Shown: in pieces, positions 1 to 64,000 of the stretch
Position numbering within the stretch: the stretch's first letter is position 1
Layout: the number at the start of each line of letters is the position of its first letter
From: Arthrobacter sp. B1I2
Lineage (GTDB): Bacteria > Actinomycetota > Actinomycetes > Actinomycetales > Micrococcaceae
NCBI RefSeq assembly: GCF_030816485.1
Contig: NZ_JAUSYC010000001.1
Location: 1,798,001-1,862,000, forward strand
Reading direction: 5' to 3'
Length of the DNA: 64,000 nucleotides
The notes under the pieces: model-generated
The model's database searches: none
Told to the model about the DNA's origin: nothing
The model's input: the letters and a program-made list of their open reading frames with translations, nothing else
Program-made: the position numbers and the translations under genes

Positions 1-818
1 CCGTCCAGGCCGCGGTCCGAGTAGGCGGCGAACAGGGCCGGGGTGGTGTAGCTGCCGCCGGGTGCCAGGATGACCTCGGCGGCGCCCAGGAGCTCCGAGC
101 CGCCGATCATGGTGCGGCCGTCGCCAATAGTGTCGGCGAACTGCTCGTGGTTCCCGCTCCAGGCCAAGTGGGTGGCCCAGACCTTGCCGTGGCGGTTGCC
201 AAAGCCCCGGGTGCCGGCGGCGAAGAGCAGCGAGGAATCGTGCCCGGTGCGGCCGTGCCGGCCGGTGCGGACCCACGTGCCCTGCTGGATGGCGCGGCGC
301 TGGGGGTGGCGCTCGCGGCACCAGCGACCGGTCAGGTCGAGAAGTTCGACGGCGTCCGGCGCCACGGGGAGGACAGTGGCCAGTTCATCGACCTGGAAAG
401 GAGTGGTTCCTTCGTTGGTGACGGTATGGCGGAGTTCCAGCAGGCCGCCGTGGTGAAGCGTGAGCGAGGACGAGACGCTGATCCCGGTGTCCGCGTCGGC
501 CTGGACAATGGTGGCGCTGGCTCCCTGGGCGGTGACGGACGAGAGGCGGAGGCGGGAGGAGAAGTCGAGGCCGGCAGCATCTTCGGAGCTGCGGGAGCCG
601 CGCAGCGCGGGGCGCCCGCGCCATGAGGAGGAAGCCTGGGGGAGGAGTCCCGCGGGGACGCGGGCGTCGATGGCGGAGTGCGGGACCGGGGCCGCGAGGA
701 TTGCGGGATCGGGCAGGGCAGTGCCCAGGTCCGCGCCCCAGTGGATGACCTCGGCCTCCCCGCTGTCGAAGCTGATCACCAGGCTGGTGCCGGCGGAACG
801 GAGGTGGAGGGGTTCCAT
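1..818 (-). CDS. Alpha-galactosidase, GH36 family (N-terminal part, cut by window edge)
   Basis: Only the first 272 codons are inside the window; the gene runs off the left edge without a stop. The product resembles the N-terminal beta-sandwich of GH36 alpha-galactosidases, which release terminal alpha-galactose from raffinose-type oligosaccharides and galactomannan. A typical family segment is visible near residues 205-260 (GFGNRHGKVWATHLAWSGNH, then a GGSELLGAAEV stretch). The catalytic barrel lies outside. No signal peptide is seen, so it is probably cytoplasmic and acts on imported sugar. ATG at 818 has a poor ribosome site (GAAAGAGA); an in-frame GTG 33 nt upstream is possible. It is the last visible gene of a permease-permease-binding protein-glycosidase operon, which points to alpha-galactoside import and hydrolysis. 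Confidence 0.8.
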   Translation of the reverse strand, partial: MEPLHLRSAGTSLVISFDSGEAEVIHWGADLGTALPDPAILAAPVPHSAIDARVPAGLLPQASSSWRGRPALRGSRSSEDAAGLDFSSRLRLSSVTAQGASATIVQADADTGISVSSSLTLHHGGLLELRHTVTNEGTTPFQVDELATVLPVAPDAVELLDLTGRWCRERHPQRRAIQQGTWVRTGRHGRTGHDSSLLFAAGTRGFGNRHGKVWATHLAWSGNHEQFADTIGDGRTMIGGSELLGAAEVILAPGGSYTTPALFAAYSDRGLD

Positions 819-891
819 AAGGAGGTCTCTTTCGTTGTGTGGGGGATGCACCTGGGGCCAGGGGCAATTCCCTCAATTAGCTGAGGATAGC

Positions 892-959
892 CGGATGCCG
901 CCGCCGCGAGGAGGGGGCGGCGGCATCCGTTCTGTGGCTGCGACCACATACGCAGCCAC
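892..959 (-). terminator. Two hairpins between binding-protein gene and alpha-galactosidase gene
   Basis: A perfect 14-bp stem (892-905 with 916-929) and a perfect 9-bp stem (934-942 with 951-959) lie between the binding-protein stop and the glycosidase start. There is no T-tract. Being inside an operon, they more likely act as an mRNA stabiliser or partial attenuator than as a full terminator. Confidence 0.7.
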
Positions 960-975
960 GGCCTGGGGCAGGCGC

Positions 976-2319
976 CTACTTGAACAGGGCGTTGACCTGC
1001 TCGTTCGCCTGCGTCAGGGAGCTGGCGGGGGCCTTGCCGGACACCACGGCGTCCATGGCCGGCTTCAGGATGCCCTTGACCTTGGCCGTGTTGTCAGTGA
1101 TGGGGTACAGGAACGTGGTCTTGTTCTTGACGTGCTCGGTGAAAGCGGTCACGTCCACGCCCTTGGCCTTGAACGCCTCGGCAGCCTTGTCGGAGGAAGT
1201 CTTCAGCGCCGGGAACACCACAGCCTTGGATGCAACCACGTCCTGGCAGTCGGCGGACGCAAGGTACTCCACCCACTTGATGGACGCGTCCTTCTTCTTG
1301 GTGCCGGCCCAGATGGAGTCCGCCAGGCCGTTGAACATCGACGCCCGCTTGCCCTCCGGGCCCACAGGAGTCGGAGCGATGCCAAGGTCGATGCCCTTGT
1401 AGCCGGTGTACTGGCCGATCATCCACGAACCGTGTGCGTTGATGGCAGACTTTCCGGCCGCGAAGGTGTCCGCCATGCTGGCGCCGACCGTCGTTTCCAG
1501 CCTGGGCATGTAGCCCTTGTCCGCGAGGCCGGCGAACCAATCCATGGAGGCCTGGAACTTGGGGTCATCGAAGTTGTAGTGGGTTCCCCACGGGTTCTTG
1601 TCCGTGTGCGACCATCCGGTGGTGTTGGTGAGGTAGCTCCACTCGGTCTGCCCCGAGGAGTCGCCGCCACCGTTGAGGCCGAGCCCGTAGACGTCCACGT
1701 TGTTCTTGTCGAAGCCCGCCTCGTCACCACGCTTGCCGTTCTTGTCCACGGTGAGGTGCGCAATGACCTTCTCGTAGGTGCCGCCGTCCTTCGGGTTCCA
1801 GGTGAGGTTCTTCATCTGGTCCTCGGTAATGCCGGCGGAAGCAGCCATCGCCTTGTTGTAGAACAGCCCGATGGTGTCCCAGTCCTTCGGCAGGCCGTAG
1901 CGCTTGCCGTCCTGGCCTACCCAGAGGTCGGCGAGGCCCTCGTTGTAGGCGCCCACATCGATGTTGTCCTTCTTGACGGCGTCGTCGATGGCCAGCAGTT
2001 GCTTGTTCTTGGCCAGTTCGCCGTACCGGCCCAGGTGGTCGGTGAAGACGTCCGGGGCGGTGCCGCCGACAAAACCGTTGGTCAGCGTGCTCCAGTAGTC
2101 GTCCCAGCCGCGCTGGGTGATCTTGACGGTGATGTCCGGGTTTGCCTTGTGGAAGTCATCCGCGCACTGCTGGTAGGCGGGGAGCTGGTTGGCGTCCCAC
2201 AGCCAGTAGCTGATCTCGCCCTTGGCGGATTCTGCGGATCCCCCGCCGCCTCCGCAGGCGGAGAGGGCCAGGACGGCGGCAGCGGCAGCAGCGAGGGTGC
2301 CGATTGCTTTCTTCTTCAT
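976..2319 (-). CDS. Sugar ABC transporter, substrate-binding lipoprotein
   Basis: 447 residues, family 1 extracellular solute-binding protein. The N-terminus is a lipoprotein signal: MKKK, an Ala-rich core and lipobox LSAC with Cys22, followed by a Gly-rich linker. The mature part has the usual two-lobe pattern (YWLWDANQLPAYQQ, APDVFTDHLGRYGEL, YGLPKDWDTIGLFYN). It is lipid-anchored outside the membrane and hands substrate to the two permeases encoded upstream. ATG at 2319 begins an uninterrupted signal peptide. The neighbouring GH36 gene suggests an alpha-galactoside ligand, which is inference from context. No ATPase gene is nearby. Confidence 0.93.
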   Translation of the reverse strand: MKKKAIGTLAAAAAAVLALSACGGGGGSAESAKGEISYWLWDANQLPAYQQCADDFHKANPDITVKITQRGWDDYWSTLTNGFVGGTAPDVFTDHLGRYGELAKNKQLLAIDDAVKKDNIDVGAYNEGLADLWVGQDGKRYGLPKDWDTIGLFYNKAMAASAGITEDQMKNLTWNPKDGGTYEKVIAHLTVDKNGKRGDEAGFDKNNVDVYGLGLNGGGDSSGQTEWSYLTNTTGWSHTDKNPWGTHYNFDDPKFQASMDWFAGLADKGYMPRLETTVGASMADTFAAGKSAINAHGSWMIGQYTGYKGIDLGIAPTPVGPEGKRASMFNGLADSIWAGTKKKDASIKWVEYLASADCQDVVASKAVVFPALKTSSDKAAEAFKAKGVDVTAFTEHVKNKTTFLYPITDNTAKVKGILKPAMDAVVSGKAPASSLTQANEQVNALFK

Positions 2320-2407
2320 GACGGGTCCTTTCGGGAACGTACTTCCGGCGGGCCGCCATGGCGCGCCGGGGTAGGGAGGTGGGGAATTGCCGGGTGGTGC
2401 GGAAGGG

Positions 2408-3331
2408 TTACTTGATGCCGGAGAAGCCGATGGAGTTGACGATCTTCTTGCCGAACGCAGCGAAGAGGATCAGGACGGGAAGCGCGGAAACGAGCGTCGC
2501 TGCCATGAGGCCGGACCAGTCCGGTGCGCCCTGCGGCGACTGGGACTTGAAGACGCCAAGCCCCACCTGGAGGACGCGGACGTCATCCTGGGACCCCACC
2601 AGCAGCGGCCAGAAGTATTCATTCCATTGACCGATAAAGGTGAGCAACGCCAAAGTGGCGATGGGGGCGGCGGCGTTGGGCAGCACGATCTGGAAGAAGA
2701 TCCGGAGGTGCTTGGCGCCGTCGAGCATTGCTGCTTCCTCCACCTCCCGTGACATGTTCAGGAAGAACTGGCGGAGGAAGAAGATGGCGAACGGCGTCAT
2801 GAAGACGTAGGGCAGGACCATGCCGGGCATGGTGTTCAGGAGGTCCAGGTTCTTGATCAGCAGGAAGTTGGGCAGCGCCGTAAAGATCGGCGGAACCAGC
2901 ATGGTACCCAGGAACAGGCTGAAGACCGCGTTGCGGCCCTTCCAGCGGAGCCGTGCGAAGGCATAGGCGGCCATGGCGCTGAAGAAAACGGCGCCGGCGG
3001 TGGTGATCGAGGAGAAGATGACCGAGTTGCGCAGGTAGAGCCAGAAGTCGATGGCTGCCCCCGAGCCGCCTTCGGCGACGGCTTGGGCGGGGGACTGCAG
3101 CCCGAACACCCGCAGGAATGCGCCGAAGGTGAAGTCCGCCGGCAGCAGGCTGGCCGACTGGGATGCCAGGGACGAGTTGGTGGACAGGGCCGTGCGCAGC
3201 ACCCAGAGGAAGGGCAGCACCGAGACGGCGATGGCGAGGACCAGGAGGGCCCAGGCCCCGGCGCGCCGGGGATTGAATGGACGACGGCGGCTGGCTGGCT
3301 TGGCCAGCGGGACGCGGCTGGTGGTGGTCAT
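2408..3331 (-). CDS. Sugar ABC transporter permease, MalG type
   Basis: 307 residues with about six membrane segments, matching the MalG/inner-membrane component of CUT1 carbohydrate transporters. The ATPase-coupling EAA loop is clear (EEAAMLDGAKHLRIFFQIVL), and the protein ends in the usual NSIGFSGIK-type tail. The N-terminus is basic and cytoplasmic. It lies 10 nt behind the MalF-type gene and 88 nt before the binding-protein gene. It should form the channel heterodimer with its upstream neighbour and needs an ATPase encoded elsewhere. Confidence 0.93.
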   Translation of the reverse strand: MTTTSRVPLAKPASRRRPFNPRRAGAWALLVLAIAVSVLPFLWVLRTALSTNSSLASQSASLLPADFTFGAFLRVFGLQSPAQAVAEGGSGAAIDFWLYLRNSVIFSSITTAGAVFFSAMAAYAFARLRWKGRNAVFSLFLGTMLVPPIFTALPNFLLIKNLDLLNTMPGMVLPYVFMTPFAIFFLRQFFLNMSREVEEAAMLDGAKHLRIFFQIVLPNAAAPIATLALLTFIGQWNEYFWPLLVGSQDDVRVLQVGLGVFKSQSPQGAPDWSGLMAATLVSALPVLILFAAFGKKIVNSIGFSGIK

Positions 3332-3341
3332 GCGGGACTCC

Positions 3342-4274
3342 TTAGTCCAGGTCCGACTCGTTGCCCTTGAGGAACTTCATCTGGATGAAGGCCACGAGGG
3401 CGAGGATGAGGAAGAGAATGACGGCGATGGCGGATCCGTATCCGAAGTCGGATTCCGTGAAGGCACGCTGGTAGATGTAGTACTGGATGACCCGCGTGGC
3501 GTTGACCGGACCGCCCTGGGTGGTGACGGCTACGGTGTCGAAGACCTGGAAGGAGCCGATTACGGTGACCACCAGGACCAGCACCAGGACCGGCCGCAGC
3601 AGCGGGATGGTGATTTTGCTGAAGGTTTGCCATGGGGAGGCGCCGTCCAGCCTTGCTACTTCGTAGACATGTCCCGGAATGGCCTGCAGGCCGGCGAAGA
3701 TCAGCAGCGCCGTGTAGCCCATGTGGCGCCAGGTGTTGATCAGGGCCTGGGTGGGGATGGCCCACGCCTCGCTTCCGAAGAACGCGGTGCGGGGTAGTCC
3801 CGCCCAATCGATGAACTGGTTCACCACGCCGATCTGGTAGTCCAGCATCCAGAACCACAGCAGCGCGGCAATGACGTTGGACATCAGGTAGGGGAGGAGC
3901 AGCGCGCCGCGGATCAGCGTGGATTTGGCCACCTGGTGCATCAGAAGGGCCAGGCCCAGGGCCAGGGCTGTTTGCAGGGCGATGTTGATCAGTACGTATT
4001 GTCCGGTGACGGCCAGGGAGTTCCAGAACAGGGGGTCCTTGGCGAGAGCCTGGTAGTTCTCCAGTCCGATCCATTCAGGGTCGCCGAGGATGTTGTACTC
4101 GGTGAAGCTGAGGTAGATGCCGCGGACGGTGGGGACCAGATAGAAGAGGACGAATCCGATCATGGCCGGCGCAATGAAGAACATGGCGATCTTCACGTCG
4201 CTTTGCCCCCGGCGCAATGGTGTCCGGCGGGCCGCGGGCTCGGCTGGTAGGGCTTTCCTGGTAAGGGTGGTCAT
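3342..4274 (-). CDS. Sugar ABC transporter permease, MalF type
   Basis: 310 residues with about six membrane segments and the coupling loop YEVARLDGASPWQTFSKITI, typical of MalF-like CUT1 permeases. It is first in the minus-strand operon, so transcription starts just upstream, where a TTGCCC/TAGATT promoter overlaps an operator. It pairs with the MalG-type protein to import an oligosaccharide, probably an alpha-galactoside judging from the GH36 gene at the end of the operon. Confidence 0.93.
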   Translation of the reverse strand: MTTLTRKALPAEPAARRTPLRRGQSDVKIAMFFIAPAMIGFVLFYLVPTVRGIYLSFTEYNILGDPEWIGLENYQALAKDPLFWNSLAVTGQYVLINIALQTALALGLALLMHQVAKSTLIRGALLLPYLMSNVIAALLWFWMLDYQIGVVNQFIDWAGLPRTAFFGSEAWAIPTQALINTWRHMGYTALLIFAGLQAIPGHVYEVARLDGASPWQTFSKITIPLLRPVLVLVLVVTVIGSFQVFDTVAVTTQGGPVNATRVIQYYIYQRAFTESDFGYGSAIAVILFLILALVAFIQMKFLKGNESDLD

Positions 4275-4319
4275 CGTCGACCCTTTCCTAAGTGTGATGG
4301 AAGTTACAAGCTGCGGATC

Positions 4320-4348
4320 AATCTACACGAGTAGATCACTATGGGCAA
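4320..4348 (-). promoter_or_regulatory. Promoter of the alpha-galactoside transport operon
   Basis: On the minus strand TTGCCC (4343-4348) and TAGATT (4320-4325) are separated by exactly 17 bp. The operator at 4321-4336 covers the -10 box and part of the spacer, as expected for repression by steric block. Confidence 0.65.
4321..4336. promoter_or_regulatory. LacI-type operator 1
   Basis: ATCTACACGAGTAGAT is an inverted repeat with perfect 6-bp arms (ATCTAC/GTAGAT) around ACGA. A second, related site lies 77 bp away before the divergent gene. The likely binder is the LacI protein encoded at 5664. Confidence 0.7.
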
Positions 4349-4397
4349 TAGATGAATAACGTCTTTCCCCAAAGAGGATTTAGTCCAGTTCCTAAAC

Positions 4398-4413
4398 ATT
4401 GACTCGAGTAGAT
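4398..4413. promoter_or_regulatory. LacI-type operator 2
   Basis: ATTGACTCGAGTAGAT shares the CGAGTAGAT half of operator 1 and has an internal perfect ACTCGAGT palindrome. It lies about 44 bp before the oxidoreductase ATG and contains a TTGACT that could be its -35 box. Confidence 0.65.
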
Positions 4414-4456
4414 CGGAGTGAAACACTCAGGGAAACATCAACCGGAAGGCAAAACA

Positions 4457-5662
4457 ATGACGTTCTCCATCGGCATCGTGGGCGCGGGCCAGTTCGGCAC
4501 CCAGTTCGCCCACCTGTTCAACCTCCACCCCGGAGTCAGCGCCGTCCACGTGGTGGACGAACTGCCGGAAAGGGCAGACGCGGCGGTGCGGCAGTTCGGC
4601 CTCGCCGGTACGGTCAGGGACTTCGACGCGCTGCTGGCCTCGGATATAGACGCGGTGGGACTTTTCACCCAGCGGTGGACCCACGGACCGCTGGTGGAGC
4701 GGGCGCTTAGGTCCGGCAAGCACGTCTACTCCGCCGTTCCCATGGCGGTCACCGAGGATGAGATTGCCAGGATCATCGAGGCGGTCCGGGACACCGGGTT
4801 GACCTACATGATGGGGGAGACAAGCTACTACAACCCCGCCACGGTCTACGCGCGCCGGGAGCACGCAGCAGGCAGGTTTGGCCGGATCTTCTACGCCGAA
4901 GGCGATTACGTCCATGACATGGACCTGGGGTTCTATGACGCCTACCGTTTCAGCGGCGGCGAACGCTGGAAGGAAACGGCCAGCTATCCACCGATGCTCT
5001 ACCCCACCCACGCGGTGGGAGGGGTGCTGGGGGCCATCCCGGCGCACGCCGTCAGCGTCAGCTGCGTGGGAGTGCGGGATGACCGGAACGATGGCGTCTT
5101 CGACAAGGACGTCAGCATGTTCGGCAACGACTTCTCCAACGCCACCGCGCTGTTTGAGATGAGCGACGGCGGCGTGATGCGCACCAACGAGATGCGCAGG
5201 GTGGGTTACCCCTCCCACATCCGGGAATCCCGCTTCCGCTTTTTTGGCACCGAGGCCAGCCTTGAACAGCTCGCCAAGGTGACGGTGTGGCAGGACAAGC
5301 AGGACGTATACGACATTTCCGACCAAGTGGAGACCCGCCCCAGCATTCCGCTGGACGATCCCTCGTTGGCCAACGTGGCCCCGACCCTGCGCGATGCGTT
5401 CGTCTCAGGACTGGCGCCTGTCCATGAGAGCAGCCGGCTGCCCGAAGAGTTCCGCGGCGCGCCCAACGGCCATGAGGGAAGCCATCACTTCCTGGTGGAC
5501 GACTTTGTCACGGCCGTTAATGACCGCACCCTGCCGCCTGTTAACGCATGGGTTGCTGCCCGCTTTACCCTGCCTGGGATCGTGGCGCACCAGTCCGCCC
5601 TGCAGAACGGTGAACGGCTCCCCATCCGTGACTTCGGTGACGCTCCCGGCAACTGTAGCTAG
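4457..5662 (+). CDS. Gfo/Idh/MocA family oxidoreductase
   Basis: 401 residues. The N-terminal Rossmann fold has the motif IVGAGQFGTQFAHLF, and the C-terminal alpha/beta substrate domain follows from about residue 125. Family members are NAD(P)-dependent dehydrogenases or reductases of sugars, inositols and related polyols. An EKP-type motif is not obvious (SAVPMAVTEDE lies in its place), so the exact chemistry cannot be read. ATG at 4457 is preferred over GTG at 4418 because GGAAGG sits about 7 nt upstream and the Rossmann strand starts right after it. It faces the transport operon across shared operators and is followed one base later by its probable LacI regulator. Confidence 0.85.
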   Translation: MTFSIGIVGAGQFGTQFAHLFNLHPGVSAVHVVDELPERADAAVRQFGLAGTVRDFDALLASDIDAVGLFTQRWTHGPLVERALRSGKHVYSAVPMAVTEDEIARIIEAVRDTGLTYMMGETSYYNPATVYARREHAAGRFGRIFYAEGDYVHDMDLGFYDAYRFSGGERWKETASYPPMLYPTHAVGGVLGAIPAHAVSVSCVGVRDDRNDGVFDKDVSMFGNDFSNATALFEMSDGGVMRTNEMRRVGYPSHIRESRFRFFGTEASLEQLAKVTVWQDKQDVYDISDQVETRPSIPLDDPSLANVAPTLRDAFVSGLAPVHESSRLPEEFRGAPNGHEGSHHFLVDDFVTAVNDRTLPPVNAWVAARFTLPGIVAHQSALQNGERLPIRDFGDAPGNCS

Positions 5663-5663
5663 C

Positions 5664-6695
5664 ATGGACACCATGACTTCCCCGGCAGTGCGGCCCCCGC
5701 GGGGCGGCCCCGTGACGCGCAAGGACGTGGCGCGCTATGCCGGCGTCAGCACCGCCGTCGTCAGCTACGTTGTGAACGGCGGCCCCAAGAAAGTGGCGCC
5801 GGCCACCGAGGCGAAGGTGCAGGATGCGATCCGTGTACTCGGATACCGGCCCAACGCCGCGGCACGTGCCCTCAAGCTCGGTTCCAGTGAAACCCTGGGA
5901 CTGATCGTTCCGGACAACTCCAACCCCTTCTTCTCCCTGTTCGCCCACGCGGTAGAGGACGCGGCCGCGGAGCTCGGTTACGCCCTAGTGCTGAGCAACT
6001 CGGACGGAAACCTGGCAAAGGAACGGCGCAACGTCCGCAACCTGGCTGCCCGGCAGGTGGACGGCGTGCTGCTGGCAAGCGTCCTCTTCGGGCCGGACCT
6101 GGAGGTCCTGGAAACCGCCGACATCCCCTCTGTCCTGCTCAACCAGGAACGCGATGCGCCGGGCTTCAACAGCATCGGCGTGGACCTGGCTGCCGGGGCG
6201 AAAATCGCGGTGGAGCACCTGATCGGCCATGGCCACACCAATATCGGGCTGGCCATGGGCACCAACGTCTCCGGCACCACCGACGGCCGTGAACTCGGCT
6301 GGCGGGAGGCCCTGCAGGAGGCGGGGCTGCCGGAAGGGCCCATCGTGTACAGCAAGTTCACCCGGTCCGGCGGTTACCTTGCCGGGCAGCGGCTGCTTGC
6401 ATCGGTCAACCGGCCCACGGCCATTTTTGCCACCTCGGATATGCAGGCCATCGGCCTGCTCCGGGCGGTGCATGAGGCGGGCTTCGCCGTTCCCGGTGAG
6501 ATCGCGGTGGCTTCCTTCGACGGGTCCGCCGAAGCAGAGTACTCGTGGCCGCCCCTGACCACGGTGGAACAACCGGTGGCCGAGATGGCTGAAGCCGCGG
6601 TGGCGGCCTTGGTGGGCGCCGGCCGCGGAGAAAAACCCCGGCACCGGATCTTTCCCACCAAGCTCCACATCCGGCAATCCTGCGGTTGTCCCTAG
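5664..6695 (+). CDS. LacI-family transcriptional regulator
   Basis: 343 residues. The N-terminal helix-turn-helix is TRKDVARYAGVSTAVVSYVV, with the hinge helix near YRPNAAARALK. A periplasmic-binding-protein-like effector domain follows from about residue 75 (LGLIVPDNSNPFFSLFAHAV). It probably represses both divergent units at 4320-4413 and releases DNA on binding a sugar, as is known for the family. The start ATG at 5664 is one base after the oxidoreductase stop, with no clear ribosome site, suggesting translational coupling; ATG 5673 is an alternative. Its stop overlaps that of the convergent DeoR gene by 4 bp. Confidence 0.9.
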   Translation: MDTMTSPAVRPPRGGPVTRKDVARYAGVSTAVVSYVVNGGPKKVAPATEAKVQDAIRVLGYRPNAAARALKLGSSETLGLIVPDNSNPFFSLFAHAVEDAAAELGYALVLSNSDGNLAKERRNVRNLAARQVDGVLLASVLFGPDLEVLETADIPSVLLNQERDAPGFNSIGVDLAAGAKIAVEHLIGHGHTNIGLAMGTNVSGTTDGRELGWREALQEAGLPEGPIVYSKFTRSGGYLAGQRLLASVNRPTAIFATSDMQAIGLLRAVHEAGFAVPGEIAVASFDGSAEAEYSWPPLTTVEQPVAEMAEAAVAALVGAGRGEKPRHRIFPTKLHIRQSCGCP

Positions 6696-7480
6696 GCGGC
6701 GGCGAGCCGAAGCTTGCCCACCTTTTCCCGCAGGACGCGCTGGGCTTCTGGCCCCAGTCCCGGATCGGTGATGACCTCGTCCACCTCTTCCAGCGTGGCA
6801 ATGGAACTGATGCCGAGCATGCCCCACTTGCTGTGGTCCGCCAGCACCACGGTTTTCCGTGCCGCGGCTACGAAGGCCCGGTTCGTTTCGGCTTCGAGGA
6901 GGTTGGGCGTGGTGAAACCGGCGGTCGCGTCCATGCCGTGGACACCGAGGAACAGCACGTCCAGGTGCAGCTGTTTCAGTGCAGCCGTGGCGATAGGGCC
7001 AACCAGGGCGTCCGACGGCGTGCGTTGACCCCCGATAAGAATCACCGTGGAACTGTAGCGGGCGGAACCTGTTGCCGCGGCATGGTGGAACAAGTCGGCA
7101 ATGCGCACCGAGTTGGTGACCACCGTGATTTGCGGGCCGTTGACCAGTTCTTTGGCCAGTGCCCACGTTGTGGTCCCGGCGCTGAGTCCCACTGCCATTC
7201 CTTGCTGGACCAGCGCCGCCGCTTCAAGTGCGATGGCGCGTTTCTCCGCGGTCAGCTGCGTGGATTTCAGTTCAAAACCCGGTTCGTGGGTGCTGGCGTC
7301 GCCGGGGAGCTTTGCCCCGCCGTGGATGCGCTCCAGCTTGCCGCCTTCCTCCAGCAGTTCGATGTCCCTGCGGACGGTCATCAGCGAAACGCCCAGTTGG
7401 TGGGCGAGGTCCGAGACACGGACAACCCGTTCGCGCTGGACGGCGTCCACGATTGCCTGGTGGCGTGCTGCGGGGAGCAT
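6692..7480 (-). CDS. DeoR/GlpR-family transcriptional regulator
   Basis: 262 residues. The N-terminal winged helix reads MLPAARHQAIVDAVQ, then VRVSDLAHQLGVSLMTVRRD, the DeoR signature. The rest is the sugar-phosphate-sensing DeoRC domain with its conserved stretch GTTTWALAKEL and the TNSVRIADL region. Such proteins repress sugar or polyol genes and respond to phosphorylated intermediates. ATG at 7480 follows AAAGGA at 5 nt; an upstream in-frame start at 7525 is less convincing. It is 58 nt behind the MalG-type permease gene in the same direction and is the last gene of that operon, so it probably controls it. Confidence 0.9.
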   Translation of the reverse strand: MLPAARHQAIVDAVQRERVVRVSDLAHQLGVSLMTVRRDIELLEEGGKLERIHGGAKLPGDASTHEPGFELKSTQLTAEKRAIALEAAALVQQGMAVGLSAGTTTWALAKELVNGPQITVVTNSVRIADLFHHAAATGSARYSSTVILIGGQRTPSDALVGPIATAALKQLHLDVLFLGVHGMDATAGFTTPNLLEAETNRAFVAAARKTVVLADHSKWGMLGISSIATLEEVDEVITDPGLGPEAQRVLREKVGKLRLAAA

Positions 7481-7502
7481 GGAGTTCCTTTCGTACTGTT
7501 GG

Positions 7503-7521
7503 CGGGGAAGCTGCCTCCCCG
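7503..7521 (-). terminator. Small hairpin between permease and DeoR genes
   Basis: CGGGGA (7503-7508) pairs with TCCCCG (7516-7521). It lies within the 58-nt gap before the regulator gene and may lower regulator expression relative to the transporter. The stem is short. Confidence 0.35.
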
Positions 7522-7538
7522 TCACGTTCCATGATGGT

Positions 7539-8453
7539 CTACCCCTTGCTGGAACCCAGAGTCAGGCCCGCAACAAACTGCCGCTGCAGGAGAAGGTAGA
7601 TCACCAGTGTGGGAATGACGGTGATCACGGCGCCCGCAGCAAGGAGGTTGTAGTTGCTCAGGAACTCGCCCTGCAGGTTGTTGATGGCGGTGGTGATGGG
7701 AAGGCGGTTGCCGCTCTGGATGAAGATCAGGGGCCAGAAGTAGTCGTTGTAGATGAAGATGACCTGGAGCGTGCCGAGGGCCGCAAACGCCGGCCGGCAA
7801 AGGGGCATGATGATTTCCCGGTACTGCCGCCAGATGCCGGCGCCGTCCACCAGGGCGGCTTCGGTCAGGTCGGCGGAGAGCGCCTTCATGTAGTTGGACA
7901 GCACGAAGGTACAGAACCCCATCTGGAAAGCGGTATTGACCGCGATCACGATGATGTAGGTGTTCAGCATGTTCCCGGAATCACTGAACGAGTACGGCAC
8001 TTCGAAGTGCTTCGCCATTTCGAACAGCGGGGCGGCAAGGACCTGCGGGGGAAGAAGGTTTCCCGCGGTGAACATGATGAGCAGGGTGATGTTGAATTTC
8101 CAGTTCACCCGGCTGACCGCGAAGGCCATGAGGGAGGCCAGGAACAGGGTCAGCAGCACAGCCGGCACGGTGATGATGACCGAGTTCCAGAAGTACGTGG
8201 CAAACCCGCCCTGGGTCCAGGCCTGGGCGAAGTTGTCTAAGTTGAATTCCCCCGCCACGCTGAAGTAGCCGAACTTGTTGGTGGAGGCCACCGGGCGGAG
8301 CGCCGTGAAAAGCGACCAGCCCAGCGGGATCAGCCACATGACGGCCATGACGGCCAGGAAGATATGGGTGCCGTAGTGCCGTTTGGGCCTGCTGCCCGAG
8401 CGGGGCGCCGCTGCGGCAGAGGTGCGGCCGGACCGGGCTGTGGTGGTGCTCAT
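7539..8453 (-). CDS. Sugar ABC transporter permease, MalG type
   Basis: 304 residues with about six membrane helices and the coupling loop LTEAALVDGAGIWRQYREII. The Ala/Ser-rich basic N-terminus is cytoplasmic, and the tail RQFVAGLTLGSSKG is typical of the family. The gene overlaps the upstream MalF-type gene by 4 bp (ATGA), so the two are translated as a coupled pair. The substrate cannot be inferred; no glycosidase lies in this operon. Confidence 0.93.
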   Translation of the reverse strand: MSTTTARSGRTSAAAAPRSGSRPKRHYGTHIFLAVMAVMWLIPLGWSLFTALRPVASTNKFGYFSVAGEFNLDNFAQAWTQGGFATYFWNSVIITVPAVLLTLFLASLMAFAVSRVNWKFNITLLIMFTAGNLLPPQVLAAPLFEMAKHFEVPYSFSDSGNMLNTYIIVIAVNTAFQMGFCTFVLSNYMKALSADLTEAALVDGAGIWRQYREIIMPLCRPAFAALGTLQVIFIYNDYFWPLIFIQSGNRLPITTAINNLQGEFLSNYNLLAAGAVITVIPTLVIYLLLQRQFVAGLTLGSSKG

Positions 8454-9421
8454 GCTCTGTTCTCCTTGCCGAAGGTGCGGCTGAGGTAGAAGACGATGGG
8501 GACCAGGGAAATGACCAGCAGCACAACGGCCAGGGCAGAGCCGACGCCGATTACCTGGCCTTCGCCCACGAGGTTTTGGATCACCAGGGCGCTGAGCATT
8601 TCCAGGCCGTTGGTGCCGCGGTTGATGACGTACACGACGTCAAACGCGCGCAGTGATTCGATGATGGTGATCACCACGATGACGATGTTGATGGGACGCA
8701 TGGCCGGGAACACCACCCGGAAGAAGGTCTGCACGGCGTTGGCGCCGTCGATTGCTGCAGCCTCCTTCAGGCTGGGATCCACGCCCTTCAGCCCGGCCAG
8801 GTAGAGGAGCATGACATAACCCGCATGCCGCCACGTCGCTGCGATCATGGCTGCCCAGATGTTCACGGAAGAGTCCCCGAACCAGTCAACGGCCCGGGGC
8901 GTCCCCGCGGTTCCCAGGAGGAAGTTCAGGAGCCCGTTGTCACGCTGGTAGAAGAGCTGCCAGATGATGCCGATCAGGGCCAGTGAGAGCATCACGGGGG
9001 CGAAGAAGATGCTCTGGTAGATCTTGCTGCCGCGGATGTTCTGGTCCAGGAGTACGGCGAGCAGCAGTCCCAGCGGTGTGGCAATCAGGGCCAGGAAGAG
9101 GAGCCACAGCAGGTTGTGCTGCACCGCCGGCCAGAAGGGCGGATAGTCCTGCGAGATGTATTGGTAGTTTCCGGTGCCGGCCGGGCGGATGTCGGCCAGG
9201 TCCAGGCCGTTCCAGCGGGTGAAGCTGAGCCCCACGGACATCAGGGTGGGCAGCCAGACCAGGGCCAGCTCGATCAGGGTGGGGATCGCCACCATCAGCG
9301 ACAGGACCAGTTTGTCCCGCCCGGCCAGGCGGCGGACCCGCCCGCCCTTGGTCCGGCGGATACGGCCGCCGCCGGGGTCCCGCGCTTCGGGCGGGATCAG
9401 TTCTTGTGCGGTGCTGCTCAT
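8450..9421 (-). CDS. Sugar ABC transporter permease, MalF type
   Basis: 323 residues. After a basic N-terminus the membrane segments begin with VLSLMVAIPTLIELALVWL. The coupling loop is LKEAAAIDGANAVQTFFRVV. ATG at 9421 (MSSTAQELIPP) is chosen because a GAGAGGGAAG ribosome site precedes it; in-frame sequence upstream is low-complexity and runs into the intercistronic hairpin. It partners the MalG-type protein, whose gene it overlaps by 4 bp. Confidence 0.92.
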   Translation of the reverse strand: MSSTAQELIPPEARDPGGGRIRRTKGGRVRRLAGRDKLVLSLMVAIPTLIELALVWLPTLMSVGLSFTRWNGLDLADIRPAGTGNYQYISQDYPPFWPAVQHNLLWLLFLALIATPLGLLLAVLLDQNIRGSKIYQSIFFAPVMLSLALIGIIWQLFYQRDNGLLNFLLGTAGTPRAVDWFGDSSVNIWAAMIAATWRHAGYVMLLYLAGLKGVDPSLKEAAAIDGANAVQTFFRVVFPAMRPINIVIVVITIIESLRAFDVVYVINRGTNGLEMLSALVIQNLVGEGQVIGVGSALAVVLLVISLVPIVFYLSRTFGKENRA

Positions 9422-9456
9422 GGAAGTCTTCCCTCTCGTGGTGGGACGCAGAAAGG

Positions 9457-9496
9457 GGACGACGACGGCGGAAGCCTGTGCCGCCGTCGTCGTTCC
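9457..9496 (-). terminator. Intercistronic hairpin behind the binding-protein gene
   Basis: A GC-rich stem of 13 uninterrupted pairs (core GACGACGACGGCGG) and two more G-C pairs past a one-base bulge closes a 9-nt loop (9472-9480). It sits between the binding-protein stop and the MalF start in the same operon and lacks a T-tract. Position suggests protection of the upstream message or partial termination to give excess binding protein. Confidence 0.75.
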
Positions 9497-9557
9497 GGTT
9501 CCTGGCTGGGTGCCGCTCAAAGCGGTGCCGGCAGGGCCGGACGTGCCGTCCTGGAAC

Positions 9558-10868
9558 TTATTGCGCGGCGTAGAGTGTCTTGGCCTGGGCCTCAAGGTTC
9601 TTGATGTCCATCTTGCCGTCCTTGATGAAGCTCTGGAGGGCCGGAATCATCACGTTGTTGGCCATGGCCGGCAGGGCGTCGCGGTCGAAGAACTGGCTGA
9701 TGTACTTCGCGTTCGCGATGGTATCTGCACACTTCTTGTTCAGCGGGGTGAACTTGGAGGTGTCCGTGCCTTTGGCGGTGGCGATGTTGGACGAGTCCAC
9801 GGCCGCATAGGTGTTCTGGGCTTCCGCAGTCCCCAGGAACGCCAGGAAGTCGCGTGCCGTCTTGTTGTCCCCGCCCTTCTTGGACAGCAGGAGGCCGTCG
9901 ATGGGGGCTTCGACGGCGTCGCGGCCTTCCATGGCGATCTCCGGAAAGGCGAAGAAATCGATGTCCGCGAGCACCGCCGGGTCGGTGAACTGCTGGGTGA
10001 CGAACGAACCGAGCAGGTACATACCGGTCTTCTTGGCTTCCAGTGCCTTGGCCCCGTCCTGCCAGGTCTGGCCGAGGGCCCCCGGATCCTGGAAGGGAAG
10101 GAGCGCGGACCAGGTGTCAAAGACCGCGTTAACTTTTGGCTGGTCCCAGGATTCCTTGTGGGCGCACAGGTCCACATGGAATTGGTAGCCGTTGAGCCGC
10201 ATGTTGATGTAGTCGAAGGTGCCCATGGCCGGCCAGCCGTCCTTGTCGGCAAAGCCGATGGGAATGAGGCCATCCGCCTTCATCTTCGTGGCGAGGGCCT
10301 TGAGCGCGTCAAAGGTCTCCGGTACCTGGTACCCCTTCTCGGCCCAGAGGCTCTTCCGGTAGAAGAAACCCCACGGGTAGTTGTAGTTGGGGACGAAGTA
10401 CATCTTGCCGTCCGGTCCAGTGGACGCTTTCTTCAGCGCATCGGAGTAGTTGCCGCCGATGGTTTGCCAGACGTCGTCGATGGGCGCAAGGAGTCCCTTG
10501 CCCGCGTAGTACTGCATGCGGTATCCGGCGAACCAGGTGAAGGTATCGTCCGGGGAGCCCTGCAGGTAGGAGTTGATCTTGTTCTGGAAATCGTTGTGGG
10601 GCACCACGTTCGTGGTGACTTTCTTGCCGGTCTTGGCCGTGAAGGCGTCGGTGACCGCCTGGTACGCCCGTTTGGGGACGTCATCGGAGGACCCGGAACC
10701 GAAGGTGAGGCTGTCGGATCCGGAGCCCGTGGCGGACGGGCCGCTTCCGCCCGTGCAGGCCGCGAGGAACGGGATGCCAACGAGGCCTGCCGCGCCTACG
10801 CCGACTGTCTTGAGGATGCTCCGCCTGCTCGGAAAAGCAGTTGCAGACGCATCAAACTGTGAAGCCAT
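9558..10868 (-). CDS. Carbohydrate ABC transporter, substrate-binding lipoprotein
   Basis: 436 residues. The signal region has a twin arginine (SRRSILK) before the hydrophobic core and a lipobox LAAC with Cys38, so Tat-dependent export followed by lipidation is likely. The mature part looks like a family 1 solute-binding protein (LTFGSGSSDDVPKRAYQAV, FTWFAGYRMQYYAGKGLLAP, NYNYPWGFFYRKSLW). ATG at 10868 follows AAGGGAGAGAAC and beats an in-frame upstream start at 10904. First gene of the operon binding protein-MalF-MalG-DeoR. Ligand unknown. Confidence 0.9.
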   Translation of the reverse strand: MASQFDASATAFPSRRSILKTVGVGAAGLVGIPFLAACTGGSGPSATGSGSDSLTFGSGSSDDVPKRAYQAVTDAFTAKTGKKVTTNVVPHNDFQNKINSYLQGSPDDTFTWFAGYRMQYYAGKGLLAPIDDVWQTIGGNYSDALKKASTGPDGKMYFVPNYNYPWGFFYRKSLWAEKGYQVPETFDALKALATKMKADGLIPIGFADKDGWPAMGTFDYINMRLNGYQFHVDLCAHKESWDQPKVNAVFDTWSALLPFQDPGALGQTWQDGAKALEAKKTGMYLLGSFVTQQFTDPAVLADIDFFAFPEIAMEGRDAVEAPIDGLLLSKKGGDNKTARDFLAFLGTAEAQNTYAAVDSSNIATAKGTDTSKFTPLNKKCADTIANAKYISQFFDRDALPAMANNVMIPALQSFIKDGKMDIKNLEAQAKTLYAAQ

Positions 10869-10894
10869 GTTCTCTCCCTTGAAAAACAGCCACA

Positions 10895-10910
10895 TGTGAG
10901 GCACCTCACA
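10895..10910. promoter_or_regulatory. Palindrome at the start of the second transporter operon
   Basis: TGTGAGGCACCTCACA has 7-bp perfect arms. It lies just downstream of a minus-strand TATAGT box (10919-10924), close to the expected transcription start, and 27 bp before the ATG. It is a candidate operator, perhaps for the DeoR protein of the same operon. Confidence 0.55.
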
Positions 10911-10927
10911 TTGCTCCGACTATAACC

Positions 10928-10997
10928 TCGCAAAACAGAACATGGAAGAACGGGAAATAACATTTTGAGTGCTGATTTTTTTGAATCGTCGCAAAAC
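10928..10997. repeat. Two direct copies of TCGCAAAAC upstream of the transporter operon
   Basis: Exact 9-bp copies at 10928-10936 and 10989-10997, start to start 61 bp (about six helical turns). They flank the promoter region and could be regulator half-sites; chance cannot be excluded. Confidence 0.35.
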
Positions 10998-11000
10998 GGG

Positions 11001-11045
11001 GAATGGCCCCGTTTCCCCTGAATGACAGGGTAAACAGGGCCATTC
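11001..11045 (-). terminator. Long hairpin terminator behind acsA
   Basis: GAATGGCCC (11001-11009) pairs with GGGCCATTC (11037-11045). Inside it GTTT and CCCTG pair with AAAC and CAGGG, with only two mismatches and a 5-nt loop. It begins 31 nt past the acsA stop. No long T-tract follows, which is common for high-GC terminators. Confidence 0.75.
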
Positions 11046-11075
11046 TGCAGCGTACCGGCCGATACTAAGCCAGTG

Positions 11076-13109
11076 TTACTTTCTGAGCGACTGTGCGATC
11101 TGCTGCATGATCGTGGGGTCGGACAGTGTGGTGGCGTCGCCCGGGTCGCGGCCTTCGGCGACGTCCTTGAGGAGGCGGCGCATGATTTTGCCGGACCGGG
11201 TCTTGGGCAGTTCAGGCACCACCAGGATGTTCTTGGGCTTGGCGATGGGCCCGATCTCCTTGCCCACGTGGTTGCGCAGTTCCTGGACGGTGGCATCGCC
11301 GTTGTTCACGGCATCGCCGCGGAGGATGACGAACGCGACGACGGCCTGGCCGGTGGTTTCGTCCGTGGCGCCCACGACGGCGGCCTCCGCGACGGCAGGG
11401 TGGCTCACCAGGGCGGATTCGATCTCCGTGGTCGAGAGCCGGTGCCCGGAGACGTTCATGACGTCGTCCACCCGGCCCAGCAGCCAAATGTCCCCGTCCT
11501 CGTCCTTCTTGGCTCCGTCCCCGGCGAAGTACATGTTTTCGAAGCGGGACCAGTAGGTGTCCTTGAACCGTTGGGGGTCGCCCCAAATGCCGCGCAGCAT
11601 AGCGGGCCACGGCTCCCGGATGACCAGGAAGCCGCCGTGGCCGTTCGGCACGGACTCGCCCATTTCGTCCACCACGTCCACGGCGATGCCGGGCAGCGGC
11701 ACCTGGGCCGAACCGGGTTTGGTGGCCGTGACGCCGGGAAGCGGGGCGATCATCTGCGCGCCCGTTTCGGTCTGCCACCAGGTGTCCACGATGGGGGCCT
11801 TGTCCCCGCCGATGACCTTCCGGTACCACATCCAGGCCTCAGGGTTGATGGATTCGCCCACGGAGCCAAGGACCCGGAGGGAGGACAGATCGTACTTGTC
11901 CGGGATCTCCCTGCCCCATTTCATGAACGTCCGGATCGCGGTGGGGGCGGTGTAGAGGATGGAAACCTTGTACTTCTCGATGATCTCCCACCAGCGGCCC
12001 TGGTGGGGGGAATCCGGCGTGCCTTCGTACATGACCTGGGTGGCGCCGTTGATAAGCGGGGCGTAGGCGACGTATGAGTGTCCGGTGACCCAGCCGACGT
12101 CGGCCGTGCACCAGTACACGTCCGTTTCCGGATGCAGGTCAAAGACTGCCCTGTGGGTGTAGGCGGTCTGGGTAAGGTAGCCGCCGGTGGTGTGCAGGAT
12201 GCCCTTGGGCTTCCCGGTGGTGCCGGAGGTATAGAGGATGTAGAGCGGGTGCTCGGAATCGTGGCCCACTGCGGTGTGGTCCGTTGATGCCGTATCCACG
12301 GTGTCTGCCCACCAGTGGTCCCGGCCGTCGTGCCAGTCCACGTCCTGGCCGTTGCGCTTGACCACCACTACGTTCTGCACGGTGTGGCCGTCACCGTCTC
12401 CTTGGTGGGCCAGGGCGTCGTCCACGGCTGCCTTCAGCGGGCTCGGCTTGCCGCGGCGGTACGTGCCGTCGGCGGTGACCACGAGCTTGGCTTCGGCGTC
12501 GTCGATCCGCGAACGGAGCGCTTCTGCGGAGAAGCCGCCGAACACGACGGAGTGGACGGCCCCGATGCGTGCGCAGGCCAGCAGGGTGATGACGGCTTCC
12601 GGGATCATGGGCAGGTACACGGCCACCCGGTCACCTTTGACCACGCCCAGGGACTCGAAGGCGTTGGCCGCCTTTTTCACTTCGTCGGTCAACTGCGCGT
12701 ACGTGTAGGTCCGGGTGTCACCGGGTTCACCTTCGAAGTAGATGGCCACCCGGTCCCCGTTGCCGGCCTCGACGTGCCGGTCCAGGGCGTTGTAGGCGGC
12801 GTTGAGTTCACCGCCCACGAACCACTTGGCGAACGGCGCATCAGACCAGTCCAACGCCTGCGTGAAGTCCTTGTCCCACGTCAGCAGTTCCCGCGCTTTC
12901 TTTGCCCAGAACGCAGGGCGGTCAGCATCCGCCTCGTCATACTCCGATGCGGTGACAACGGCGTTCGCTGCGAATTCAGGGGTGGGCGGGAAAGCCCGGG
13001 TCTCATTGAGCAGGTTTTCGAAGGCATCGCCCTGGTGGCCATGCTGGCCTGCCGGCTGGGCGGAAGCGGACGGAACGGTGGCCGTGGAGCTGGGAGTGTC
13101 CTGGGACAT
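11076..13109 (-). CDS. acsA: Acetyl-CoA synthetase (acetate-CoA ligase)
   Basis: 677 residues, close to the usual 650. It makes acetyl-CoA from acetate, CoA and ATP through acetyl-AMP in the cytoplasm. Visible motifs are the AMP-binding P-loop [11 protein letters not shown], the WWQTETG region, [13 protein letters not shown] and the C-terminal [11 protein letters not shown], whose lysine is the known acetylation control site. The N-terminus is a family-typical domain ([20 protein letters not shown]). ATG at 13109 (MSQDTPSS) has TGATGAGG at about 6 nt; ATG at 13127 is an alternative. Transcribed alone, with its own terminator. Confidence 0.96.
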
Positions 13110-13518
13110 GTGAACCTCATCATTCATCGATCTTTGCCGCGCGGGACGCCGCCACCGCATGGCCCCACCGTTCGCACGGCACTGGGCTCCAGCCGGGACG
13201 GACATACCGCAAAGAGCTGTTCCGAAAACAAGCCTAATGCTTGCCCCGCATCCTCTGTGCGCCCCGTCACAGATGCGCCCGCGAGCGGCATTTTTTAAGC
13301 GGTGAATGGTGCCTTCATGACCCGCCGGGCACCCGGGGAGGCCTGGGCCAGCTAGTGATCAGCCTGCCTGTTGACTAGGCTGAGATGGAATTGTGACTTC
13401 ACTTCGGACTGCTCCGGCCGGGCTCAAACAGTGCTTCGCCGGACCCGTACCGCATGTCAAGACGGCACAGTTTTCGGGCCCGGAGCGGGCCCGGTGCCGC
13501 CACGCTAAGGAGAGCAGA
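13110..13518. other. 409-bp divergent intergenic region
   Basis: It separates acsA from the divergent membrane-protein gene. A TTGACT at 13371-13376 on the plus strand is a possible -35 box, but no matching -10 is convincing. A T-run at 13291-13296 follows only a weak stem. No ORF, RNA motif or repeat was recognised. Confidence 0.5.
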
Positions 13519-14928
13519 ATGAACCAGCAGAGCTTCGGCCAGCGAACGGGCCCGGACACCGAGGCGGGGCCCGGAGGCTCCGGATCCGCCATCGGAGGAT
13601 CGGGGCACCCGGCATCCGCCGGAAAATCCGCCAAGGAGCAGGCTGCGGGGCAGAAGGCGGCCTCCGGCAAGATCGACCCCAACGCCAACCAGGCCGTGCT
13701 GGGTCCGTTCACCGTGCGCGACCTGGCCGTCTTCGCCGGAACCCTGATCCTGTTTGTTGCGTCCCTGCTGCCCCTCTTCGGCGCCCGGTACAACCTGTGG
13801 AACCTGAACAACCTGTTCTTCCTGGGACTGGGCATCATCCTGCCGCTGATCGCCAGTGCCCTCTTCGCCGCACGCCGCCTGGCACCTGCCACCAGAATCC
13901 GCGTGGGTTCGCTCTCGATCGACCAGTTCGCCTCCGTGGTGGCCTCCTTCGCCGTTGCCTTCTTCTTCCTGTCGGTTGCCGGCGGGTACGTGACCAGCCT
14001 GCTGGTGGGCCTGATCGGCTCGCTGGTCCTCTTCGCCGCCACCGTGCTGGGCCGGTTCCTGCCGTACCTGTCCGGCGACTTCAAGGACCGGCCCGAGTCG
14101 CCGGCACACATCGTGGCACGCGAAGCCGCGGTCCCGGCGCGGAAGCCGCGCGCACCCAAAGCGCCCAAGCCTGAATCAGGCTCCACTGAGTCCGGCTCCA
14201 CCCAGTCCAAGGGCGGCGTCAAGGGCGCCGGCGTGTTCGGCGGCGCGGGTGCAGGCTCCTCCGCGGTCCAGCCCGGGTCCTCCGGCCCCAACCCGGAGCC
14301 GGCACGCTCCGCCCACGTTCCAGCAACTGCTGCCGTCCCCGTGGCCAATGCCGGCGCCGGAGGTGCCACTGCTGCGGGCCCTGCCGCGTCCGCGCCCGTA
14401 TCAACCGCCCCCGAAGTCTCCGACCGGGCCCCCAATGCCCCCCATGTGGACGCCGGCCCTCCCACCCAGGCGGCCGACGTCGTACGCCACGACGCCACCC
14501 AGGCGGCCGACGTCGTACGCCCCGACGCCACCCAGGCGGCCGACGTCGTACGCCCTGACGCCACCCCGGCGGCGGAGAAGACCCAGCACGGGGATACCCC
14601 TGCAGCCAGCGCTCCGCAGGCGGCGTGGGAGCCGCCCGCCGCCACCGCCGTGCACCAGCAGGTCCGTTCCGAGCAACCCATCGGGGCAACGGTGGACCCG
14701 TCCAGCCGTCACGACGAGACTGAGGGGCAGCCGGTCCATGAGGCCTTCTGGTTCGCCGTCGCCCAGCACCGCACCGCCTTCGACCCCCGCACCGGTGCGC
14801 CTGCCTTCGTGATCGAACCCGGCGGCTGGGTGCTGGCACTCGAGGACCGCGGTCACGAATTCCTGGTCCAACACACGGACGGACGGCTGGGCGTCCTGCG
14901 CGACCTCAGCAACATCGAGCGCGGCTGA
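13519..14928 (+). CDS. Membrane protein with Ala/Pro-rich repeat tail, function unknown
   Basis: 469 residues. A polar Gly/Ser/Ala-rich N-terminus (about 70 residues) is followed by four hydrophobic segments around residues 75-190 ([20 protein letters not shown] and later ones). A long Ala/Pro/Val-rich cytoplasmic or extracellular stretch contains three 11-residue repeats. The C-terminal 60 residues look folded ([31 protein letters not shown]) and end in a tract that may bind a partner. ATG at 13519 has AAGGAGA at 7 nt. It ends 5 bp before nth. The architecture resembles actinobacterial conserved membrane proteins of unknown role; no function is assigned. Confidence 0.85.
14464..14562 (+). 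repeat. Three tandem 33-bp coding repeats
   Basis: Three in-frame units encode TQAADVVR(H/P)DA, followed by a partial copy (TPAA). The units are nearly identical at DNA level, so the array is recent or still changing in copy number. Confidence 0.9.
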
Positions 14929-14933
14929 CGCCG

Positions 14934-15767
14934 GTGGCGGGGCCCCGCAGCAAGGCTGGCCAGGCCGCCGGGATGCCGGTGGTCTCGTCCGAATCCGTCC
15001 TTGCGCTGAAGCGGCGCGCACGGCGCATCCACAGGGCCCTGGCCGAAAAGTATCCCTATGCCCATGCGGAACTGGACTTCCGCAATCCGTTCGAACTGCT
15101 CGTGGCCACCGTCCTCTCCGCCCAGACCACCGACGTCACGGTCAACCAGGTCACCAAGGTGCTGTTCGCGCGTTATCCCAATGCCCGGTCCCTGGCCGAG
15201 GCGGACCCCGGGGAGCTCGAAACCATCCTCAAACCCACGGGATTCTTCCGGGCCAAATCGAGGAACGTCCTTGCGTTGTGCACCCGCCTGGTGGATGACT
15301 TTGATGGCGAGGTGCCGGGGCGGATGGAAGAACTGGTCACGTTGCCCGGCGTGGGACGCAAGACGGCCAACGTGGTGCTGGCCAACGCCTTCGGCATCCC
15401 GGGTATTTCCGTGGACACGCACTTCGCCCGGCTGGCCAAGCGGTTTGGGTGGACCCAGTCCGAGGACCCCGTGCAGATCGAACAGGACGTGGCGGAGCTG
15501 TTCGAGCGGAGGGACTGGACCATGCTGTCCCACCGGGTGATCTTCCACGGCCGCCGGGTCTGCCACGCCCGGAAGCCCGCCTGCGGTGCCTGTCCCGTGG
15601 CCAACTGGTGCCCCAGTTACGGGATGGGGGAGACCGACCCCGTCAGGGCAGCCACACTCCTCAAATATGAACTTGCCCCCGGCAGCGAGGCACTGCTGGA
15701 GCAGTACCTGTCGGAGCAGCACCGTGCCGCGGAGATCCGGATGGCTTCCCAGGCGAGGACGCCGTGA
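14934..15767 (+). CDS. nth: Endonuclease III, DNA glycosylase/AP lyase
   Basis: 277 residues. It removes oxidised pyrimidines and nicks the abasic site in base-excision repair. The helix-hairpin-helix [13 protein letters not shown] carries catalytic Lys143, Asp161 lies in SVDTH, and the iron-sulfur cluster cysteines are C210-x6-C217-x2-C220-x5-C226. All catalytic features are intact. The GTG at 14934 has a weak ribosome site; ATG at 14973 would also give a complete enzyme. The stop overlaps the next start by 4 bp (GTGA). Confidence 0.96.
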
Positions 15768-16441
15768 GCGCACGCGAAGACCTGGCCGGGCTTATCCGGC
15801 GGGCAGCATCCGGAACGGCCGGTCCGCCTGATCCGCGCTGGGCGGCGCTGACCGTGGATGCCGCACGTGCCCGCAGGGCCGCCGTCCTGATGCTCTTCGG
15901 CGTGCTCGATGACATTCCGGCAGCGTCCGGCAAGCCGCTGGCGCCGGCGGACCTCGACGTCCTGCTCCTGGAGCGCGCCCACACACTGGGGTCCCATCCC
16001 GGGCAGGTGGCGTTCCCCGGCGGCGGCATCGACCGGGGCGAGACCGCCGTGGCGGCTGCGCTCCGGGAAGCCGAGGAGGAAACCGGACTGGACTCAGAAG
16101 GCGTGGAAGTCCTGGGCACGCTCCAGGAGCTGGGCCTGGCGCACAGCAATTTCCTGGTGACGCCCGTTCTGGGCTGGTGGCATTCGCCGTCGCCGGTCCG
16201 GGTGGTGGACTATGCCGAATCCGCCCAGGTTTTCCGCGTCCCGGTCCGGGACCTCCTGGACCCGGACAACAGGGTGATGGCCACCGTCCACCGGGCAGGG
16301 CGGACGTTCGACAGCCCCGCCTTCACGGTCAACGGGGTGGTGGTGTGGGGATTTACCGGCATTGTGCTGAGCGGCCTCTTCGACCAGCTCGGCTGGTCCG
16401 TTCCCTGGGACCGGAACAGGCTGCACCCCATGGGGGTTTAG
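15764..16441 (+). CDS. NUDIX hydrolase, CoA pyrophosphatase type
   Basis: 225 residues. The NUDIX box lies at about residues 86-108 ([20 protein letters not shown] followed by ETGL), complete with its metal-binding glutamates. The stretch [17 protein letters not shown] just before it is the UPF0035 signature of CoA pyrophosphatases, which split CoA into phosphopantetheine and 3',5'-ADP. GTG start overlaps the nth stop, so the pair is co-translated. Convergent with the small gene that follows. Confidence 0.9.
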
Positions 16442-16444
16442 TTT

Positions 16445-16636
16445 TCAGGCCTGCTGCTGGCGCAAATCCACCACGATCCCGGTGGCGGCATTCTCACGCA
16501 TGGCCTTGATCCCGTCGCGGAGCAGGCTCAGGGACTTGAATGTTGGCGAAACCGCAATGACATTGCCCTCGGCGTCGGTGAGCCGCAACCGGTACGAATC
16601 GTTGCCCGCACGGTGTATTTCAAATCTTCCCGCCAT
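16445..16636 (-). CDS. Small DUF1508 (YegP-like) protein
   Basis: 63 residues: MAGRFEIHRAGNDSYRLRLT, then a second half with the SLSLLRDGIKAMRENA helix. This is the single-copy DUF1508 fold, of unknown function. ATG at 16636 has GGGAGG at 9 nt; upstream in-frame codons look non-coding. It is convergent with the NUDIX gene (3 bp between stops) and appears to be a single-gene unit. Confidence 0.85.
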   Translation of the reverse strand: MAGRFEIHRAGNDSYRLRLTDAEGNVIAVSPTFKSLSLLRDGIKAMRENAATGIVVDLRQQQA

Positions 16637-16807
16637 GGACGGGGACCTCCCTGGTATGCGTCGTTGCATCAGCGTGTGGACCGGTCTGCTTCGGTCTTCG
16701 CTTCGACTGTAACGTCCGTCACCGGGCACGCATAGCTACCGCCGGGTAGATTACTTCGCGTCTCAGAGGCAGGCACTGAAGGCCAACAATGGTGCCGTGC
16801 ACGCCTG

Positions 16808-18544
16808 CTACTTGGCGAGGTCGTAGGTGTCGACGACGGCCAGGCTGACCGGGAACTCGACAGGTATCGTGCCGAACAACAGCTCCTTCGCGGCCTTGGC
16901 TGATTCCTCGATCGCTGCGATGCAGGCATCAACACCCTCGGACGGCGCATGCACCATCACTTCGTCATGGAGGAAAAAGGCGAGCTCGGCGTGCACACCC
17001 CCGCCGCTCCCGCCGGTGCCTGCCGTCCGCAGGGCGCGCAGCCGCCGTCGTAATTCTGCAAGCCAGCACGCCGCCCAGTCCGCTGCCGAGCCCTGGACCA
17101 CGAAGTTCCGGGTGAAGCGCCCACGGGACCGGGCGATCGACTCTGCCCGCCGCTGCTCCTCCGCAGTGGCCGAGCGCTGGCTCAGGAACCAGTGCCCGGA
17201 CGGCGGGGGGCTGCTGCGGCCCAGCCTGGTGGTCACCGTCCCGCCGGCTTCGCCCGCCCGCGCGGCCCGCTCCACAAAGTCGACGGCACGCGGATAGGTG
17301 CGCGCCAGCTGCGGCATCAGGCGGCCTGCCTCGCCGGAGGTGGCCCCGTACATGGCGCCCAGCAGGGCCATCTTTGCTTTGGCCCGGTCCCCGCCAAACC
17401 CCTTTGCGGCGATGCCGGCATAAAGGTCCTGGTCCCGCGCAGCCTCAGCCATCGAAGAGTCCTGCGCGAGGGCCACCAAAACGCGCGGCTCCAGCTGCGA
17501 GGCGTCGGCAACGATGAGCTTGTGGCCCGGGTCGGCGTGCACCGCGCCGCGGACCTGGCGCGGTATCTGCAGCGCCCCACCGCCACGGGACGCCCAGCGC
17601 CCGGACACCACGCCCCCCACCACGTATTCGGGACGGAACCGGCCGCCGTCCACCCAGGCGTCCAGCCAGGACCAGCCGTTCGCGGTGTGAAGGCGGGACA
17701 GCTTCTTGTACTCCAGCAGCGGTTCGATGGCCGGGTGGGTGGACTCACGTAGCTCCCATTTGCGCGTGCTCTTCACCTCGATCCCGTTCCGGTGCAGGGC
17801 GCGCATCAGGTCCTGCGGCGAGTCCGGGTTCAGCCCGGGTGAGTTGAGCAGGGTACGCAGGTCCGCGGCCAACGCCTCCAGTTTGTGCGGGCGCTGGCCG
17901 GCGGGCGGGCGGGGACCCAGATGGCCGGCCAGGATCTGTTCGTGCAGGTCCTCGCGCCATGGGACGCCAACATGCTGCATCTCGGCGGCCACGATGGCGG
18001 CTGCGGATTCCGCCGCGAGCAGCAACTGGAGGCGGTTCCGGCGGTTTTCCTCCGTCCCCACATCAGCCAGCGCCGTTTGTTGGGCCGCGTATTCGGCGCG
18101 GACCTCCTCGAGCGTCCAGCCGGGTGCCGGCCCCACACCGGGGTCATCGAACAGTGCGCCCTGGTCGGCCGGCGGACGCGGCGGCAGCAGCGCCTTCGGC
18201 GGAAGTACGGGATCCTCCACCGGTACCCTGTCGGTGTTCCGGGCATAGTCAGTGTGGGCGCTGAACTGGGAGAAGGCCAGGATGTTGCCGCACAGAGTGA
18301 CGTCATAACAGCGCTCCACCTCCACCCCGGATGCGAGCAGCGCCGGGTACCAGTCCTGAGTCCGGTGCCAGATCCAGCGGGGCGGCTGGCCGCCGGGGCG
18401 CCGGGCTTCGAGTTCGCTGACGACGGCGGCAAGGTCGCTGAGTGCTACTGTGCGGGGTTCGGGGTTGGAAGGCTGGGCCTGGCCGGCCTGCGTCAGTTCC
18501 TGGAGTGCTGCGCCGCGGGGGTGGGCGGCGAGCAGCAGGTACAT
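16808..18544 (-). CDS. Small family-A DNA polymerase (PolA-like, annotated elsewhere as bifunctional exonuclease/polymerase)
   Basis: 578 residues, far shorter than PolA (about 900). Polymerase motifs are intact: motif A DASQLEPRVLVALAQD with Asp347, motif B RAKAKMALLGAMYG, and motif C FFLHDEVMVHAP. In motif B the Arg, Lys and Tyr of E. coli PolA (754, 758, 766) are kept but the Phe762 position is Leu. In the N-terminal 180 residues no D-x-E exonuclease motif is visible, so 3'-5' proofreading is doubtful. There is no 5' nuclease domain. ATG 18544 sits 6 nt after a CACAAT box. It is divergent from the Tad operon. It probably works in repair or gap filling; that role is inference. Confidence 0.85.
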   Translation of the reverse strand: MYLLLAAHPRGAALQELTQAGQAQPSNPEPRTVALSDLAAVVSELEARRPGGQPPRWIWHRTQDWYPALLASGVEVERCYDVTLCGNILAFSQFSAHTDYARNTDRVPVEDPVLPPKALLPPRPPADQGALFDDPGVGPAPGWTLEEVRAEYAAQQTALADVGTEENRRNRLQLLLAAESAAAIVAAEMQHVGVPWREDLHEQILAGHLGPRPPAGQRPHKLEALAADLRTLLNSPGLNPDSPQDLMRALHRNGIEVKSTRKWELRESTHPAIEPLLEYKKLSRLHTANGWSWLDAWVDGGRFRPEYVVGGVVSGRWASRGGGALQIPRQVRGAVHADPGHKLIVADASQLEPRVLVALAQDSSMAEAARDQDLYAGIAAKGFGGDRAKAKMALLGAMYGATSGEAGRLMPQLARTYPRAVDFVERAARAGEAGGTVTTRLGRSSPPPSGHWFLSQRSATAEEQRRAESIARSRGRFTRNFVVQGSAADWAACWLAELRRRLRALRTAGTGGSGGGVHAELAFFLHDEVMVHAPSEGVDACIAAIEESAKAAKELLFGTIPVEFPVSLAVVDTYDLAK

Positions 18545-18705
18545 GCTCCCATTGTGCCCTGTCTGTTGTGTCGCGTCGGCTTGTGCGTTGTCGTCTTGTG
18601 CCTTGCCGTCGAAGCCGGGAAGGTTCGGGATGCCCGCTGTCCGGTTTGTCCACATACGCGATGTGCTCCCTTACCTGTTTGTTTGGCCGGCGGCAGAGTG
18701 GCTGC

Positions 18706-19968
18706 ATGAGCAGGCACCAGCTGAATGCATCCCCATCCGCGCCGGGGCAGGCCGCCGGCTCCGCTTGGCGGCCAACGGACGCGGCGCCACCATCGCGCGG
18801 TGGTCCGTTGCCGGACAGCACGGCAGTGTCCGGTGCCGCCTGGCTGCCGGAGGGCTCAAAACTATCCGGGGCAGCCCCGGATGGTTCACTGCCGGTTGGT
18901 TCAGTGCCTGCCGGTTCGGGCGGGGTGCTGCTGGTCACCTCCTCCGCCGTCCTCCGCGCCGAAGTGGAGCGCATTGTGGCAGCCGCCGGCGCGCACCTGC
19001 GCGTTGTTCCGGATGCAGTGGAGGCTGGACGCTACTGGGAAGCGGCGTCCGCCGTCCTGGTAGGCAGTGACGTGCGCGAGCTGCCGCCGCGGCGGCGCAC
19101 CCCCGCCGTCATGGTGGGACTGGACGGCGAGGGCGACAGCCTCTGGCACCTCGCGGCTGCCCTGGGGGCCGAACGTGTTGCCGTGCTGCCGGATGCCGCG
19201 GCCTGGCTGGCAGACCATCTGAGCAGCTCGCGCTCGCCGGGCCCGGGCGGAGTGGTCCTCGGCATCACGGGCGGTTGCGGCGGAGCCGGGGCCACTACCG
19301 CCGCCATCTGGATAGCACGGGCGGCAGCAGGACTGGGGGCACGGGTCCTGCTGGTTGACGGCGACCCATGGGGAGGAGGCCTGGAGCTGGCGCTCGCGGC
19401 CGAGGAAAACCCCGGGCTCCGGTGGCCGGACCTCGCTGAGGCCAGGGGAAGCATCGACCCCCTGCAACTCTCGGATTCTTTGCCCGTTGCGGGAGGTTTT
19501 TCCTTCCTGTCCTGGCCTGCCACGCGCGAACAGCCCCTTCCCGTCGCTGCCGCTGCCGCAGCGGGTGTGCTTGATGCTGCCCGCCGCGGCTACGAGCTGG
19601 TGGTTGTGGATCTGGGAAGGGGTGCGGAGCCGCTCCGCACGCTGGCATGGGACTGCGACCGGATCATGATGGTGGTGCCGGCGCAGCTGAAGGCAGCAGT
19701 AGCTGCGGTGCGCCTGCTGCAGGAGCTTCCGCCAGTGGAGGCCGCCCTGCTGGTGCGGGGGCGGCCCGGGGCGGCGCTGGACAGCTCGCTGATTGCCGAT
19801 GCTGTAGGGCTGCCGACCCAGGGCCGCATACCTGAACTGCGCGCCGTCGCGGGAGCAATGGAAGCGGGCCGCCTGCTGGACCTCGCCAAGCGCCGGGACA
19901 TTCGCCGCTTCGCTGCCTCCGTGCTTGATTGGCTGGGAGATGACCTGCTGGCTGGAGATCTGGCATGA
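18706..19968 (+). CDS. ssd: Ssd/TadZ-like protein, first gene of Tad pilus operon
   Basis: 420 residues. The N-terminal half has a low-complexity start and a receiver-like domain; the C-terminal half is a MinD/ParA-type ATPase fold. The loop ITGGCGGAGATTAAIWIARA occupies the P-loop site but has no lysine, so normal ATP hydrolysis is unlikely. TadZ/CpaE proteins place the pilus machine at the pole, and the mycobacterial homologue Ssd affects septum placement. The ATG at 18706 has only a weak ribosome site; ATG 18661 is in frame upstream. It overlaps the ATPase gene by 4 bp. Confidence 0.88.
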   Translation: MSRHQLNASPSAPGQAAGSAWRPTDAAPPSRGGPLPDSTAVSGAAWLPEGSKLSGAAPDGSLPVGSVPAGSGGVLLVTSSAVLRAEVERIVAAAGAHLRVVPDAVEAGRYWEAASAVLVGSDVRELPPRRRTPAVMVGLDGEGDSLWHLAAALGAERVAVLPDAAAWLADHLSSSRSPGPGGVVLGITGGCGGAGATTAAIWIARAAAGLGARVLLVDGDPWGGGLELALAAEENPGLRWPDLAEARGSIDPLQLSDSLPVAGGFSFLSWPATREQPLPVAAAAAAGVLDAARRGYELVVVDLGRGAEPLRTLAWDCDRIMMVVPAQLKAAVAAVRLLQELPPVEAALLVRGRPGAALDSSLIADAVGLPTQGRIPELRAVAGAMEAGRLLDLAKRRDIRRFAASVLDWLGDDLLAGDLA

Positions 19969-21269
19969 GGCGGCCGCCAGGCACTCCGCCCGCCCAGACC
20001 CGGGAAAGGGACAGTACAGCGGACGCCGGAGGCTTGGGCGCACGGCGCAGCGCCCGCATCCTGGAAGCGAACCAGGCGGGCCCGCAGGCGCAACGCAGGG
20101 AAACCGACGGCATGGGCAGGACTGTTGATGCCGGGCTGCTGGAATCAGTCCGCGAGTCGATGATGGCAGAGGCGGGAGCCGTGACGCCTTCCCGCGTGGC
20201 CGCGGCCGTCCAGGCCAGCGGCAGGCTGCTGGGTACCGCTGGAGCGCTTGCCGCCGTGGAGCGGATCAGCGCCGAGATCAATGGACTGGGGCCGCTGCAG
20301 GAGCTCACGCGCGATCCTGCCGTAACAGACGTTTTCGTTAATGCTCCCGACTCCGTCTGGGTGGACCGGGGCCGCGGCATCGAACGCGTTCCCGTCCTGT
20401 TCGACAGCGAGGCCCAGCTGCGGGCACTGGCCTGCAGGCTTGTCGCTGCTGGCGGGCGCCGCCTGGATGACGGTTCACCCTGTGTCGATGTCAGGCTTGC
20501 CGGCGGCTACCGTGTCCATGCCGTGTTGCCGCCGGTTTCCACGTCCGGGACGCTGCTGAGCGTCCGGATCCGCAGGGAAAGGGTCTTCAGCATGGAAGAG
20601 CTGCGCTCCGGGGGCATGTTCGGTCCGGCAGTACAGGCGGTGCTCGAGAGAATACTGGACAGGAGGTTGAGCTTCCTGGTCAGCGGTGCCACGGGTTCCG
20701 GGAAGACCACACTGCTGTCCACATTGCTGGGCCTGTGTTCGGCGGAGGAACGGCTGGTCCTGATCGAGGATGCCTCCGAACTCAATCCAGTGCACCCCCA
20801 CGTGGTCGCCCTGGAATCACGCCACGGAAACCTTGAAGGCGGCGGCGCGGTGGACTTGGGGGAACTCGTCCGCCAGGCACTGCGCATGCGCCCGGACAGG
20901 CTCGTGGTGGGTGAGTGCCGGGGCGCGGAAGTACGCGAGCTCCTCACCGCGATGAACACCGGGCACAGCGGTGGCGGCGGCACCATCCACGCCAACACGG
21001 CGGCGGCAGTGCCCGCCAGGCTCAACGCCCTCGGTGCCCTGGCCGGACTGGGACCCGAGGCCGTGCGGCTTCAGGCTGCCAGCGCCCTCGACGTTATCAT
21101 TCACGTCGGCAGGACCCGGAGGGGCAGGGAAGTCCTGTGCGTCGGACTCATTGGGGGCGGCCCGGAGGGACTGACCGTGGTGCCGGCCGTCGAAGAATCA
21201 GGCGTGCCGGGTCCCGCATGGCCGGCCCTGGCAGCCCGTTTGGGAATGGATCCCGGGGACCTCCTGTGA
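19965..21269 (+). CDS. tadA: CpaF/TadA pilus-assembly ATPase
   Basis: 434 residues, a secretion ATPase of the PilT/VirB11 class that powers Flp pilus assembly at the inner face of the membrane. Walker A is GATGSGKTT with Lys247, and the downstream boxes LIEDASELNP, RPDRLVVGECRGAE and NTGHSGGGGTIHAN are the Asp, Walker B and His boxes. The first 50 residues are variable and basic. ATG overlaps the ssd stop (ATGA), with GGAG at 8 nt. Everything needed for activity is present. Confidence 0.95.
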   Translation: MRRPPGTPPAQTRERDSTADAGGLGARRSARILEANQAGPQAQRRETDGMGRTVDAGLLESVRESMMAEAGAVTPSRVAAAVQASGRLLGTAGALAAVERISAEINGLGPLQELTRDPAVTDVFVNAPDSVWVDRGRGIERVPVLFDSEAQLRALACRLVAAGGRRLDDGSPCVDVRLAGGYRVHAVLPPVSTSGTLLSVRIRRERVFSMEELRSGGMFGPAVQAVLERILDRRLSFLVSGATGSGKTTLLSTLLGLCSAEERLVLIEDASELNPVHPHVVALESRHGNLEGGGAVDLGELVRQALRMRPDRLVVGECRGAEVRELLTAMNTGHSGGGGTIHANTAAAVPARLNALGALAGLGPEAVRLQAASALDVIIHVGRTRRGREVLCVGLIGGGPEGLTVVPAVEESGVPGPAWPALAARLGMDPGDLL

Positions 21270-22066
21270 CGCTCCTGCTTACTGCGGTCCTGTCCATCGC
21301 GGTGCTCTTACTGTTCAAACCGCCCCTGGACGCTGCTCACAGATTGCGTGCAGCAGCCGGCAAAAACCCGGAAGCACCCGAATCCGGCAAGAACCGGATA
21401 CTGGCCCGGAGCAGCCCGGCTGGCAGAGGCCCGGCAGGGATGCGGGGACTGCGCCTGACCCTGGTGGTGCAGCAGTTGGCGGCGCTGCTCAGGGGCGGAC
21501 GGACACCGGGCCGGCTGTGGGACGAGTTGTGGACCGTCTACGGCATCCCGGGTGAAGGAGGGCCGCGGCTTCACGAGGCACTCCCTGGCGGTCCCGCGTT
21601 ATCAGAAGGATCAACCGCCGTCCTGGCGTCCGCGCGTGCAGCTGCGGCCACCGGAGCCCCGGTTTCGGAGGCCATCCGACGCGCGGTTTGCACGTCGTTC
21701 CCGCCCAAAGACAGGGAAGCCAGGACGTGGTCCGAGCTCGCCGCATGCTTTGACATCGCCGAAGCCAGCGGGTGCCCGCTCGCGGACGTGCTGACCAGGT
21801 TCGCGGCCCAGCTCGAAGCGGAGGATGACGCAGACGCGGCCCGGCAGACCGCCCTCGCCGGCCCCAAAGCCACAGTCCGGCTCCTGACCTGGCTTCCACT
21901 CATGGGTCTTGGCCTCGGCGCTGCCTTGGGGGTTGATCCGCTGGCCACCCTGTTGGGAACACCCCTGGGGCTCGCCGCGTTGCTGGGCGGCGTGGTGCTC
22001 ACCGCTGCGGGAAGGGCATGGTCCGCCCGGCTTGTTTCGGCGGCAGCAGGGACGGGAGCGCAATGA
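21266..22066 (+). CDS. tadB: TadB-like pilus-assembly membrane protein
   Basis: 266 residues with a type II secretion F (GspF) fold: an N-terminal membrane helix (LLLTAVLSIAVLLLF), a cytoplasmic helical domain, and two C-terminal helices near residues 205-250. It forms the platform on which the TadA ATPase acts. The GTG at 21266 overlaps the tadA stop by 4 bp, with GGGGA at 6 nt. Shorter than Gram-negative TadB, as usual for actinobacterial versions. Confidence 0.85.
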   Translation: MTLLLTAVLSIAVLLLFKPPLDAAHRLRAAAGKNPEAPESGKNRILARSSPAGRGPAGMRGLRLTLVVQQLAALLRGGRTPGRLWDELWTVYGIPGEGGPRLHEALPGGPALSEGSTAVLASARAAAATGAPVSEAIRRAVCTSFPPKDREARTWSELAACFDIAEASGCPLADVLTRFAAQLEAEDDADAARQTALAGPKATVRLLTWLPLMGLGLGAALGVDPLATLLGTPLGLAALLGGVVLTAAGRAWSARLVSAAAGTGAQ

Positions 22067-22668
22067 CGCCCGCTTGGGCACCGGTCCTGGCATTGTTCCT
22101 GCTGCTTGCCGGGAGTGCCTGGCTTGCCTGTTCGGGCCATGACCGGTCACGCCACCGGCTGCGCCAACTGGTTGCTGCCGGCTCAGGCGAAAAGCAGGAC
22201 GCCCCCGATGCGGGGCCGGCAGGGAGCCACAGCGGCGGTCTGAAGGATACGGCCATGATGCTCGAACTCGTGGCGGCGATGCTTGATGCCGGAGCCGGAA
22301 TCGGGCGTTCCCTCGAACTGGTGGCTGCCTCGGCTGCGCCCGGTTACCGGGAGTCACTGCGGCCGGTGGTCTCGGCGCTGGCCATTGGCGCCGACTGGGA
22401 AACAGCCTGGCGCAGTTCCGCCATCCGCCTCCCCGAAATCCTGGAGCTCCGGGATGCCCTTGGCTTCGCCGCTCTCACCGGGGCGCCCTCATCCGCGATC
22501 CTCTACGCCCAGGCCGCCAGGCTTCGCCGGGAACGGTTCCGGGCCGCGGAAAAGCGCGCCGCTTCGCTCGGTGTGAAGCTGGTGGTTCCGCTGGGCCTGT
22601 GCTCACTCCCTGCCTTTATCTGCCTGGGCGTCGTCCCAGTGCTGCTGGCCCTGGTGCCATCCGGATAA
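22063..22668 (+). CDS. tadC: TadC-like pilus-assembly membrane protein
   Basis: 201 residues, a second GspF-type platform protein. The N-terminal helix is PVLALFLLLAGSAWLAC; the conserved part is MLELVAAMLDAGAGIGRSLE, and a terminal helix pair ends in VVPVLLALVPSG. ATG 22063 overlaps the tadB stop (ATGA), with GGGAG at 5 nt. It is expected to work as a heteromer with TadB. Confidence 0.85.
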   Translation: MTPAWAPVLALFLLLAGSAWLACSGHDRSRHRLRQLVAAGSGEKQDAPDAGPAGSHSGGLKDTAMMLELVAAMLDAGAGIGRSLELVAASAAPGYRESLRPVVSALAIGADWETAWRSSAIRLPEILELRDALGFAALTGAPSSAILYAQAARLRRERFRAAEKRAASLGVKLVVPLGLCSLPAFICLGVVPVLLALVPSG

Positions 22669-22833
22669 CCAGCGCCCGGCCTTCGCTCCGTTGAACGCCG
22701 ATCCCTTCCTCCACAGAGGGTGGAAGGCCCACCTTTTCCACTTAGCGCATCCGCTCCCTTACCGGCTCCAGCGAGGCCGGGAAGAGTCAAGGCAGCCGGG
22801 AAAAACCTCCGGCGAACTACCGAAAGGAATCCA

Positions 22834-23205
22834 ATGTCCATCCACCACCGCCGTAACTACTCCGCCGGAGCGTCCGCGCTCGCCGCTTACGGGCGGAAGC
22901 CCGCTGACCGGGTCGGCAGCCCGCGCAGCACGCCCTACGCCTCCGCCGCTCCTTTTATCCCGAATGCATCTGTCGCACAGCCCGGCAACGTCGTGGAGCT
23001 TTATCCCGCTGCGGGTGGGGCCCGGCGCAAGGCCCGGCGCAGCGGAAGGCTGCTGGGCTCGGAAGCCGGCATGGCAACGGCGGAATACGCGATCGCTACC
23101 CTGGCCGCAGTCGGATTCGCCGGGCTGCTCGTGTTCATCCTTCGCAGCGATGAAGTGCGCGGCTTCCTGCTCAACCTGATCCGCACCGCGCTGGCGCTGC
23201 CGTGA
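22834..23205 (+). CDS. DUF4244 protein, probable Flp-type pilin with very long leader
   Basis: 123 residues. The C-terminal part begins after Gly79 with MATAEY, a type IVb prepilin site (G followed by Glu at +5 and Tyr at +6), and continues as a hydrophobic helix (AIATLAAVGFAGLLVFIL). Cleavage there would give a 44-residue pilin, the usual Flp size. The 79-residue leader is basic and far longer than normal Flp leaders. ATG at 22834 has AAAGGA at 6 nt. A 165-bp gap separates it from tadC, so a separate promoter or processing is possible. No prepilin peptidase gene is in the window. Confidence 0.85.
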   Translation: MSIHHRRNYSAGASALAAYGRKPADRVGSPRSTPYASAAPFIPNASVAQPGNVVELYPAAGGARRKARRSGRLLGSEAGMATAEYAIATLAAVGFAGLLVFILRSDEVRGFLLNLIRTALALP

Positions 23206-23705
23206 CGCGTTCGCCGGTTGGGCTGCCGTCCCGGCGACCGCATGACGCCGTAACCGGCAGCATGGTCTGCAGCAGAGGGGAGAAGGGAAGCCTGGGTGGA
23301 GCTGCGAACACCCGGGGCGCGGTAACGGCCGAGTTTGCCGTGGCACTGCCTGCCGTCCTGGCGTTGCTCGCCATGCTGCTGGCGGGAGCCGCGGCCGGCA
23401 TGACGCAACTGCGCATCGAAGAGGGAGCCCGGGCCGGTGCCAGGGCGCTGGCCCGGGGCGATGACCCGGCGGCGGTGGAACGCACGGTCAGGACGCTTGC
23501 CGGCAGCTCGGCGGCTGCCTCGATTACTGCCGACGGCGAGTGGGTCACCATCACAGTCACAGACCGGGTGCCCGGACCATTGGGATCCTCCATCCCCTGG
23601 ACCTTAACGGCGCGTGCTTCAACGCGCAGCGAAACAGCGGGCACCGGAACCGCCGTGGGAGCTGGTGCCGCCAGGGGCTTGACGGAAGGCGAGGTCTCCA
23701 GATGA
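23202..23705 (+). CDS. tadE: TadE-like pseudopilin
   Basis: 167 residues. Gly39 is followed by AVTAEF, again the type IVb prepilin site with Glu at +5, and then the helix AVALPAVLALLAMLLAGAA. The remaining 100 residues form a small extracellular domain. TadE-type pseudopilins are needed for Flp pilus production. The GTG at 23202 overlaps the pilin stop (GTGA). Confidence 0.85.
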   Translation: MTRSPVGLPSRRPHDAVTGSMVCSRGEKGSLGGAANTRGAVTAEFAVALPAVLALLAMLLAGAAAGMTQLRIEEGARAGARALARGDDPAAVERTVRTLAGSSAAASITADGEWVTITVTDRVPGPLGSSIPWTLTARASTRSETAGTGTAVGAGAARGLTEGEVSR

Positions 23706-24160
23706 CGGGGCAGGCCGGACTGCGCCACTCCACCCAGCGACGCTACCCTCTCACCCAGCGACGCCAGCCTGTCGGCCGGCGCCGCCTTGTCGCCGGGAGG
23801 TGCCGGCCGGGAACAACTGATGGCCGCGAACGGGGTTCGGGGACGGTCCTGGCCGCAGGGCTGGCGCTTGTGGTGATGACGGCCATGGCCGTCATGCTGC
23901 TGCTGGCCCAGTCAGCGGTGCTGGCCAGCAGGGCGGCAGCAGCCGCGGACCTCGCGGCCCTTGCCGCTGCCGACGCTCTCCGCGGCATCACCACGGGCGA
24001 GCCCTGTACGGTGGCCGCCGAGGTGGCAGCCCGCCACGCAGCCACAGTCCTCAGCTGCTCCCAGGGCACGGGACAGACGGTTGAGGTGCGGACCGAACTC
24101 GGCGAACGCTCGCTGCTGGGCGCCGCAACCGGACATGCCCGGGCAGGACCTCCACCGTAG
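23702..24160 (+). CDS. Rv3654c-like Tad-locus membrane protein
   Basis: 152 residues. A basic N-terminal stretch leads to GSGTVLAAGLALVVMTAMAV, a single helix of pseudopilin type in which Glu+5 is missing, then an Ala-rich domain (ADLAALAAADALRG) with two Cys. It corresponds to the last gene of the actinobacterial Tad locus. ATG overlaps the tadE stop by 4 bp. Inside the basic stretch a 13-bp DNA repeat (23731-23743, 23752-23764) encodes related residues. Confidence 0.8.
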   Translation: MTGQAGLRHSTQRRYPLTQRRQPVGRRRLVAGRCRPGTTDGRERGSGTVLAAGLALVVMTAMAVMLLLAQSAVLASRAAAAADLAALAAADALRGITTGEPCTVAAEVAARHAATVLSCSQGTGQTVEVRTELGERSLLGAATGHARAGPPP

Positions 24161-24181
24161 AGGCGGCGGTATCAGCGGCAG

Positions 24182-26557
24182 TCAGCTCCTGGCCTCCACA
24201 TCCAAGCGGATGGGCTCGGAGGCGTCCTTAAGCAGGACGTCCAGCAGGGTCACCGCGGCGGCCTTGTCCAGCGGGTTGTTCTTGTTTCCGCACTTGGGGG
24301 ACTGCACGCAGGACGGGCAGCCGGAGTCGCACTCGCAGGCCTTGATGGCGTCCCGTGTAGCTGCCAGCCAAACCATGGCCTTGTCGAAACCCCGTTCGGC
24401 AAACCCGGCCCCGCCGGGGTGCCCGTCATACACGAAGATGGTGGGCAGCCCGGTGTCCGCGTGCAGTGCCGTGGAGACCCCGCCGATGTCCCAGCGGTCG
24501 CTGGAGGCAACCAGCGGCAGGAGCCCGATCGCGGCGTGCTCCGCGGCGTGCAGTGCACCCGGGAACTGCGCTTCGATGAGTCCCGCCCCCGTCAAGGAGC
24601 GGTTGTCCACCACGAACCACACTGCCTTGGTGAAGAGCTCGCGCGCGCCCAGTTCAAGCGGCTCCTCGCCCAAAACCTCATTGGAAATCAAGGCCTTGCG
24701 CTGGAAGGAGACAACCTGCGTGGTGACCTTCACATCGCCGAAGTGGACGGTCACATCGCCCCACTGCATGGTCCGTGCCGTGTCCAGGACCTCGATCTGC
24801 GTCACGTCCCGTGCTGTCGTGTAGTAGTCGGGGTTTGCGCGCCGCACCATGACGCAGTGGTCGTCTTCGTTCAGGTCCTCCACCACGTAGGTGTCGCCCT
24901 GGTGGACGTACACCGCTCCCGTGTGTGCCTGGTAGTGGGTCTGGGGCGAGTCCATGGTTCCCAACAGGGAGCCGGTCTCGGCGTCGACAATGCTGACGGG
25001 ACCTCCGCCGTCGGCCCGCAGGTTGACCATGCCCGCGGCGCTCTGCGAATGGGTCCAGAACCAGCCCGCGGGCCGCCGCCGCAGGTAGCCCTGCGTCACC
25101 AGGCGTTCCAGGAGCATTTCGGCGGTCCCGCCAAAGAGGTCCAGCTCGGCGGGCCCAAGCGGAAGTTCCGCTGCCGCCGCGCAGAGGTGCGGTCCGAGCA
25201 CGTAGGGGTTGGACGGGTCAAAAACTGTGGCCTCCACCGAGATGTCGAAAATTGCCTCGGGGTGGTTCACGAGGTAGGTGTCCAGCGGATCATCACTGGC
25301 CACAAAAGCGGCGATGGCATCCTGGCCGGCCCGGCCGGCCCGGCCGATCTGCTGGAACAGGGAGGCCCGCGTTCCGGGCCAGCCGGCCACCAGGACCGCG
25401 TCGAGGCCGGAGATGTCGATCCCGAGCTCCAGGGCGGATGTGCTGGAAACGCCCAGCAGCTGGCCGGAACGCAGGGATTTCTCCACCGCCCGGCGTTCCT
25501 CCGGCAGGTACCCGGAGCGGTACGCGGCCACCCGCTGCGGGAGGCTGGGATCCACCTCGTCAAGGAGCCGCTTGGTGATGGCGGAGATGGTCTCGGCGCC
25601 GCGGCGGGACTTAATGAAGGCAATAGTGCGGATCCTGGCGGACACGAGGTTGGCCAGCAGGTCCGAGGTCTCCGCCACGGCCGTCCGACGTTGTTTGGCC
25701 CCGTTCTCGCCCCGGACGTCGGTCAGTGCCGGTTCCCACAGGGCTACGGTCGTGGCCCCGTGGGGCGAACAGTCGTGGGACACCGCCTTCACTGGGGCAC
25801 CGATAAGGCGTGAGAAGGAGGCATCAGGCTCGGAGGCGGTGGCGGAAGCCGCAATGAAGACCGGTTCCGGGAACGAGGTTCCCGCGCCGTAGTACGCGCA
25901 GATCCGGCGCAGCCGCCGCATCAGGTTGGCCACATGCGAGCCGAACACGCCACGGTAGCTGTGCGCCTCGTCCACGATCACGTAGCGCAGCCGGCGGAAG
26001 AACCCGGCCCACCAGGCGTGGTTGGGAAGGATGCCGAAGTGCAGCATGTCCGGGTTGGCCAGGATGAAGTTGGCGTGGTCCCGGATCCACCGGCGGGCGG
26101 CGGGATCGGTATCGCCGTCGTAGGTTTCCGCCCGGACCGTGGGCAGTTTCAGGGCACGGATGGCGTTCAGCTGGTCGGCGGCCAGTGCTTTGGTGGGGGA
26201 GAGGTACAGGGTGACGGCGCCGTCGTCGTGGATCTTTCCCGGGTCCGCGAGCACGCGCAGCTCGGAGCGGTGGATCGCGTCCAGCGCCGGCAGCTGGTAG
26301 GCCAGCGACTTTCCGGAGGCGGTTCCGGTGGCCACCACAACATGCCCGCCGGAGTGTGCTGCGCTGGCCGCGTCCACCTGGTGCCGGTATGGCTCACGGA
26401 TCCCCAGCGATGCGTAGGCCTCGGCGATGTCCGGATGCACCCATTCCGGCCAGGGTGCATGGATTGCTTCCCGCGCCGGTATGGTGCGGACATGACGGAG
26501 CTGTTCCGGTTCCGGGCCGCGGCCCAGCAAAGGGATCAGGGAGTCATGGGGGTTCAC
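24182..26557 (-). CDS. DEAD/DEAH helicase with C-terminal zinc-site domain (Hrq1/MrfA/SftH type)
   Basis: 791 residues, superfamily 2 helicase. Motif I is GTASGKS, II is DEAH, III is SATAS, and VI is QQIGRAGRAGQ. The C-terminal 200 residues form the DUF1998 domain with the cluster CECDSGCPSC and a further Cys in SPKCGNKNNP, which in Bacillus MrfA and yeast Hrq1 coordinates zinc. Homologues are 3'-5' DNA helicases, and MrfA acts in mitomycin-lesion repair; a repair role here is inference. The GTG at 26557 has a GGTGGG ribosome site. Convergent with the Tad operon, with 21 bp between stops. Confidence 0.92.
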   Translation of the reverse strand: MNPHDSLIPLLGRGPEPEQLRHVRTIPAREAIHAPWPEWVHPDIAEAYASLGIREPYRHQVDAASAAHSGGHVVVATGTASGKSLAYQLPALDAIHRSELRVLADPGKIHDDGAVTLYLSPTKALAADQLNAIRALKLPTVRAETYDGDTDPAARRWIRDHANFILANPDMLHFGILPNHAWWAGFFRRLRYVIVDEAHSYRGVFGSHVANLMRRLRRICAYYGAGTSFPEPVFIAASATASEPDASFSRLIGAPVKAVSHDCSPHGATTVALWEPALTDVRGENGAKQRRTAVAETSDLLANLVSARIRTIAFIKSRRGAETISAITKRLLDEVDPSLPQRVAAYRSGYLPEERRAVEKSLRSGQLLGVSSTSALELGIDISGLDAVLVAGWPGTRASLFQQIGRAGRAGQDAIAAFVASDDPLDTYLVNHPEAIFDISVEATVFDPSNPYVLGPHLCAAAAELPLGPAELDLFGGTAEMLLERLVTQGYLRRRPAGWFWTHSQSAAGMVNLRADGGGPVSIVDAETGSLLGTMDSPQTHYQAHTGAVYVHQGDTYVVEDLNEDDHCVMVRRANPDYYTTARDVTQIEVLDTARTMQWGDVTVHFGDVKVTTQVVSFQRKALISNEVLGEEPLELGARELFTKAVWFVVDNRSLTGAGLIEAQFPGALHAAEHAAIGLLPLVASSDRWDIGGVSTALHADTGLPTIFVYDGHPGGAGFAERGFDKAMVWLAATRDAIKACECDSGCPSCVQSPKCGNKNNPLDKAAAVTLLDVLLKDASEPIRLDVEARS

Positions 26558-26641
26558 CCCACCATTCTTTCATCCGGTGCCACGTCCCGGGCCCGCGGTT
26601 CGCCAATGGGATAACCGTGAAGCACGTACTTCCCCGGCGGC

Positions 26642-27334
26642 TCAGCTCAGCGAAAGATCCGATCCGTCATGCGAGGCAGAGAGCATCAGGACCCGGGCGA
26701 CGACGGACCAGCCGAGATGCGAATACAGCTTCTGCCCGTCCACGGACGCCAGCAGGAGGCCGGTCCGGATGCCACGGCCGGAAGCCTGGGCCGCCAGTGC
26801 GCGCATGATCAGGCTCCCCAGGCCCCTGCGCTGGAATGCCGGCTGGGTGATGATCTTGTCGAAGACGGCTGTATCGCCCACCACGAAGGCCCGGCCGCTG
26901 GCCGCAACAGCGTCCCCCGACCGAACTTCCGCGTAATACACGCCGTCCTGCTCGAAGGTGGAAAGGCTCATATCGTCGTCCGAAAGCCAGGGGTCCTCCG
27001 CGTCCTGGGTTTCCATGTCGACGATCATCATCGCCTGCGAATCAGAGGTGACATTCAGGCCTTGCCGCCCTGCCATAGCCGCATACCGGTAGGGGTCGTT
27101 GGTGAGGATGGTCAGGACCCGGGCAGGGGCCTCCGCTGTCCTGCCCGCCAGGGCCGCGAATTCGTCATCAGTGGGTTCGGAGGCAAAGACTTCCCACTCC
27201 CCGCTGGTGTCAGCCCGGAGCGCAGACGGAAAGCGGCCTTCGGTGGAGGTCCGGTAGCCGCGGCATCCCGCCCAGCCCGCAACCCACACTTCAAGCAGGC
27301 CAGTGATGTCTTCAACCAGGGTTTCCGGACTCAT
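26642..27334 (-). CDS. GNAT-family N-acetyltransferase
   Basis: 230 residues. The acetyl-CoA-binding motif is [18 protein letters not shown] near residue 170, followed by the usual strand-helix ([19 protein letters not shown]). The N-terminal 100 residues are less conserved. The substrate cannot be predicted. ATG at 27334 is preceded by TAATCT at 6 nt and no ribosome site, so the message is probably leaderless. Confidence 0.88.
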
Positions 27335-27340
27335 GGCAAG

Positions 27341-27346
27341 AGATTA
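27341..27346 (-). promoter_or_regulatory. -10 box of leaderless GNAT gene
   Basis: TAATCT on the minus strand ends 6 nt before the ATG, so transcription should start at or next to the start codon. Confidence 0.55.
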
Positions 27347-27453
27347 TTCCAGCCGGATCGCCAGCAACAGGGGGTGGCGAAGTGCTTATGCAATTGTGAT
27401 CAGTACCAAGCGCCGGCAAAGCAGGGGCGGAAGCCGTCCGGTACCCCAGCCGG

Positions 27454-27459
27454 TACCCT
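27454..27459 (+). promoter_or_regulatory. -10 box of leaderless trhO
   Basis: TACCCT ends 7 nt before the GTG at 27467; no ribosome site is visible. Confidence 0.45.
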
Positions 27460-27466
27460 TAAATGC

Positions 27467-28363
27467 GTGGCTTTGAACAAGATTGTGCTCTTTTACGGCT
27501 TTACCCCCATCGCTGATCCGGATGCCGTCCGGCTCTGGCAGCGCGCCCTCTGCGAGAAGCTGGGCCTCACCGGCCGCATCATCATCTCCGCGGACGGAAT
27601 CAACGCCACAGTGGGCGGGGAAATCGGCGCCGTTAAGCAGTATGTGAAGACCACCCGCGAGTACCCCGGGTTCCGCGGGATCGACGTCAAATGGTCCGAC
27701 GGCGGTGCCGCGGACTTCCCCCGGCTCAGCGTAAAGGTCCGGGACGAAATCGTCTCCTTCGGCGCACCCGGAGAACTTAAGGTTGACGCCAACGGCGTGG
27801 TGGGCGGCGGAAAGCACCTCAAACCAGAGGAACTCCACGAGCTCGTGGACGCCAGGAAGCGGGACGGCGAGGATGTGGTCTTCTTCGACGGCCGCAATGC
27901 GTTCGAAGCGCAGATCGGCCGGTTCAAGGACGCGGTGGTCCCGGATGTCGCCACCACCCACGATTTCATCAAGGAACTGGACTCCGGCAAGTACGACTCC
28001 CTGAAAGACAAGCCCGTGGTCACGTACTGCACCGGAGGCATCCGCTGTGAGGTGCTTTCCAGCCTGATGGTGAACCGCGGCTTTAAAGAGGTGTACCAGC
28101 TGGACGGCGGCATCGTCCGGTATGGCGAAACCTTCAAGGACCAGGGGCTTTGGGAAGGCTCGCTCTACGTCTTCGACAAGCGTATGCACCTGGAGTTCAG
28201 CGAGGACGCCAAGACCATCGGCGAGTGCGCCCGCTGCTCCGCGCCTAGCAGCAAATTCGAGAACTGCTCCAATCCCAGCTGCCGTACATTAACGCTGTAC
28301 TGCAGCGGGTGCGCCGCGAGCCCGGAGACGCTGCGCTGCCCCGAAGGCTGCGCGGCGGCCTGA
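27467..28363 (+). CDS. trhO: tRNA uridine-34 hydroxylase, rhodanese type
   Basis: 298 residues. TrhO (YceA) uses oxygen to hydroxylate U34 in tRNA anticodons, a step toward 5-methoxyuridine-type modifications. It has the N-terminal acylphosphatase-like domain ([18 protein letters not shown]), the rhodanese domain with active Cys in [11 protein letters not shown], and a Cys-rich C-terminus ([23 protein letters not shown]) probably binding zinc. GTG at 27467 begins at the family N-terminus; the open frame extends about 800 nt upstream but that part is antisense to the GNAT gene and is not coding. Confidence 0.92.
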
Positions 28364-28395
28364 GTACGGGCCGCCGTAACGAGTCCCGGCGGCCA

Positions 28396-28959
28396 TCAGA
28401 GCCGCTGCACGCGGAACGCATAGTTGGCAGGGGTCCTGGCCTCCACCCTTACTGTCAGTACGCTGTCCGTGGACAGGTAGATGACGTTCTCACGGTTGAT
28501 TCCGCAGCGCAGGCCCAGGTCCACCAGGGTGAGGGTTTCGCTGCGCACCGTGAAGGTCACCCGGCGCTGGCTCCTGCAGGCGATGGCCAGAACATAGGTT
28601 CCGGTCGGCAGGACCGGTGAGGAGACGGTCCGCACCTCCGCGGACGCCAGGAGCCCGGCATCGGCCTGGACCACCGGCCCGGTGTTGTCCGGGAGCGCAC
28701 GCGACACCCAGTCAGGGAGTTCCGCGTCGCTGACCGGATCCTGCTGCAAAGGGTCGCGGGTGAAGGCCGGCGCCGGAACAACGGTTGCTGTGACCTGCCC
28801 GCTGCCGGCCCGGACGTCGTCGTACGTGTATTCACAGCCGGCCAGTGCACCTGCCGCAAGCACAAGTCCAAGGGCGACGGCGGCCGCCGGCTTGGGTGCC
28901 AGCGGCGCCCGTGCTGTCCCTTGGAGATGGGGCGCGGAGATTCTCCACACGCTGGGCAT
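28396..28959 (-). CDS. Lipoprotein, function unknown (paralogue of next gene)
   Basis: 187 residues. A lipoprotein signal ends in LAGC with Cys42. The mature protein keeps a pair of cysteines around LAIACRSQRR and LGLRCGINRE and a C-terminal beta-rich region. Its middle (VVQADAGLLASAEVRTVSSP then LPTGTYVLAIAC) matches the same region of the lipoprotein encoded 52 bp upstream, so the two arose by duplication. A TAAAGT box lies 6 nt before the ATG. Surface-anchored; no function is assigned. Confidence 0.8.
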   Translation of the reverse strand: MPSVWRISAPHLQGTARAPLAPKPAAAVALGLVLAAGALAGCEYTYDDVRAGSGQVTATVVPAPAFTRDPLQQDPVSDAELPDWVSRALPDNTGPVVQADAGLLASAEVRTVSSPVLPTGTYVLAIACRSQRRVTFTVRSETLTLVDLGLRCGINRENVIYLSTDSVLTVRVEARTPANYAFRVQRL

Positions 28960-28965
28960 AGTCCG

Positions 28966-28971
28966 ACTTTA
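28966..28971 (-). promoter_or_regulatory. -10 box of leaderless lipoprotein gene
   Basis: TAAAGT on the minus strand, 6 nt before the ATG at 28959. Confidence 0.45.
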
Positions 28972-29010
28972 TGCCTGCAGCGGGTGGCGGGCCAGAGCCG
29001 GAACGGGGCG

Positions 29011-29454
29011 TTATTGGGCCGGCACCAGCTGGTAGGCGTAGAGCAGCGGAGCGTCCACGCTGGAGCTGCTGATTTCGACGCGTCCGGCGGCGGGCAGGCT
29101 GATTTTGGTGGTCTCCTGCCGGCCGTTGCAGGCTGCCCCGGCTTCCGCCACGGCCTTGCCGTCCAGCGTCACCGCGAAGAAGGCCTTCCCCGTCCCGTCA
29201 CATACCGCCGTCAGCGTGTAGCTGCCGGCCGGCACCCTCGCGGCCTCCTGCACAATACGGTTCCGGTTCAGGATCTTGCCGGAGTCCTGGAGCACAACAC
29301 CCGCCGGTGAAGAGGGCAAAGCGGTGGCCCGCCACTTCGGCACATCCGCGTTCTCCACGGAGGTCACGGGCGAACAGCCCGCTACGGCAAGGCCGAGTGC
29401 CGCGGCAACCATTGCCGTGCGGGCGCACGGAAGGACGGAAAGGCGGGAAGGCAT
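29011..29454 (-). CDS. Lipoprotein, function unknown
   Basis: 147 residues with a lipobox VAGC at Cys27. The body shows the same plan as its neighbour: an ALPSSPAGVVLQDSGK segment, then VPAGSYTLTAVC, a second Cys in GAACNGRQE, and a beta-rich end. ATG 29454 (MPSRLSVLPC) is chosen over an upstream in-frame start because TACGGT lies 6 nt before it and the signal peptide starts there. Divergent from the methyltransferase gene across 43 bp. Confidence 0.8.
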   Translation of the reverse strand: MPSRLSVLPCARTAMVAAALGLAVAGCSPVTSVENADVPKWRATALPSSPAGVVLQDSGKILNRNRIVQEAARVPAGSYTLTAVCDGTGKAFFAVTLDGKAVAEAGAACNGRQETTKISLPAAGRVEISSSSVDAPLLYAYQLVPAQ

Positions 29455-29460
29455 GGCACC

Positions 29461-29491
29461 ACCGTACCCCGCACGCACGCCGGACTAAACT
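29461..29491. promoter_or_regulatory. Overlapping divergent leaderless promoters
   Basis: Minus strand: TTTAGT (29484-29489), 17 bp, TACGGT (29461-29466), then 6 nt to the ATG at 29454. Plus strand: TAAACT (29486-29491), then 6 nt to the GTG at 29498. The -35 of one overlaps the -10 of the other, so the two cannot be used at the same instant. Confidence 0.6.
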
Positions 29492-29497
29492 TGACCG

Positions 29498-31129
29498 GTG
29501 CCTAGATCCCCTTACGAGTTCACCGCCGGCAACACCCCAGACGCGCCCCGCAGCGACCTTCCCGCGCTGCTGGCCGCGCTCGCCACGGACCTGCGCCGCC
29601 TGGGCTTCACGCTCGACGGCGTCGCCCAACTGCTGGGCCCCACGGCCTCCGCGGCGCTGAACCGGGACCAGATCATCCCCGCGCTGCTCGCCGCCGACCG
29701 GGCAGTGCAGGAGGACGACAGTGTGGCGCCGCTTGCCGCCGTCGTCCGCCTGTGGCTCCTCGCCGAGCCGCAGCAGCGGGAGACGCTCGACGCCGCACTG
29801 CCGGGCACCGGCGCGGAGGGCCTCCTGGAACTTGGGCTGGTGCAGCCCGTTCCCGGCTCGGGCCTGCTCACAGCCAGGGCGGACCTGCGGCCGTACGGCT
29901 GGGACAAAAATGAGGACGGCAGCGGCGGCGCCGAGCTCTGGGTGGCCAGTGACCTGGCGGCCCACCAGCAAGCGGGGGTGCTGCGGCACGACCACGTCCT
30001 GGGCATCGGGCAGGCATCCACCACCTTGGTGCAGACCACCATTCGCCGCCACACCGAGCGTGCCCTGGACCTGGGCACCGGCTGCGGCATCCAGGCCTTC
30101 CACCTGCTGCACCACTGCCAGCACGTGACCGCCACCGACATCTCCGCGCGCGCCCTGGCCTACGCCCGGTTCAACATCCTGCTCAATGCAGAGGCGCTCT
30201 CAGTTGACCCGGACCGCCTCGAAGACAGGGTGAGCCTGCGCCTGGGTTCCCTGCTGGAGCCCGTGGCCGGTGAGGAATTCGGGCTGGTGGTGTCCAACCC
30301 GCCGTTCGTCATCACCCCGCGCAGTGCCGGTGAGGATGCGGCGGACCAGTTCACCTACCGCGACGGCGGCCTGCCGGGCGACGGGATCGTCGCCGCCCTG
30401 GTGGCGGAACTGCCCGGCATCCTGGCACCCGGCGGGTCGGCCCAGATGCTCGGGAACTGGGAGGTTCCTGCCGGTACCGGCTGGGACGAACGGCCAAAGT
30501 CATGGGTGCGCCCGGGCACTGACGCCTGGTTCATCCAGCGCGAGCAGGTCAGCCCGGAACAATATGCTGAAACCTGGCTGCAGGACGCCTCGGAATCCCG
30601 GGACCGGCAGCACTACCGGGACGCCTACGCCGCCTACCTTGCGGACTTTGCGTCCCGCGACGTGGAAGGTATCGGTTTCGGTATGGTGTGGCTGCGGCGC
30701 CCTGCTGCCGGCGGGCAGGCCGCCATCAGCCGCTTCGAGGAAATCACCTACCCCATCGAGCAGCCCATCGGGCCCCACCTGGGTGCCGCCGTCGAACGCA
30801 GCGACTGGCTGGCCGCGCACGATCTTGCCGGCACACACCTGCTTGTGGCCGACGACGTCGCAGAGGAGCGCCACCAGCGCCCCGGCGCTGAACACCCCGG
30901 CGTCATCCTGCTCCGGCAGGGTGCCGGGCTGCGCCGCACCAGCCTGATGAGCACCGAGCTGGCCGGCTTCGTGTCCGCGTGCGACGGCGACCTTACCGCC
31001 GGGCAGATCGCCGGCGCTTTGGAGGCCCTCCTGGGTGGCGACGCCGGGTCCTTCCAGGGCGCGCTGCTCGCCGACGTAGCCAACCTGGTCCGCGACGGCT
31101 TCCTCATTCCGGCAGCGGTTCCGGCCTGA
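29498..31129 (+). CDS. Large SAM-dependent methyltransferase, N5-glutamine/HemK-like core
   Basis: 543 residues. The central domain holds a Rossmann methyltransferase with ALDLGTGCGIQAFHLL (SAM loop), TDISARALAYARFN and the NPPF catalytic motif (VVSNPPFVITPR), which methylates amide or exocyclic amine nitrogens. It is flanked by an actinobacterial N-terminal helical domain (about residues 15-150) and a C-terminal domain of 150 residues (VSACDGDLTAGQIAGALEAL). The target is unknown: a protein glutamine or rRNA/tRNA base is possible. The GTG start has TAAACT at 6 nt and no ribosome site. topA follows in the same direction. Confidence 0.85.
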   Translation: MPRSPYEFTAGNTPDAPRSDLPALLAALATDLRRLGFTLDGVAQLLGPTASAALNRDQIIPALLAADRAVQEDDSVAPLAAVVRLWLLAEPQQRETLDAALPGTGAEGLLELGLVQPVPGSGLLTARADLRPYGWDKNEDGSGGAELWVASDLAAHQQAGVLRHDHVLGIGQASTTLVQTTIRRHTERALDLGTGCGIQAFHLLHHCQHVTATDISARALAYARFNILLNAEALSVDPDRLEDRVSLRLGSLLEPVAGEEFGLVVSNPPFVITPRSAGEDAADQFTYRDGGLPGDGIVAALVAELPGILAPGGSAQMLGNWEVPAGTGWDERPKSWVRPGTDAWFIQREQVSPEQYAETWLQDASESRDRQHYRDAYAAYLADFASRDVEGIGFGMVWLRRPAAGGQAAISRFEEITYPIEQPIGPHLGAAVERSDWLAAHDLAGTHLLVADDVAEERHQRPGAEHPGVILLRQGAGLRRTSLMSTELAGFVSACDGDLTAGQIAGALEALLGGDAGSFQGALLADVANLVRDGFLIPAAVPA

Positions 31130-31258
31130 CGGCAAGCCCCCTCAAGCCCTCAACGGAACCCCGTCTTTTCCACATGAATGCGCACGATTCCCCAAAATAT
31201 GGTGAACTAGGCGAACATGGGCTCATCTGCCCCAGCAACCTTTTTCTGTAGGAGCACC

Positions 31259-33985
31259 GTGCCAAGCAAGGCCAAAACCGGCAAGAAACTCGTGATTGTG
31301 GAGTCTCCGGCCAAGAGCAAGACCATCGCCAAGTACCTCGGCGAGGGCTTCATCGTTGAGGCCTCCATTGGTCACATCCGCGACCTGCCGCAGCCGTCCG
31401 AACTCCCCGCGGAGCTGAAGAAGACCTCGGTGGGCAAGTTCGCCGTCGACATTGAGCACGACTTCAAGCCGTACTACGTCGTGTCCCCCGACAAGAAGAA
31501 AAAGGTGACCGAGCTCAAGGCCGCGCTCAAGGACGCCGACGAACTCTATCTCGCAACCGATGGGGACCGCGAGGGCGAAGCCATCGCGTGGCACCTGCTG
31601 GAAGTGCTCAAGCCCAAGGTCCCGGTGTACCGGATGACATTCGGCGAAATCACCAAGGAAGCCATCCAGCGCGCCATGGGCAACCTGCGCGACGTGGACC
31701 AGGACCTCGTGGACGCCCAGGAAACCCGCCGCGTCCTGGACCGCCTCTACGGCTACGAAATTTCCCCGGTGCTGTGGCGCAAGGTGGCACGGGGCCTGTC
31801 CGCCGGGCGCGTGCAGTCCGTGGTCACCCGCATGGTGGTGGACCGCGAACGCGAACGCATGGCCTTCAGGGCGGCCTCGTACTGGGACCTGACCGGCCAG
31901 TTCGGCGCCGAATCGGGCTCGTTCAAGGCCAAGCTCGCCGCCGTTGACGGCGCCAAGGTGGCCACCGGCCGTGACTTCAACGACAACGGCCAGCTCACCT
32001 CGAAAAACGTCGCCCACCTCAATGAGGAGCTGGCTACGTCCCTGGCGGCCGGGCTGCAGGATGCGGACTTCCGCGTCCGCTCGGTGGATACCAAGCCGTA
32101 CACCCGCCGCCCGGCGGCGCCCTTCACCACCTCCACGCTGCAGCAGGAGGCGGGCCGCAAGCTGCGTTTCTCCTCCAAGAGCACTATGCAAGTGGCCCAG
32201 CGGCTGTATGAAAACGGCTACATCACCTATATGCGTACGGATTCCTCCGCTCTGAGCGACGAGGCCGTCACCGCCGCCCGCCGGCAGGCCTCGGAACTGT
32301 ACGGCCCGGAATACATTCCGCAGACCCCGCGCGTGTACTCGAACAAGGCCGCCAACGCCCAGGAAGCGCACGAGGCCATCCGCCCCGCCGGTGACTCCTT
32401 CCGGACGCCGGCGCAGGTCGCCAAGCAGCTTTCCGGGGACGAGTTCCGCCTCTACGAACTCATCTGGAAGCGCACCGTGGCTTCCCAGATGGGCGACGCC
32501 AAGGGTTCGACGGCGACCATCCGCCTGGGTGCCATCGCTGCGGACGGGCGGGACGCTGAGTTCTCGGCATCCGGCACCGTGATCACGTTCCCCGGGTTCC
32601 TCGCCGCCTATGAGGAAGGCAAGGACGAGACCCGCGGCGATGACGACTCCGACGAAGCGCGCCGCCTGCCCAACGTGGCCAAAGACGATTCCCTCACCGC
32701 TGCGGACATCCAGGCCGTGGGCCACGAGACCTCGCCGCCGCCGCGCTACACGGAAGCGTCCCTGACCGCGGAACTGGAGAAGAAGGGCATCGGCCGCCCA
32801 TCCACCTACGCCTCCACCATTTCCACCATCCAGGACCGCGGCTACGTCCGGAAGCAGGGCTCCGCGCTGGTGCCCAGCTGGATCGCCTTTTCGGTCATCC
32901 GGCTCCTGGAGCAGCACTTCTCCGACTACGTGGATTACGAGTTCACCGCCGACATGGAAGGCGACCTGGACAAGATCGCCAACGGCCAGGAAGCCGGCGC
33001 CTCCTGGCTGCGGCACTTCTACTTCGGCCAGGACTCCGACCCCGGCCTGCTGAGCATCGTCAACAACCTGGGCGAGATCGATGCCCGGGAGATCAACTCA
33101 ATCCCCATCACAGACGACATCACCCTCCGGGTAGGCAAGTTCGGCCCGTACCTGGAAAGCTCAGCCGCAGTGGTGGACCCGAAGACCGGCGAGATCGTGG
33201 AATCTGCGCGCGCCAATGTGCCCGAGGACCTGGCACCGGACGAGCTGACTGCCGCCAAGGCCATCGAACTGATGGAGACGGCGGCCCCCGAGGAACGCGT
33301 GCTGGGCACCGATCCCCATACGGGGCACACCGTCGTGGCCAAGAACGGCCGCTACGGCGCCTACGTCACCGAGATCATCCCCGAGATGACCGAGGAACAG
33401 ATTGCGGCCCAGCCGGTGGAGTACTACAAGAACGGCAAGCCCAAACCGCCGAAGAAGCCGGTCAAGGCCAAGCCGCGAACGGGTTCGCTCTTCAAGTCCA
33501 TGACGGTCGAGTCCGTGACCCTGGACGAGGCACTGCAGCTCATGAGCCTGCCCCGCGCTCTGGGCGAGGACGCCGAGGGCAACCTCATCACGGTCCAGAA
33601 CGGCCGGTTCGGCCCCTACCTCAAGAAGGGGACCGACTCCCGCTCCATCGGCTCCGAAGAGGAAATCTTCACCATCACCCTGGAGCAGGCCCTGGAGATC
33701 TACTCCCAGCCGAAGCAGCGCGGCGCCCGTGCCGCGGTGCCGCCGCTGGCCGAGTTCGGCCCGGACCCGGTATCCGAGAAGAACATCGTGGTGAAGGAAG
33801 GCCGGTTCGGGCCCTACATCACCGACGGCATCACCAACATCACGGTTCCCCGCGCCACCTCCCTGGAGGAGCTCACGCGTGAGCAGGCCGTGGAGCTGCT
33901 GGCCGAAAAACGCGCCAAGGGCCCGGTCAAGCGGACCGCCACCCGCAAGCCGCCGGCCAAGAAGAAGGCAACGGCCCGGAAATAG
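31259..33985 (+). CDS. topA: DNA topoisomerase I
   Basis: 908 residues, type IA topoisomerase that relaxes negative supercoils. The TOPRIM domain starts at LVIVESPAKSKTIAKYLG and includes TDGDREGEAIAWHL. The catalytic tyrosine is Tyr324 in YITYMRTDSSALS. The C-terminal third consists of repeated topoisomerase C-terminal modules (GRFGPYL motifs recur) and ends in a Lys/Arg-rich tail; no zinc fingers are seen, as is usual in actinobacteria. GTG at 31259 with GTAGGAG just upstream is chosen; the in-frame ATG at 31217 lies before it. Confidence 0.97.
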   Translation: MPSKAKTGKKLVIVESPAKSKTIAKYLGEGFIVEASIGHIRDLPQPSELPAELKKTSVGKFAVDIEHDFKPYYVVSPDKKKKVTELKAALKDADELYLATDGDREGEAIAWHLLEVLKPKVPVYRMTFGEITKEAIQRAMGNLRDVDQDLVDAQETRRVLDRLYGYEISPVLWRKVARGLSAGRVQSVVTRMVVDRERERMAFRAASYWDLTGQFGAESGSFKAKLAAVDGAKVATGRDFNDNGQLTSKNVAHLNEELATSLAAGLQDADFRVRSVDTKPYTRRPAAPFTTSTLQQEAGRKLRFSSKSTMQVAQRLYENGYITYMRTDSSALSDEAVTAARRQASELYGPEYIPQTPRVYSNKAANAQEAHEAIRPAGDSFRTPAQVAKQLSGDEFRLYELIWKRTVASQMGDAKGSTATIRLGAIAADGRDAEFSASGTVITFPGFLAAYEEGKDETRGDDDSDEARRLPNVAKDDSLTAADIQAVGHETSPPPRYTEASLTAELEKKGIGRPSTYASTISTIQDRGYVRKQGSALVPSWIAFSVIRLLEQHFSDYVDYEFTADMEGDLDKIANGQEAGASWLRHFYFGQDSDPGLLSIVNNLGEIDAREINSIPITDDITLRVGKFGPYLESSAAVVDPKTGEIVESARANVPEDLAPDELTAAKAIELMETAAPEERVLGTDPHTGHTVVAKNGRYGAYVTEIIPEMTEEQIAAQPVEYYKNGKPKPPKKPVKAKPRTGSLFKSMTVESVTLDEALQLMSLPRALGEDAEGNLITVQNGRFGPYLKKGTDSRSIGSEEEIFTITLEQALEIYSQPKQRGARAAVPPLAEFGPDPVSEKNIVVKEGRFGPYITDGITNITVPRATSLEELTREQAVELLAEKRAKGPVKRTATRKPPAKKKATARK

Positions 33986-34038
33986 GGTCCTGGCCGGCGC
34001 GTTTGCGCCGGCCACCGGATCGTGATCGGGTAGTCAGT

Positions 34039-34458
34039 ATGACTGAACAGCCTGCGCACACGGATCTCCAGCCGCTCAACGACCTTGAGGAGAAGCTCGC
34101 CACCGGCGGACAGCCTGACGCAAACCCCGTGGACGTCATCCTGTCGTTCCTGAACAGCGAGGTCTACATCATCAGCTCGGACACGGTGGAGGGCGTGGAC
34201 TCCCAGGTGGAACCACTGGTTCTTGCCAACGCCGACGGCGACCCCGTCCTCGCCGTTTTCTCGCACCCGAGCAGGGTGGACCAGCAGTACCTGGAAGCTG
34301 CCCCCAACGTGCTGGGCACCCAGGGCGCTGCCATTATCGCCAACCTTGGCGATGAACTTGGCATGGTGATCAACCCCGGAGCCGCCTACGGTTTCGAGAT
34401 CAACCCCGAAGGCGTGGCCAACATCAGGCGCGACTTCAAGCGCGCTGACGAGCAATAA
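34039..34458 (+). CDS. SseB-like domain protein
   Basis: 139 residues. The sequence (LEEKLATGG, VYIISSDTVEG, PLVLANADGDPVLAVFSHPS, LGDELGMVINPGAAYGFEI) matches the SseB N-terminal domain family, whose role in bacteria is unclear. The ATG at 34039 has no obvious ribosome site. It ends 7 bp before ppx and is probably co-transcribed with it. Confidence 0.8.
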   Translation: MTEQPAHTDLQPLNDLEEKLATGGQPDANPVDVILSFLNSEVYIISSDTVEGVDSQVEPLVLANADGDPVLAVFSHPSRVDQQYLEAAPNVLGTQGAAIIANLGDELGMVINPGAAYGFEINPEGVANIRRDFKRADEQ

Positions 34459-34465
34459 TGTCCCC

Positions 34466-35455
34466 ATGCGTCTAGGCGTCCTCGATATCGGTTCCAATAC
34501 TGTCCATCTGCTCCTGGTAGATGCCCATCCCGGTGCGCAGCCGGTCCCGTTCGCTTCCCACAAGCGGCCCGTGTCCCTGGTCCAGTACCTTGAGCCGGAC
34601 GGCAGCATCAGCGACGAGGGCCAGCATGAGCTGACCGAGTTCGTGCTGGAAGCATGGGAATTCGCTGCCCGGCACAAGGCCGAGGACCTGCTGGCCTTCT
34701 GTACGTCCGCCATCCGCGAGGCCACCAACGGCCCCGCAGTGCTGGCCCGGGTCAAGCACGAAACCACGGTGACCCTCCAGGAACTGACCGGCAGTGAAGA
34801 AGCGTCCATGACGTTCTTCGCGGTGCGGCGCTGGCATGGCTGGGGTGCCGGTCCCATCCTGAACCTGGACATCGGCGGCGGCTCCTTCGAAATGGCGTTT
34901 GGCCAGGACGAGCTGCCCGAAGTGGCCACCTCAGTGCCCCTTGGCGCGAGCCGCCTCACCAGGGACTGGCTCGCCGAGGATCCGCCGTCAGCCAGGAGCG
35001 TCAAGGAACTCCGCCGGTACATCAGGGCCACGCTTAAGCCTGCCGTCCGCGAATTCGACGGTCTGGGCCGGGCGAACGTGGTGGCCGGGACCTCGAAGAC
35101 GTTCCGTTCGCTGGCCCGGATCGCCGGTGCTGCCCCGAGCGCCGAGGGCCCCTACGTGAAACGTGAACTGCATGCCTCGGACCTGGGCATCTGGACCCAG
35201 CGGATCTCGGCCATGAGCTCAGAGGACCGGCTGCATCTTCCCGGCGTATCCGAGGCACGGGCCCATCAGCTCCTTGCAGGCGCTCTGGTGGCCGAAGCCG
35301 CCCTGGAGATGTTCAAGTTCAAGAAGCTCCGCATCTGCCCGTGGGCCCTGCGGGAAGGCCTCATCCTCCGGCGCCTGGACCAGCTGGTGTTTGCGGGCCC
35401 GCTGGAGCCCGCGCCCCACGTGGCCGCGCCCCAATCGGTGGAAGCACCGGTCTAG
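34466..35455 (+). CDS. ppx: Ppx/GppA-family phosphatase
   Basis: 329 residues. The actin-like ATPase-fold motifs are LGVLDIGSNTVHLLLVD (phosphate 1) and LNLDIGGGSFEMAFG (phosphate 2), with FCTSAIREATNG between. Family members split inorganic polyphosphate or convert pppGpp to ppGpp. The single-domain length fits short actinobacterial Ppx1 proteins. It follows the SseB-like gene with a 7-bp gap. Confidence 0.92.
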   Translation: MRLGVLDIGSNTVHLLLVDAHPGAQPVPFASHKRPVSLVQYLEPDGSISDEGQHELTEFVLEAWEFAARHKAEDLLAFCTSAIREATNGPAVLARVKHETTVTLQELTGSEEASMTFFAVRRWHGWGAGPILNLDIGGGSFEMAFGQDELPEVATSVPLGASRLTRDWLAEDPPSARSVKELRRYIRATLKPAVREFDGLGRANVVAGTSKTFRSLARIAGAAPSAEGPYVKRELHASDLGIWTQRISAMSSEDRLHLPGVSEARAHQLLAGALVAEAALEMFKFKKLRICPWALREGLILRRLDQLVFAGPLEPAPHVAAPQSVEAPV

Positions 35456-35525
35456 CCGCCCCACCGGTCGGGCTGTTGAAAGCTGGGCTGCCAAGGTCGG
35501 AACCACTTCAGCCTTAAATGCGGAA

Positions 35526-35606
35526 GCACCGGGGCCGGCAACAGGAAAATGGGGGAAAACCTGTTGCCGCGCCGCCGGTGCCCTGGCAGGCATCCCCATG
35601 CCTGCC
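35526..35606 (+). terminator. Double hairpin between ppx and proC
   Basis: First structure: a perfect 9-bp stem (GGCAACAGG 35537-35545 with 35560-35568), extended by GCACCGG (35526-35532) with 35575-35581. Second: GGCAGGCAT (35585-35593) with 35598-35606 around a CCCC loop. Probably the ppx terminator. The rest of the 265-bp gap to proC shows nothing else recognisable. Confidence 0.7.
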
Positions 35607-35720
35607 GCATCACTCGCACCCTCAATGAGGTAATAACTACGCTAGGACCCCAAGTTGTGTGCTGCCTGCGCTGAACATGGGAGTTGCCTGTGAATGCCTC
35701 CGAACTGCAATGATGGAGGC

Positions 35721-36554
35721 ATGAGCAACCGAATCGCATTCCTTGGCTGTGGATCCATGAACGAAGCCATTCTGGGCGGCCTGCTGGAGGCAGGCACGGA
35801 TCCCGCGGACGTGGTGGCCACGGTCCGCCGGGCGGGGCGTGCCTCGGAACTGGCCGAGCGGTACCACGGGATCACTGCGATTGCCGGCGAGGAAGAGTCC
35901 GACAACAACAGGCAGGCCACCAAGGGATCCGCCGTCGTCATCCTTGGCGTCAAGCCTGTGGGCATCAGGGATCTGGCCCGGGAAATCAGCCCGGCCCTTT
36001 CGCCCGGCACCGTGGTGGTCAGCGTGGCCGCTGCCGTGTCCATCGCCCAACTGGAAGCCGCCCTGCCCGCCGGGCAGCCGGTGATCCGGACCATGCCCAA
36101 CACGCCCGCAAAACTGGGCCGCGGCGTCGTGTCCGTCTCGCCCGGGACCCACTGCACCCCTGAACAGCTCCAGAAGGTCAAGGACATCCTGCAGGGGGCC
36201 GGAACGGTTGTTGAGGTCCCCGAGGAGCAGGTGGACGCGCTCTCCGCCATCAGCGGATCCGGCCCCGCCTACGCCTTCTACCTCGCGGAGGCCATGGCAT
36301 CGGCAGGGGAGGAGCTGGGCCTGGACCGGGAGTTGTCCCTGCTGCTGGCGCGCGAAACGGTGGCCGGTGCCGGGCTGATGCTCGCCGAACCCGGGGCAGA
36401 CCCCAGTGCACTGCGCAAAGCCGTGACCAGCCCCAATGGCACCACCGAACGGGCCATCGCCACCTTCGACGAACAGGGCATTCCTGCGATCATCGCAGCC
36501 GGCGCCCGTGCGGCAGCCGCCCGTGCGGCAGAGATCACCAGGCAGCTCGGCTGA
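35721..36554 (+). CDS. proC: Pyrroline-5-carboxylate reductase
   Basis: 277 residues. It catalyses the last step of proline synthesis with NAD(P)H. The Rossmann loop is FLGCGSMNEAILGGLL, TMPNTPAKLGRGV follows, and the SGSGPAYAFYLAEAM helix is the family signature near residue 180. ATG 35721 gives the normal length; GGAGG lies directly before it, so a start at 35694 is also possible. Confidence 0.95.
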   Translation: MSNRIAFLGCGSMNEAILGGLLEAGTDPADVVATVRRAGRASELAERYHGITAIAGEEESDNNRQATKGSAVVILGVKPVGIRDLAREISPALSPGTVVVSVAAAVSIAQLEAALPAGQPVIRTMPNTPAKLGRGVVSVSPGTHCTPEQLQKVKDILQGAGTVVEVPEEQVDALSAISGSGPAYAFYLAEAMASAGEELGLDRELSLLLARETVAGAGLMLAEPGADPSALRKAVTSPNGTTERAIATFDEQGIPAIIAAGARAAAARAAEITRQLG

Positions 36555-36569
36555 ACCTCCGGGGGAGGG

Positions 36570-37256
36570 TCAGGGCCGGGCGGCGAACCGTTCCAGCAGG
36601 TCCACGTGGCCGGAGACGATCAGCATGTCCCGCGAGGACACCTTGGTCTCGGGCCGGGCATAAGTGAAGTCCTCGCCGGGAGACTTGACGCCCACAATGG
36701 TTACGCCGTACTTGGAACGGACCTTTGACTCGTCCAGGGTGAAGCCCACCGTTTCGCGCGGCGGGTACATCTTCACGATCGCAAAGTCGTCGTCGAACTC
36801 GATGAAGTCCAGCATGCGCCCGGAGACCAGATGCGCGGCGCGGACGCCGGCGTCGGCCTCCGGGTAGATCACGTGGTTGGCGCCGATCCGTGTGAGGATC
36901 TTGCCGTGCGACGGGGTGATGGCTTTAACCCACAGGTGCTCGATGCCGAGGTCCACCAGGTTGACCGTGATCAGTACCGAGGACTCAATGGAGGTACCCA
37001 CGCCCACGACGGCGGAACTGAACTCCTGTGCACCGAGCTGGCGGAGTGCATCGATGTTGGTGGCGTCCGCTTCCACCACGTGGGTCAGGAGGGGCGCCCA
37101 TTTCTGCACCAGGTTCCGGTCCCGCTCAATGGCGAGGACTTCCCGGCCCTGCTTGACCAGCTGCTCCGCGGTGGAGGATCCGAAGCGGCCCAGCCCGATG
37201 ACCAGGACGGGGGCGTTGTGCGCGGGGCGCCGTGGGGCGTCTGTGGAACTAGCCAA
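36570..37256 (-). CDS. ktrA: Potassium channel regulatory subunit (KtrA/TrkA type)
   Basis: 228 residues. The RCK N domain has the dinucleotide loop VIGLGRFGSSTAEQL and the acidic end AIERD; an RCK C domain follows from about residue 150. It gates the membrane subunit by binding ATP/ADP or NAD(H). TTG at 37256 is the start because GAGAGG lies at about 8 nt; it overlaps the end of the upstream gene by 8 bp, so the two are co-translated. Confidence 0.92.
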   Translation of the reverse strand: MASSTDAPRRPAHNAPVLVIGLGRFGSSTAEQLVKQGREVLAIERDRNLVQKWAPLLTHVVEADATNIDALRQLGAQEFSSAVVGVGTSIESSVLITVNLVDLGIEHLWVKAITPSHGKILTRIGANHVIYPEADAGVRAAHLVSGRMLDFIEFDDDFAIVKMYPPRETVGFTLDESKVRSKYGVTIVGVKSPGEDFTYARPETKVSSRDMLIVSGHVDLLERFAARP

Positions 37257-38682
37257 TGATCGGCCTCTCTTCGGGATAGTGGTACAACTGGCTGCGCTGG
37301 CGCAGGGCCAAGGCAGCTGCAAGGGTAACGGTACCCACGCGGCCCGCGAACATCAGCGCCGTGAGGACGTAGACGCCGGCCGGCGGCACCTCGGCGCTCA
37401 GGTTGGTGCTGAGCCCCACCGTGGCGAACGCGGAAATGGTCTCGAACAGTACCCGGTCAAGTGGCTGGCCGCTGATGGCCAGCAGCAGGAAAGCCGACAC
37501 GGACACCAAGGTGGCGCCGGCGACGATCACTGAGATGGCCACCCGCATGCTGCCCTGCGGGATCGTCCTGCCGTAGACCTTCACGTCCGCGTCGCCACGG
37601 GCTTCGGCGATGATGGCCAGGAACATCACGGCGATGGTGGTCACTTTGATGCCGCCCGCAGTGGACGCGGAGCCGCCGCCTGCGAACATCAGGGCGTCGG
37701 TCAGCAGCATGGTGGTTGAGTCCATCTGGTTCTGGTCCACCAGGTTGAATCCGCCCGAACGGGTCATCACGGACGCGAAGAGCGCGTGCGTGATCTTGTC
37801 ACCCACATTCATGGAGCCAATGGTCCGGACGTTGTCCCACTCCATCAGCGCCCAGAGGAAGGCCCCGGCTGCCAGCAGGATCAGGGAGACCTGGATGGTG
37901 AGCTTGGTGTGCAGGTTCCACTTCTTCCAGTTCAGGCCGTTCTGCTGCAGGACCATGACCACGGGGAAGCCCAGGCTGCCCAGGAAGACTCCCACCATCA
38001 GGGGGATGAGGATCCAGAGGTCCGTCTCGTAGGGCACGATGCCATCGGAGTGCGGCGTGAAGCCCGCGTTGTTGAACGACGAGATGGCGTAGAACATACC
38101 GTGCCAGACAGACTGCCAGAACGGCTCGCCCAGGGTGAGGAACCGCGGGATGAGCGCGAGCGCCAGGATTCCCTCGATCACCACGGACGTGGTGATGACG
38201 ATCCGCAGCAGGGTGCCCACCTCGCCCAGGCGGCCGGCGTTGTTCATGGACTCTGCCGCGATGATCTTGCCGCGGACACCCAGCCGCTTGCTCACCATCA
38301 GTGCCAGCAAGGAAGCCAGCGTCAACGTTCCCAAGCCGCCGATGAAGATGCCCACCAGGATCACCAGCTGGCCGAAGAAGGACCAGTGGACCGCCGTCGA
38401 CACCACTGTGAGTCCCGTAACGCACACGGCCGAGACGGCCGTAAACAGGGCCTGGTGGATGGGGGTGGGCGTTCCGTCGGCCGACGAGACCGGCAAGGAC
38501 AGCAGAAACGTGAACACCGTGCATACGGCGGCGAAGGCCGTGAGGGCGAGCCTGGCGGGGGTGGTGTTGGCGATATCGTCAATGAAGTCGCGCAGCCGGG
38601 TCAGGATCCAGAGGCCCTCCCGCTCCTGCGCCGGGGGGTGCCAGGTGGCCGGGGTGCGGGGCCTCGACTGGCTCTGCGTCAT
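37249..38682 (-). CDS. ktrB: Potassium uptake membrane subunit (KtrB/TrkH type)
   Basis: 477 residues with about ten membrane spans. The four pore loops with their glycines are seen in order: VCVTGLTVVST, FNNAGFTPHSDG, TRSGGFNLVD and ATVGLSTNLS. The AGGGSASTAGGIK loop in the third repeat is the KtrB intramembrane gate region. It brings in potassium (with sodium in Ktr systems) under control of KtrA. ATG at 38682 has CGAGGAAAA upstream; longer in-frame starts lack support. Confidence 0.95.
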   Translation of the reverse strand: MTQSQSRPRTPATWHPPAQEREGLWILTRLRDFIDDIANTTPARLALTAFAAVCTVFTFLLSLPVSSADGTPTPIHQALFTAVSAVCVTGLTVVSTAVHWSFFGQLVILVGIFIGGLGTLTLASLLALMVSKRLGVRGKIIAAESMNNAGRLGEVGTLLRIVITTSVVIEGILALALIPRFLTLGEPFWQSVWHGMFYAISSFNNAGFTPHSDGIVPYETDLWILIPLMVGVFLGSLGFPVVMVLQQNGLNWKKWNLHTKLTIQVSLILLAAGAFLWALMEWDNVRTIGSMNVGDKITHALFASVMTRSGGFNLVDQNQMDSTTMLLTDALMFAGGGSASTAGGIKVTTIAVMFLAIIAEARGDADVKVYGRTIPQGSMRVAISVIVAGATLVSVSAFLLLAISGQPLDRVLFETISAFATVGLSTNLSAEVPPAGVYVLTALMFAGRVGTVTLAAALALRQRSQLYHYPEERPIIG

Positions 38683-38773
38683 GTGTGGCTTTTCCTCGGT
38701 TGAAACGGCTTCCCCCAGTAGTAAACCACTAAAGCCCGCGTCGTGGCCGGGCGGGCGGCAGCGCGGGCTCGGG

Positions 38774-38779
38774 TAGCCT
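38774..38779 (+). promoter_or_regulatory. -10 box of leaderless acuC-like gene
   Basis: TAGCCT ends 7 nt before the ATG at 38787; there is no ribosome site. Confidence 0.5.
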
Positions 38780-38786
38780 GTGATTG

Positions 38787-39998
38787 ATGACATACCTGCC
38801 CGGCCTCAGCCAGCCCGCGCCGCCAACGATGGTGGCGTGGAGTCCTGACATGACAGCCTACAACTTTGGCCCGGGCCACCCCATGGCGCCGGAGCGGATG
38901 GACCTTACAGCCCGCCTGGCCCGCAGCCTGGGGCTCTTCGACCTGGACCATGTTGACGTGGCGGCACCCGAGGTGGCCTCCGACGCCGACCTGCAGTCCG
39001 TTCACTCCGCGGACTATGTGGCGGCAGTCCGCCGGGTCAGTGCGGACCCGTCGCAGCCCGACGAAGCCTGGGGGCTGGGAACGGAGGATGATCCGGCGTT
39101 TGCCGGGATGCATGAGGCAGCGGCGCGGCTGGCCGGCGGGTCCCTGCTGGCGGCCCGGCGCGTGCTGGACGGCTCTGCCCTGCACGCGGTCAACTTCGGC
39201 GGGGGCATGCACCACGCCTCCCGGGACCGCGCCAGCGGATTCTGCATCTACAACGACGCCGCCATTGCGGTGCAGAAGCTGCTCGACGGCGGTGTGGGCA
39301 AGGTGGCCTACATCGACGTCGACGCCCACCACGGGGACGGCACCCAGAACATCTTCTGGGACGATCCCCGGGTCCTCACGCTCTCGCTGCACGAGACCGG
39401 GCTGACCCTCTTTCCCGGGACCGGGTTCGCCAACGAGCTGGGCGGGCCTGCAGCCGAGGGAACGGCCGTGAACGTTGCCCTGCCCGCCGGTACGGGGGAT
39501 GCCGGGTGGCTGCGCGCCTTCTATGCTGTGGTGCCGCAACTGGTGGGCGCCTTCCAGCCGGAGGTGATCGTGAGCCAGCACGGCTGCGATTCACACCGCA
39601 GCGATCCCCTGACGCACCTCAACCTCAGCGTGGACGGGCAGCGGGAGGCAGCGAACGCCGTCGGGCATCTCGCCGAGCGCTACTGTGACGGCCGCTGGAT
39701 CGCCACCGGCGGCGGGGGCTACAACGTGCTGGACGTGGTGCCGCGGTCCTGGAGCCATCTGATTGCCATAGCCGCGGGGCGGCCGGTGCCGCTGCGGACC
39801 CCCGTGCCCGGGGACTGGCGCCAGTACGTGGCAGAGAAGTACGGCACTGAAGCGCCGGCCCTCATGGGGGACGACGTGGAGCTGTGGTGGCGGTCCTGGG
39901 AAGTGGGCTTCGACCCCAATGACGCCGTGGACCGCACCGTCATGGCCACCCGCAAGGCAGTGTTCCCGCTGCACGGGCTGGACCCCTGGTTCGATTAG
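38787..39998 (+). CDS. acuC: AcuC-like deacetylase (histone deacetylase fold)
   Basis: 403 residues. The zinc-dependent deacetylase motifs are complete: GGGMHHASRDRASGFCIYND, YIDVDAHHGDGTQ, HGCDSHRSDPLTHL and GGGGYN. In Bacillus, AcuC removes the acetyl group from acetyl-CoA synthetase and keeps it active. The window also encodes acsA 25 kb away with the matching target lysine motif, but that pairing is inference. Divergent from ktrB; leaderless-type start. Confidence 0.9.
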   Translation: MTYLPGLSQPAPPTMVAWSPDMTAYNFGPGHPMAPERMDLTARLARSLGLFDLDHVDVAAPEVASDADLQSVHSADYVAAVRRVSADPSQPDEAWGLGTEDDPAFAGMHEAAARLAGGSLLAARRVLDGSALHAVNFGGGMHHASRDRASGFCIYNDAAIAVQKLLDGGVGKVAYIDVDAHHGDGTQNIFWDDPRVLTLSLHETGLTLFPGTGFANELGGPAAEGTAVNVALPAGTGDAGWLRAFYAVVPQLVGAFQPEVIVSQHGCDSHRSDPLTHLNLSVDGQREAANAVGHLAERYCDGRWIATGGGGYNVLDVVPRSWSHLIAIAAGRPVPLRTPVPGDWRQYVAEKYGTEAPALMGDDVELWWRSWEVGFDPNDAVDRTVMATRKAVFPLHGLDPWFD

Positions 39999-40056
39999 GT
40001 TCGAGCAGGAAGTCCCGGCCGCCGAAATAGTTGATGCCTTTCGGCGTATATGTCGC

Positions 40057-40062
40057 TAGGGT
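40057..40062 (+). promoter_or_regulatory. -10 box close to the ArsR-type start
   Basis: TAGGGT ends 6 nt before the ATG at 40069. GGGAG also lies in those 6 nt but too close for a normal ribosome site. Confidence 0.45.
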
Positions 40063-40068
40063 GGGAGC

Positions 40069-40716
40069 ATGGTGACAGACGACGTATTTGCCGTCATAGC
40101 GGAATCCACCCGGCGGGACATCCTGGTGGCCCTCCGGGCAGGAGACAAAGCCGTGGGGGAGCTGGTGGAGGAACTGGCGGCGAGCCAGCCCACCATTTCC
40201 AAGCACCTGAAAGTCCTCCGTGAAGCACAGCTCGTCAGTATGCGTGCGCAGGGGCAGAAACGGTACTACGCCTTGAACCGCGGGCCGTTGGAGGGCATCG
40301 CCAGCTGGTTGGAGACGTTCGACGTCGGCCCTGGCGCCAAAGCTGCCGTGTCACCCGGCAGCGCGGCCAACACAGCGCCGGCCCAGGCAGTCCCAGCCCA
40401 GGCAGTCCCAACACAGCCGGGTCCGGCCCACCTGAAGGAAGGCGTCGCCGCTGCGGCCGCCTCGCTGCCCCCGGCTGCCGGCACCGCGGAAGCGGTGGCG
40501 CCGCATCCAGCCAGGGAGGAAACCCCGGCGGCCGTCCTGGTGCGGGAAGGCGCCGAGCTGAGCCCCGCCGTCGTGATTCCCGGCGGCACGGCCGCCCCGC
40601 TGAGCGACGACAGCGTTCCGCAGCAAATCGGCCGTACTGTTGGCCGCGCCGCCACCAAAGCAGCGGACCTGCTGGCCAACCTCCCCACACTGCCCAAGTT
40701 TGGCCGCAAGAAGTAG
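40069..40716 (+). CDS. ArsR-type winged-helix regulator with long low-complexity tail
   Basis: 215 residues. The first 90 form an ArsR winged helix (FAVIAESTRRDILVALRAGD, SQPTISKHLKVLREAQLV, GQKRYYALN). No metal-binding ELCVCDL-type motif is seen, so the ligand is unknown. The remaining 125 residues are Ala/Pro-rich, with a repeated AVPAQ unit near residue 105, and end in a basic amphipathic stretch (TKAADLLANLPTLPKFGRKK). Typical ArsR proteins are about 110 residues, so the tail is unusual. Convergent with lldD, with 10 bp between stops. Confidence 0.85.
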   Translation: MVTDDVFAVIAESTRRDILVALRAGDKAVGELVEELAASQPTISKHLKVLREAQLVSMRAQGQKRYYALNRGPLEGIASWLETFDVGPGAKAAVSPGSAANTAPAQAVPAQAVPTQPGPAHLKEGVAAAAASLPPAAGTAEAVAPHPAREETPAAVLVREGAELSPAVVIPGGTAAPLSDDSVPQQIGRTVGRAATKAADLLANLPTLPKFGRKK

Positions 40717-40726
40717 GTTTGCCTCC

Positions 40727-42076
40727 CTATCTGGTCAACAGCCGCACATGGTCGGGGGTGAGCTCTGAAACCCTGCTGACGCCCAGCAGTGCCATGGTGC
40801 GCGCCATGTCCTTCTCAAGGATCTGCAGTGTGCGGTCCACGCCGGCGCGTCCTCCGGCCATCAGGCCGTACAGGTAGGCGCGGCCGATCAGCGTGAAGTC
40901 GGCGCCCAGGGCCAGTGCCGCTACGATGTCCGCCCCGCTCATGATCCCGGTGTCCAGCATGATGGCCGCCGTGGTGTTGTCCGCGGTGAAGGCCTGCCTG
41001 ACTTCGGGGAGCAGGTGGAACGGAATGGGGGCCCGGTCCAGCTGGCGTCCGCCATGGTTGGACAGGATCACGCCGTCGGCGCCATGGTCAACCACGCGGC
41101 GGGCGTCCTCAACGGTCTGGATGCCCTTGACCACCAGCTTGCCCTTCCAGGTTTCGCGCAGCCAGTCCAGGTCCTCGAACGTGAGGGTGGGATCGAACAT
41201 CGAGTTGATCAGGTCCGCCACGGTGCCGGTGTACCGGGACAGCGAGGCGAAGGTGAGCGGCTCGTGGGTGAGGAAGTTGAACCACCAGGCGGGCCGGTAG
41301 GAGGCGTCCAACACGGTCTTGACGGTCAGTGCGGGCGGGATGGTCATGCCGTTGCGGACGTCCCGGAGGCGGGCACCGGCGACGGCGGTGTCAACGGTGA
41401 CCATGAGGGTGTCGTTGCCGGCCTTGGCGGCACGGTCGATAAGTTCCAGCGAGCGGTCGCGGTCCGTCCAGAGGTACAGCTGGAACCAGTTGCGGCCGTT
41501 CGGGGCTGCAGCCGCCACATCCTCGATCGAAGCGGTGCCCATGGTGGAAAGGGTGTAGGGGATTCCGGCAGCTTCCGCGGCCTGTGAACCGGCGTATTCG
41601 CCCTCGGACTGCATCATCCGGGTGAAACCGGTGGGGGCGATGCCCACCGGAAGGCGGGAAGGCTTGCCCAGGATCTCGGTGCTGAGGTCGATGGCGGAGA
41701 CATTCCGCAGGATGCCGGGCCGGAACTCGATGTCCAGGAAGGCCTGGCGGGCCCGATTGAGGGTGATTTCCCCTTCGGCAGCACCGTCCGTGTAGTCGAA
41801 AGGCGCCTTGGGCGTACGCCGCTTGGCGATGTCGCGGAGCTCCCAGATGGTGCTGGCCCGCTTCAGCCGGGCCTCCCTGCTGAACTCCGGCTTCTTGAAC
41901 TGCATGAGCGGCGCGAGGTCCGAGTACTTGGGAATGCGGCGCTTGAGTGCCGGAGGCACAGAATCAGGCAGGGCGGACGACGACGGAGCCCCGGCGGGTG
42001 CCGGTGCTGCGGGGATGTCCGTGGTGTCCGGCGCCGGGGTGGCCTCCGGGTTGTTGGGCTGGATGGTGTGGGTCAT
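40727..42076 (-). CDS. lldD: L-lactate dehydrogenase (FMN-dependent alpha-hydroxy-acid oxidase family)
   Basis: 449 residues. The FMN barrel motifs are visible: [50 protein letters not shown] and the catalytic [12 protein letters not shown] with its active histidine. It oxidises L-lactate (or a related 2-hydroxy acid) to the keto acid and passes electrons to quinone. The first 50 residues are an Ala/Pro-rich extension of unknown purpose. ATG at 42076 has AGGAGGAG. Its promoter region carries FadR-type operators shared with the divergent lldR, which fits lactate control. Confidence 0.93.
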
Positions 42077-42087
42077 GGCTCCTCCTA

Positions 42088-42098
42088 TGGTCCAACCA
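42088..42098. promoter_or_regulatory. FadR-type operator 1 (lldD side)
   Basis: TGGTCCAACCA fits the TGGTnnnACCA consensus of FadR/LldR-subfamily GntR regulators. It lies 11 bp before the lldD ATG, so it could block the start of the message. Confidence 0.75.
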
Positions 42099-42110
42099 CA
42101 CTCTAGTCGT

Positions 42111-42123
42111 GTGGTCCAACCAC
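42111..42123. promoter_or_regulatory. FadR-type operator 2 (lldR side)
   Basis: GTGGTCCAACCAC is a perfect copy of the same core with one extra pair on each side. Centre-to-centre spacing from operator 1 is 24 bp. It sits within the lldR promoter, just upstream of its -10 box. Confidence 0.75.
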
Positions 42124-42129
42124 ATCAAC

Positions 42130-42135
42130 TACTAT
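42130..42135 (+). promoter_or_regulatory. -10 box of leaderless lldR
   Basis: TACTAT ends 7 nt before the lldR ATG, with no ribosome site. Confidence 0.55.
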
Positions 42136-42142
42136 TGGCCCT

Positions 42143-42856
42143 ATGCGCACCCATCAGCTGGTCCTGTCCTGGATCGAGGACCAACTTTCGGCCGGCCGGC
42201 TGGCCGTGGGAGGCAGGCTGCCGGCGGAGCGCAACCTGGCCGAACAGCTCAAGGTCTCCCGGACATCGGTTCGCGAGGCCATCCGGATCCTTGAGGCAAT
42301 GGGAGTGGTGCGGGCCGGCGTCGGGTCCGGGCCGGAAGCGGGCACGGTGGTGATCTCGGACCCTACGGCTGCACTTGGATCTGCCCTTCGTTTGCACGTG
42401 GCCACCCAGCACCTGCCTGTGGCGGACATTGTGGAAACGCGCGTCCTGCTGGAGTCGTGGGCAGCTTTGAAGGCCCGGCAGGACGCGCCCGAACTGGGGG
42501 AGGCGGCGGCCCTTCTGGACGCCATGGATGCCCCGGAAGGCCTGGCGGTGGCCGACTTCCTGGCCCTCGACGTCCGCTTCCACCTGGCCCTTGCCAACGC
42601 CGCCGGCAATGCGGTGGTCAGCGCCATGATGGGGTCGCTTCGCGAAGCCATCCAGGGGTACGCCGCCGATCTGACGGCAACCCTGCCGGACTGGGACGCC
42701 ACGGCCTCGCGATTACGCAGCGAGCACCACGCCATCCTTGACGCGGTCAGGAATGGCGACGGCGGCCGGGCGGCCGGTCTGGTGGCCGCCCACATCGAGG
42801 GCTACTACAAAGAGGCCGGTCTGGGCCGGGAAGCATCCGGCCCAGACCGGCCATAG
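42143..42856 (+). CDS. lldR: GntR-family (FCD) regulator of lactate utilisation
   Basis: 237 residues. The winged helix reads GRLAVGGRLPAERNLAEQLK then VSRTSVREAIRILEAMGVV, typical of the FadR subfamily. The C-terminal FCD domain is all-helical with metal-ligand histidines (DVRFHLALANAAGN and AAHIEGYYK). It probably represses lldD and itself in the absence of L-lactate through the two operators between the genes. It is convergent with the GH3 gene, with 4 bp between stops. Confidence 0.9.
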   Translation: MRTHQLVLSWIEDQLSAGRLAVGGRLPAERNLAEQLKVSRTSVREAIRILEAMGVVRAGVGSGPEAGTVVISDPTAALGSALRLHVATQHLPVADIVETRVLLESWAALKARQDAPELGEAAALLDAMDAPEGLAVADFLALDVRFHLALANAAGNAVVSAMMGSLREAIQGYAADLTATLPDWDATASRLRSEHHAILDAVRNGDGGRAAGLVAAHIEGYYKEAGLGREASGPDRP

Positions 42857-42860
42857 GCGG

Positions 42861-45359
42861 TTAGCGGACCTCGATTTCCAGTACCTGGAAGTCGTCTGCG
42901 GCATGCCGGCCCACCAGGATGCGGAACGTGCCGCGCTCCAACTGCCAGCCGCCGTCGTAGTGTGCAAAGGAGCGGGCCGGGATCCGGACCTCCACGCTGG
43001 ACGTTCCGTTGGGCGCCAGGTGCGTGCCGGCGTAGCCTGCCAGCCAGCGAACCGGACGGTCAACGGATGATCCCGGGTGGTCCAGGTACACCTGCACCAC
43101 TTCCCGGCCGGCGCGGCCGCCAATGTTGCGGACCGGGACATGGACCACCACGTCCTTGCCCGCCGGGACGGACTGGGGTGCATGGGGCGTGCCCAGCTCG
43201 AATGTGGTGTAGCCCAGCCCGAAGCCGAACGGAAGCGCCGGGGCGGCGCCACCGGCGGCCTGCTGCTTGAGCCAGGCGCGGTAGCCCACGTGGATGCCTT
43301 CGGAGTACACCACCTTGCCGTCCACAGGCGTGGTGTTCAGCACTGGCACGTCCTCGAGTGCGGCGGGCCACGTGGTGGGCAGGCGTCCGCCCGGTTCCTC
43401 GGCGCCGAGCAGGATGTCCGCGATGGCGCGGCCAAACTCCTGGCCGCCAAACCAGCCCAGCAGGACGGCTCCCACCTTGTCCAGCCACGGCATCAGGACC
43501 GGCGAGCCGGAGTTCACCACCACGACTGTGCGCGGGTTCGCGGCTGCCACAGCCTCCACCAACTGGTTCTGCAGGCCGGGGAGGTCCAGGTTCTTGCGGT
43601 CGAAGCCTTCGGACTCGATGGCGGCGCTGGTTCCCACCACCACAATGGCAACATCGGCTGCCCGGGCGGCTTTCACGGCGGCGTCGATTTCGGCCTGGGG
43701 GTCCGCCACCACGGTTTCCTCGCCCAGGAGAATGGCCGTGAACGGGATGGCCTGCTCCTTGGGCAGCTCAAAGACTGCCTCGATCCGGACACTTTCTCCC
43801 GCCGCAGTCGCCACAGCATGGACCGTCTTGGGCGGGTCGAAAAGGGCGGCGCCGAGCACGTCGGTGTCATCCTCGATCTCGCCGTAGAACACCTCCTCGC
43901 CGCGCAGCGACAGCCGGATCCGGCCAACGGTACCCACGCCCAGGTGGTGGACACCTGCGGTTTCCGCCGTCCAGTCCGCCTCCATGCGGATGGCAGCCGT
44001 CCCTTCGGGAATGCCAACGCCGAACCAGATCAGGTGTGAGGCCAGGCGGTCCTCCCCGGAGATTTCGCTGCCGTCTTCAGCGAGGAAGGTCACCCGCAGG
44101 CCGGCAATGTTGGACACCGGATTATGCAGCGAGGTGCGCGGAAAGGCCTGAAGCCCCTCGGCTACCTTGGCTCCGCGGGCGTAGCTTACGGTGACGCCTT
44201 CCGGCAGCGCCTCACGCAGCCCCTCCAAAGGCGAAATGTTCCGCTTTGGCATAACAGTGGCGCTGCCGCCGCCCTGCGTGCGGGCTTCCTCAGCGTTGTG
44301 CCCGCTGACGGCGACGCTCGCCAGGGCATCCGGGTTTAGGGGCAGGAGGCCGTCCGTGTTCCGCACCAGGACGGCGCCGCGGACTGCCACCTCGCGTGCG
44401 ACGGCGGTCGCGTTAATTGGTGCCGGAAGCTCGGTCACGGCGGGGGAGATCCCCTCCAGCGAACCAACACGGGCAGCGAGCCGGAGGATGCGGACGACTT
44501 TTTCGAGAATGGCGTCCCTGCTGACGCGGCCGTCATTGACGGCGGCCAGCAGTTTGGGGCCCCAGTGGCCCACCGGGCCGGGCATCTCCAGGTCCTGGTT
44601 TGCATTGGCGGCCTCGACCGAGCGGACCCCGGTCCAGTCCGAGACAACAACGCCGTCGAACCCCCATTCCGTTGACAGGGGTGTCTTGAGGAGATCGTTC
44701 TCGCTTGCGGTGGTGCCATTGATGGAGTTGTAGGAGCTCATGACCAGCCACGCGCGGGCCTCGGTGATGGCGTCCTCGAAGGCGGCCAGATAAAGCTCGC
44801 GCAGCGGGCGCTCATCCACCACGGAGTTTGAGGTAAAACGTTCGGTTTCGGATTCGTTGGCCAGGTAGTGCTTGGGCGTGGCGCCCACGCCCATCGACTG
44901 CACGCCGGCCACGTAGCCGGCCGCCATGGTTGCTGTCAGCCGCGGGTCCTCGCTCATGCACTCGAAGTGCCGGCCACCCAGTGGGGAGCGGTGCAGGTTG
45001 ATGGTGGGGCCGAGGACCGCGTGGACGCCCTTGCGGCGCGCCTCCTGGCCCAGGACCTGGCCATAGCGGCGGGCGGTTTCCACGCTCCACGTGGCGGACA
45101 GGGCGGACGACGACGGCAGGGAGACGGAATCGTGCCGCTCATCAAAGTCTTCGCCCCTCACGCCGGACGGGCCATCGGACATCACCACGCGGGACAGGCC
45201 GATGGACGGCAGAGCGTGGGTGGCCCAGACGTCGGCCCCCGTCAGCAGTTGGATTTGCTCTTCGATGGAGAGGCTTGCGGCCAGGTCGCGGATGCGGGCC
45301 TCGGCGTCCGGCGAACCGGCAGCCGGTGCCGTAACGGCCGGTGAGAGTGCGGGATTCAT
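42861..45359 (-). CDS. bglX: Beta-glucosidase, GH3 family with PA14 domain
   Basis: 832 residues. The N-terminal barrel shows GPTINLHRSPLGGRHFECMS and the KHY pair at 163-165. The nucleophile is Asp241 in VVVSDWTG. A PA14-like insert lies about residues 400-540 (LIWFGVGIPEGTAAIRMEAD), inside the second GH3 domain, and a fibronectin-III-like domain ends the protein (VVHVPVRNIGGRAGREVVQV). The order fits PA14-containing GH3 beta-glucosidases, which cut beta-glucosides such as cellobiose or plant saponins. No signal peptide, so it is cytoplasmic. It starts directly after the stop of the MFS gene, so substrates are likely imported by that transporter. The symbol is tentative. Confidence 0.9.
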   Translation of the reverse strand: MNPALSPAVTAPAAGSPDAEARIRDLAASLSIEEQIQLLTGADVWATHALPSIGLSRVVMSDGPSGVRGEDFDERHDSVSLPSSSALSATWSVETARRYGQVLGQEARRKGVHAVLGPTINLHRSPLGGRHFECMSEDPRLTATMAAGYVAGVQSMGVGATPKHYLANESETERFTSNSVVDERPLRELYLAAFEDAITEARAWLVMSSYNSINGTTASENDLLKTPLSTEWGFDGVVVSDWTGVRSVEAANANQDLEMPGPVGHWGPKLLAAVNDGRVSRDAILEKVVRILRLAARVGSLEGISPAVTELPAPINATAVAREVAVRGAVLVRNTDGLLPLNPDALASVAVSGHNAEEARTQGGGSATVMPKRNISPLEGLREALPEGVTVSYARGAKVAEGLQAFPRTSLHNPVSNIAGLRVTFLAEDGSEISGEDRLASHLIWFGVGIPEGTAAIRMEADWTAETAGVHHLGVGTVGRIRLSLRGEEVFYGEIEDDTDVLGAALFDPPKTVHAVATAAGESVRIEAVFELPKEQAIPFTAILLGEETVVADPQAEIDAAVKAARAADVAIVVVGTSAAIESEGFDRKNLDLPGLQNQLVEAVAAANPRTVVVVNSGSPVLMPWLDKVGAVLLGWFGGQEFGRAIADILLGAEEPGGRLPTTWPAALEDVPVLNTTPVDGKVVYSEGIHVGYRAWLKQQAAGGAAPALPFGFGLGYTTFELGTPHAPQSVPAGKDVVVHVPVRNIGGRAGREVVQVYLDHPGSSVDRPVRWLAGYAGTHLAPNGTSSVEVRIPARSFAHYDGGWQLERGTFRILVGRHAADDFQVLEIEVR

Positions 45360-46667
45360 CTATTTGACTCCTTTGATGCGGGTGACGAGGACTGCGCCGA
45401 GGATGCCGACGACGGCGCCGCCGATGAACAGGGCGGGGTAGCCACCCAGGGTGATGACGGGGAATGCCAGGGCGGGCACAAGGGACTGGGGCAGTGCCTG
45501 TGCGATGTTGAAGACGCCGAAGGTCTTGGCGTTCTCGCTTTGGCTGCCGGGCAGGAGGTCGGCAATCAGTGCGACATCAACTGCTCCAAAGCAGCCCAGG
45601 CCGAGCCCGGCCAGGGCCTGTCCCACCAGGACCTGGTCAGTGGTGCTGCTGGTGGCGATAATGATCAGGCCGGCCATCATGATGATGGCGGAGGCGATGA
45701 CCAGGGCCTTGCGCTTGCCGATCCGGTCGCTGATCCAACCCCCGGCGAGGCTGGTGAGCACGGTTCCGGCGGAACTCACCAGTGTTGCCTGGAAGACGAG
45801 CCCGGGAACTGCGGTTTCGGCCACGTGGAGATGGTCCGTGAAGAAGTAGGGCAGGTAGAGCAGCCCGGCGCAATAGCCGACGTACACCAGGAACTTGGTG
45901 AACCACGCCCAGCCCAGGCCGGGATAGATGCGGGGGTTGAAGTAGAAGGACCCGGCAATCTCCTTCAGGTTGAGTGGGGCCGGCTTTTCAGTCAGGACGC
46001 GGTCCTTGAAGGTGAAAGCGAAGGCGAGGGTGACGGCGGTACCGACGGCGCCGGGCACCACTGCCATCTGGAAGGCATTGTCGAACAGTTGGGCAAAGTA
46101 TGCGGCGCAAACGAGGCCCACCGGCAGGGTCATTCCGATCAGTCCGGAGAGGCGGCCGCGCTCCGAGGGCGCCGTCTGGTCCGGCAGCGTGGCCACCAGG
46201 GCGGCCAAGGCTGCGTTGAAGCTGAGCTGGGCGATGACCCAGGCGGCCAGTACGCCCGCCACATCGGTGGCGGTGCCCAGCAGGACCAGGGATGCCAGGC
46301 CCACCAGGGAGCCGCCCACGATCCAGGGCTTGCGCATGCCGAAGCGGGATGTTGTCCGGTCGCTCAACCGGCCGAAGAAGGGATTGGCCAGGAGGGCGAT
46401 CAGGGCGCCGACGCCGGCCACCAGGCTCAGTGCCCCGGCGCGCGTCTCCGGGGTGGTGATTTCTGAAACTTTGATGGCCAGTACCACCAGGGCCGGGGCC
46501 AGGACAGCCATCCAGAGGCCGGCACTGGCGATCGGCATGCCGATCACATAGGCCCGGGGTGTCCTGGCGGCTGCTCCTGCGGCGGGAGCGGGTGGAACAG
46601 TGCTGGTGGGGGAAGATCCTCGGGCAGGCAGTCCTGCGGAATCCTCGGTGATGGTCTTGACGGCCAC
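45360..46667 (-). CDS. MFS transporter, sugar/glycoside type
   Basis: 435 residues with about twelve membrane spans. It shows the loop 2-3 motif (NPFFGRLSDRTTSRFG) and a matching repeat (LAGGWISDRIGKRKALV) in the second half. The GTG at 46667 is preferred over a TTG at 46682 because AGGAGG lies between them. No gap to the GH3 beta-glucosidase gene, so together they form an uptake-and-hydrolysis pair for beta-glucosides; the exact sugar is inference. Confidence 0.88.
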   Translation of the reverse strand: MAVKTITEDSAGLPARGSSPTSTVPPAPAAGAAARTPRAYVIGMPIASAGLWMAVLAPALVVLAIKVSEITTPETRAGALSLVAGVGALIALLANPFFGRLSDRTTSRFGMRKPWIVGGSLVGLASLVLLGTATDVAGVLAAWVIAQLSFNAALAALVATLPDQTAPSERGRLSGLIGMTLPVGLVCAAYFAQLFDNAFQMAVVPGAVGTAVTLAFAFTFKDRVLTEKPAPLNLKEIAGSFYFNPRIYPGLGWAWFTKFLVYVGYCAGLLYLPYFFTDHLHVAETAVPGLVFQATLVSSAGTVLTSLAGGWISDRIGKRKALVIASAIIMMAGLIIIATSSTTDQVLVGQALAGLGLGCFGAVDVALIADLLPGSQSENAKTFGVFNIAQALPQSLVPALAFPVITLGGYPALFIGGAVVGILGAVLVTRIKGVK

Positions 46668-46723
46668 GGTGCCTCCTGACAAAAAGTGACCCTCCGTTGG
46701 GTCTGCCTACGATGCTAGCGATA

Positions 46724-46746
46724 AAAACCGAGTGAGACTAGGTTTT
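46724..46746. promoter_or_regulatory. Long palindrome, probable TetR operator
   Basis: A 23-bp inverted repeat: AAAACC and GGTTTT ends, AGT/ACT inner pairs, 9 of 11 positions symmetric. It lies between the divergent MFS and TetR genes, next to the predicted -10 box of the latter (TACACT, 46764-46769). Confidence 0.7.
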
Positions 46747-46775
46747 GTGTCGAAAGAGTGAAATACACTGACTGG

Positions 46776-47369
46776 GTGCCTTCATCAAACCCGCGCGGGC
46801 AGTACGCCAAAGGAGCGGAACGCCGCAGCCAGATCATCCAGACAGCAACCGACGTTTTTGCCACTGAAGGCTTCGAAGGCACTGCCCTCAAGCGCGTGGC
46901 GGAACTGGTGGGGGTGAAGGAAGCCACTCTTTTCCACTATTTCCGGGGCAAGCAGGAATTGCTGACGGCAGTGCTGGCCGAAAGGGACCGGCGCAGCCTG
47001 GCAGCCATGCAGGAGGAGGAAGCCGGCCTGCCGTTGATGGTGCGCTCCGCCGAGCGGAACCGCCACGAACCCGGACTTACCACGCTGTATGCAGTGGCAT
47101 CAGCCACAGCAAATGACCCCGGACACGATTCGCACGGGTACTTCCGGGAACGGTACGCCGAGGTGGTGGACGTACTGGCCGTGGACATCGGCCGGCGCCA
47201 GGCGGCGGGGGAAGTGCGCGCGGACGTGCCTGCCCAAGATCTCGCCAGGCTGGTAGTGGCACTCTCCGACGGCCTGCAGCTGCAGTGGCTCTACGACAAG
47301 GAAGTGGACGTTGCGGACGGCCTGACGCAGTTCATCGATGTACTGCTGAAGCCGCCCGCGCAGGCCTGA
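46776..47369 (+). CDS. TetR-family regulator
   Basis: 197 residues. The helix-turn-helix is ATDVFATEGFEGTALKRVAE, then LVGVKEATLFHYFRGKQELL, the TetR signature. The C-terminal ligand domain is helical (DLARLVVALSDGLQLQWLYD). GTG at 46776 is preferred because TACACT lies 6 nt before it, but GTG at 46758 is also possible. It faces the MFS/GH3 operon and probably represses it through the 23-bp palindrome. The inducer is unknown. Confidence 0.88.
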   Translation: MPSSNPRGQYAKGAERRSQIIQTATDVFATEGFEGTALKRVAELVGVKEATLFHYFRGKQELLTAVLAERDRRSLAAMQEEEAGLPLMVRSAERNRHEPGLTTLYAVASATANDPGHDSHGYFRERYAEVVDVLAVDIGRRQAAGEVRADVPAQDLARLVVALSDGLQLQWLYDKEVDVADGLTQFIDVLLKPPAQA

Positions 47370-47406
47370 TTCCGGGCCGGGCTGGTGCCCTGCGCCGCCC
47401 GGGCCG

Positions 47407-47471
47407 GGAGTTTTTGGGCAGGTATGGGGGTCTGGATGCCCTTAAAGTCGGCATATGTGCCCAAAAACTCC
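47407..47471. terminator. 65-bp two-tier inverted repeat between convergent regulators
   Basis: GGAGTTTTTGGGCA (47407-47420) pairs perfectly with 47458-47471 across 37 bp. Inside, ATGCC (47436-47440) pairs with GGCAT (47450-47454). It separates the TetR and LacI stops and may end both transcripts. The A/T-run inside the stem is uncommon in this genome. Confidence 0.6.
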
Positions 47472-47478
47472 AGGTGGT

Positions 47479-48537
47479 TCAGCCGTGGACCGTGCTGCGC
47501 GGCGCCTTGGCCGGGCCCGTGCTGGCCCGCACTTCCAGCCGTGGCTGGTAGCGGCTGCCGGCGGTTTCGTTCCCTTCCTTCCGGATCAGCGCCCGGAGCT
47601 GATGCCAGGCCTGCTCGCCCAGTTCGGTGATGGGGACCGCGCCAGTGGTGAGGGCCGGCGTCGTATACCTGGCAAAGGGGATGTCATCGAATCCGGTCAC
47701 GGAGATGTCGCCGGGGACGTCCAGCCCGCGCTCGTGAAGGCCGCTCATCAGGCCCATGGCCACAAGGTCGTTGAAGGCAAGGATGCCGGTGGCCCCGCTC
47801 GCCAGCACGGCGTCCACTGCCTCATGCCCGGTGTCGAAGTCCGAGCCGCCCTCCAGCATGGTTACTTCCACCTCGGGGTGGGCGGCCTTGAACGTCTCCA
47901 GGCCCTTGAGCCGCATGCCGTTGGAGGCGCTGCGGGGCGGTCCTGCAAGGAAGGCCAGTCGGGTGTGGCCCAGTTCCACCAGGTGCCCCGCGATGTCCTG
48001 GACGCCCTGGCCGTAGTCCACCACCAGGCTGGGCACGTTCGGGGCGGCGGTGGTGCGGTTGATCAGCACCAGCGGATGCAGGGAGGGTGCGATCTCCTCC
48101 AGTTCCGCATCCGACATGCGCGGGGCGCACAGGACCAGCCCGTCGCAGCGCCGGCGCGCCTCGCCCGCGAGGATGGACTCCTCGCTAGACACTTCGAATG
48201 AGTCTGCGATAAGCACCCGGTAGCCGTCCTGGGCGGCCGCCCGGCTCAAGCCGCGGAGGATCGCCTGGAAGGTGGGGTTGGCCAGGTCCGGCACCACAAT
48301 GCCGATGGTGTCCGTCTTTCCCAGCGCCAGGCTGCGGCCCACTGGGTTTGGCTGGTACTTCAGCTCTGCAGCGGCTGCGCGGACCCTTGCCGCGATGTCC
48401 GGGTCCACGGTGAAGTTCCCGTTCATGACGCGCGAAACGGTGGCATGGGAAACTCCCGCCTTCACGGCGACGTCCGCGATGCCGATCCGGTCCGCTTGCC
48501 GATTTCCTGGCCATGGGGAACCCTTCTTTTGCGCCAA
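47479..48537 (-). CDS. LacI-family regulator of the uronate/glycan island
   Basis: 352 residues from a TTG at 48537. The helix-turn-helix is IGIADVAVKAGVSHATVSRV, the hinge is YQPNPVGRSLALGK, and a sugar-sensing domain follows. It most likely binds the GAAAnCGnTTTC sites scattered through 48.6-62.9 kb. The N-terminus is uncertain: an ATG at 48514 with a very good ribosome site (AAGAAGG, 7 nt) is one base out of frame with the helix-turn-helix, so either the TTG is used or the sequence has a one-base change near 48502-48511. Confidence 0.85.
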   Translation of the reverse strand: MAQKKGSPWPGNRQADRIGIADVAVKAGVSHATVSRVMNGNFTVDPDIAARVRAAAAELKYQPNPVGRSLALGKTDTIGIVVPDLANPTFQAILRGLSRAAAQDGYRVLIADSFEVSSEESILAGEARRRCDGLVLCAPRMSDAELEEIAPSLHPLVLINRTTAAPNVPSLVVDYGQGVQDIAGHLVELGHTRLAFLAGPPRSASNGMRLKGLETFKAAHPEVEVTMLEGGSDFDTGHEAVDAVLASGATGILAFNDLVAMGLMSGLHERGLDVPGDISVTGFDDIPFARYTTPALTTGAVPITELGEQAWHQLRALIRKEGNETAGSRYQPRLEVRASTGPAKAPRSTVHG

Positions 48538-48622
48538 AAGCCGGCACTTCCGGAACCCGTGTTGTCCGGGGCGGGCCGGCCATGATGGCAGGTGCTTTGG
48601 AAGACAGCATATACGGGAGCTG

Positions 48623-48634
48623 GAAAGCGATTTC
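48623..48634. promoter_or_regulatory. GAAAnCGnTTTC operator A
   Basis: GAAAGCGATTTC, about 90-110 bp upstream of the LacI gene start, near a minus-strand TATATG box. Suggests autoregulation. Confidence 0.6.
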
Positions 48635-48691
48635 TATCCTTTTCCCACGCCTTTTCCCGCGCAGCCGGGCCAGGCAGGGCGCTACGTTCAG

Positions 48692-48703
48692 GAAACCGTT
48701 TTC
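48692..48703. promoter_or_regulatory. GAAAnCGnTTTC operator B
   Basis: GAAACCGTTTTC between the LacI gene and the divergent catabolic operon, 69 bp from A and 76 bp from C, both close to whole helical turns. Confidence 0.65.
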
Positions 48704-48721
48704 TATCAGGGCGGGAAGTGG

Positions 48722-48779
48722 TTGACGGATCGCATTGCGGGTTGATAAAACTGCTATAGACAACCGAGAAAACGCTTTC
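48722..48779 (+). promoter_or_regulatory. Promoter and operator C of the uronate-type operon
   Basis: TTGACG (48722-48727), 17 bp, ATAAAA (48745-48750), then operator GAAAACGCTTTC at 48768-48779, flanked to give a 16-bp near-palindrome from GAG to CTC. The operator sits just downstream of the predicted transcription start, a roadblock position. Confidence 0.65.
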
Positions 48780-48872
48780 TCAGCAATTTCCTGCCCCCCT
48801 GGTGCGCATTGCCGCCGCCGGACCACAGCCGCCGTTCCCACGGCCGGTAATGAGCTTTCGAAAGGGACCCCC

Positions 48873-50291
48873 ATGGTCAACACAGCCGAGACGACGTCAG
48901 CCGCCGCTGCTGCAGTCACTTCCCCCCAGGACGGCGGAAAGGCACGCATCGCCCTGATCGGCACCGGCGGGCGTTCCGAGATGTACATCCGCGCCATCTT
49001 CGGCAAGCACGCCGACACCGCCGAGCTGGTGGCTTTCTCCGACGTGAACCCCGGACGCGTGGAGTTCTACCAGAAGCTCATCCAGGAACTGGGCGCGCCG
49101 GGACCAGTGGCATCCTTCGATCCCGCAGACCTCACCGCCTTCATCCAGGCCAACAACATCGACCGCATCGTCGTCACCACGCCGGACTACACCCATGCCG
49201 ACTACATTGTGGAGGGCCTGCGCGCCGGTGCCGACGTCGTCGTCGAAAAGCCCCTGACCATCGACGCCGAAGGCTGCCGCCGCATCACCCAGGCGGTGCA
49301 CGAGACCGGCCGGAATGTGGTGGTCACTTTCAACTACCGCTACTCGCCGCGAAACAGTGCCCTCAAGGAGATCATCCAAAGCGGCGTCATTGGCAAGGTC
49401 ACCTCCGTCGACTTCAGCTGGGTGCTGGACACCGTCCACGGCGCGGACTACTTCCGCCGCTGGCACCGCGAGAAGAAGAACTCCGGCGGCCTGCTGATCC
49501 ACAAGGCGTCCCACCACTTCGACCTGGTCAACTGGTGGATCGACGATGTCCCGGAGCGCGTCTTCGCCTCGGGTGGACTGAAGTTCTACGGCGACAAAAA
49601 TGCTGCCGAGCGCGGCCTTGGCCCACGGCCGGAGCGGGGAACACCCGACGCCGATGCCCCGGCAACCGCAGAGAAGGACCCGTTCGCGCTTGACCTGAGG
49701 GAGGACGAGCGGCTCAAGGCCCTCTTCCTGGACAACGAGCACTACGACGGCTACCGCCGCGACCAGGACGTGTTCACCGCCGGCATCACCATCGAGGACA
49801 ACCTGGCGCTGGTGGTGGAGTACCAGGGCGGCCCGCGCCTGAGCTACAGCCTGAACGCCCACAGCCCCTGGGAAGGCTACCGGGTGGCGGTCAACGGCAC
49901 CGAGGGACGGGCGGAGCTGGAAGTGGTGGAACGCGCCGCCGTCCTGCACAGCACCGACCAGAAGACTGTGGTGGACCCGAGCGCCACGCCCATTGAGGAA
50001 GAAGACGCCGTTCGCCGCAACGGTGAGCGCCTGGTGGTCCAGCGCCACTGGGAGGCCGCCTACGAGGTGCCCATCGTCAACGGCGAAGGCGGCCACGGCG
50101 GCGGTGACGAGCTGCTCCTCTCGGACCTCTTCAACGGACCGGGCGAGGACCCGCTGGGCCGTCCCTCCGGCTACCTGGACGGGCTGCGGTCGGTGTCCGT
50201 GGGCATCGCCGGCAACCGCTCCCTTGAGACGTCCCTGCCCGTCCGGGTCGAGGAACTGGACCTCGGCGTCGACCTTCGCCGCGGCAAGTAG
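48873..50291 (+). CDS. Gfo/Idh/MocA oxidoreductase heading the uronate-type operon
   Basis: 472 residues, long for the family. The Rossmann loop is ALIGTGGRSEMYIRAIFG; the active motif VVEKPLTIDAEG supplies the conserved Glu-Lys-Pro, and the YRYSPRNSALKEII segment follows. A second conserved patch is HKASHHFDLVNWWIDD. NAD(P)-dependent oxidation of a sugar or uronide is likely. ATG 48873 has AAAGGG at 7 nt. First gene of a five-gene operon (spacings of 10 bp, overlaps and 33 bp) behind operators A-C. Confidence 0.88.
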   Translation: MVNTAETTSAAAAAVTSPQDGGKARIALIGTGGRSEMYIRAIFGKHADTAELVAFSDVNPGRVEFYQKLIQELGAPGPVASFDPADLTAFIQANNIDRIVVTTPDYTHADYIVEGLRAGADVVVEKPLTIDAEGCRRITQAVHETGRNVVVTFNYRYSPRNSALKEIIQSGVIGKVTSVDFSWVLDTVHGADYFRRWHREKKNSGGLLIHKASHHFDLVNWWIDDVPERVFASGGLKFYGDKNAAERGLGPRPERGTPDADAPATAEKDPFALDLREDERLKALFLDNEHYDGYRRDQDVFTAGITIEDNLALVVEYQGGPRLSYSLNAHSPWEGYRVAVNGTEGRAELEVVERAAVLHSTDQKTVVDPSATPIEEEDAVRRNGERLVVQRHWEAAYEVPIVNGEGGHGGGDELLLSDLFNGPGEDPLGRPSGYLDGLRSVSVGIAGNRSLETSLPVRVEELDLGVDLRRGK

Positions 50292-50301
50292 AGGAAAGAA
50301 C

Positions 50302-51264
50302 ATGAGCAGGATATTCGTTACCGGCGGATCCGGCCGCCTGGGCCGCAGCGTGGTGGCAGGGCTGGCGCAGGCAGGCCATGAGGTGGTTTCGGTGGACCGA
50401 GACGCCGTGCCCGCTGATCAGCTGCCGGACGGCGTCGTGCAGGAAACCGCGGACCTCCTGGCACCGGGCGAGGCCCTGCGCCTCCTTAAGGCAGCAAAGC
50501 CCGACGCCGTCATCCACCTTGCGGCGATCGCGGTGCCGTTCAGCGCGCCGGAGGATGTCATTTTCGGCACCAACACCCGGCTCGCCTTCGCGGTGATCAG
50601 CGCGGCGACGGAGCTGGGGGTCCGTAAGATCGTCACCGCCAGCAGTCCGACGGTCCTGGGTTACGGCTGCCCGGCGGGATGGCTGCCGCCGTCGTTCCCG
50701 CTCGATGAGCGCACGCCGCCGAAGCCCTGGAACGCGTATGCGCTGTCCAAGCTCATCGCCGAACAGACCGTGCAGATGTTCGCCGCGGCACAGGGGGAGA
50801 AGATCCGGTACGCGGCTTTCCGCCCGTGCTTTGTCATCTCGCCTGAGGAGTGGGAAGGTGCCCCCACGCAGCAGGGGCACACCCTCGCCGAGCGCCTGGC
50901 CGATCCCGCCCTCTCCGCGCCGGCATTGTTCAACTACGTGGACGCCCGGGATGTGGCGGACTTCCTGGACCTGCTGCTGCGGAAGATGGAAGACATTCCG
51001 AACGGGGAAACCTTCTTCGTTGGGGCGGCCGACGCACTGGCCGCGGCGCCCCTGGCGGAGCTGATGCCAAAGTTCCTGCCGGGAAGCCAAGCGCTCAGCG
51101 CCGGCCTGACCGGAACCAGCCCCGCGTTCTCCATTGCCAAAGCCCAGGAACTGCTGGGGTGGCAGCCCAAGCGCACCTGGCGCACCGAGCTCAAGTCCCA
51201 ACCAACCCTCAACGACGAGGCCTCCACGCTGGTTACCGCCGGCGGAGGCAAGGAGACATCATGA
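50302..51264 (+). CDS. NAD-dependent epimerase/dehydratase-family SDR, possible uronate dehydrogenase
   Basis: 320 residues, extended short-chain dehydrogenase: cofactor loop VTGGSGRLGRSVV, acidic DRD after strand 2, HLAAIAVPF, and the catalytic YALSK. In this pathway setting it could oxidise a uronate to its aldarolactone, as uronate dehydrogenases do, but it is longer than the known Udh (about 265 residues), so this is inference. ATG 50302 has GAGGAAAG. Overlaps the next gene by 4 bp. Confidence 0.83.
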   Translation: MSRIFVTGGSGRLGRSVVAGLAQAGHEVVSVDRDAVPADQLPDGVVQETADLLAPGEALRLLKAAKPDAVIHLAAIAVPFSAPEDVIFGTNTRLAFAVISAATELGVRKIVTASSPTVLGYGCPAGWLPPSFPLDERTPPKPWNAYALSKLIAEQTVQMFAAAQGEKIRYAAFRPCFVISPEEWEGAPTQQGHTLAERLADPALSAPALFNYVDARDVADFLDLLLRKMEDIPNGETFFVGAADALAAAPLAELMPKFLPGSQALSAGLTGTSPAFSIAKAQELLGWQPKRTWRTELKSQPTLNDEASTLVTAGGGKETS

Positions 51265-52166
51265 AATTCGACGGCGTACTCTTCTTCCCCGTCACCCCGT
51301 TCACGGCCGAAGGCTCCGTTGACGTGGAGCTGCTCAAGGAACACATCAGCTCCCGGCTGCCGTTTGGACCGGGTGGCGTCTTCCCTGCCTGTGGCACCGG
51401 CGAATTCCATGCCCTCAGCATCGAGGAGGTCCGCACCGTGGTGGCGGCCGCCGTCGAGGTTGTAGCGGGGAAGGTTCCCGTGGTGGCAGGCGCAGGCGGC
51501 CCCCTGGGGCATGCCTTTGCCGCCGCCCGCGCCGCTGAGGAAGCCGGCGCCGACGCCCTCCTGGTGCTGCCGCCGTATCTGGTCACCGGCCCCACGGACG
51601 GGCTGGTGGCCTACATCGAGGCCGTGGCCAATGCCAGCAGCCTGCCGGTCATCGTGTACCACCGCGGTAACGCGAAGTTCACTGCCGCCTCCATGGCCAA
51701 GCTCGCGGCCAACCCGAAGGTCATTGGCTTCAAGGACGGCCTGGGCGATGTGGGCCTGGCCCAGGAAATCGTCACCGCCGTCAAGGCCACGGGACGGCAG
51801 GACTTCGCCTTCTTCAACGGCCTGCTCACCGCGGAACTGACGCAGGGCGCCTATCGCGGCCTGGGCATCCCGCTCTACTCGTCGGCGGCTTTCGCCATGG
51901 CCCCGGAGATCGCCAAAGCCTACTACGACGCCTACACCGCCGGAGACGAGGAACGACGCAACGCGCTGCTCGAGGGCTTCTACGCACCCCTGGTCCGCCT
52001 GCGCGACCAGACCCCTGGCTTCGGCGTTTCCCTGGTCAAGGCCGGCCTGCGGCTGGGCGGCCTGCCGGTCGGTTCCGTGCGTCCGCCGCTGGTGGACCCC
52101 TCGGAGGAACAGCTCGTGGAGCTCAAGGCCATCCTCGCCAGGGGCTACGAGCTGGCTGGGCGCTGA
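51261..52166 (+). CDS. kdgD: 5-dehydro-4-deoxyglucarate dehydratase-type enzyme (DapA superfamily)
   Basis: 301 residues. A class I aldolase-fold protein with Schiff-base Lys158 in VIGFKDG and the segment GGVFPACGTGEFHALSIEE typical of KdgD. This enzyme dehydrates and decarboxylates 5-dehydro-4-deoxy-glucarate to 2,5-dioxopentanoate (2-oxoglutarate semialdehyde). Start ATG overlaps the SDR stop (ATGA), with AGGAGA at 6 nt. Its two downstream neighbours encode the enzymes expected before and after it in the pathway. Confidence 0.9.
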   Translation: MKFDGVLFFPVTPFTAEGSVDVELLKEHISSRLPFGPGGVFPACGTGEFHALSIEEVRTVVAAAVEVVAGKVPVVAGAGGPLGHAFAAARAAEEAGADALLVLPPYLVTGPTDGLVAYIEAVANASSLPVIVYHRGNAKFTAASMAKLAANPKVIGFKDGLGDVGLAQEIVTAVKATGRQDFAFFNGLLTAELTQGAYRGLGIPLYSSAAFAMAPEIAKAYYDAYTAGDEERRNALLEGFYAPLVRLRDQTPGFGVSLVKAGLRLGGLPVGSVRPPLVDPSEEQLVELKAILARGYELAGR

Positions 52167-53269
52167 TGAGCGCACCGGCGGCCGAAACCGTCCGCACTGT
52201 TCCTTGCATCACCGGCCTGTCAACGCGGCTCCTCACCGTTCCGCTGCGGCGCAGCTGGGGCGTGGAGGCGCCGGAGAACCACGTGATTGCCACGGAGATC
52301 CACACGGACGACGGCGGCACGGGCTTCGGTTTCTCCTGGACACCCACCATCGGCCCCCAGGCAGTCAAGGCGCTGCTGGATTACGACATCGCACCTTTCG
52401 TCACCGGGCTGCCCGCCACCCCCGAGGCGGTGTGGGATGTGCTCTGGAAGCGGCTGCACGAGGCCGGCAGTGGAGGGCTCACCACCATCGCCATGGCGGG
52501 CGTGGACCTGGCCCTGTGGGACCTGCAGGCCCGCCGCGCCGGAACCTCTGTCACCGGCCTGCTGGGCCAACGGCAGGAATCGGCCGAGGTGTACGGCTCC
52601 GGGGTGAACCTGCACTACAGCCTGGACGAACTGGTGGCGCAGGTTGAGCGCTGGGTTGCCGCCGGCCACCAGGCGGTGAAGATCAAGGTGGGCAAACCCG
52701 ACATCCGCGAGGACTACGAACGCGTTGGCGCCGTCCGCTCCGTCCTGGGCCCGGACCGCAGGCTCATGATCGACGCCAACCAGAGGTGGGACCTGCCCAC
52801 CACCTTCCGGGCCCTCGACGTCCTGTCCGAGTTCGGGCTGGAGTGGCTGGAGGAACCCATCCGGGCGGACGATCTCTGGGCCTACCGCCGGCTCCGGAAG
52901 CATTCACCCGTGCCAATCGCCCTTGGCGAAAACCTGCACACCATCTACCGGTTCCGCGATTTCATTGAGGCGGAGGCGGTGGACATCATCCAACCCAACA
53001 TCATCCGGGTGGGCGGCATTACTCCGTTCCGGCGGATCGTTGAGCTGGCACGGACCAACAGCATCAAGGTCATGCCCCACCTGCTGCCGGAACTGTCCGG
53101 GCAGCTGGCCCTGACCCTGGCGGAGCCCACCATGGTGGAGGACGTCGAAGAGGCGTCCTTCGAACAGCTGGGTATCCTGGCCGGGCCGTCGCCGGTGCGG
53201 TTCAGCAACAGCAGGGTGGCGCTGACGGACCAGCCCGGACTGGGCTTCCGTTTCCGGGACAGGCTGTAA
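52166..53269 (+). CDS. Enolase-superfamily sugar-acid dehydratase (mandelate racemase/MLE type)
   Basis: 367 residues. Catalytic pieces are present: VKIKVG with Lys172 and Lys174, metal ligands in MIDANQRW, WLEEPI and LGENLH, and a histidine in MPHLLPE. It should dehydrate glucarate, galactarate or a similar aldarate to the substrate of KdgD, or open an aldarolactone; which one cannot be read. The ATG overlaps the kdgD stop by one base. Confidence 0.85.
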   Translation: MSAPAAETVRTVPCITGLSTRLLTVPLRRSWGVEAPENHVIATEIHTDDGGTGFGFSWTPTIGPQAVKALLDYDIAPFVTGLPATPEAVWDVLWKRLHEAGSGGLTTIAMAGVDLALWDLQARRAGTSVTGLLGQRQESAEVYGSGVNLHYSLDELVAQVERWVAAGHQAVKIKVGKPDIREDYERVGAVRSVLGPDRRLMIDANQRWDLPTTFRALDVLSEFGLEWLEEPIRADDLWAYRRLRKHSPVPIALGENLHTIYRFRDFIEAEAVDIIQPNIIRVGGITPFRRIVELARTNSIKVMPHLLPELSGQLALTLAEPTMVEDVEEASFEQLGILAGPSPVRFSNSRVALTDQPGLGFRFRDRL

Positions 53270-53302
53270 ACATCAATCCCATACGACGAACAGGTACCTG
53301 AC

Positions 53303-54754
53303 GTGACAACTGCAACGCTTTCCCTGACAGAGCTCACCGCTGCGGCCACAGCAGCAGCCAAAATCTCTGCGGCCGCCTCCGACGCCGAGCGCGCCGGCTG
53401 GTTGAACGCGGTAGCGGACGCCCTGGACGCCAATGCCGCCGAACTGGTGGACATCGCGGATGCCGAGACCAGCCTGGGTGCCCCGCGCCTGACCGGTGAA
53501 GTGGCCCGCACCACCGGCCAGCTGCGCCTGTTCGCCCGCGTGATCACCGAGGGCTCCTACATTGAGGCCATCATTGACCATGCGGATCCGGCGGCCACCC
53601 CGCCCAGGCCGGACCTTCGCAGGATCCTCAAACCCATTGGTCCCGTTGCCGTCTTTTCCGCGTCCAACTTCCCGTTTGCCTTCTCCGTGGCCGGCGGCGA
53701 CACCGCCTCAGCCCTCGCCGTGGGCTGCCCGGTGATTGTCAAGGCGCACTCGGGCCACCTGCGGCTTTCCGAGCGGACGGCGGAGATTGTGGCGGAGGGA
53801 CTCCGGGGCGCGGGTGCACCGGACGGGTTGTTTGCCCTGGTGAGCGGACGCGAGGTGGGAACGGCCCTGGTCCAGGACCCTGCCATCAAGGCCGTTGGCT
53901 TCACCGGGTCCATCCCCGGCGGCCGGGCCCTGTTCGACCTTGCCACCTCCCGTCCCGATCCCATTCCGTTCTATGGGGAACTGGGGAGCCTGAACCCTGT
54001 GGTCATCACCGCGGCGGCACTGCAGGCCCGCTCCGCGGAACTCGCAGCGGGACTGGCCGGCTCCTACACCCTTGGTGCGGGCCAGTTCTGCACCAAGCCC
54101 GGACTGGTGTTCATCCCCGCGGGCACGCAGTTTGCCAAGGAAGTGGCTGAAGCCAGCAAGGACAAGCCGGCCCTGGGCATGCTGACCACCCGGATCGCGG
54201 AAGCCTACCCTGACGGGTTGCGCACCTTCGCATCAGTCGAGGGCGTGGACATCGTCAGCGGCAGCGTGGACCAGGATGCGGTGGCAAACGGCGCCGCTCC
54301 GGTGGTTTTCTCCACCAGCGCGGCCAAGGTTTTGGAACGCCCGGAGCAGCTGCTGGAAGAATGCTTCGGCCCCACCACCATCCTCATCGAATACACGGAC
54401 CAGGACCAACTGGCAGCTGTGCTGGCCAAGGTCCCGGGCAGCCTGACTGCCACCCTGCATGCCCAGCCCGATGAGGACATCGCGGACCTGGCGGAGCAGC
54501 TGTCCGGGCTCGCCGGACGCGTCCTGTTCGAAGGCTGGCCCACGGGCGTGGCCGTCAACTGGGCCCAGCAGCACGGCGGCCCGTACCCGGCCACCACCTC
54601 GCTCTTCACCTCGGTCGGCGCGACGGCGGTCCGCAGGTTCCAGCGTCCGGTGGCCTACCAGGACGCCCCCGAGGCAGTGCTGCACCCGGCATTGCGCGAG
54701 GACAACCCGCTGGGCATCCCGCGCCGCGTGGACGGGGAACTGCAGCTTCCGTAA
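53303..54754 (+). CDS. Aldehyde dehydrogenase, 2-oxoglutarate-semialdehyde type
   Basis: 483 residues. The catalytic Cys263 lies in GAGQFCTKPG and the general base Glu226 in YGELGSLNP; SASNFPFAFSVAGGDTASAL is the type III (KGSA dehydrogenase) signature. It oxidises 2,5-dioxopentanoate to 2-oxoglutarate for the TCA cycle. The GTG start is 33 bp behind the dehydratase gene. Last gene of the operon, ending 9 bp before a strong terminator. Confidence 0.9.
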   Translation: MTTATLSLTELTAAATAAAKISAAASDAERAGWLNAVADALDANAAELVDIADAETSLGAPRLTGEVARTTGQLRLFARVITEGSYIEAIIDHADPAATPPRPDLRRILKPIGPVAVFSASNFPFAFSVAGGDTASALAVGCPVIVKAHSGHLRLSERTAEIVAEGLRGAGAPDGLFALVSGREVGTALVQDPAIKAVGFTGSIPGGRALFDLATSRPDPIPFYGELGSLNPVVITAAALQARSAELAAGLAGSYTLGAGQFCTKPGLVFIPAGTQFAKEVAEASKDKPALGMLTTRIAEAYPDGLRTFASVEGVDIVSGSVDQDAVANGAAPVVFSTSAAKVLERPEQLLEECFGPTTILIEYTDQDQLAAVLAKVPGSLTATLHAQPDEDIADLAEQLSGLAGRVLFEGWPTGVAVNWAQQHGGPYPATTSLFTSVGATAVRRFQRPVAYQDAPEAVLHPALREDNPLGIPRRVDGELQLP

Positions 54755-54763
54755 CCAGCCACA

Positions 54764-54813
54764 GACGCAGAAGACCCCGGGACCGATGAACTGGTCCCGG
54801 GGTCTTCTGCGTC
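54764..54813. terminator. Bidirectional terminator between convergent operons
   Basis: A perfect 21-bp inverted repeat (54764-54784 with 54793-54813) around an 8-nt loop, the strongest hairpin seen in the window. It lies 9 bp after the aldehyde dehydrogenase stop and 13 bp after that of the M24-like gene, so it can end both operons. Confidence 0.9.
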
Positions 54814-54826
54814 CTGGACGCGCTCC

Positions 54827-55942
54827 CTACAACTGCAGCGTCACCGGCCGGTCCAGCCCGTTCACGGTAGCCACAGGCCAGCGCGGGTCCACGGTGAGGA
54901 TGCGAAGTCCGGACTCCGTGAGCTGCACCGTGTCCTCGATCTTGACGCCGGGGCCGGAGGGGTTCCACGTGAAGGCCTGGTCCAGGACTACAGTGTCTGT
55001 GGCCTCGGACGTCACCCTTGGATCCCGGCCCGCATAACCGGCCGGACCACCCTGGTGGTGCTGTTCCCACTGGTCCGCCCCGAAACCGTGCCGGCCGTAA
55101 GCGGCCTGGATCTCGGCAAAGATCCTGTCCAGCCGGGTGCCGGGAACGGTGGCATCGAAGATATCCGCTTCCACTGCCGCAATGCGGGCCTCGGCGTCGC
55201 GCTCTTCCGGTGTGCCGGCGTCGAACCTTACCCAGCGGGTGATGTTGGCAACCAGTCCGTCGCGGCGTGCACACGCCACAGCCATGGCCCGCCTGCCGAG
55301 GGGGGCGTGGGTTGCCAGCGGGTGCCGGAAGGTGCTGCGGGAGCTGCCGTTGCACAGGAGCACCAGCGGTTCCGCGCCGGCGGCCACCACGCGGGCGGCC
55401 AGCGCCGCAACCAGCTCGAACTCGGTGGTGTGGGGGCGGGCAGCGGACAGGACGTCGGTCATGAGGCCGGCCAGCTCCGCGCTGAGCAGGGAATAGCGGG
55501 CACTTTCCGCCGGGAGGAGCTGCTGGCGGGCGGCGCGCAGCTGCACGGCGACGTCCGCTTCCGCCAGCGGCGGCCGGGAGCTGTTCCCGACGGCGGCGGC
55601 GGCCTGGTGCAGGTTGCCGTACCAGGGCACCGTGTGCAGGTTGACCCCGGCGGGCAGCTCTTCGGCTGCGATCCTGCCGGCTTCATTGTTGAACGTCACC
55701 AGGTGGTCGCCGTCGCGGTCCACCAGCAGGGCGGCGATGGGGTCGCCGGCCAGGCTGATGTGGACGCGGCTGCCGTCCAGGTACCAGGTCAGGGCGGTGT
55801 TCGTGGTCAGGAGCAGGGAGTCCTGCCCGGCAGCGTCGAGGATGTCCAGGACGCGCTGGCGCTTGATGGTCCGGTCCGTCCTTGACCCTGGAGCCAGGCG
55901 CGCGTCCCGCGGGGGGACGGCTGTAGTTGTTGTTTGGCTCAT
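54827..55942 (-). CDS. M24/creatinase-fold protein with degenerate metal site
   Basis: 371 residues: an N-terminal creatinase-type domain and a C-terminal pita-bread fold. Compared with M24 metallopeptidases, the metal Asp in the usual SD-ITR motif is Asn233 (VANITR), and the EP glutamate is Asn327 (TWNPSG); His in EQHHQGG and Glu336 (VKIEDTV) remain. A dinuclear metal centre is therefore unlikely, and a peptidase function should not be assumed. ATG 55942 overlaps the upstream gene by 4 bp. It is last in the minus-strand operon. Confidence 0.8.
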   Translation of the reverse strand: MSQTTTTAVPPRDARLAPGSRTDRTIKRQRVLDILDAAGQDSLLLTTNTALTWYLDGSRVHISLAGDPIAALLVDRDGDHLVTFNNEAGRIAAEELPAGVNLHTVPWYGNLHQAAAAVGNSSRPPLAEADVAVQLRAARQQLLPAESARYSLLSAELAGLMTDVLSAARPHTTEFELVAALAARVVAAGAEPLVLLCNGSSRSTFRHPLATHAPLGRRAMAVACARRDGLVANITRWVRFDAGTPEERDAEARIAAVEADIFDATVPGTRLDRIFAEIQAAYGRHGFGADQWEQHHQGGPAGYAGRDPRVTSEATDTVVLDQAFTWNPSGPGVKIEDTVQLTESGLRILTVDPRWPVATVNGLDRPVTLQL

Positions 55943-57984
55943 GAGGGGTCCCCCTGCTGGTTGATCAGTGCTTCGATGTCGGGGGTGGCCAGGATTCCGT
56001 CGGCCACCAAAACGGTGATGCTGCGTCGCACCGGTCTGCCGGATTCGGCGATCACGGGGGTATCCCACGCCAGCGACTGGCCCACGCCGGGGTAGCCGTC
56101 CACCCGGACAAACCATGGGTCCGAGGATTCCTCCGGGGCGACGAACACCAGGGTGGCGGGGCCGCCGTCGAACAGTCCTGACCAGGCGAGCCAGCGCGCG
56201 ATGCTGCCGTGGGTCTCCGCCTCGCCGGCGCCGGCCGGCGTCCACACGGCCGCGTCCACGCATCCGGGCAACCGCCAGAAGAAACCGCCATACCCGCCCT
56301 CGAACCGTCCGTTGGATCCGGGGCTGCCCAGGCTGACCGGCCTGTCACCGGCAGGGGACAGCGCGAAGTCCAGGGACAGGCGCCAGATGGAGGGCGCGAC
56401 GCCGGACCAGGCCCAGGAGCGCTCCTCCAGAAGGATGGGGGCACCGTCGGGGCCGTTCCAGCTCAGGGTTTCCTGGAGCCGGCCAACATGTCCGCCGCCG
56501 GCGTCCGTCCGCTCCGAGGTGGTGCCGGTGCTGGTGATGCTGCCGTGGTCGGGGCGCCAGATGTACTGCCCTGCCTCCCGGGTGTAGGTGCGGCCGCCCC
56601 AGAAGTTGACCCCGTCCACATCCTGCAGTGCCACGCCCACGCCCAGGTGCCATACGTGGTCCAGCGGCTGGTGGTCCGTCACCACGGTTCCGGCCAGCGT
56701 CCGGACCGGGTGCAGGTAGGGGCGCGGGGAGGAGACTGGCCGGATGCGGCTGCCGTCCTGGTAGTCCGCCACCGGGTGGCCGTCCAGGGTCAGCGTGCGT
56801 TTGGGTGGCAGGGCCCGGGCCCAGGGGACGCCGAGTTCGGCGAACGTGGCCTGCGCCTTGATCGCTCGCGCGATCAGGTCGCTGATGCCCCCGACCACGG
56901 GATGCGCGTCGTCGCCGTCGCCTTCCCAGGAGACGTATTCTGCGCCGATCGGGGCTGGCGCGGGAGACGTGCGGATGGCTTCCAGGACGGCAGTGAACGC
57001 GCCGGTGTCCTGCAGCGCGCAGAGCAGGGGAGCCCCCGTGGCCCGGGCAGCCAGCAGGTTCTCCAGCAGGTCCGTGCGGCCGTATGATTCCCGGCGCTCG
57101 CCGTCGGCGGTGGTGATGACAACCTGGTCCTGGGTGTAGGAGAGGGTTATGTCGCCCAGGGTTCCATGTACCGTGACGGTGGGGTCCAGCTGTTCGGGGG
57201 CGCAGAGTGTGAGGGCGCACAGCAGCGTGGTTCCCTGAGTGGTGCGGACCCGGAGTACAGAGGTGTCGTCGCTTTCAGTCTGGTTGGCCCGGTACAGGTC
57301 CGTTTCCACGGAGGCTACGTCGGCGAGGGTCCGTGCGCCGGCAAGGTACAGGCCCGTAGCGACGGCGTGGGCCAGCGCATTCGTTGCCACGCCATCCACC
57401 ACGTCGACGCCGTCCAGGCTGCGCTTCCCGGCCCAGCGTGAGCGCTTGAAGTATGCCTTGGTCCGGAGCCACTGGCCGGTGGCGCTGATGCCCAGGACGG
57501 TGCCGATCTCCCCAGCGGCCACCGCGGCCCTTATGGCGGGCAGGGCCTGGGATCCCAGGCTCTGGAAGCCCACCTGGACCAGCTGCCCCTTGTCCCGTGC
57601 CACGCCGATGACCTGTTCGAACTGCGCCATGGAAGCCACTGGAGGCTTTTCCACGAAGACGTCCATCCCGGCGGACAAGGCTTTGATGGCCAGCGGGGCA
57701 TGCGTTTGGATGGGCGTGGCAAGAATGACGACGTCGATGCCCGGCTGTGCGGCCAGCAGCCCGTCCAGGTCGGGGAACACGGCGACCGAACCGGCGAGGC
57801 TGTCCGGCTGCGGCGGGTTGGGATCGGCGACGGCCACCAGTTCCAGGGCGCCGCTCCGTTCAAGCCGCGCCAGGTTGGCAAGATGCCGCTCGCCGAAGCC
57901 GTGCACGCCTACCAGTGCCACTCGCGGGATGGCCGTGGGTGCGGGGTGCTGGTGCGTGGTGTCCGCTGAATGCTGTGTGGTCAC
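55939..57984 (-). CDS. Fusion: Gfo/Idh/MocA oxidoreductase plus DUF6807 (PmoA-like) domain
   Basis: 681 residues. Residues about 20-365 are a complete Gfo/Idh/MocA enzyme (ALVGVHGFGERHLANLARLE, then FVEKPPVASMAQFEQVIGVA with the catalytic Glu-Lys-Pro). Residues about 395-670 form a beta-rich domain of the DUF6807 family (YLHPVRTLAGTVVTDHQPLD, HVWHLGVG, NFWGGRTY, GGYGGFFWRLPG). The frame is unbroken across the junction, with no internal stop or start signal. Combining both activities suggests that the DUF6807 part binds or processes the oxidised sugar; this is inference. Directly upstream of the M24-like gene and overlapping it by 4 bp. Confidence 0.85.
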   Translation of the reverse strand: MTTQHSADTTHQHPAPTAIPRVALVGVHGFGERHLANLARLERSGALELVAVADPNPPQPDSLAGSVAVFPDLDGLLAAQPGIDVVILATPIQTHAPLAIKALSAGMDVFVEKPPVASMAQFEQVIGVARDKGQLVQVGFQSLGSQALPAIRAAVAAGEIGTVLGISATGQWLRTKAYFKRSRWAGKRSLDGVDVVDGVATNALAHAVATGLYLAGARTLADVASVETDLYRANQTESDDTSVLRVRTTQGTTLLCALTLCAPEQLDPTVTVHGTLGDITLSYTQDQVVITTADGERRESYGRTDLLENLLAARATGAPLLCALQDTGAFTAVLEAIRTSPAPAPIGAEYVSWEGDGDDAHPVVGGISDLIARAIKAQATFAELGVPWARALPPKRTLTLDGHPVADYQDGSRIRPVSSPRPYLHPVRTLAGTVVTDHQPLDHVWHLGVGVALQDVDGVNFWGGRTYTREAGQYIWRPDHGSITSTGTTSERTDAGGGHVGRLQETLSWNGPDGAPILLEERSWAWSGVAPSIWRLSLDFALSPAGDRPVSLGSPGSNGRFEGGYGGFFWRLPGCVDAAVWTPAGAGEAETHGSIARWLAWSGLFDGGPATLVFVAPEESSDPWFVRVDGYPGVGQSLAWDTPVIAESGRPVRRSITVLVADGILATPDIEALINQQGDPS

Positions 57985-58016
57985 GTGGGTCCCTTGGAAG
58001 CTGTTGGGAAAGGGAG

Positions 58017-59138
58017 TCAGGAGGCCAGCGTTTGGGCCAGGAAATCAAGGGCTTCGTCCTGCATGGCCGCGGTGAAGACGTGGCCGCCGGGGGAGAAGCT
58101 GCCGGTATACCGGTCCGTGCCGCCGTGCAGGGATTCCAGTAACCGGTGCGCCTGGCGCATCCCGTCCTCGGGAAAGAGTTCGTCGGCCAGGGCGTACTGC
58201 ACCAGGAAGCGCGCGGCTGCTGCGCGGGCGGTGAGCTCGGGCCAGTCACCCAGCTTCCACAGCCCGGGGGTCTGCAGGAGCCAGGAGTGCGCGTCCAGGT
58301 AGGCGGGAAAGAGGGATCCGAAGGTGGTCATCATGCACGTCACCACCGCGGCCCGGATACGGGGGCTGAGGACTGCGAGGGCAAGGGAGCGGCTGCCGCC
58401 TCCGGAGAAACCGATGCAGCCCAGCCTGTCCTCGTCGACGTCCGGCAGGGCCGCCAGGATTTCGAGCGCGGAGAGATCGTCGTGCGCCACCATGCCGGCC
58501 AGGCTGGTGCCCAGCAGGCCGGCCGCTTTGGCAACCGTGTCCTCGTGGCAGCCGGCAGCGGCGTTGTATTCGTCTGCGACGGAAGGCACGACGCCGTCCT
58601 CCCGCCACTGCGCCTGCCTCGCCGCTGCCGCTGCGGCGGTCCGCCACGGGGGATCGGAAAGGTCGAATTTGCGGCTGCCCCAGGCGAACGCGTCGTGGGC
58701 CAGGACCGCGAAGCCGCGGCGGGCGGTGTCCGTCGCTAGGGCGCGACCGTCGTAATGGCCGGCGCGGGCGGCTGCCGCGGACGGGTGGCTGTCCGGTAGC
58801 TCCACCAGGCGGTCGGCCCCGCCGAACTTGTTTCCGCCATGGCAGTGCAGGGCCAGGACCCCCGGCAGGGGCCCGGAACGTCCGGCCGGCCTGATCAGCC
58901 AGCCCGTGGTCCGCGGTCCGAAGCCCAACTGCCAGCTGAGCTGGGAGGTGGTGACGCCGTCGTCCGTTGCCTCCCAGTGCACCGTCGCCGCAGGTGGTGC
59001 ACCTGCGCCGGGGACACCCAAGGCGTCCGAAAACTCCTGCGCCGGCCGGGTGGAGGCCTGGTGACGTGGATGTTGCCGCACGTAGGCAGGCCAGTCGTCG
59101 TAGCCGGCGATGGCGCTGGGCCGCGCTGTTTGGATCAT
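58017..59138 (-). CDS. Alpha/beta hydrolase, acetylxylan-esterase or dienelactone-hydrolase type
   Basis: 373 residues. The nucleophile Ser245 lies in GFSGGG, the acid is probably the Asp in YALADELFPEDG, and the histidine is in FSPGGHVF. The N-terminal part has GVLALHCHGGNKFGGADR as oxyanion loop. Such proteins remove acetyl or other ester groups from plant-derived oligosaccharides. No signal peptide, so it acts on imported material. Second gene of the minus-strand operon, 54 bp after the binding-protein gene. Confidence 0.85.
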   Translation of the reverse strand: MIQTARPSAIAGYDDWPAYVRQHPRHQASTRPAQEFSDALGVPGAGAPPAATVHWEATDDGVTTSQLSWQLGFGPRTTGWLIRPAGRSGPLPGVLALHCHGGNKFGGADRLVELPDSHPSAAAARAGHYDGRALATDTARRGFAVLAHDAFAWGSRKFDLSDPPWRTAAAAAARQAQWREDGVVPSVADEYNAAAGCHEDTVAKAAGLLGTSLAGMVAHDDLSALEILAALPDVDEDRLGCIGFSGGGSRSLALAVLSPRIRAAVVTCMMTTFGSLFPAYLDAHSWLLQTPGLWKLGDWPELTARAAAARFLVQYALADELFPEDGMRQAHRLLESLHGGTDRYTGSFSPGGHVFTAAMQDEALDFLAQTLAS

Positions 59139-59192
59139 CTTGCCTGCCTCCTTTCGGTGGTGGTTCTGGCTTGTCAGGTGCTGGCGCTGCGG

Positions 59193-60488
59193 TCAGGCGA
59201 GGTTTTGGTTGACCTCGGAGATCATGCCTTTGGCTGCGTCCCGCGGGGAGATCTTGCCGAAGAGTACATCTGTGTTGTAACGGTTCAGAACCTCCATGGT
59301 TGCCGATGATCCTGCTGGGAACGGCTTGGGGGCCTGGACCTTCAGGGCGGCAATGCGGTCCAGGTATGCTGCCTCCTTCTGCTGGGTTTCCTTCAGCAGG
59401 GGAGTGATTCCGGCCTTCAGCTCGGTGTTGGCAGGCATGCCCCGGTCACTCTTGATCTTGGAAGCTGCGTCCATGTTGTTGACCAGGTAGTTGATGAACA
59501 GGGCCGCTTCCTTGGGCTGGGACGACTTGGAGGAGATGGCGTATTCCATGGAGGAGCGCAGCCAGGAGCCGGCCTGCTTGCTTTCGCCAGGCAGCTTGGC
59601 CATGACCAGGGGCGCGCCGGAGTAGGACGTCATCTGGTTGCTCCAGGAGATTTTCATGCCCTGCTTTCCCTGTCCCATCAGGGTCATTTCCGGTTGCGCG
59701 GAACCGTCTTCAACGGTCTGCGATGCGGAGGGCGCGCCACCGGTATCCATCAGCTTCTTGTTGAGCTCGAACCAGCGGCTCAGGGTTTCCTCGCTGATGC
59801 CCATCTTCTTTCCGTCGTCCGCGTAGAGGGCTTCCCCGTTCTGGCGGGCCCACACTGCAAGGAAGGAGTCGTTGGCCATGGGCGTGGTGCCGAAGGTTCC
59901 GGCCGGCGACTTTTGGGTGATCCCGGCCGCGATCCTGGCGTAATCGTCCCAGGTCCACGTCTCGTCATCCGGCATGGGGACGCCTGCGGCCTCGAAAACC
60001 TTGGGGTCAAGGACCATGGACATGGAATTAACTCCTGCCGTGACGGTGTACTGCTTGCCGTCGATCTTGCCCAGGTCAACGGTTCCTTCGGCGAACTTGG
60101 AGGTGTCGATCTGGTCCTTGACTTTGTCCAGGTCCAGCAGGACGCCGCGGCTGGCGTACTCGCTGGGGTAGGCGCCGCTCATGGCGATGACGTCCGGCGT
60201 GGTTCCGCCGGCGATCTGGGTGGCCATCTTGTCCCAGTAGGAGCTGAATTCGGTGTTTTCGCCCTGGACCCTGATGGTGGGGTTTGCGGCTTCGAAGGCT
60301 TTGATGACCTCCATGGTGGTTTTCGCCCTGGAGTCATTGCCCCACCACGCGAACCGGATGGTTACAGGGTCTTCCGCCGTCCCCACTTTTCCCGCCTGCG
60401 GGCTGCTGCCGCAGCCGGAGAGCATCATGGCAAGGGCGGCGGCAGCGCCGGTGACGCCCATGACGGATTTCTTGAGACCAAACTTCAT
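59193..60488 (-). CDS. Sugar ABC transporter, substrate-binding lipoprotein (copy 1)
   Basis: 431 residues. Lipobox LSGC at Cys26, then a family 1 solute-binding domain (TIRFAWWGNDSRAKTTMEVI, TPDVIAMSGAYPSEYASRG, ETWTWDDYARIAAGI). It is clearly related along its whole length to the binding protein that begins at 62944. ATG 60488 has GAGGGG upstream. First gene of the minus-strand operon, divergent from the permease pair that it probably serves, and controlled by the operators at 60538 and 60583. Confidence 0.92.
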   Translation of the reverse strand: MKFGLKKSVMGVTGAAAALAMMLSGCGSSPQAGKVGTAEDPVTIRFAWWGNDSRAKTTMEVIKAFEAANPTIRVQGENTEFSSYWDKMATQIAGGTTPDVIAMSGAYPSEYASRGVLLDLDKVKDQIDTSKFAEGTVDLGKIDGKQYTVTAGVNSMSMVLDPKVFEAAGVPMPDDETWTWDDYARIAAGITQKSPAGTFGTTPMANDSFLAVWARQNGEALYADDGKKMGISEETLSRWFELNKKLMDTGGAPSASQTVEDGSAQPEMTLMGQGKQGMKISWSNQMTSYSGAPLVMAKLPGESKQAGSWLRSSMEYAISSKSSQPKEAALFINYLVNNMDAASKIKSDRGMPANTELKAGITPLLKETQQKEAAYLDRIAALKVQAPKPFPAGSSATMEVLNRYNTDVLFGKISPRDAAKGMISEVNQNLA

Positions 60489-60537
60489 TGGTTGTGCCCC
60501 TCGGCTTGTCATCTAGGGTGGAGTGAGGCGGGTAACA

Positions 60538-60549
60538 GAAAACGTTTTC
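60538..60549. promoter_or_regulatory. GAAAnCGnTTTC operator D
   Basis: GAAAACGTTTTC, a perfect palindrome, lies at the predicted start of the minus-strand transcript and overlaps the -35 region of the plus-strand promoter. Confidence 0.75.
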
Positions 60550-60553
60550 TCAA

Positions 60554-60582
60554 AAACTAACAAAGGGCTATACAGGAGTCAA
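60554..60582 (-). promoter_or_regulatory. Promoter of the minus-strand catabolic operon
   Basis: Minus strand: TTGACT (60577-60582), exactly 17 bp, TAGTTT (60554-60559). On the plus strand TATACA (60569-60574) is a candidate -10 for the permease operon with its start near operator E. Confidence 0.65.
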
Positions 60583-60594
60583 GAAACCGTTTAC
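60583..60594. promoter_or_regulatory. GAAAnCGnTTTC-like operator E
   Basis: GAAACCGTTTAC, one mismatch to the consensus, 45 bp from operator D. It abuts the minus-strand -35 box and covers the predicted plus-strand start, so the D/E pair can govern both directions. Confidence 0.6.
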
Positions 60595-60741
60595 TTTGGT
60601 ACGGAGCCGCATTTCGACGGCGCTCCCGGCGACGGACGATCGCAGCCCCGCAAGGTGGCAGCAGGCCGTACCGGGAAGCGCCCCTTCCCATCGCTTCGCG
60701 ATGACCGCAACGTGGAGGCCACGATGACCAAAGGAGACCAC

Positions 60742-60831
60742 ATGGCCGCAAAACACATCTCCAGGACACTGCGTCCGGCCCGGGTGCCAGCCGCAGTTTG
60801 CCTGGCGTCCCGGACAGGGCAGCTCCTGTGA
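60742..60831 (+). CDS. Short leader peptide upstream of the permease gene
   Basis: 29 codons, MAAKHISRTLRPARVPAAVC and nine further residues, with a strong ribosome site (AAAGGAG, 7 nt). Its stop overlaps the GTG of the permease (GTGA), which itself has a poor ribosome site. A coupling or control role is likely; the peptide is basic and matches no family known to me. A chance ORF cannot be excluded. Confidence 0.5.
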   Translation: MAAKHISRTLRPARVPAAVCLASRTGQLL

Positions 60832-61772
60832 GCGCCATCAGCGAGCTCAGCTCGATTAGCCGGCGGAAGGGCAAAGCCACACCTGAGGAGAAGAAGGCGA
60901 ACAGGCGGGACAACAAGGCCGCTTACATCTTCCTGCTGCCGTGGCTGGTAGGCCTGGTGGCAATCACCATCGGCCCCATGCTGATGTCCCTGTACTTGTC
61001 CTTTACGGACTACAACCTGCTCCAGCCGCCGGAATGGACAGGGCTGGACAACTTCACCCGGATGCTCAGTGATGCCCGGCTGCACAATTCGCTGCGGGTG
61101 ACGTTTACGTATGTCTTTATCGGGGTGCCGCTGCAGCTCGCTGTGGCTCTGTTGATTGCGCTCGTGCTGGACAAGGGGCTCCGCGGGCTCCCGTTCTACC
61201 GTTCGGTGTTTTACCTGCCGTCCCTGCTGGGCGGTTCGGTTGCCGTGGCCATTCTGTGGAAGCAGATTTTCGGCACTACGGGCCTGGTCAACCAGGTCCT
61301 GGCCATGTTCGGGATCCAGGGCCCGGGGTGGATCTCGGACCCCAGCACGGCTTTGGGTTCGATCATTCTGCTGCACGTCTGGACTTTTGGTGCCCCGATG
61401 ATTATCTTCCTGGCAGGCCTGCGGCAGATCCCCAACATGTACTACGAGGCCGCCAGGGTGGATGGCGCCACCACGCTCCAGCAGTTCGGGCGGATCACCC
61501 TGCCGATGCTGAGCCCGATCATCTTCTTCAACCTGGTGCTGCAGATCATCGGTTCCTTCCAGTCGTTCACCCAGGCGTTCATCGTCTCCGGTGGCAACGG
61601 CGGGCCTTCGGACTCCACGATGTTCTTCACCCTGTACCTCTACCAAAAGGGCTTCGGCCAGTTCGACATGGGCTACGCATCAGCCATGGCCTGGGTGCTG
61701 CTGCTCATCATCGGCGTGTTCACCGCCATCAACTTCATCGCTTCTAAGTATTGGGTTTTCTATGACGACTAA
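60828..61772 (+). CDS. Sugar ABC transporter permease, MalF type
   Basis: 314 residues with six predicted helices after a basic N-terminus (RRKGKATPEEKKANRRDNKA). The coupling loop is YYEAARVDGATTLQQFGRIT. The GTG at 60828 is coupled to the 29-codon leader. It overlaps the MalG-type gene by 11 bp. Together with the two binding lipoproteins it should form an importer; no ATPase gene is present. Confidence 0.92.
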   Translation: MSAISELSSISRRKGKATPEEKKANRRDNKAAYIFLLPWLVGLVAITIGPMLMSLYLSFTDYNLLQPPEWTGLDNFTRMLSDARLHNSLRVTFTYVFIGVPLQLAVALLIALVLDKGLRGLPFYRSVFYLPSLLGGSVAVAILWKQIFGTTGLVNQVLAMFGIQGPGWISDPSTALGSIILLHVWTFGAPMIIFLAGLRQIPNMYYEAARVDGATTLQQFGRITLPMLSPIIFFNLVLQIIGSFQSFTQAFIVSGGNGGPSDSTMFFTLYLYQKGFGQFDMGYASAMAWVLLLIIGVFTAINFIASKYWVFYDD

Positions 61773-62706
61773 GCTTGAGACGCTGCCCACCCCGGACGAG
61801 AAGTCAGCGGGCGCCGGCAAGCCTACGAACCGCAAGCGCAGGGTCCGCGAGTCCCGGGGAACGCTGGCCTTCAGCCGTGCCCAGCGCGGTAAATCGCTGA
61901 TGAAGCATGGCATCCTGATCCTGGCCGGCGGCCTGATGATCTATCCGCTCCTGTGGATGGTGGTGTCTTCACTGCGTCCGAACGAGCTGATTTTCCGGGA
62001 GCCCGGCCTGTGGCTGAACAGCCTGGAGATGAGCAATTACACCTCCGGCTGGTCGGCCCTGACGCACCCCTTTGGCCACTACATGCTGAACTCGGCCATT
62101 GTGGTAATCGGCTCAATTCTAGGGAACCTGGTGTCCTGCTCCATGGCCGCCTACGCCTTTGCCCGCCTGCAGTTCACGGGCAAGAAACTGTTCTTCGGGA
62201 TCATGCTGCTGACCATCATGCTGCCGTTCCACGTGGTCATCGTTCCGCAGTACATCCTGTTCTCCCAGATCGGCTGGGTGAACACCTTCTGGCCGCTGCT
62301 GGTGCCCAAACTGCTGGCCACGGACGCGTTCTTCGTCTTCCTCATGGTGCAGTTCATCCGCGGCATTCCCCGCGAACTTGATGAAGCGGCGCGGATTGAC
62401 GGTGCCGGCCATCCGCGGATCTTCCTGCAGGTGATTCTGCCGCTGATGGTGCCCGCACTGGCCACCACCACCATCTTCACCTTCATCTGGACCTGGAACG
62501 ACTTCTTCGGCGCCCTCATCTACCTCACGGACCCTGACATGTTCACCGTCCCGGTGGCGCTGCGGGCCTTTGTGGATTCGCAGTCCGCCACCAGCTGGGG
62601 CTCGCTGTTCGCCATGTCCATCGTCTCCCTGCTGCCCGTCTTCCTGGTGTTCCTCTTCGGCCAGCGATTCCTCATCAAGGGCATCGCCACCACCGGTATC
62701 AAGTAA
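61762..62706 (+). CDS. Sugar ABC transporter permease, MalG type
   Basis: 314 residues. The cytoplasmic N-terminus is about 45 residues and basic; membrane helices follow from LILAGGLMIYPLLWMVV. The coupling loop is LDEAARIDGAGHPRIFLQVI, and the end is LIKGIATTGIK. ATG 61762 lies inside the end of the MalF-type gene, so both are co-translated. Followed by a terminator at 62719-62768. Confidence 0.92.
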   Translation: MTTKLETLPTPDEKSAGAGKPTNRKRRVRESRGTLAFSRAQRGKSLMKHGILILAGGLMIYPLLWMVVSSLRPNELIFREPGLWLNSLEMSNYTSGWSALTHPFGHYMLNSAIVVIGSILGNLVSCSMAAYAFARLQFTGKKLFFGIMLLTIMLPFHVVIVPQYILFSQIGWVNTFWPLLVPKLLATDAFFVFLMVQFIRGIPRELDEAARIDGAGHPRIFLQVILPLMVPALATTTIFTFIWTWNDFFGALIYLTDPDMFTVPVALRAFVDSQSATSWGSLFAMSIVSLLPVFLVFLFGQRFLIKGIATTGIK

Positions 62707-62718
62707 GCTGGCGCACCG

Positions 62719-62768
62719 CCCGGCAGCTCGAACGGCCCGTCCCGGTGACGGGCCGTTTGTCTGCCGGG
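62719..62768 (+). terminator. Terminator of the permease operon
   Basis: AACGGCCCGTC (62731-62741) pairs with 62747-62757 and is followed by TTTGT; an outer stem CCCGGCAG (62719-62726) pairs with 62761-62768. It begins 12 bp after the permease stop. Confidence 0.85.
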
Positions 62769-62804
62769 GATGGTTTATCTCCCGGGCTCCGCTGGCAGCA
62801 ATAC

Positions 62805-62817
62805 CTTGTATTACAAG
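62805..62817. promoter_or_regulatory. 13-bp palindrome in the promoter of the second binding-protein gene
   Basis: CTTGTATTACAAG, perfect 6-bp arms around one T. It overlaps a possible -35 (TTGTAT, 62807-62812) that lies 16 bp before TAGCAT (62829-62834). It differs from the LacI sites, so a second regulator may act here. Confidence 0.5.
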
Positions 62818-62842
62818 TGCAGAACTTGTAGCATTAGTGCAA

Positions 62843-62854
62843 GAAAGCGCTTTC
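62843..62854. promoter_or_regulatory. GAAAnCGnTTTC operator F
   Basis: GAAAGCGCTTTC, a perfect palindrome, just downstream of the TAGCAT box and 89 bp before the GTG of the binding-protein gene. Confidence 0.75.
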
Positions 62855-62943
62855 ACTGAGTTGCGGCCAGTTCTTCTGCTGCCGGCCCGCAACACATTCC
62901 CCATCAGAACAAACCCTTGGATCAAAGAAGATCGGAGTACACA

Positions 62944-64000
62944 GTGCCGCTTTTTCCCCGTCCTGCGTCTGCTGCCAGGCAGCACGCAGGGGCACCCGCT
63001 TCAGGCGCCTTGCGCCGAACCCGTAAAGCCGGCGCGGTTGCCGCCGCCGTCGCCGCCGTCATGGCCCTTAGTGCCTGCGGAGGGGGAGCTGCCCCGCAGA
63101 ATGCTGATGGCACCGTCGAGCTCCGTTTCTCCTGGTGGGGCGGCGACAAGCGCGCCCAGCTGACCCAGGAGGCAATCAAGCAGTTCGAAGCCGAAAACCC
63201 CAAGATTAAGGTCAAGCCCGAGTTTGGTGACTGGAGCGGCTACTGGGACAAGCTGGCCACGCAGGTGGCCGCCAACGATGCCCCCGACATCATCCAGATG
63301 GACGAGAAGTACATCACGGAGTACTCCAGCCGTGGCGCCCTTCTTGACCTGTCCAAGTACGAGATCGACACCTCCAAGCTGGACGAAGCGGCACTGAACG
63401 CAGGAAAGAGCGAGAAGGGCCTGACGGGAATCGCCGCAGGCATCAACGCCGCCACCATCCTGGCCAACCCGGCCGTCTTCCAGGCCGCCGGAGTCCCGCT
63501 CCCGGACGACACCAAGTGGACGTGGGACGACTTTGGCCGCATTGCAGCAGAGATCACGGCCAAGTCGCCCAAGGGAACCTATGGGGCAGCCGCCTATGGA
63601 ACTGACGAGGCTTCCCTGGGGGTCTGGCTCCGGCAGAATGGCAAGTCACTGTACACCTCCGACGGCAAGCTGGGCTTCGAGCCGGGCGATATCGCCGAGT
63701 GGTGGGCCAACCTGAAACAGCTGAGCCAAAAGAAGGCGGTGCCATCCGCGTCCGAGGTGGTGGAAGCCGAAGCTGCTCCGCTTGACCAGAGCGGACTGGC
63801 GACGGGCAAGAACGGCATGGCCTTCTGGTGGTCCAACCAGGCTCCGGCCCTGGAAAAGGCCAGTGGCGGCGACCTGAAGATCCTGCGGTTCCCCACCAAG
63901 ACAGGCTCTGCCGATGAAGCGGGCCTTTGGTACAAGGCCTCGCAGTTCTGGTCCGCCTCCTCGCGCACCAAGCACCCGCAGGAAACTGCCAAGTTTATCG
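62944..64000 (+). CDS. Sugar ABC transporter, substrate-binding lipoprotein (copy 2, cut by window edge)
   Basis: 352 codons are inside the window, with no stop. The signal peptide has a long 30-residue basic start and lipobox LSAC at Cys45. The mature domain (VELRFSWWGGDKRAQLTQEA, SGYWDKLATQVAANDAPDII, KWTWDDFGRIAAEITAKSPK) aligns along its length with the copy at 59193. GTG at 62944 has CGGAG at 7 nt. It may use the permease pair just upstream or another pair beyond the window. Confidence 0.9.
   Translation, partial: MPLFPRPASAARQHAGAPASGALRRTRKAGAVAAAVAAVMALSACGGGAAPQNADGTVELRFSWWGGDKRAQLTQEAIKQFEAENPKIKVKPEFGDWSGYWDKLATQVAANDAPDIIQMDEKYITEYSSRGALLDLSKYEIDTSKLDEAALNAGKSEKGLTGIAAGINAATILANPAVFQAAGVPLPDDTKWTWDDFGRIAAEITAKSPKGTYGAAAYGTDEASLGVWLRQNGKSLYTSDGKLGFEPGDIAEWWANLKQLSQKKAVPSASEVVEAEAAPLDQSGLATGKNGMAFWWSNQAPALEKASGGDLKILRFPTKTGSADEAGLWYKASQFWSASSRTKHPQETAKFI

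Follow-up and report, generated by a model that had tools for sequence, protein, structure and literature searches.

Pectin isomerase route enzymes of the classical kind comprise GH105 or PL22, KduI and KduD. A second way of using uronic acids is the oxidative hexuronate pathway of Agrobacterium and Pseudomonas, which, as outlined in PMC6353982, proceeds through Udh, Gli/Gci, KdgD and KGSA dehydrogenase. In 3-keto-glycoside pathways, BT_2158 and BT_2159 act as 3-dehydrogenases (NCBIfam), and BT2157 and DUF1080 proteins are described as ketoglycoside hydrolases in PMC9007349.

The locus described here lies in a window of 64,000 nucleotides from Arthrobacter sp. B1I2. Like the oxidative hexuronate pathway as outlined in PMC6353982, one of its operons joins KdgD, an enolase-superfamily enzyme, an aldehyde dehydrogenase and an SDR; unlike that pathway, its SDR is no close relative of Udh, its enolase carries QPN, and the set adds GfoA, Gfo-DUF6807, an M24-like protein and an esterase. 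Like the 3-keto-glycoside pathways, so far as PMC9007349 covers them, it sets Gfo/Idh/MocA oxidoreductases, with 8tdi among their solved relatives, within a cluster for glycoside catabolism, but it has DUF6807 and an M24-fold protein, and the window proteins scanned with Pfam gave neither a DUF1080 nor an AP_endonuc_2 match. The proposed substrates are those of the classical isomerase route, and pectate lyase, pectinesterase and polygalacturonase genes stand apparently under one operator; in contrast to that route, searches of this genome brought up no GH88/105, PL22 or true KduI. The one KduI-family match in the genome scores as IolB (270 bits against 205; KduI 24 bits against 250) and was rejected as a true KduI. 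We propose that this locus supplies the intracellular part of a pectin regulon under LacI control and feeds an oxidative galacturonate route, a reading to which we give a probability of about 60% as a whole.

Organization of the locus

Reading frames and Pfam/NCBIfam profile searches place the annotated genes as open frames with the domains listed in Table 1, which agrees with a preliminary description of two convergent operons. The facing operon has the order SBP-esterase-Gfo/DUF6807-M24 and begins one gene before the version given there; GfoA, the SBP gene, the divergent ABC permeases, the LacI gene and the operators were also missing from that list. The statement that neither operon holds a glycoside hydrolase stands, since Pfam recognised none among the nine proteins of 48873-60512; nor did it recognise a lactonase among the cluster proteins.

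Table 1. Genes and operator sites of the locus (window coordinates)
Feature	Position	Strand	Basis or remark
LacI-family regulator, proposed to repress the regulon	47479..48537	-	divergent from plus operon; NCBIfam LacI-family matches below every cut-off shown
Second operator-like site GAAAACGGTTTC at plus-operon promoter	48692..48703 (G000:C1:1846692-1846703)	-	12-mer search
Operator AGAAAACGCTTTCT, precedes plus operon	48767..48780	+	pattern search of window and genome
GfoA, Gfo/Idh/MocA oxidoreductase, 472 aa	48873..50291	+	PF02894, PF01408
SDR, NAD-dependent epimerase/dehydratase family; proposed galacturonate 1-dehydrogenase	50302..51264	+	PF01370, E 9.1e-32
KdgD-type 5-dehydro-4-deoxyglucarate dehydratase	51261..52166	+	NF002958
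MR/MLE enolase-superfamily protein; proposed galactarate dehydratase or galactarolactone cycloisomerase	52166..53269	+	Pfam, NCBIfam; QPN replaces QPD
Aldehyde dehydrogenase; proposed 2-oxoglutarate-semialdehyde dehydrogenase	53303..54754	+	PF00171
M24-fold protein without most metal ligands	54827..55942	-	prolidase alignment, conserved columns
Gfo/Idh/MocA domain fused to DUF6807 (Gfo-DUF6807)	55939..57984	-	domain profiles, fold search
AXE1-like serine hydrolase; proposed to deesterify pectin fragments in the cytoplasm	58017..59138	-	PF05448, E 1.6e-7
Solute-binding protein (SBP), lipoprotein-like start; heads facing operon	59193..60512	-	PF01547
Operator AGAAAACGTTTTCT, perfectly palindromic, in the gap separating the SBP gene from the ABC permease genes	60537..60550	+	pattern search
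Second operator-like site AGTAAACGGTTTCT	60582..60595	-	read off sequence; 45 bp-spaced pair in many relatives
ABC sugar permease 1 (start codon possibly further in)	60798..61772	+	open frame
ABC sugar permease 2	61762..62706	+	open frame

A LacI-type operator shared with pectin genes

Both operons have in common the LacI-type operator AGAAAACG(C/T)TTTCT (window positions 48767 and 60537), which gives four strand matches at two places in the window against 0.04 expected. Across the whole genome (4.68 Mb) the exact 14-mer has six sites and the reversed control pattern none. Outside the window it lies upstream of a pectate lyase (PL1) and pectinesterase (GDSL/CE8) gene pair, a GH28 polygalacturonase gene, an SBP gene and a gene for a GPH symporter, whose nearest model is a glucuronide transporter with a score under the cut-off; the operator-linked pectate lyase, pectinesterase and polygalacturonase have export-signal-like starts. 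This link to pectin genes outside the cluster was examined in this one genome, the cluster promoters being those surveyed in relatives. A looser 12-mer search of the genome returned ten strand matches at eight places, including five of the six 14-mer places, the second site at the plus-operon promoter, which is also found in many relatives, and a site upstream of another SBP (L109). One further match, within an unrelated frame (G000:C1:4188793), looks like chance.

These matches suggest that the locus very probably forms part of a LacI-controlled pectin (homogalacturonan) regulon, with the encoded LacI as the presumed binding protein. Because copies of the operator precede the PL1 and pectinesterase pair, the GH28 gene, the SBP gene and the hexuronide-type symporter gene, pectin galacturonate is the most likely substrate; of the substrates suggested earlier, a uronic acid is thus retained, whereas glucuronoxylan and glucuronate esters are not. 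That the substrate is esterified, also suggested before, is likely, since the same operator precedes the pectate lyase-pectinesterase pair. A literature search on LacI and galacturonate in Arthrobacter found nothing relevant.

Conservation of the gene set

A search for the same genes elsewhere, which would have counted against the preliminary description had the neighbours not been kept as a set, found all eight core genes together in 29 of 49 loci and a partial set in the remainder; 40 of the 49 retain both ABC permeases (at least 55/49 percent identity). The enolase is present in 49 of 119 genomes and co-occurs with the M24 protein in every one, always within 12 kb. As 46 of these 49 genomes belong to one genus, the conservation is partly ancestry. 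Genes are rearranged yet linked in G108, G092 and G114, the latter two keeping plus-operon genes and M24 with no Gfo-DUF6807 nearby, and L019 and L035 show no plus operon within the DNA examined.

At the facing/ABC promoter, the exact operator is found in 33 of 38 Arthrobacter-group loci, the misses including L010 (a short contig), L034 (a two-mismatch site only) and L036 (an exact site unassigned to a gene). Upstream of GfoA it is found in 24 of the 34 Arthrobacter-group loci that hold this gene; of the other ten, L028 and L030-L033 run out of examined DNA, L022 has about 70 bases of upstream DNA left, and L018 and L039, counted as misses, have sites adjoining LacI and a GfoA start called short. 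L037 and L038 are true misses, with no operator at the facing promoter either and without KdgD or a close enolase; an AP_endonuc_2 gene adjoins Gfo-DUF6807 in L037. The LacI gene adjoins the operon in many loci.

SDR, enolase and Gfo-DUF6807 directly follow one another on the same strand in each of the eight Actinomadura/Thermoactinospora loci whose matches are full-length; in this group M24 is absent, KdgD was found in one of the eight loci, and the operator is not at the corresponding promoters. The shared operator, the co-occurrence and the one-strand order in Actinomadura indicate that the two operons belong together as one system, in keeping with the earlier view of them as complementary.

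Enzymes of the proposed oxidative route

KdgD enzymes are marked by a Schiff-base Lys, a Tyr and a GTGEF motif. GTGEF, YHRGN and GFKDG are kept in the alignment of the KdgD-like protein with the keto-deoxy-galactarate dehydratase 4ur7 (E 3.7e-56). It scores 394 bits with the curated subfamily model NF002958 (cut-off 278) and 275 with the equivalog TIGR03249 (cut-off 374), and because of the latter we call it KdgD-type and not proven KdgD. The SDR resembles the solved uronate dehydrogenases weakly (3ay3, E 4.1e-7; 3rft, E 2e-5), these ranking under UDP-sugar epimerases; it is longer than known Udh (320 aa against 267) and a distant relative of them.

The mandelate-racemase subgroup has a His-Asp dyad among its characteristic residues. 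All 41 aligned enolase rows keep KxK, the His and three acidic ligands (one Asp, two Glu), and in every row Asn278 takes the place of the dyad Asp. For this reason the enolase, which scores 231 bits with the TalGalacDh equivalog against a cut-off of 500, is not classed as a galactarate dehydratase or galactarolactone cycloisomerase, although we propose that it acts like one. Neither it nor the SDR reaches a curated equivalog cut-off or has a close characterised enzyme in the searches made. The closest solved relatives of the aldehyde dehydrogenase are the aldehyde dehydrogenases 1eyy and 3v4c. Most of the plus operon resembles the published pathway, from which the reaction order is taken, and the operon, with presumed substrates, probably encodes an oxidative galacturonate end route. 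A literature search on uronate dehydrogenase in Actinobacteria found nothing useful.

GfoA, Gfo-DUF6807, the M24-fold protein and the AXE1-like hydrolase

The top solved relative of GfoA is WlbA (3q2k), with the glucuronide-3-dehydrogenase 8tdi also among the best. The fold search with the predicted two-domain Gfo-DUF6807 model, whose matches are filled by the Gfo domain, likewise gave WlbA, a UDP-uronic-acid 3-dehydrogenase, as nearest, and 8tdi in the top ten; sequence identity to enzymes of this type lies at 20-23 percent, and scores almost as high were obtained for many other Gfo proteins. The Gfo fold and the invariant EKP catalytic motif are present. For DUF6807, searching the literature gave a single text match, a comment about Pfam numbering.

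M24 metallopeptidases have five metal ligands (D, D, H, E, E), and creatinase is a metal-independent M24 protein. The protein encoded here has the pita-bread fold, as do creatinase, the DMSP lyase DddP and ectoine hydrolase, but differs from the non-peptidase M24 proteins in its sugar-acid context, its own motifs (CARR, HHQGG and FTWNPS are conserved) and an identity of about 12 percent. In a weak alignment with Pyrococcus prolidase (E 0.034), read with what we take to be the prolidase ligand positions, a gap stands opposite the first Asp, Asn233 replaces the second, Gly replaces the His, a residue other than Glu replaces the first Glu and only Glu336 is retained; Asn233 and Glu336 are invariant in 24 aligned sequences, which fits the metal-site deficiency noticed earlier. 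In the AXE1-like hydrolase, which has no evident signal sequence, the putative triad is Ser245 and Asp319 (both 38 of 38 aligned rows) and His353 (36 of 38, with two gaps).

Gfo-DUF6807 and the metal-poor M24-fold protein are candidates for cleaving imported galacturonides, and release of the uronide by a non-hydrolytic route is a plausible hypothesis with two indirect indications: searches did not find several of the intracellular enzymes usually present, and uronic-acid 3-dehydrogenases are among the Gfo proteins that the Gfo domain resembles. A role in 3-oxidation for these two proteins and GfoA is a tentative and rather doubtful assignment. Literature searches on 3-keto-glucuronides and glycan breakdown found nothing relevant, and one on non-hydrolytic pectin routes gave no lead.

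Proposed pathway and alternatives

In the proposed pathway, the presumably exported pectate lyase, pectinesterase and polygalacturonase would produce galacturonides that carry methyl or acetyl groups. Uptake would be through the ABC and symporter systems, and inside the cell the AXE-like hydrolase would strip these fragments of their esters. GfoA, Gfo-DUF6807 and the M24-fold protein may free or convert galacturonyl residues via 3-oxidation. The SDR would then oxidise galacturonate at C1, the enolase would form 2-keto-3-deoxyhexarate, KdgD would yield 2-oxoglutarate semialdehyde and the aldehyde dehydrogenase 2-oxoglutarate. PL1 lyases give unsaturated products; on chemical grounds, C1 oxidation of the 4,5-unsaturated product after ring opening should yield the KdgD substrate directly, and KduI would for this reason be dispensable. 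In its most specific form, which we regard as on balance unlikely, Gfo-DUF6807 would oxidise C3, the metal-free, creatinase-like M24-fold protein or DUF6807 would split the glycosidic bond and GfoA would reset the redox state, so that in Arthrobacter-group bacteria galacturonides would be opened intracellularly without a hydrolase or classical lyase, and saturated and unsaturated residues would join a single oxidative route at the KdgD substrate. If true, such opening would give DUF6807 and this M24 branch their first functions. The proposed regulon gives both of them a defined metabolic setting, pectin breakdown, and may explain how pectin could be used by such actinobacteria without KduI, GH105 or PL22; the predicted substrate, regulator and operator can be tested in one strain.

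A serious competitor, if somewhat short of even odds, is an ordinary oxidative galacturonate pathway, in which GH28 and other exported enzymes would deliver free galacturonate for the plus operon to oxidise. The facing operon would then cleave no glycosides and have an accessory part, such as opening lactones, mutarotation or dealing with modified residues. The route outlined in PMC6353982 fits KdgD and the logic of the genes, the GH28 gene carries the operator, and G092 and G114 dispense with a nearby Gfo-DUF6807; on the other hand, an ABC importer together with an esterase lacking an evident signal sequence suggests import of esterified fragments, and the plain route without KduI leaves unsaturated PL1 products unhandled.

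GH4 and GH109 are glycosidases whose mechanism begins with a transient oxidation at C3, passes through elimination and the addition of water, and ends with re-reduction. Gfo-DUF6807 might itself be a redox-neutral NAD-dependent glycosidase of this kind that cleaves galacturonides, as its EKP motif, its structural rows (WlbA best, 8tdi in the top ten) and the failure to find GH88/105 and PL22 in the genome would allow; the low identity and the nearly equal scores of many other Gfo proteins argue against it, and we consider it quite improbable.

Degradation of glucuronoxylan or methylglucuronate, with which the GH10 xylanase genes close to the L043 and L102 clusters would agree, is very improbable given that the genome has a glucuronate isomerase route of its own (UxaC, reductase, ManD), and glucuronoxylan as main substrate was rejected on account of the operator at pectin genes and of GH67, which was not found in the genome. 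That the two operons are chance neighbours or frozen synteny serving different substrates is scarcely credible despite the dominance of one genus, mere synteny being rejected in view of the shared operator, the linked rearrangements in G108, G092 and G114, the co-occurrence within 12 kb and the same-strand arrangement in Actinomadura.

Gene layout and shared operator sites

That the two operons share a joint function is well supported. The window (G000:C1:1798001-1862000) lies within a 4.68 Mb genome, and the closest named relatives found in the Gfo-DUF6807 scan are Arthrobacter and Pseudarthrobacter. The genes named in the preliminary description are genuine open frames with the domains given there. 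Overlaps of one to four bases, of the kind common in operons, join SDR to KdgD, KdgD to the enolase, and Gfo6807 (the Gfo oxidoreductase fused to DUF6807) to M24. The LacI gene is divergent from the plus operon, and two ABC permease genes run divergently from the solute-binding protein gene of the facing operon.

A palindrome search of the intergenic regions found AGAAAACGCTTTCT and AGAAAACGTTTTCT; allowing at most one mismatch, these are the only places in the window, giving four strand matches against 0.04 expected in shuffles. Among 38 Arthrobacter-group loci, exact AGAAANCGNTTTCT precedes SBP, AXE (the AXE1-like hydrolase), Gfo6807 or ABC1 (the first permease gene) in 33, and it precedes GfoA, the first Gfo oxidoreductase, in 24 of the 34 loci holding that gene; eight of the ten misses were traced to cut contigs or a wrongly placed gene start in the scan. 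The operator pattern has 85 sites in the loci searched versus 0 for the reversed control pattern. L102 and L103, which come from other families, each carry one exact site near LacI; L101 has zero exact sites and sites with one and two mismatches. At the corresponding promoters of L041-L050 no operator site was found. An operator-like AGAAAGCGCTTTCA (L098:2843-2856) stands before a second solute-binding protein gene, just past the ABC permeases.

Positions of features in the window and elsewhere in the same genome
Feature	Position or locus	Context
Operator palindrome AGAAAACGCTTTCT	48767	
Enolase gene	52166-53269	
Solute-binding protein gene	59193-60512	heads facing operon
Operator palindrome AGAAAACGTTTTCT	60537	
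Exact 14-mer	L099	before GPH symporter; best model glucuronide transporter, 467 bits vs cut-off 528
Exact 14-mer	L106	before gene whose product combines fibronectin III and GH28 domains
Exact 14-mer	L107	before solute-binding protein
Exact 14-mer	L108	before pectate lyase gene, then GDSL-pectinesterase gene
Glucuronate isomerase-family locus	G000:C2:167854-169167	with reductase-like and ManD-like enolase genes; checked with curated models
Glucuronate isomerase-family locus	G000:C1:347636-348943	with reductase-like and ManD-like enolase genes

Conservation of the gene set

The scan with the Gfo-DUF6807 protein returned 65 loci, of which 49 (L003-L051) were counted; L052-L067, weak or partial matches that include four further Actinomadura loci, were excluded. 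The core of eight genes (GfoA, SDR, KdgD, enolase, ALDH, M24, Gfo6807 and AXE; at least 40 percent identity) is complete in 29 of the 49, and the permease pair is present in 40. Some missing core genes reflect short contigs and others are genuinely absent: the plus operon is absent from the DNA fetched around L019 and L035, and KdgD and a close enolase are absent from L037 and L038 (Paeniglutamicibacter). All eight Actinomadura and Thermoactinospora loci (L041-L047, L049) have SDR, enolase and Gfo6807 in direct succession on a single strand; M24 was not found there, and only L043 has KdgD, between SDR and enolase.

In a survey of 119 genomes, the window's own included, matches were found in 64 for Gfo6807-like proteins (E 1e-40, paralogues counted), 52 for M24 (1e-40) and 49 for the enolase (1e-90). 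All 49 enolase genomes hold M24 on the same contig, less than 12 kb away, and 48 have a Gfo6807-like match somewhere; three genomes have M24 and lack the enolase. Since one genus supplies 46 of the 49, the cases cannot be counted as independent. Three genomes from outside this genus, G108, G092 and G114, keep M24, LacI, KdgD and the enolase, together with SDR and/or GfoA, inside about 12 kb in altered order.

Further Gfo-DUF6807 relatives in G012, G054 and G067, each a single long frame of about 50 to 60 percent identity, are probably paralogues with other substrates. In G026 (C1:3760138-3762179) Gfo and DUF6807 appear as two overlapping match pieces, the fusion being split or frame-shifted. 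At L037:6613-13047 the Gfo-DUF6807/M24 pair comes after genes for a second Gfo protein, a DUF993 protein and an AP_endonuc_2 protein, a set that recalls 3-keto-sugar pathways.

Catabolic route and substrate

The predicted route is a modified form of an oxidative pathway already described, accompanied by three conserved, uncharacterized proteins. In the published version (PMC6353982) galacturonate is converted to 2-oxoglutarate by way of galactarolactone and 2-keto-3-deoxygalactarate; SDR, enolase and ALDH fit it by position and family. Subfamily matches and motif support the predicted KdgD, which does not reach equivalog level. The likeness of SDR to Udh is weak, and ALDH is closest to 1eyy and 3v4c. 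The enolase carries an unusual change at its catalytic dyad, Asn replacing Asp (QPN) in 41/41 aligned rows, whereas the related solved enolases compared have QPD; its remaining catalytic residues are kept. Galacturonate degradation is the likelier role of the cluster, because glucuronate has an isomerase route of its own elsewhere in the genome, where genes scoring above cut-off for the glucuronate isomerase and ManD models flank a reductase-like gene. The release without prior hydrolysis envisaged in the preliminary description is a testable possibility.

Operator-marked genes elsewhere and the genes to the right of the window point to pectin, to which we re-assign the substrate. Genome-wide there are six exact copies of the 14-mer, two of them inside the window, and no copy of the control pattern. 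As judged by eye, the starts of the pectinase genes are signal-like. GH42, GH78, GDSL esterase and DUF1961 lie to the right of the window, as do putative rhamnose genes, recognized solely by the appearance of their sequences. A Paenarthrobacter strain is reported to grow on pectin, and the proteins listed for it include CE8 and PL1 members whose accession numbers are consecutive (PMC12844168); the main text of that paper does not mention uronate, galacturonate, dehydratase or LacI. Also to the right of the window, at L098:13350-17830, a 60 percent identical Gfo paralogue with no DUF6807 match adjoins a GH78 alpha-L-rhamnosidase gene.
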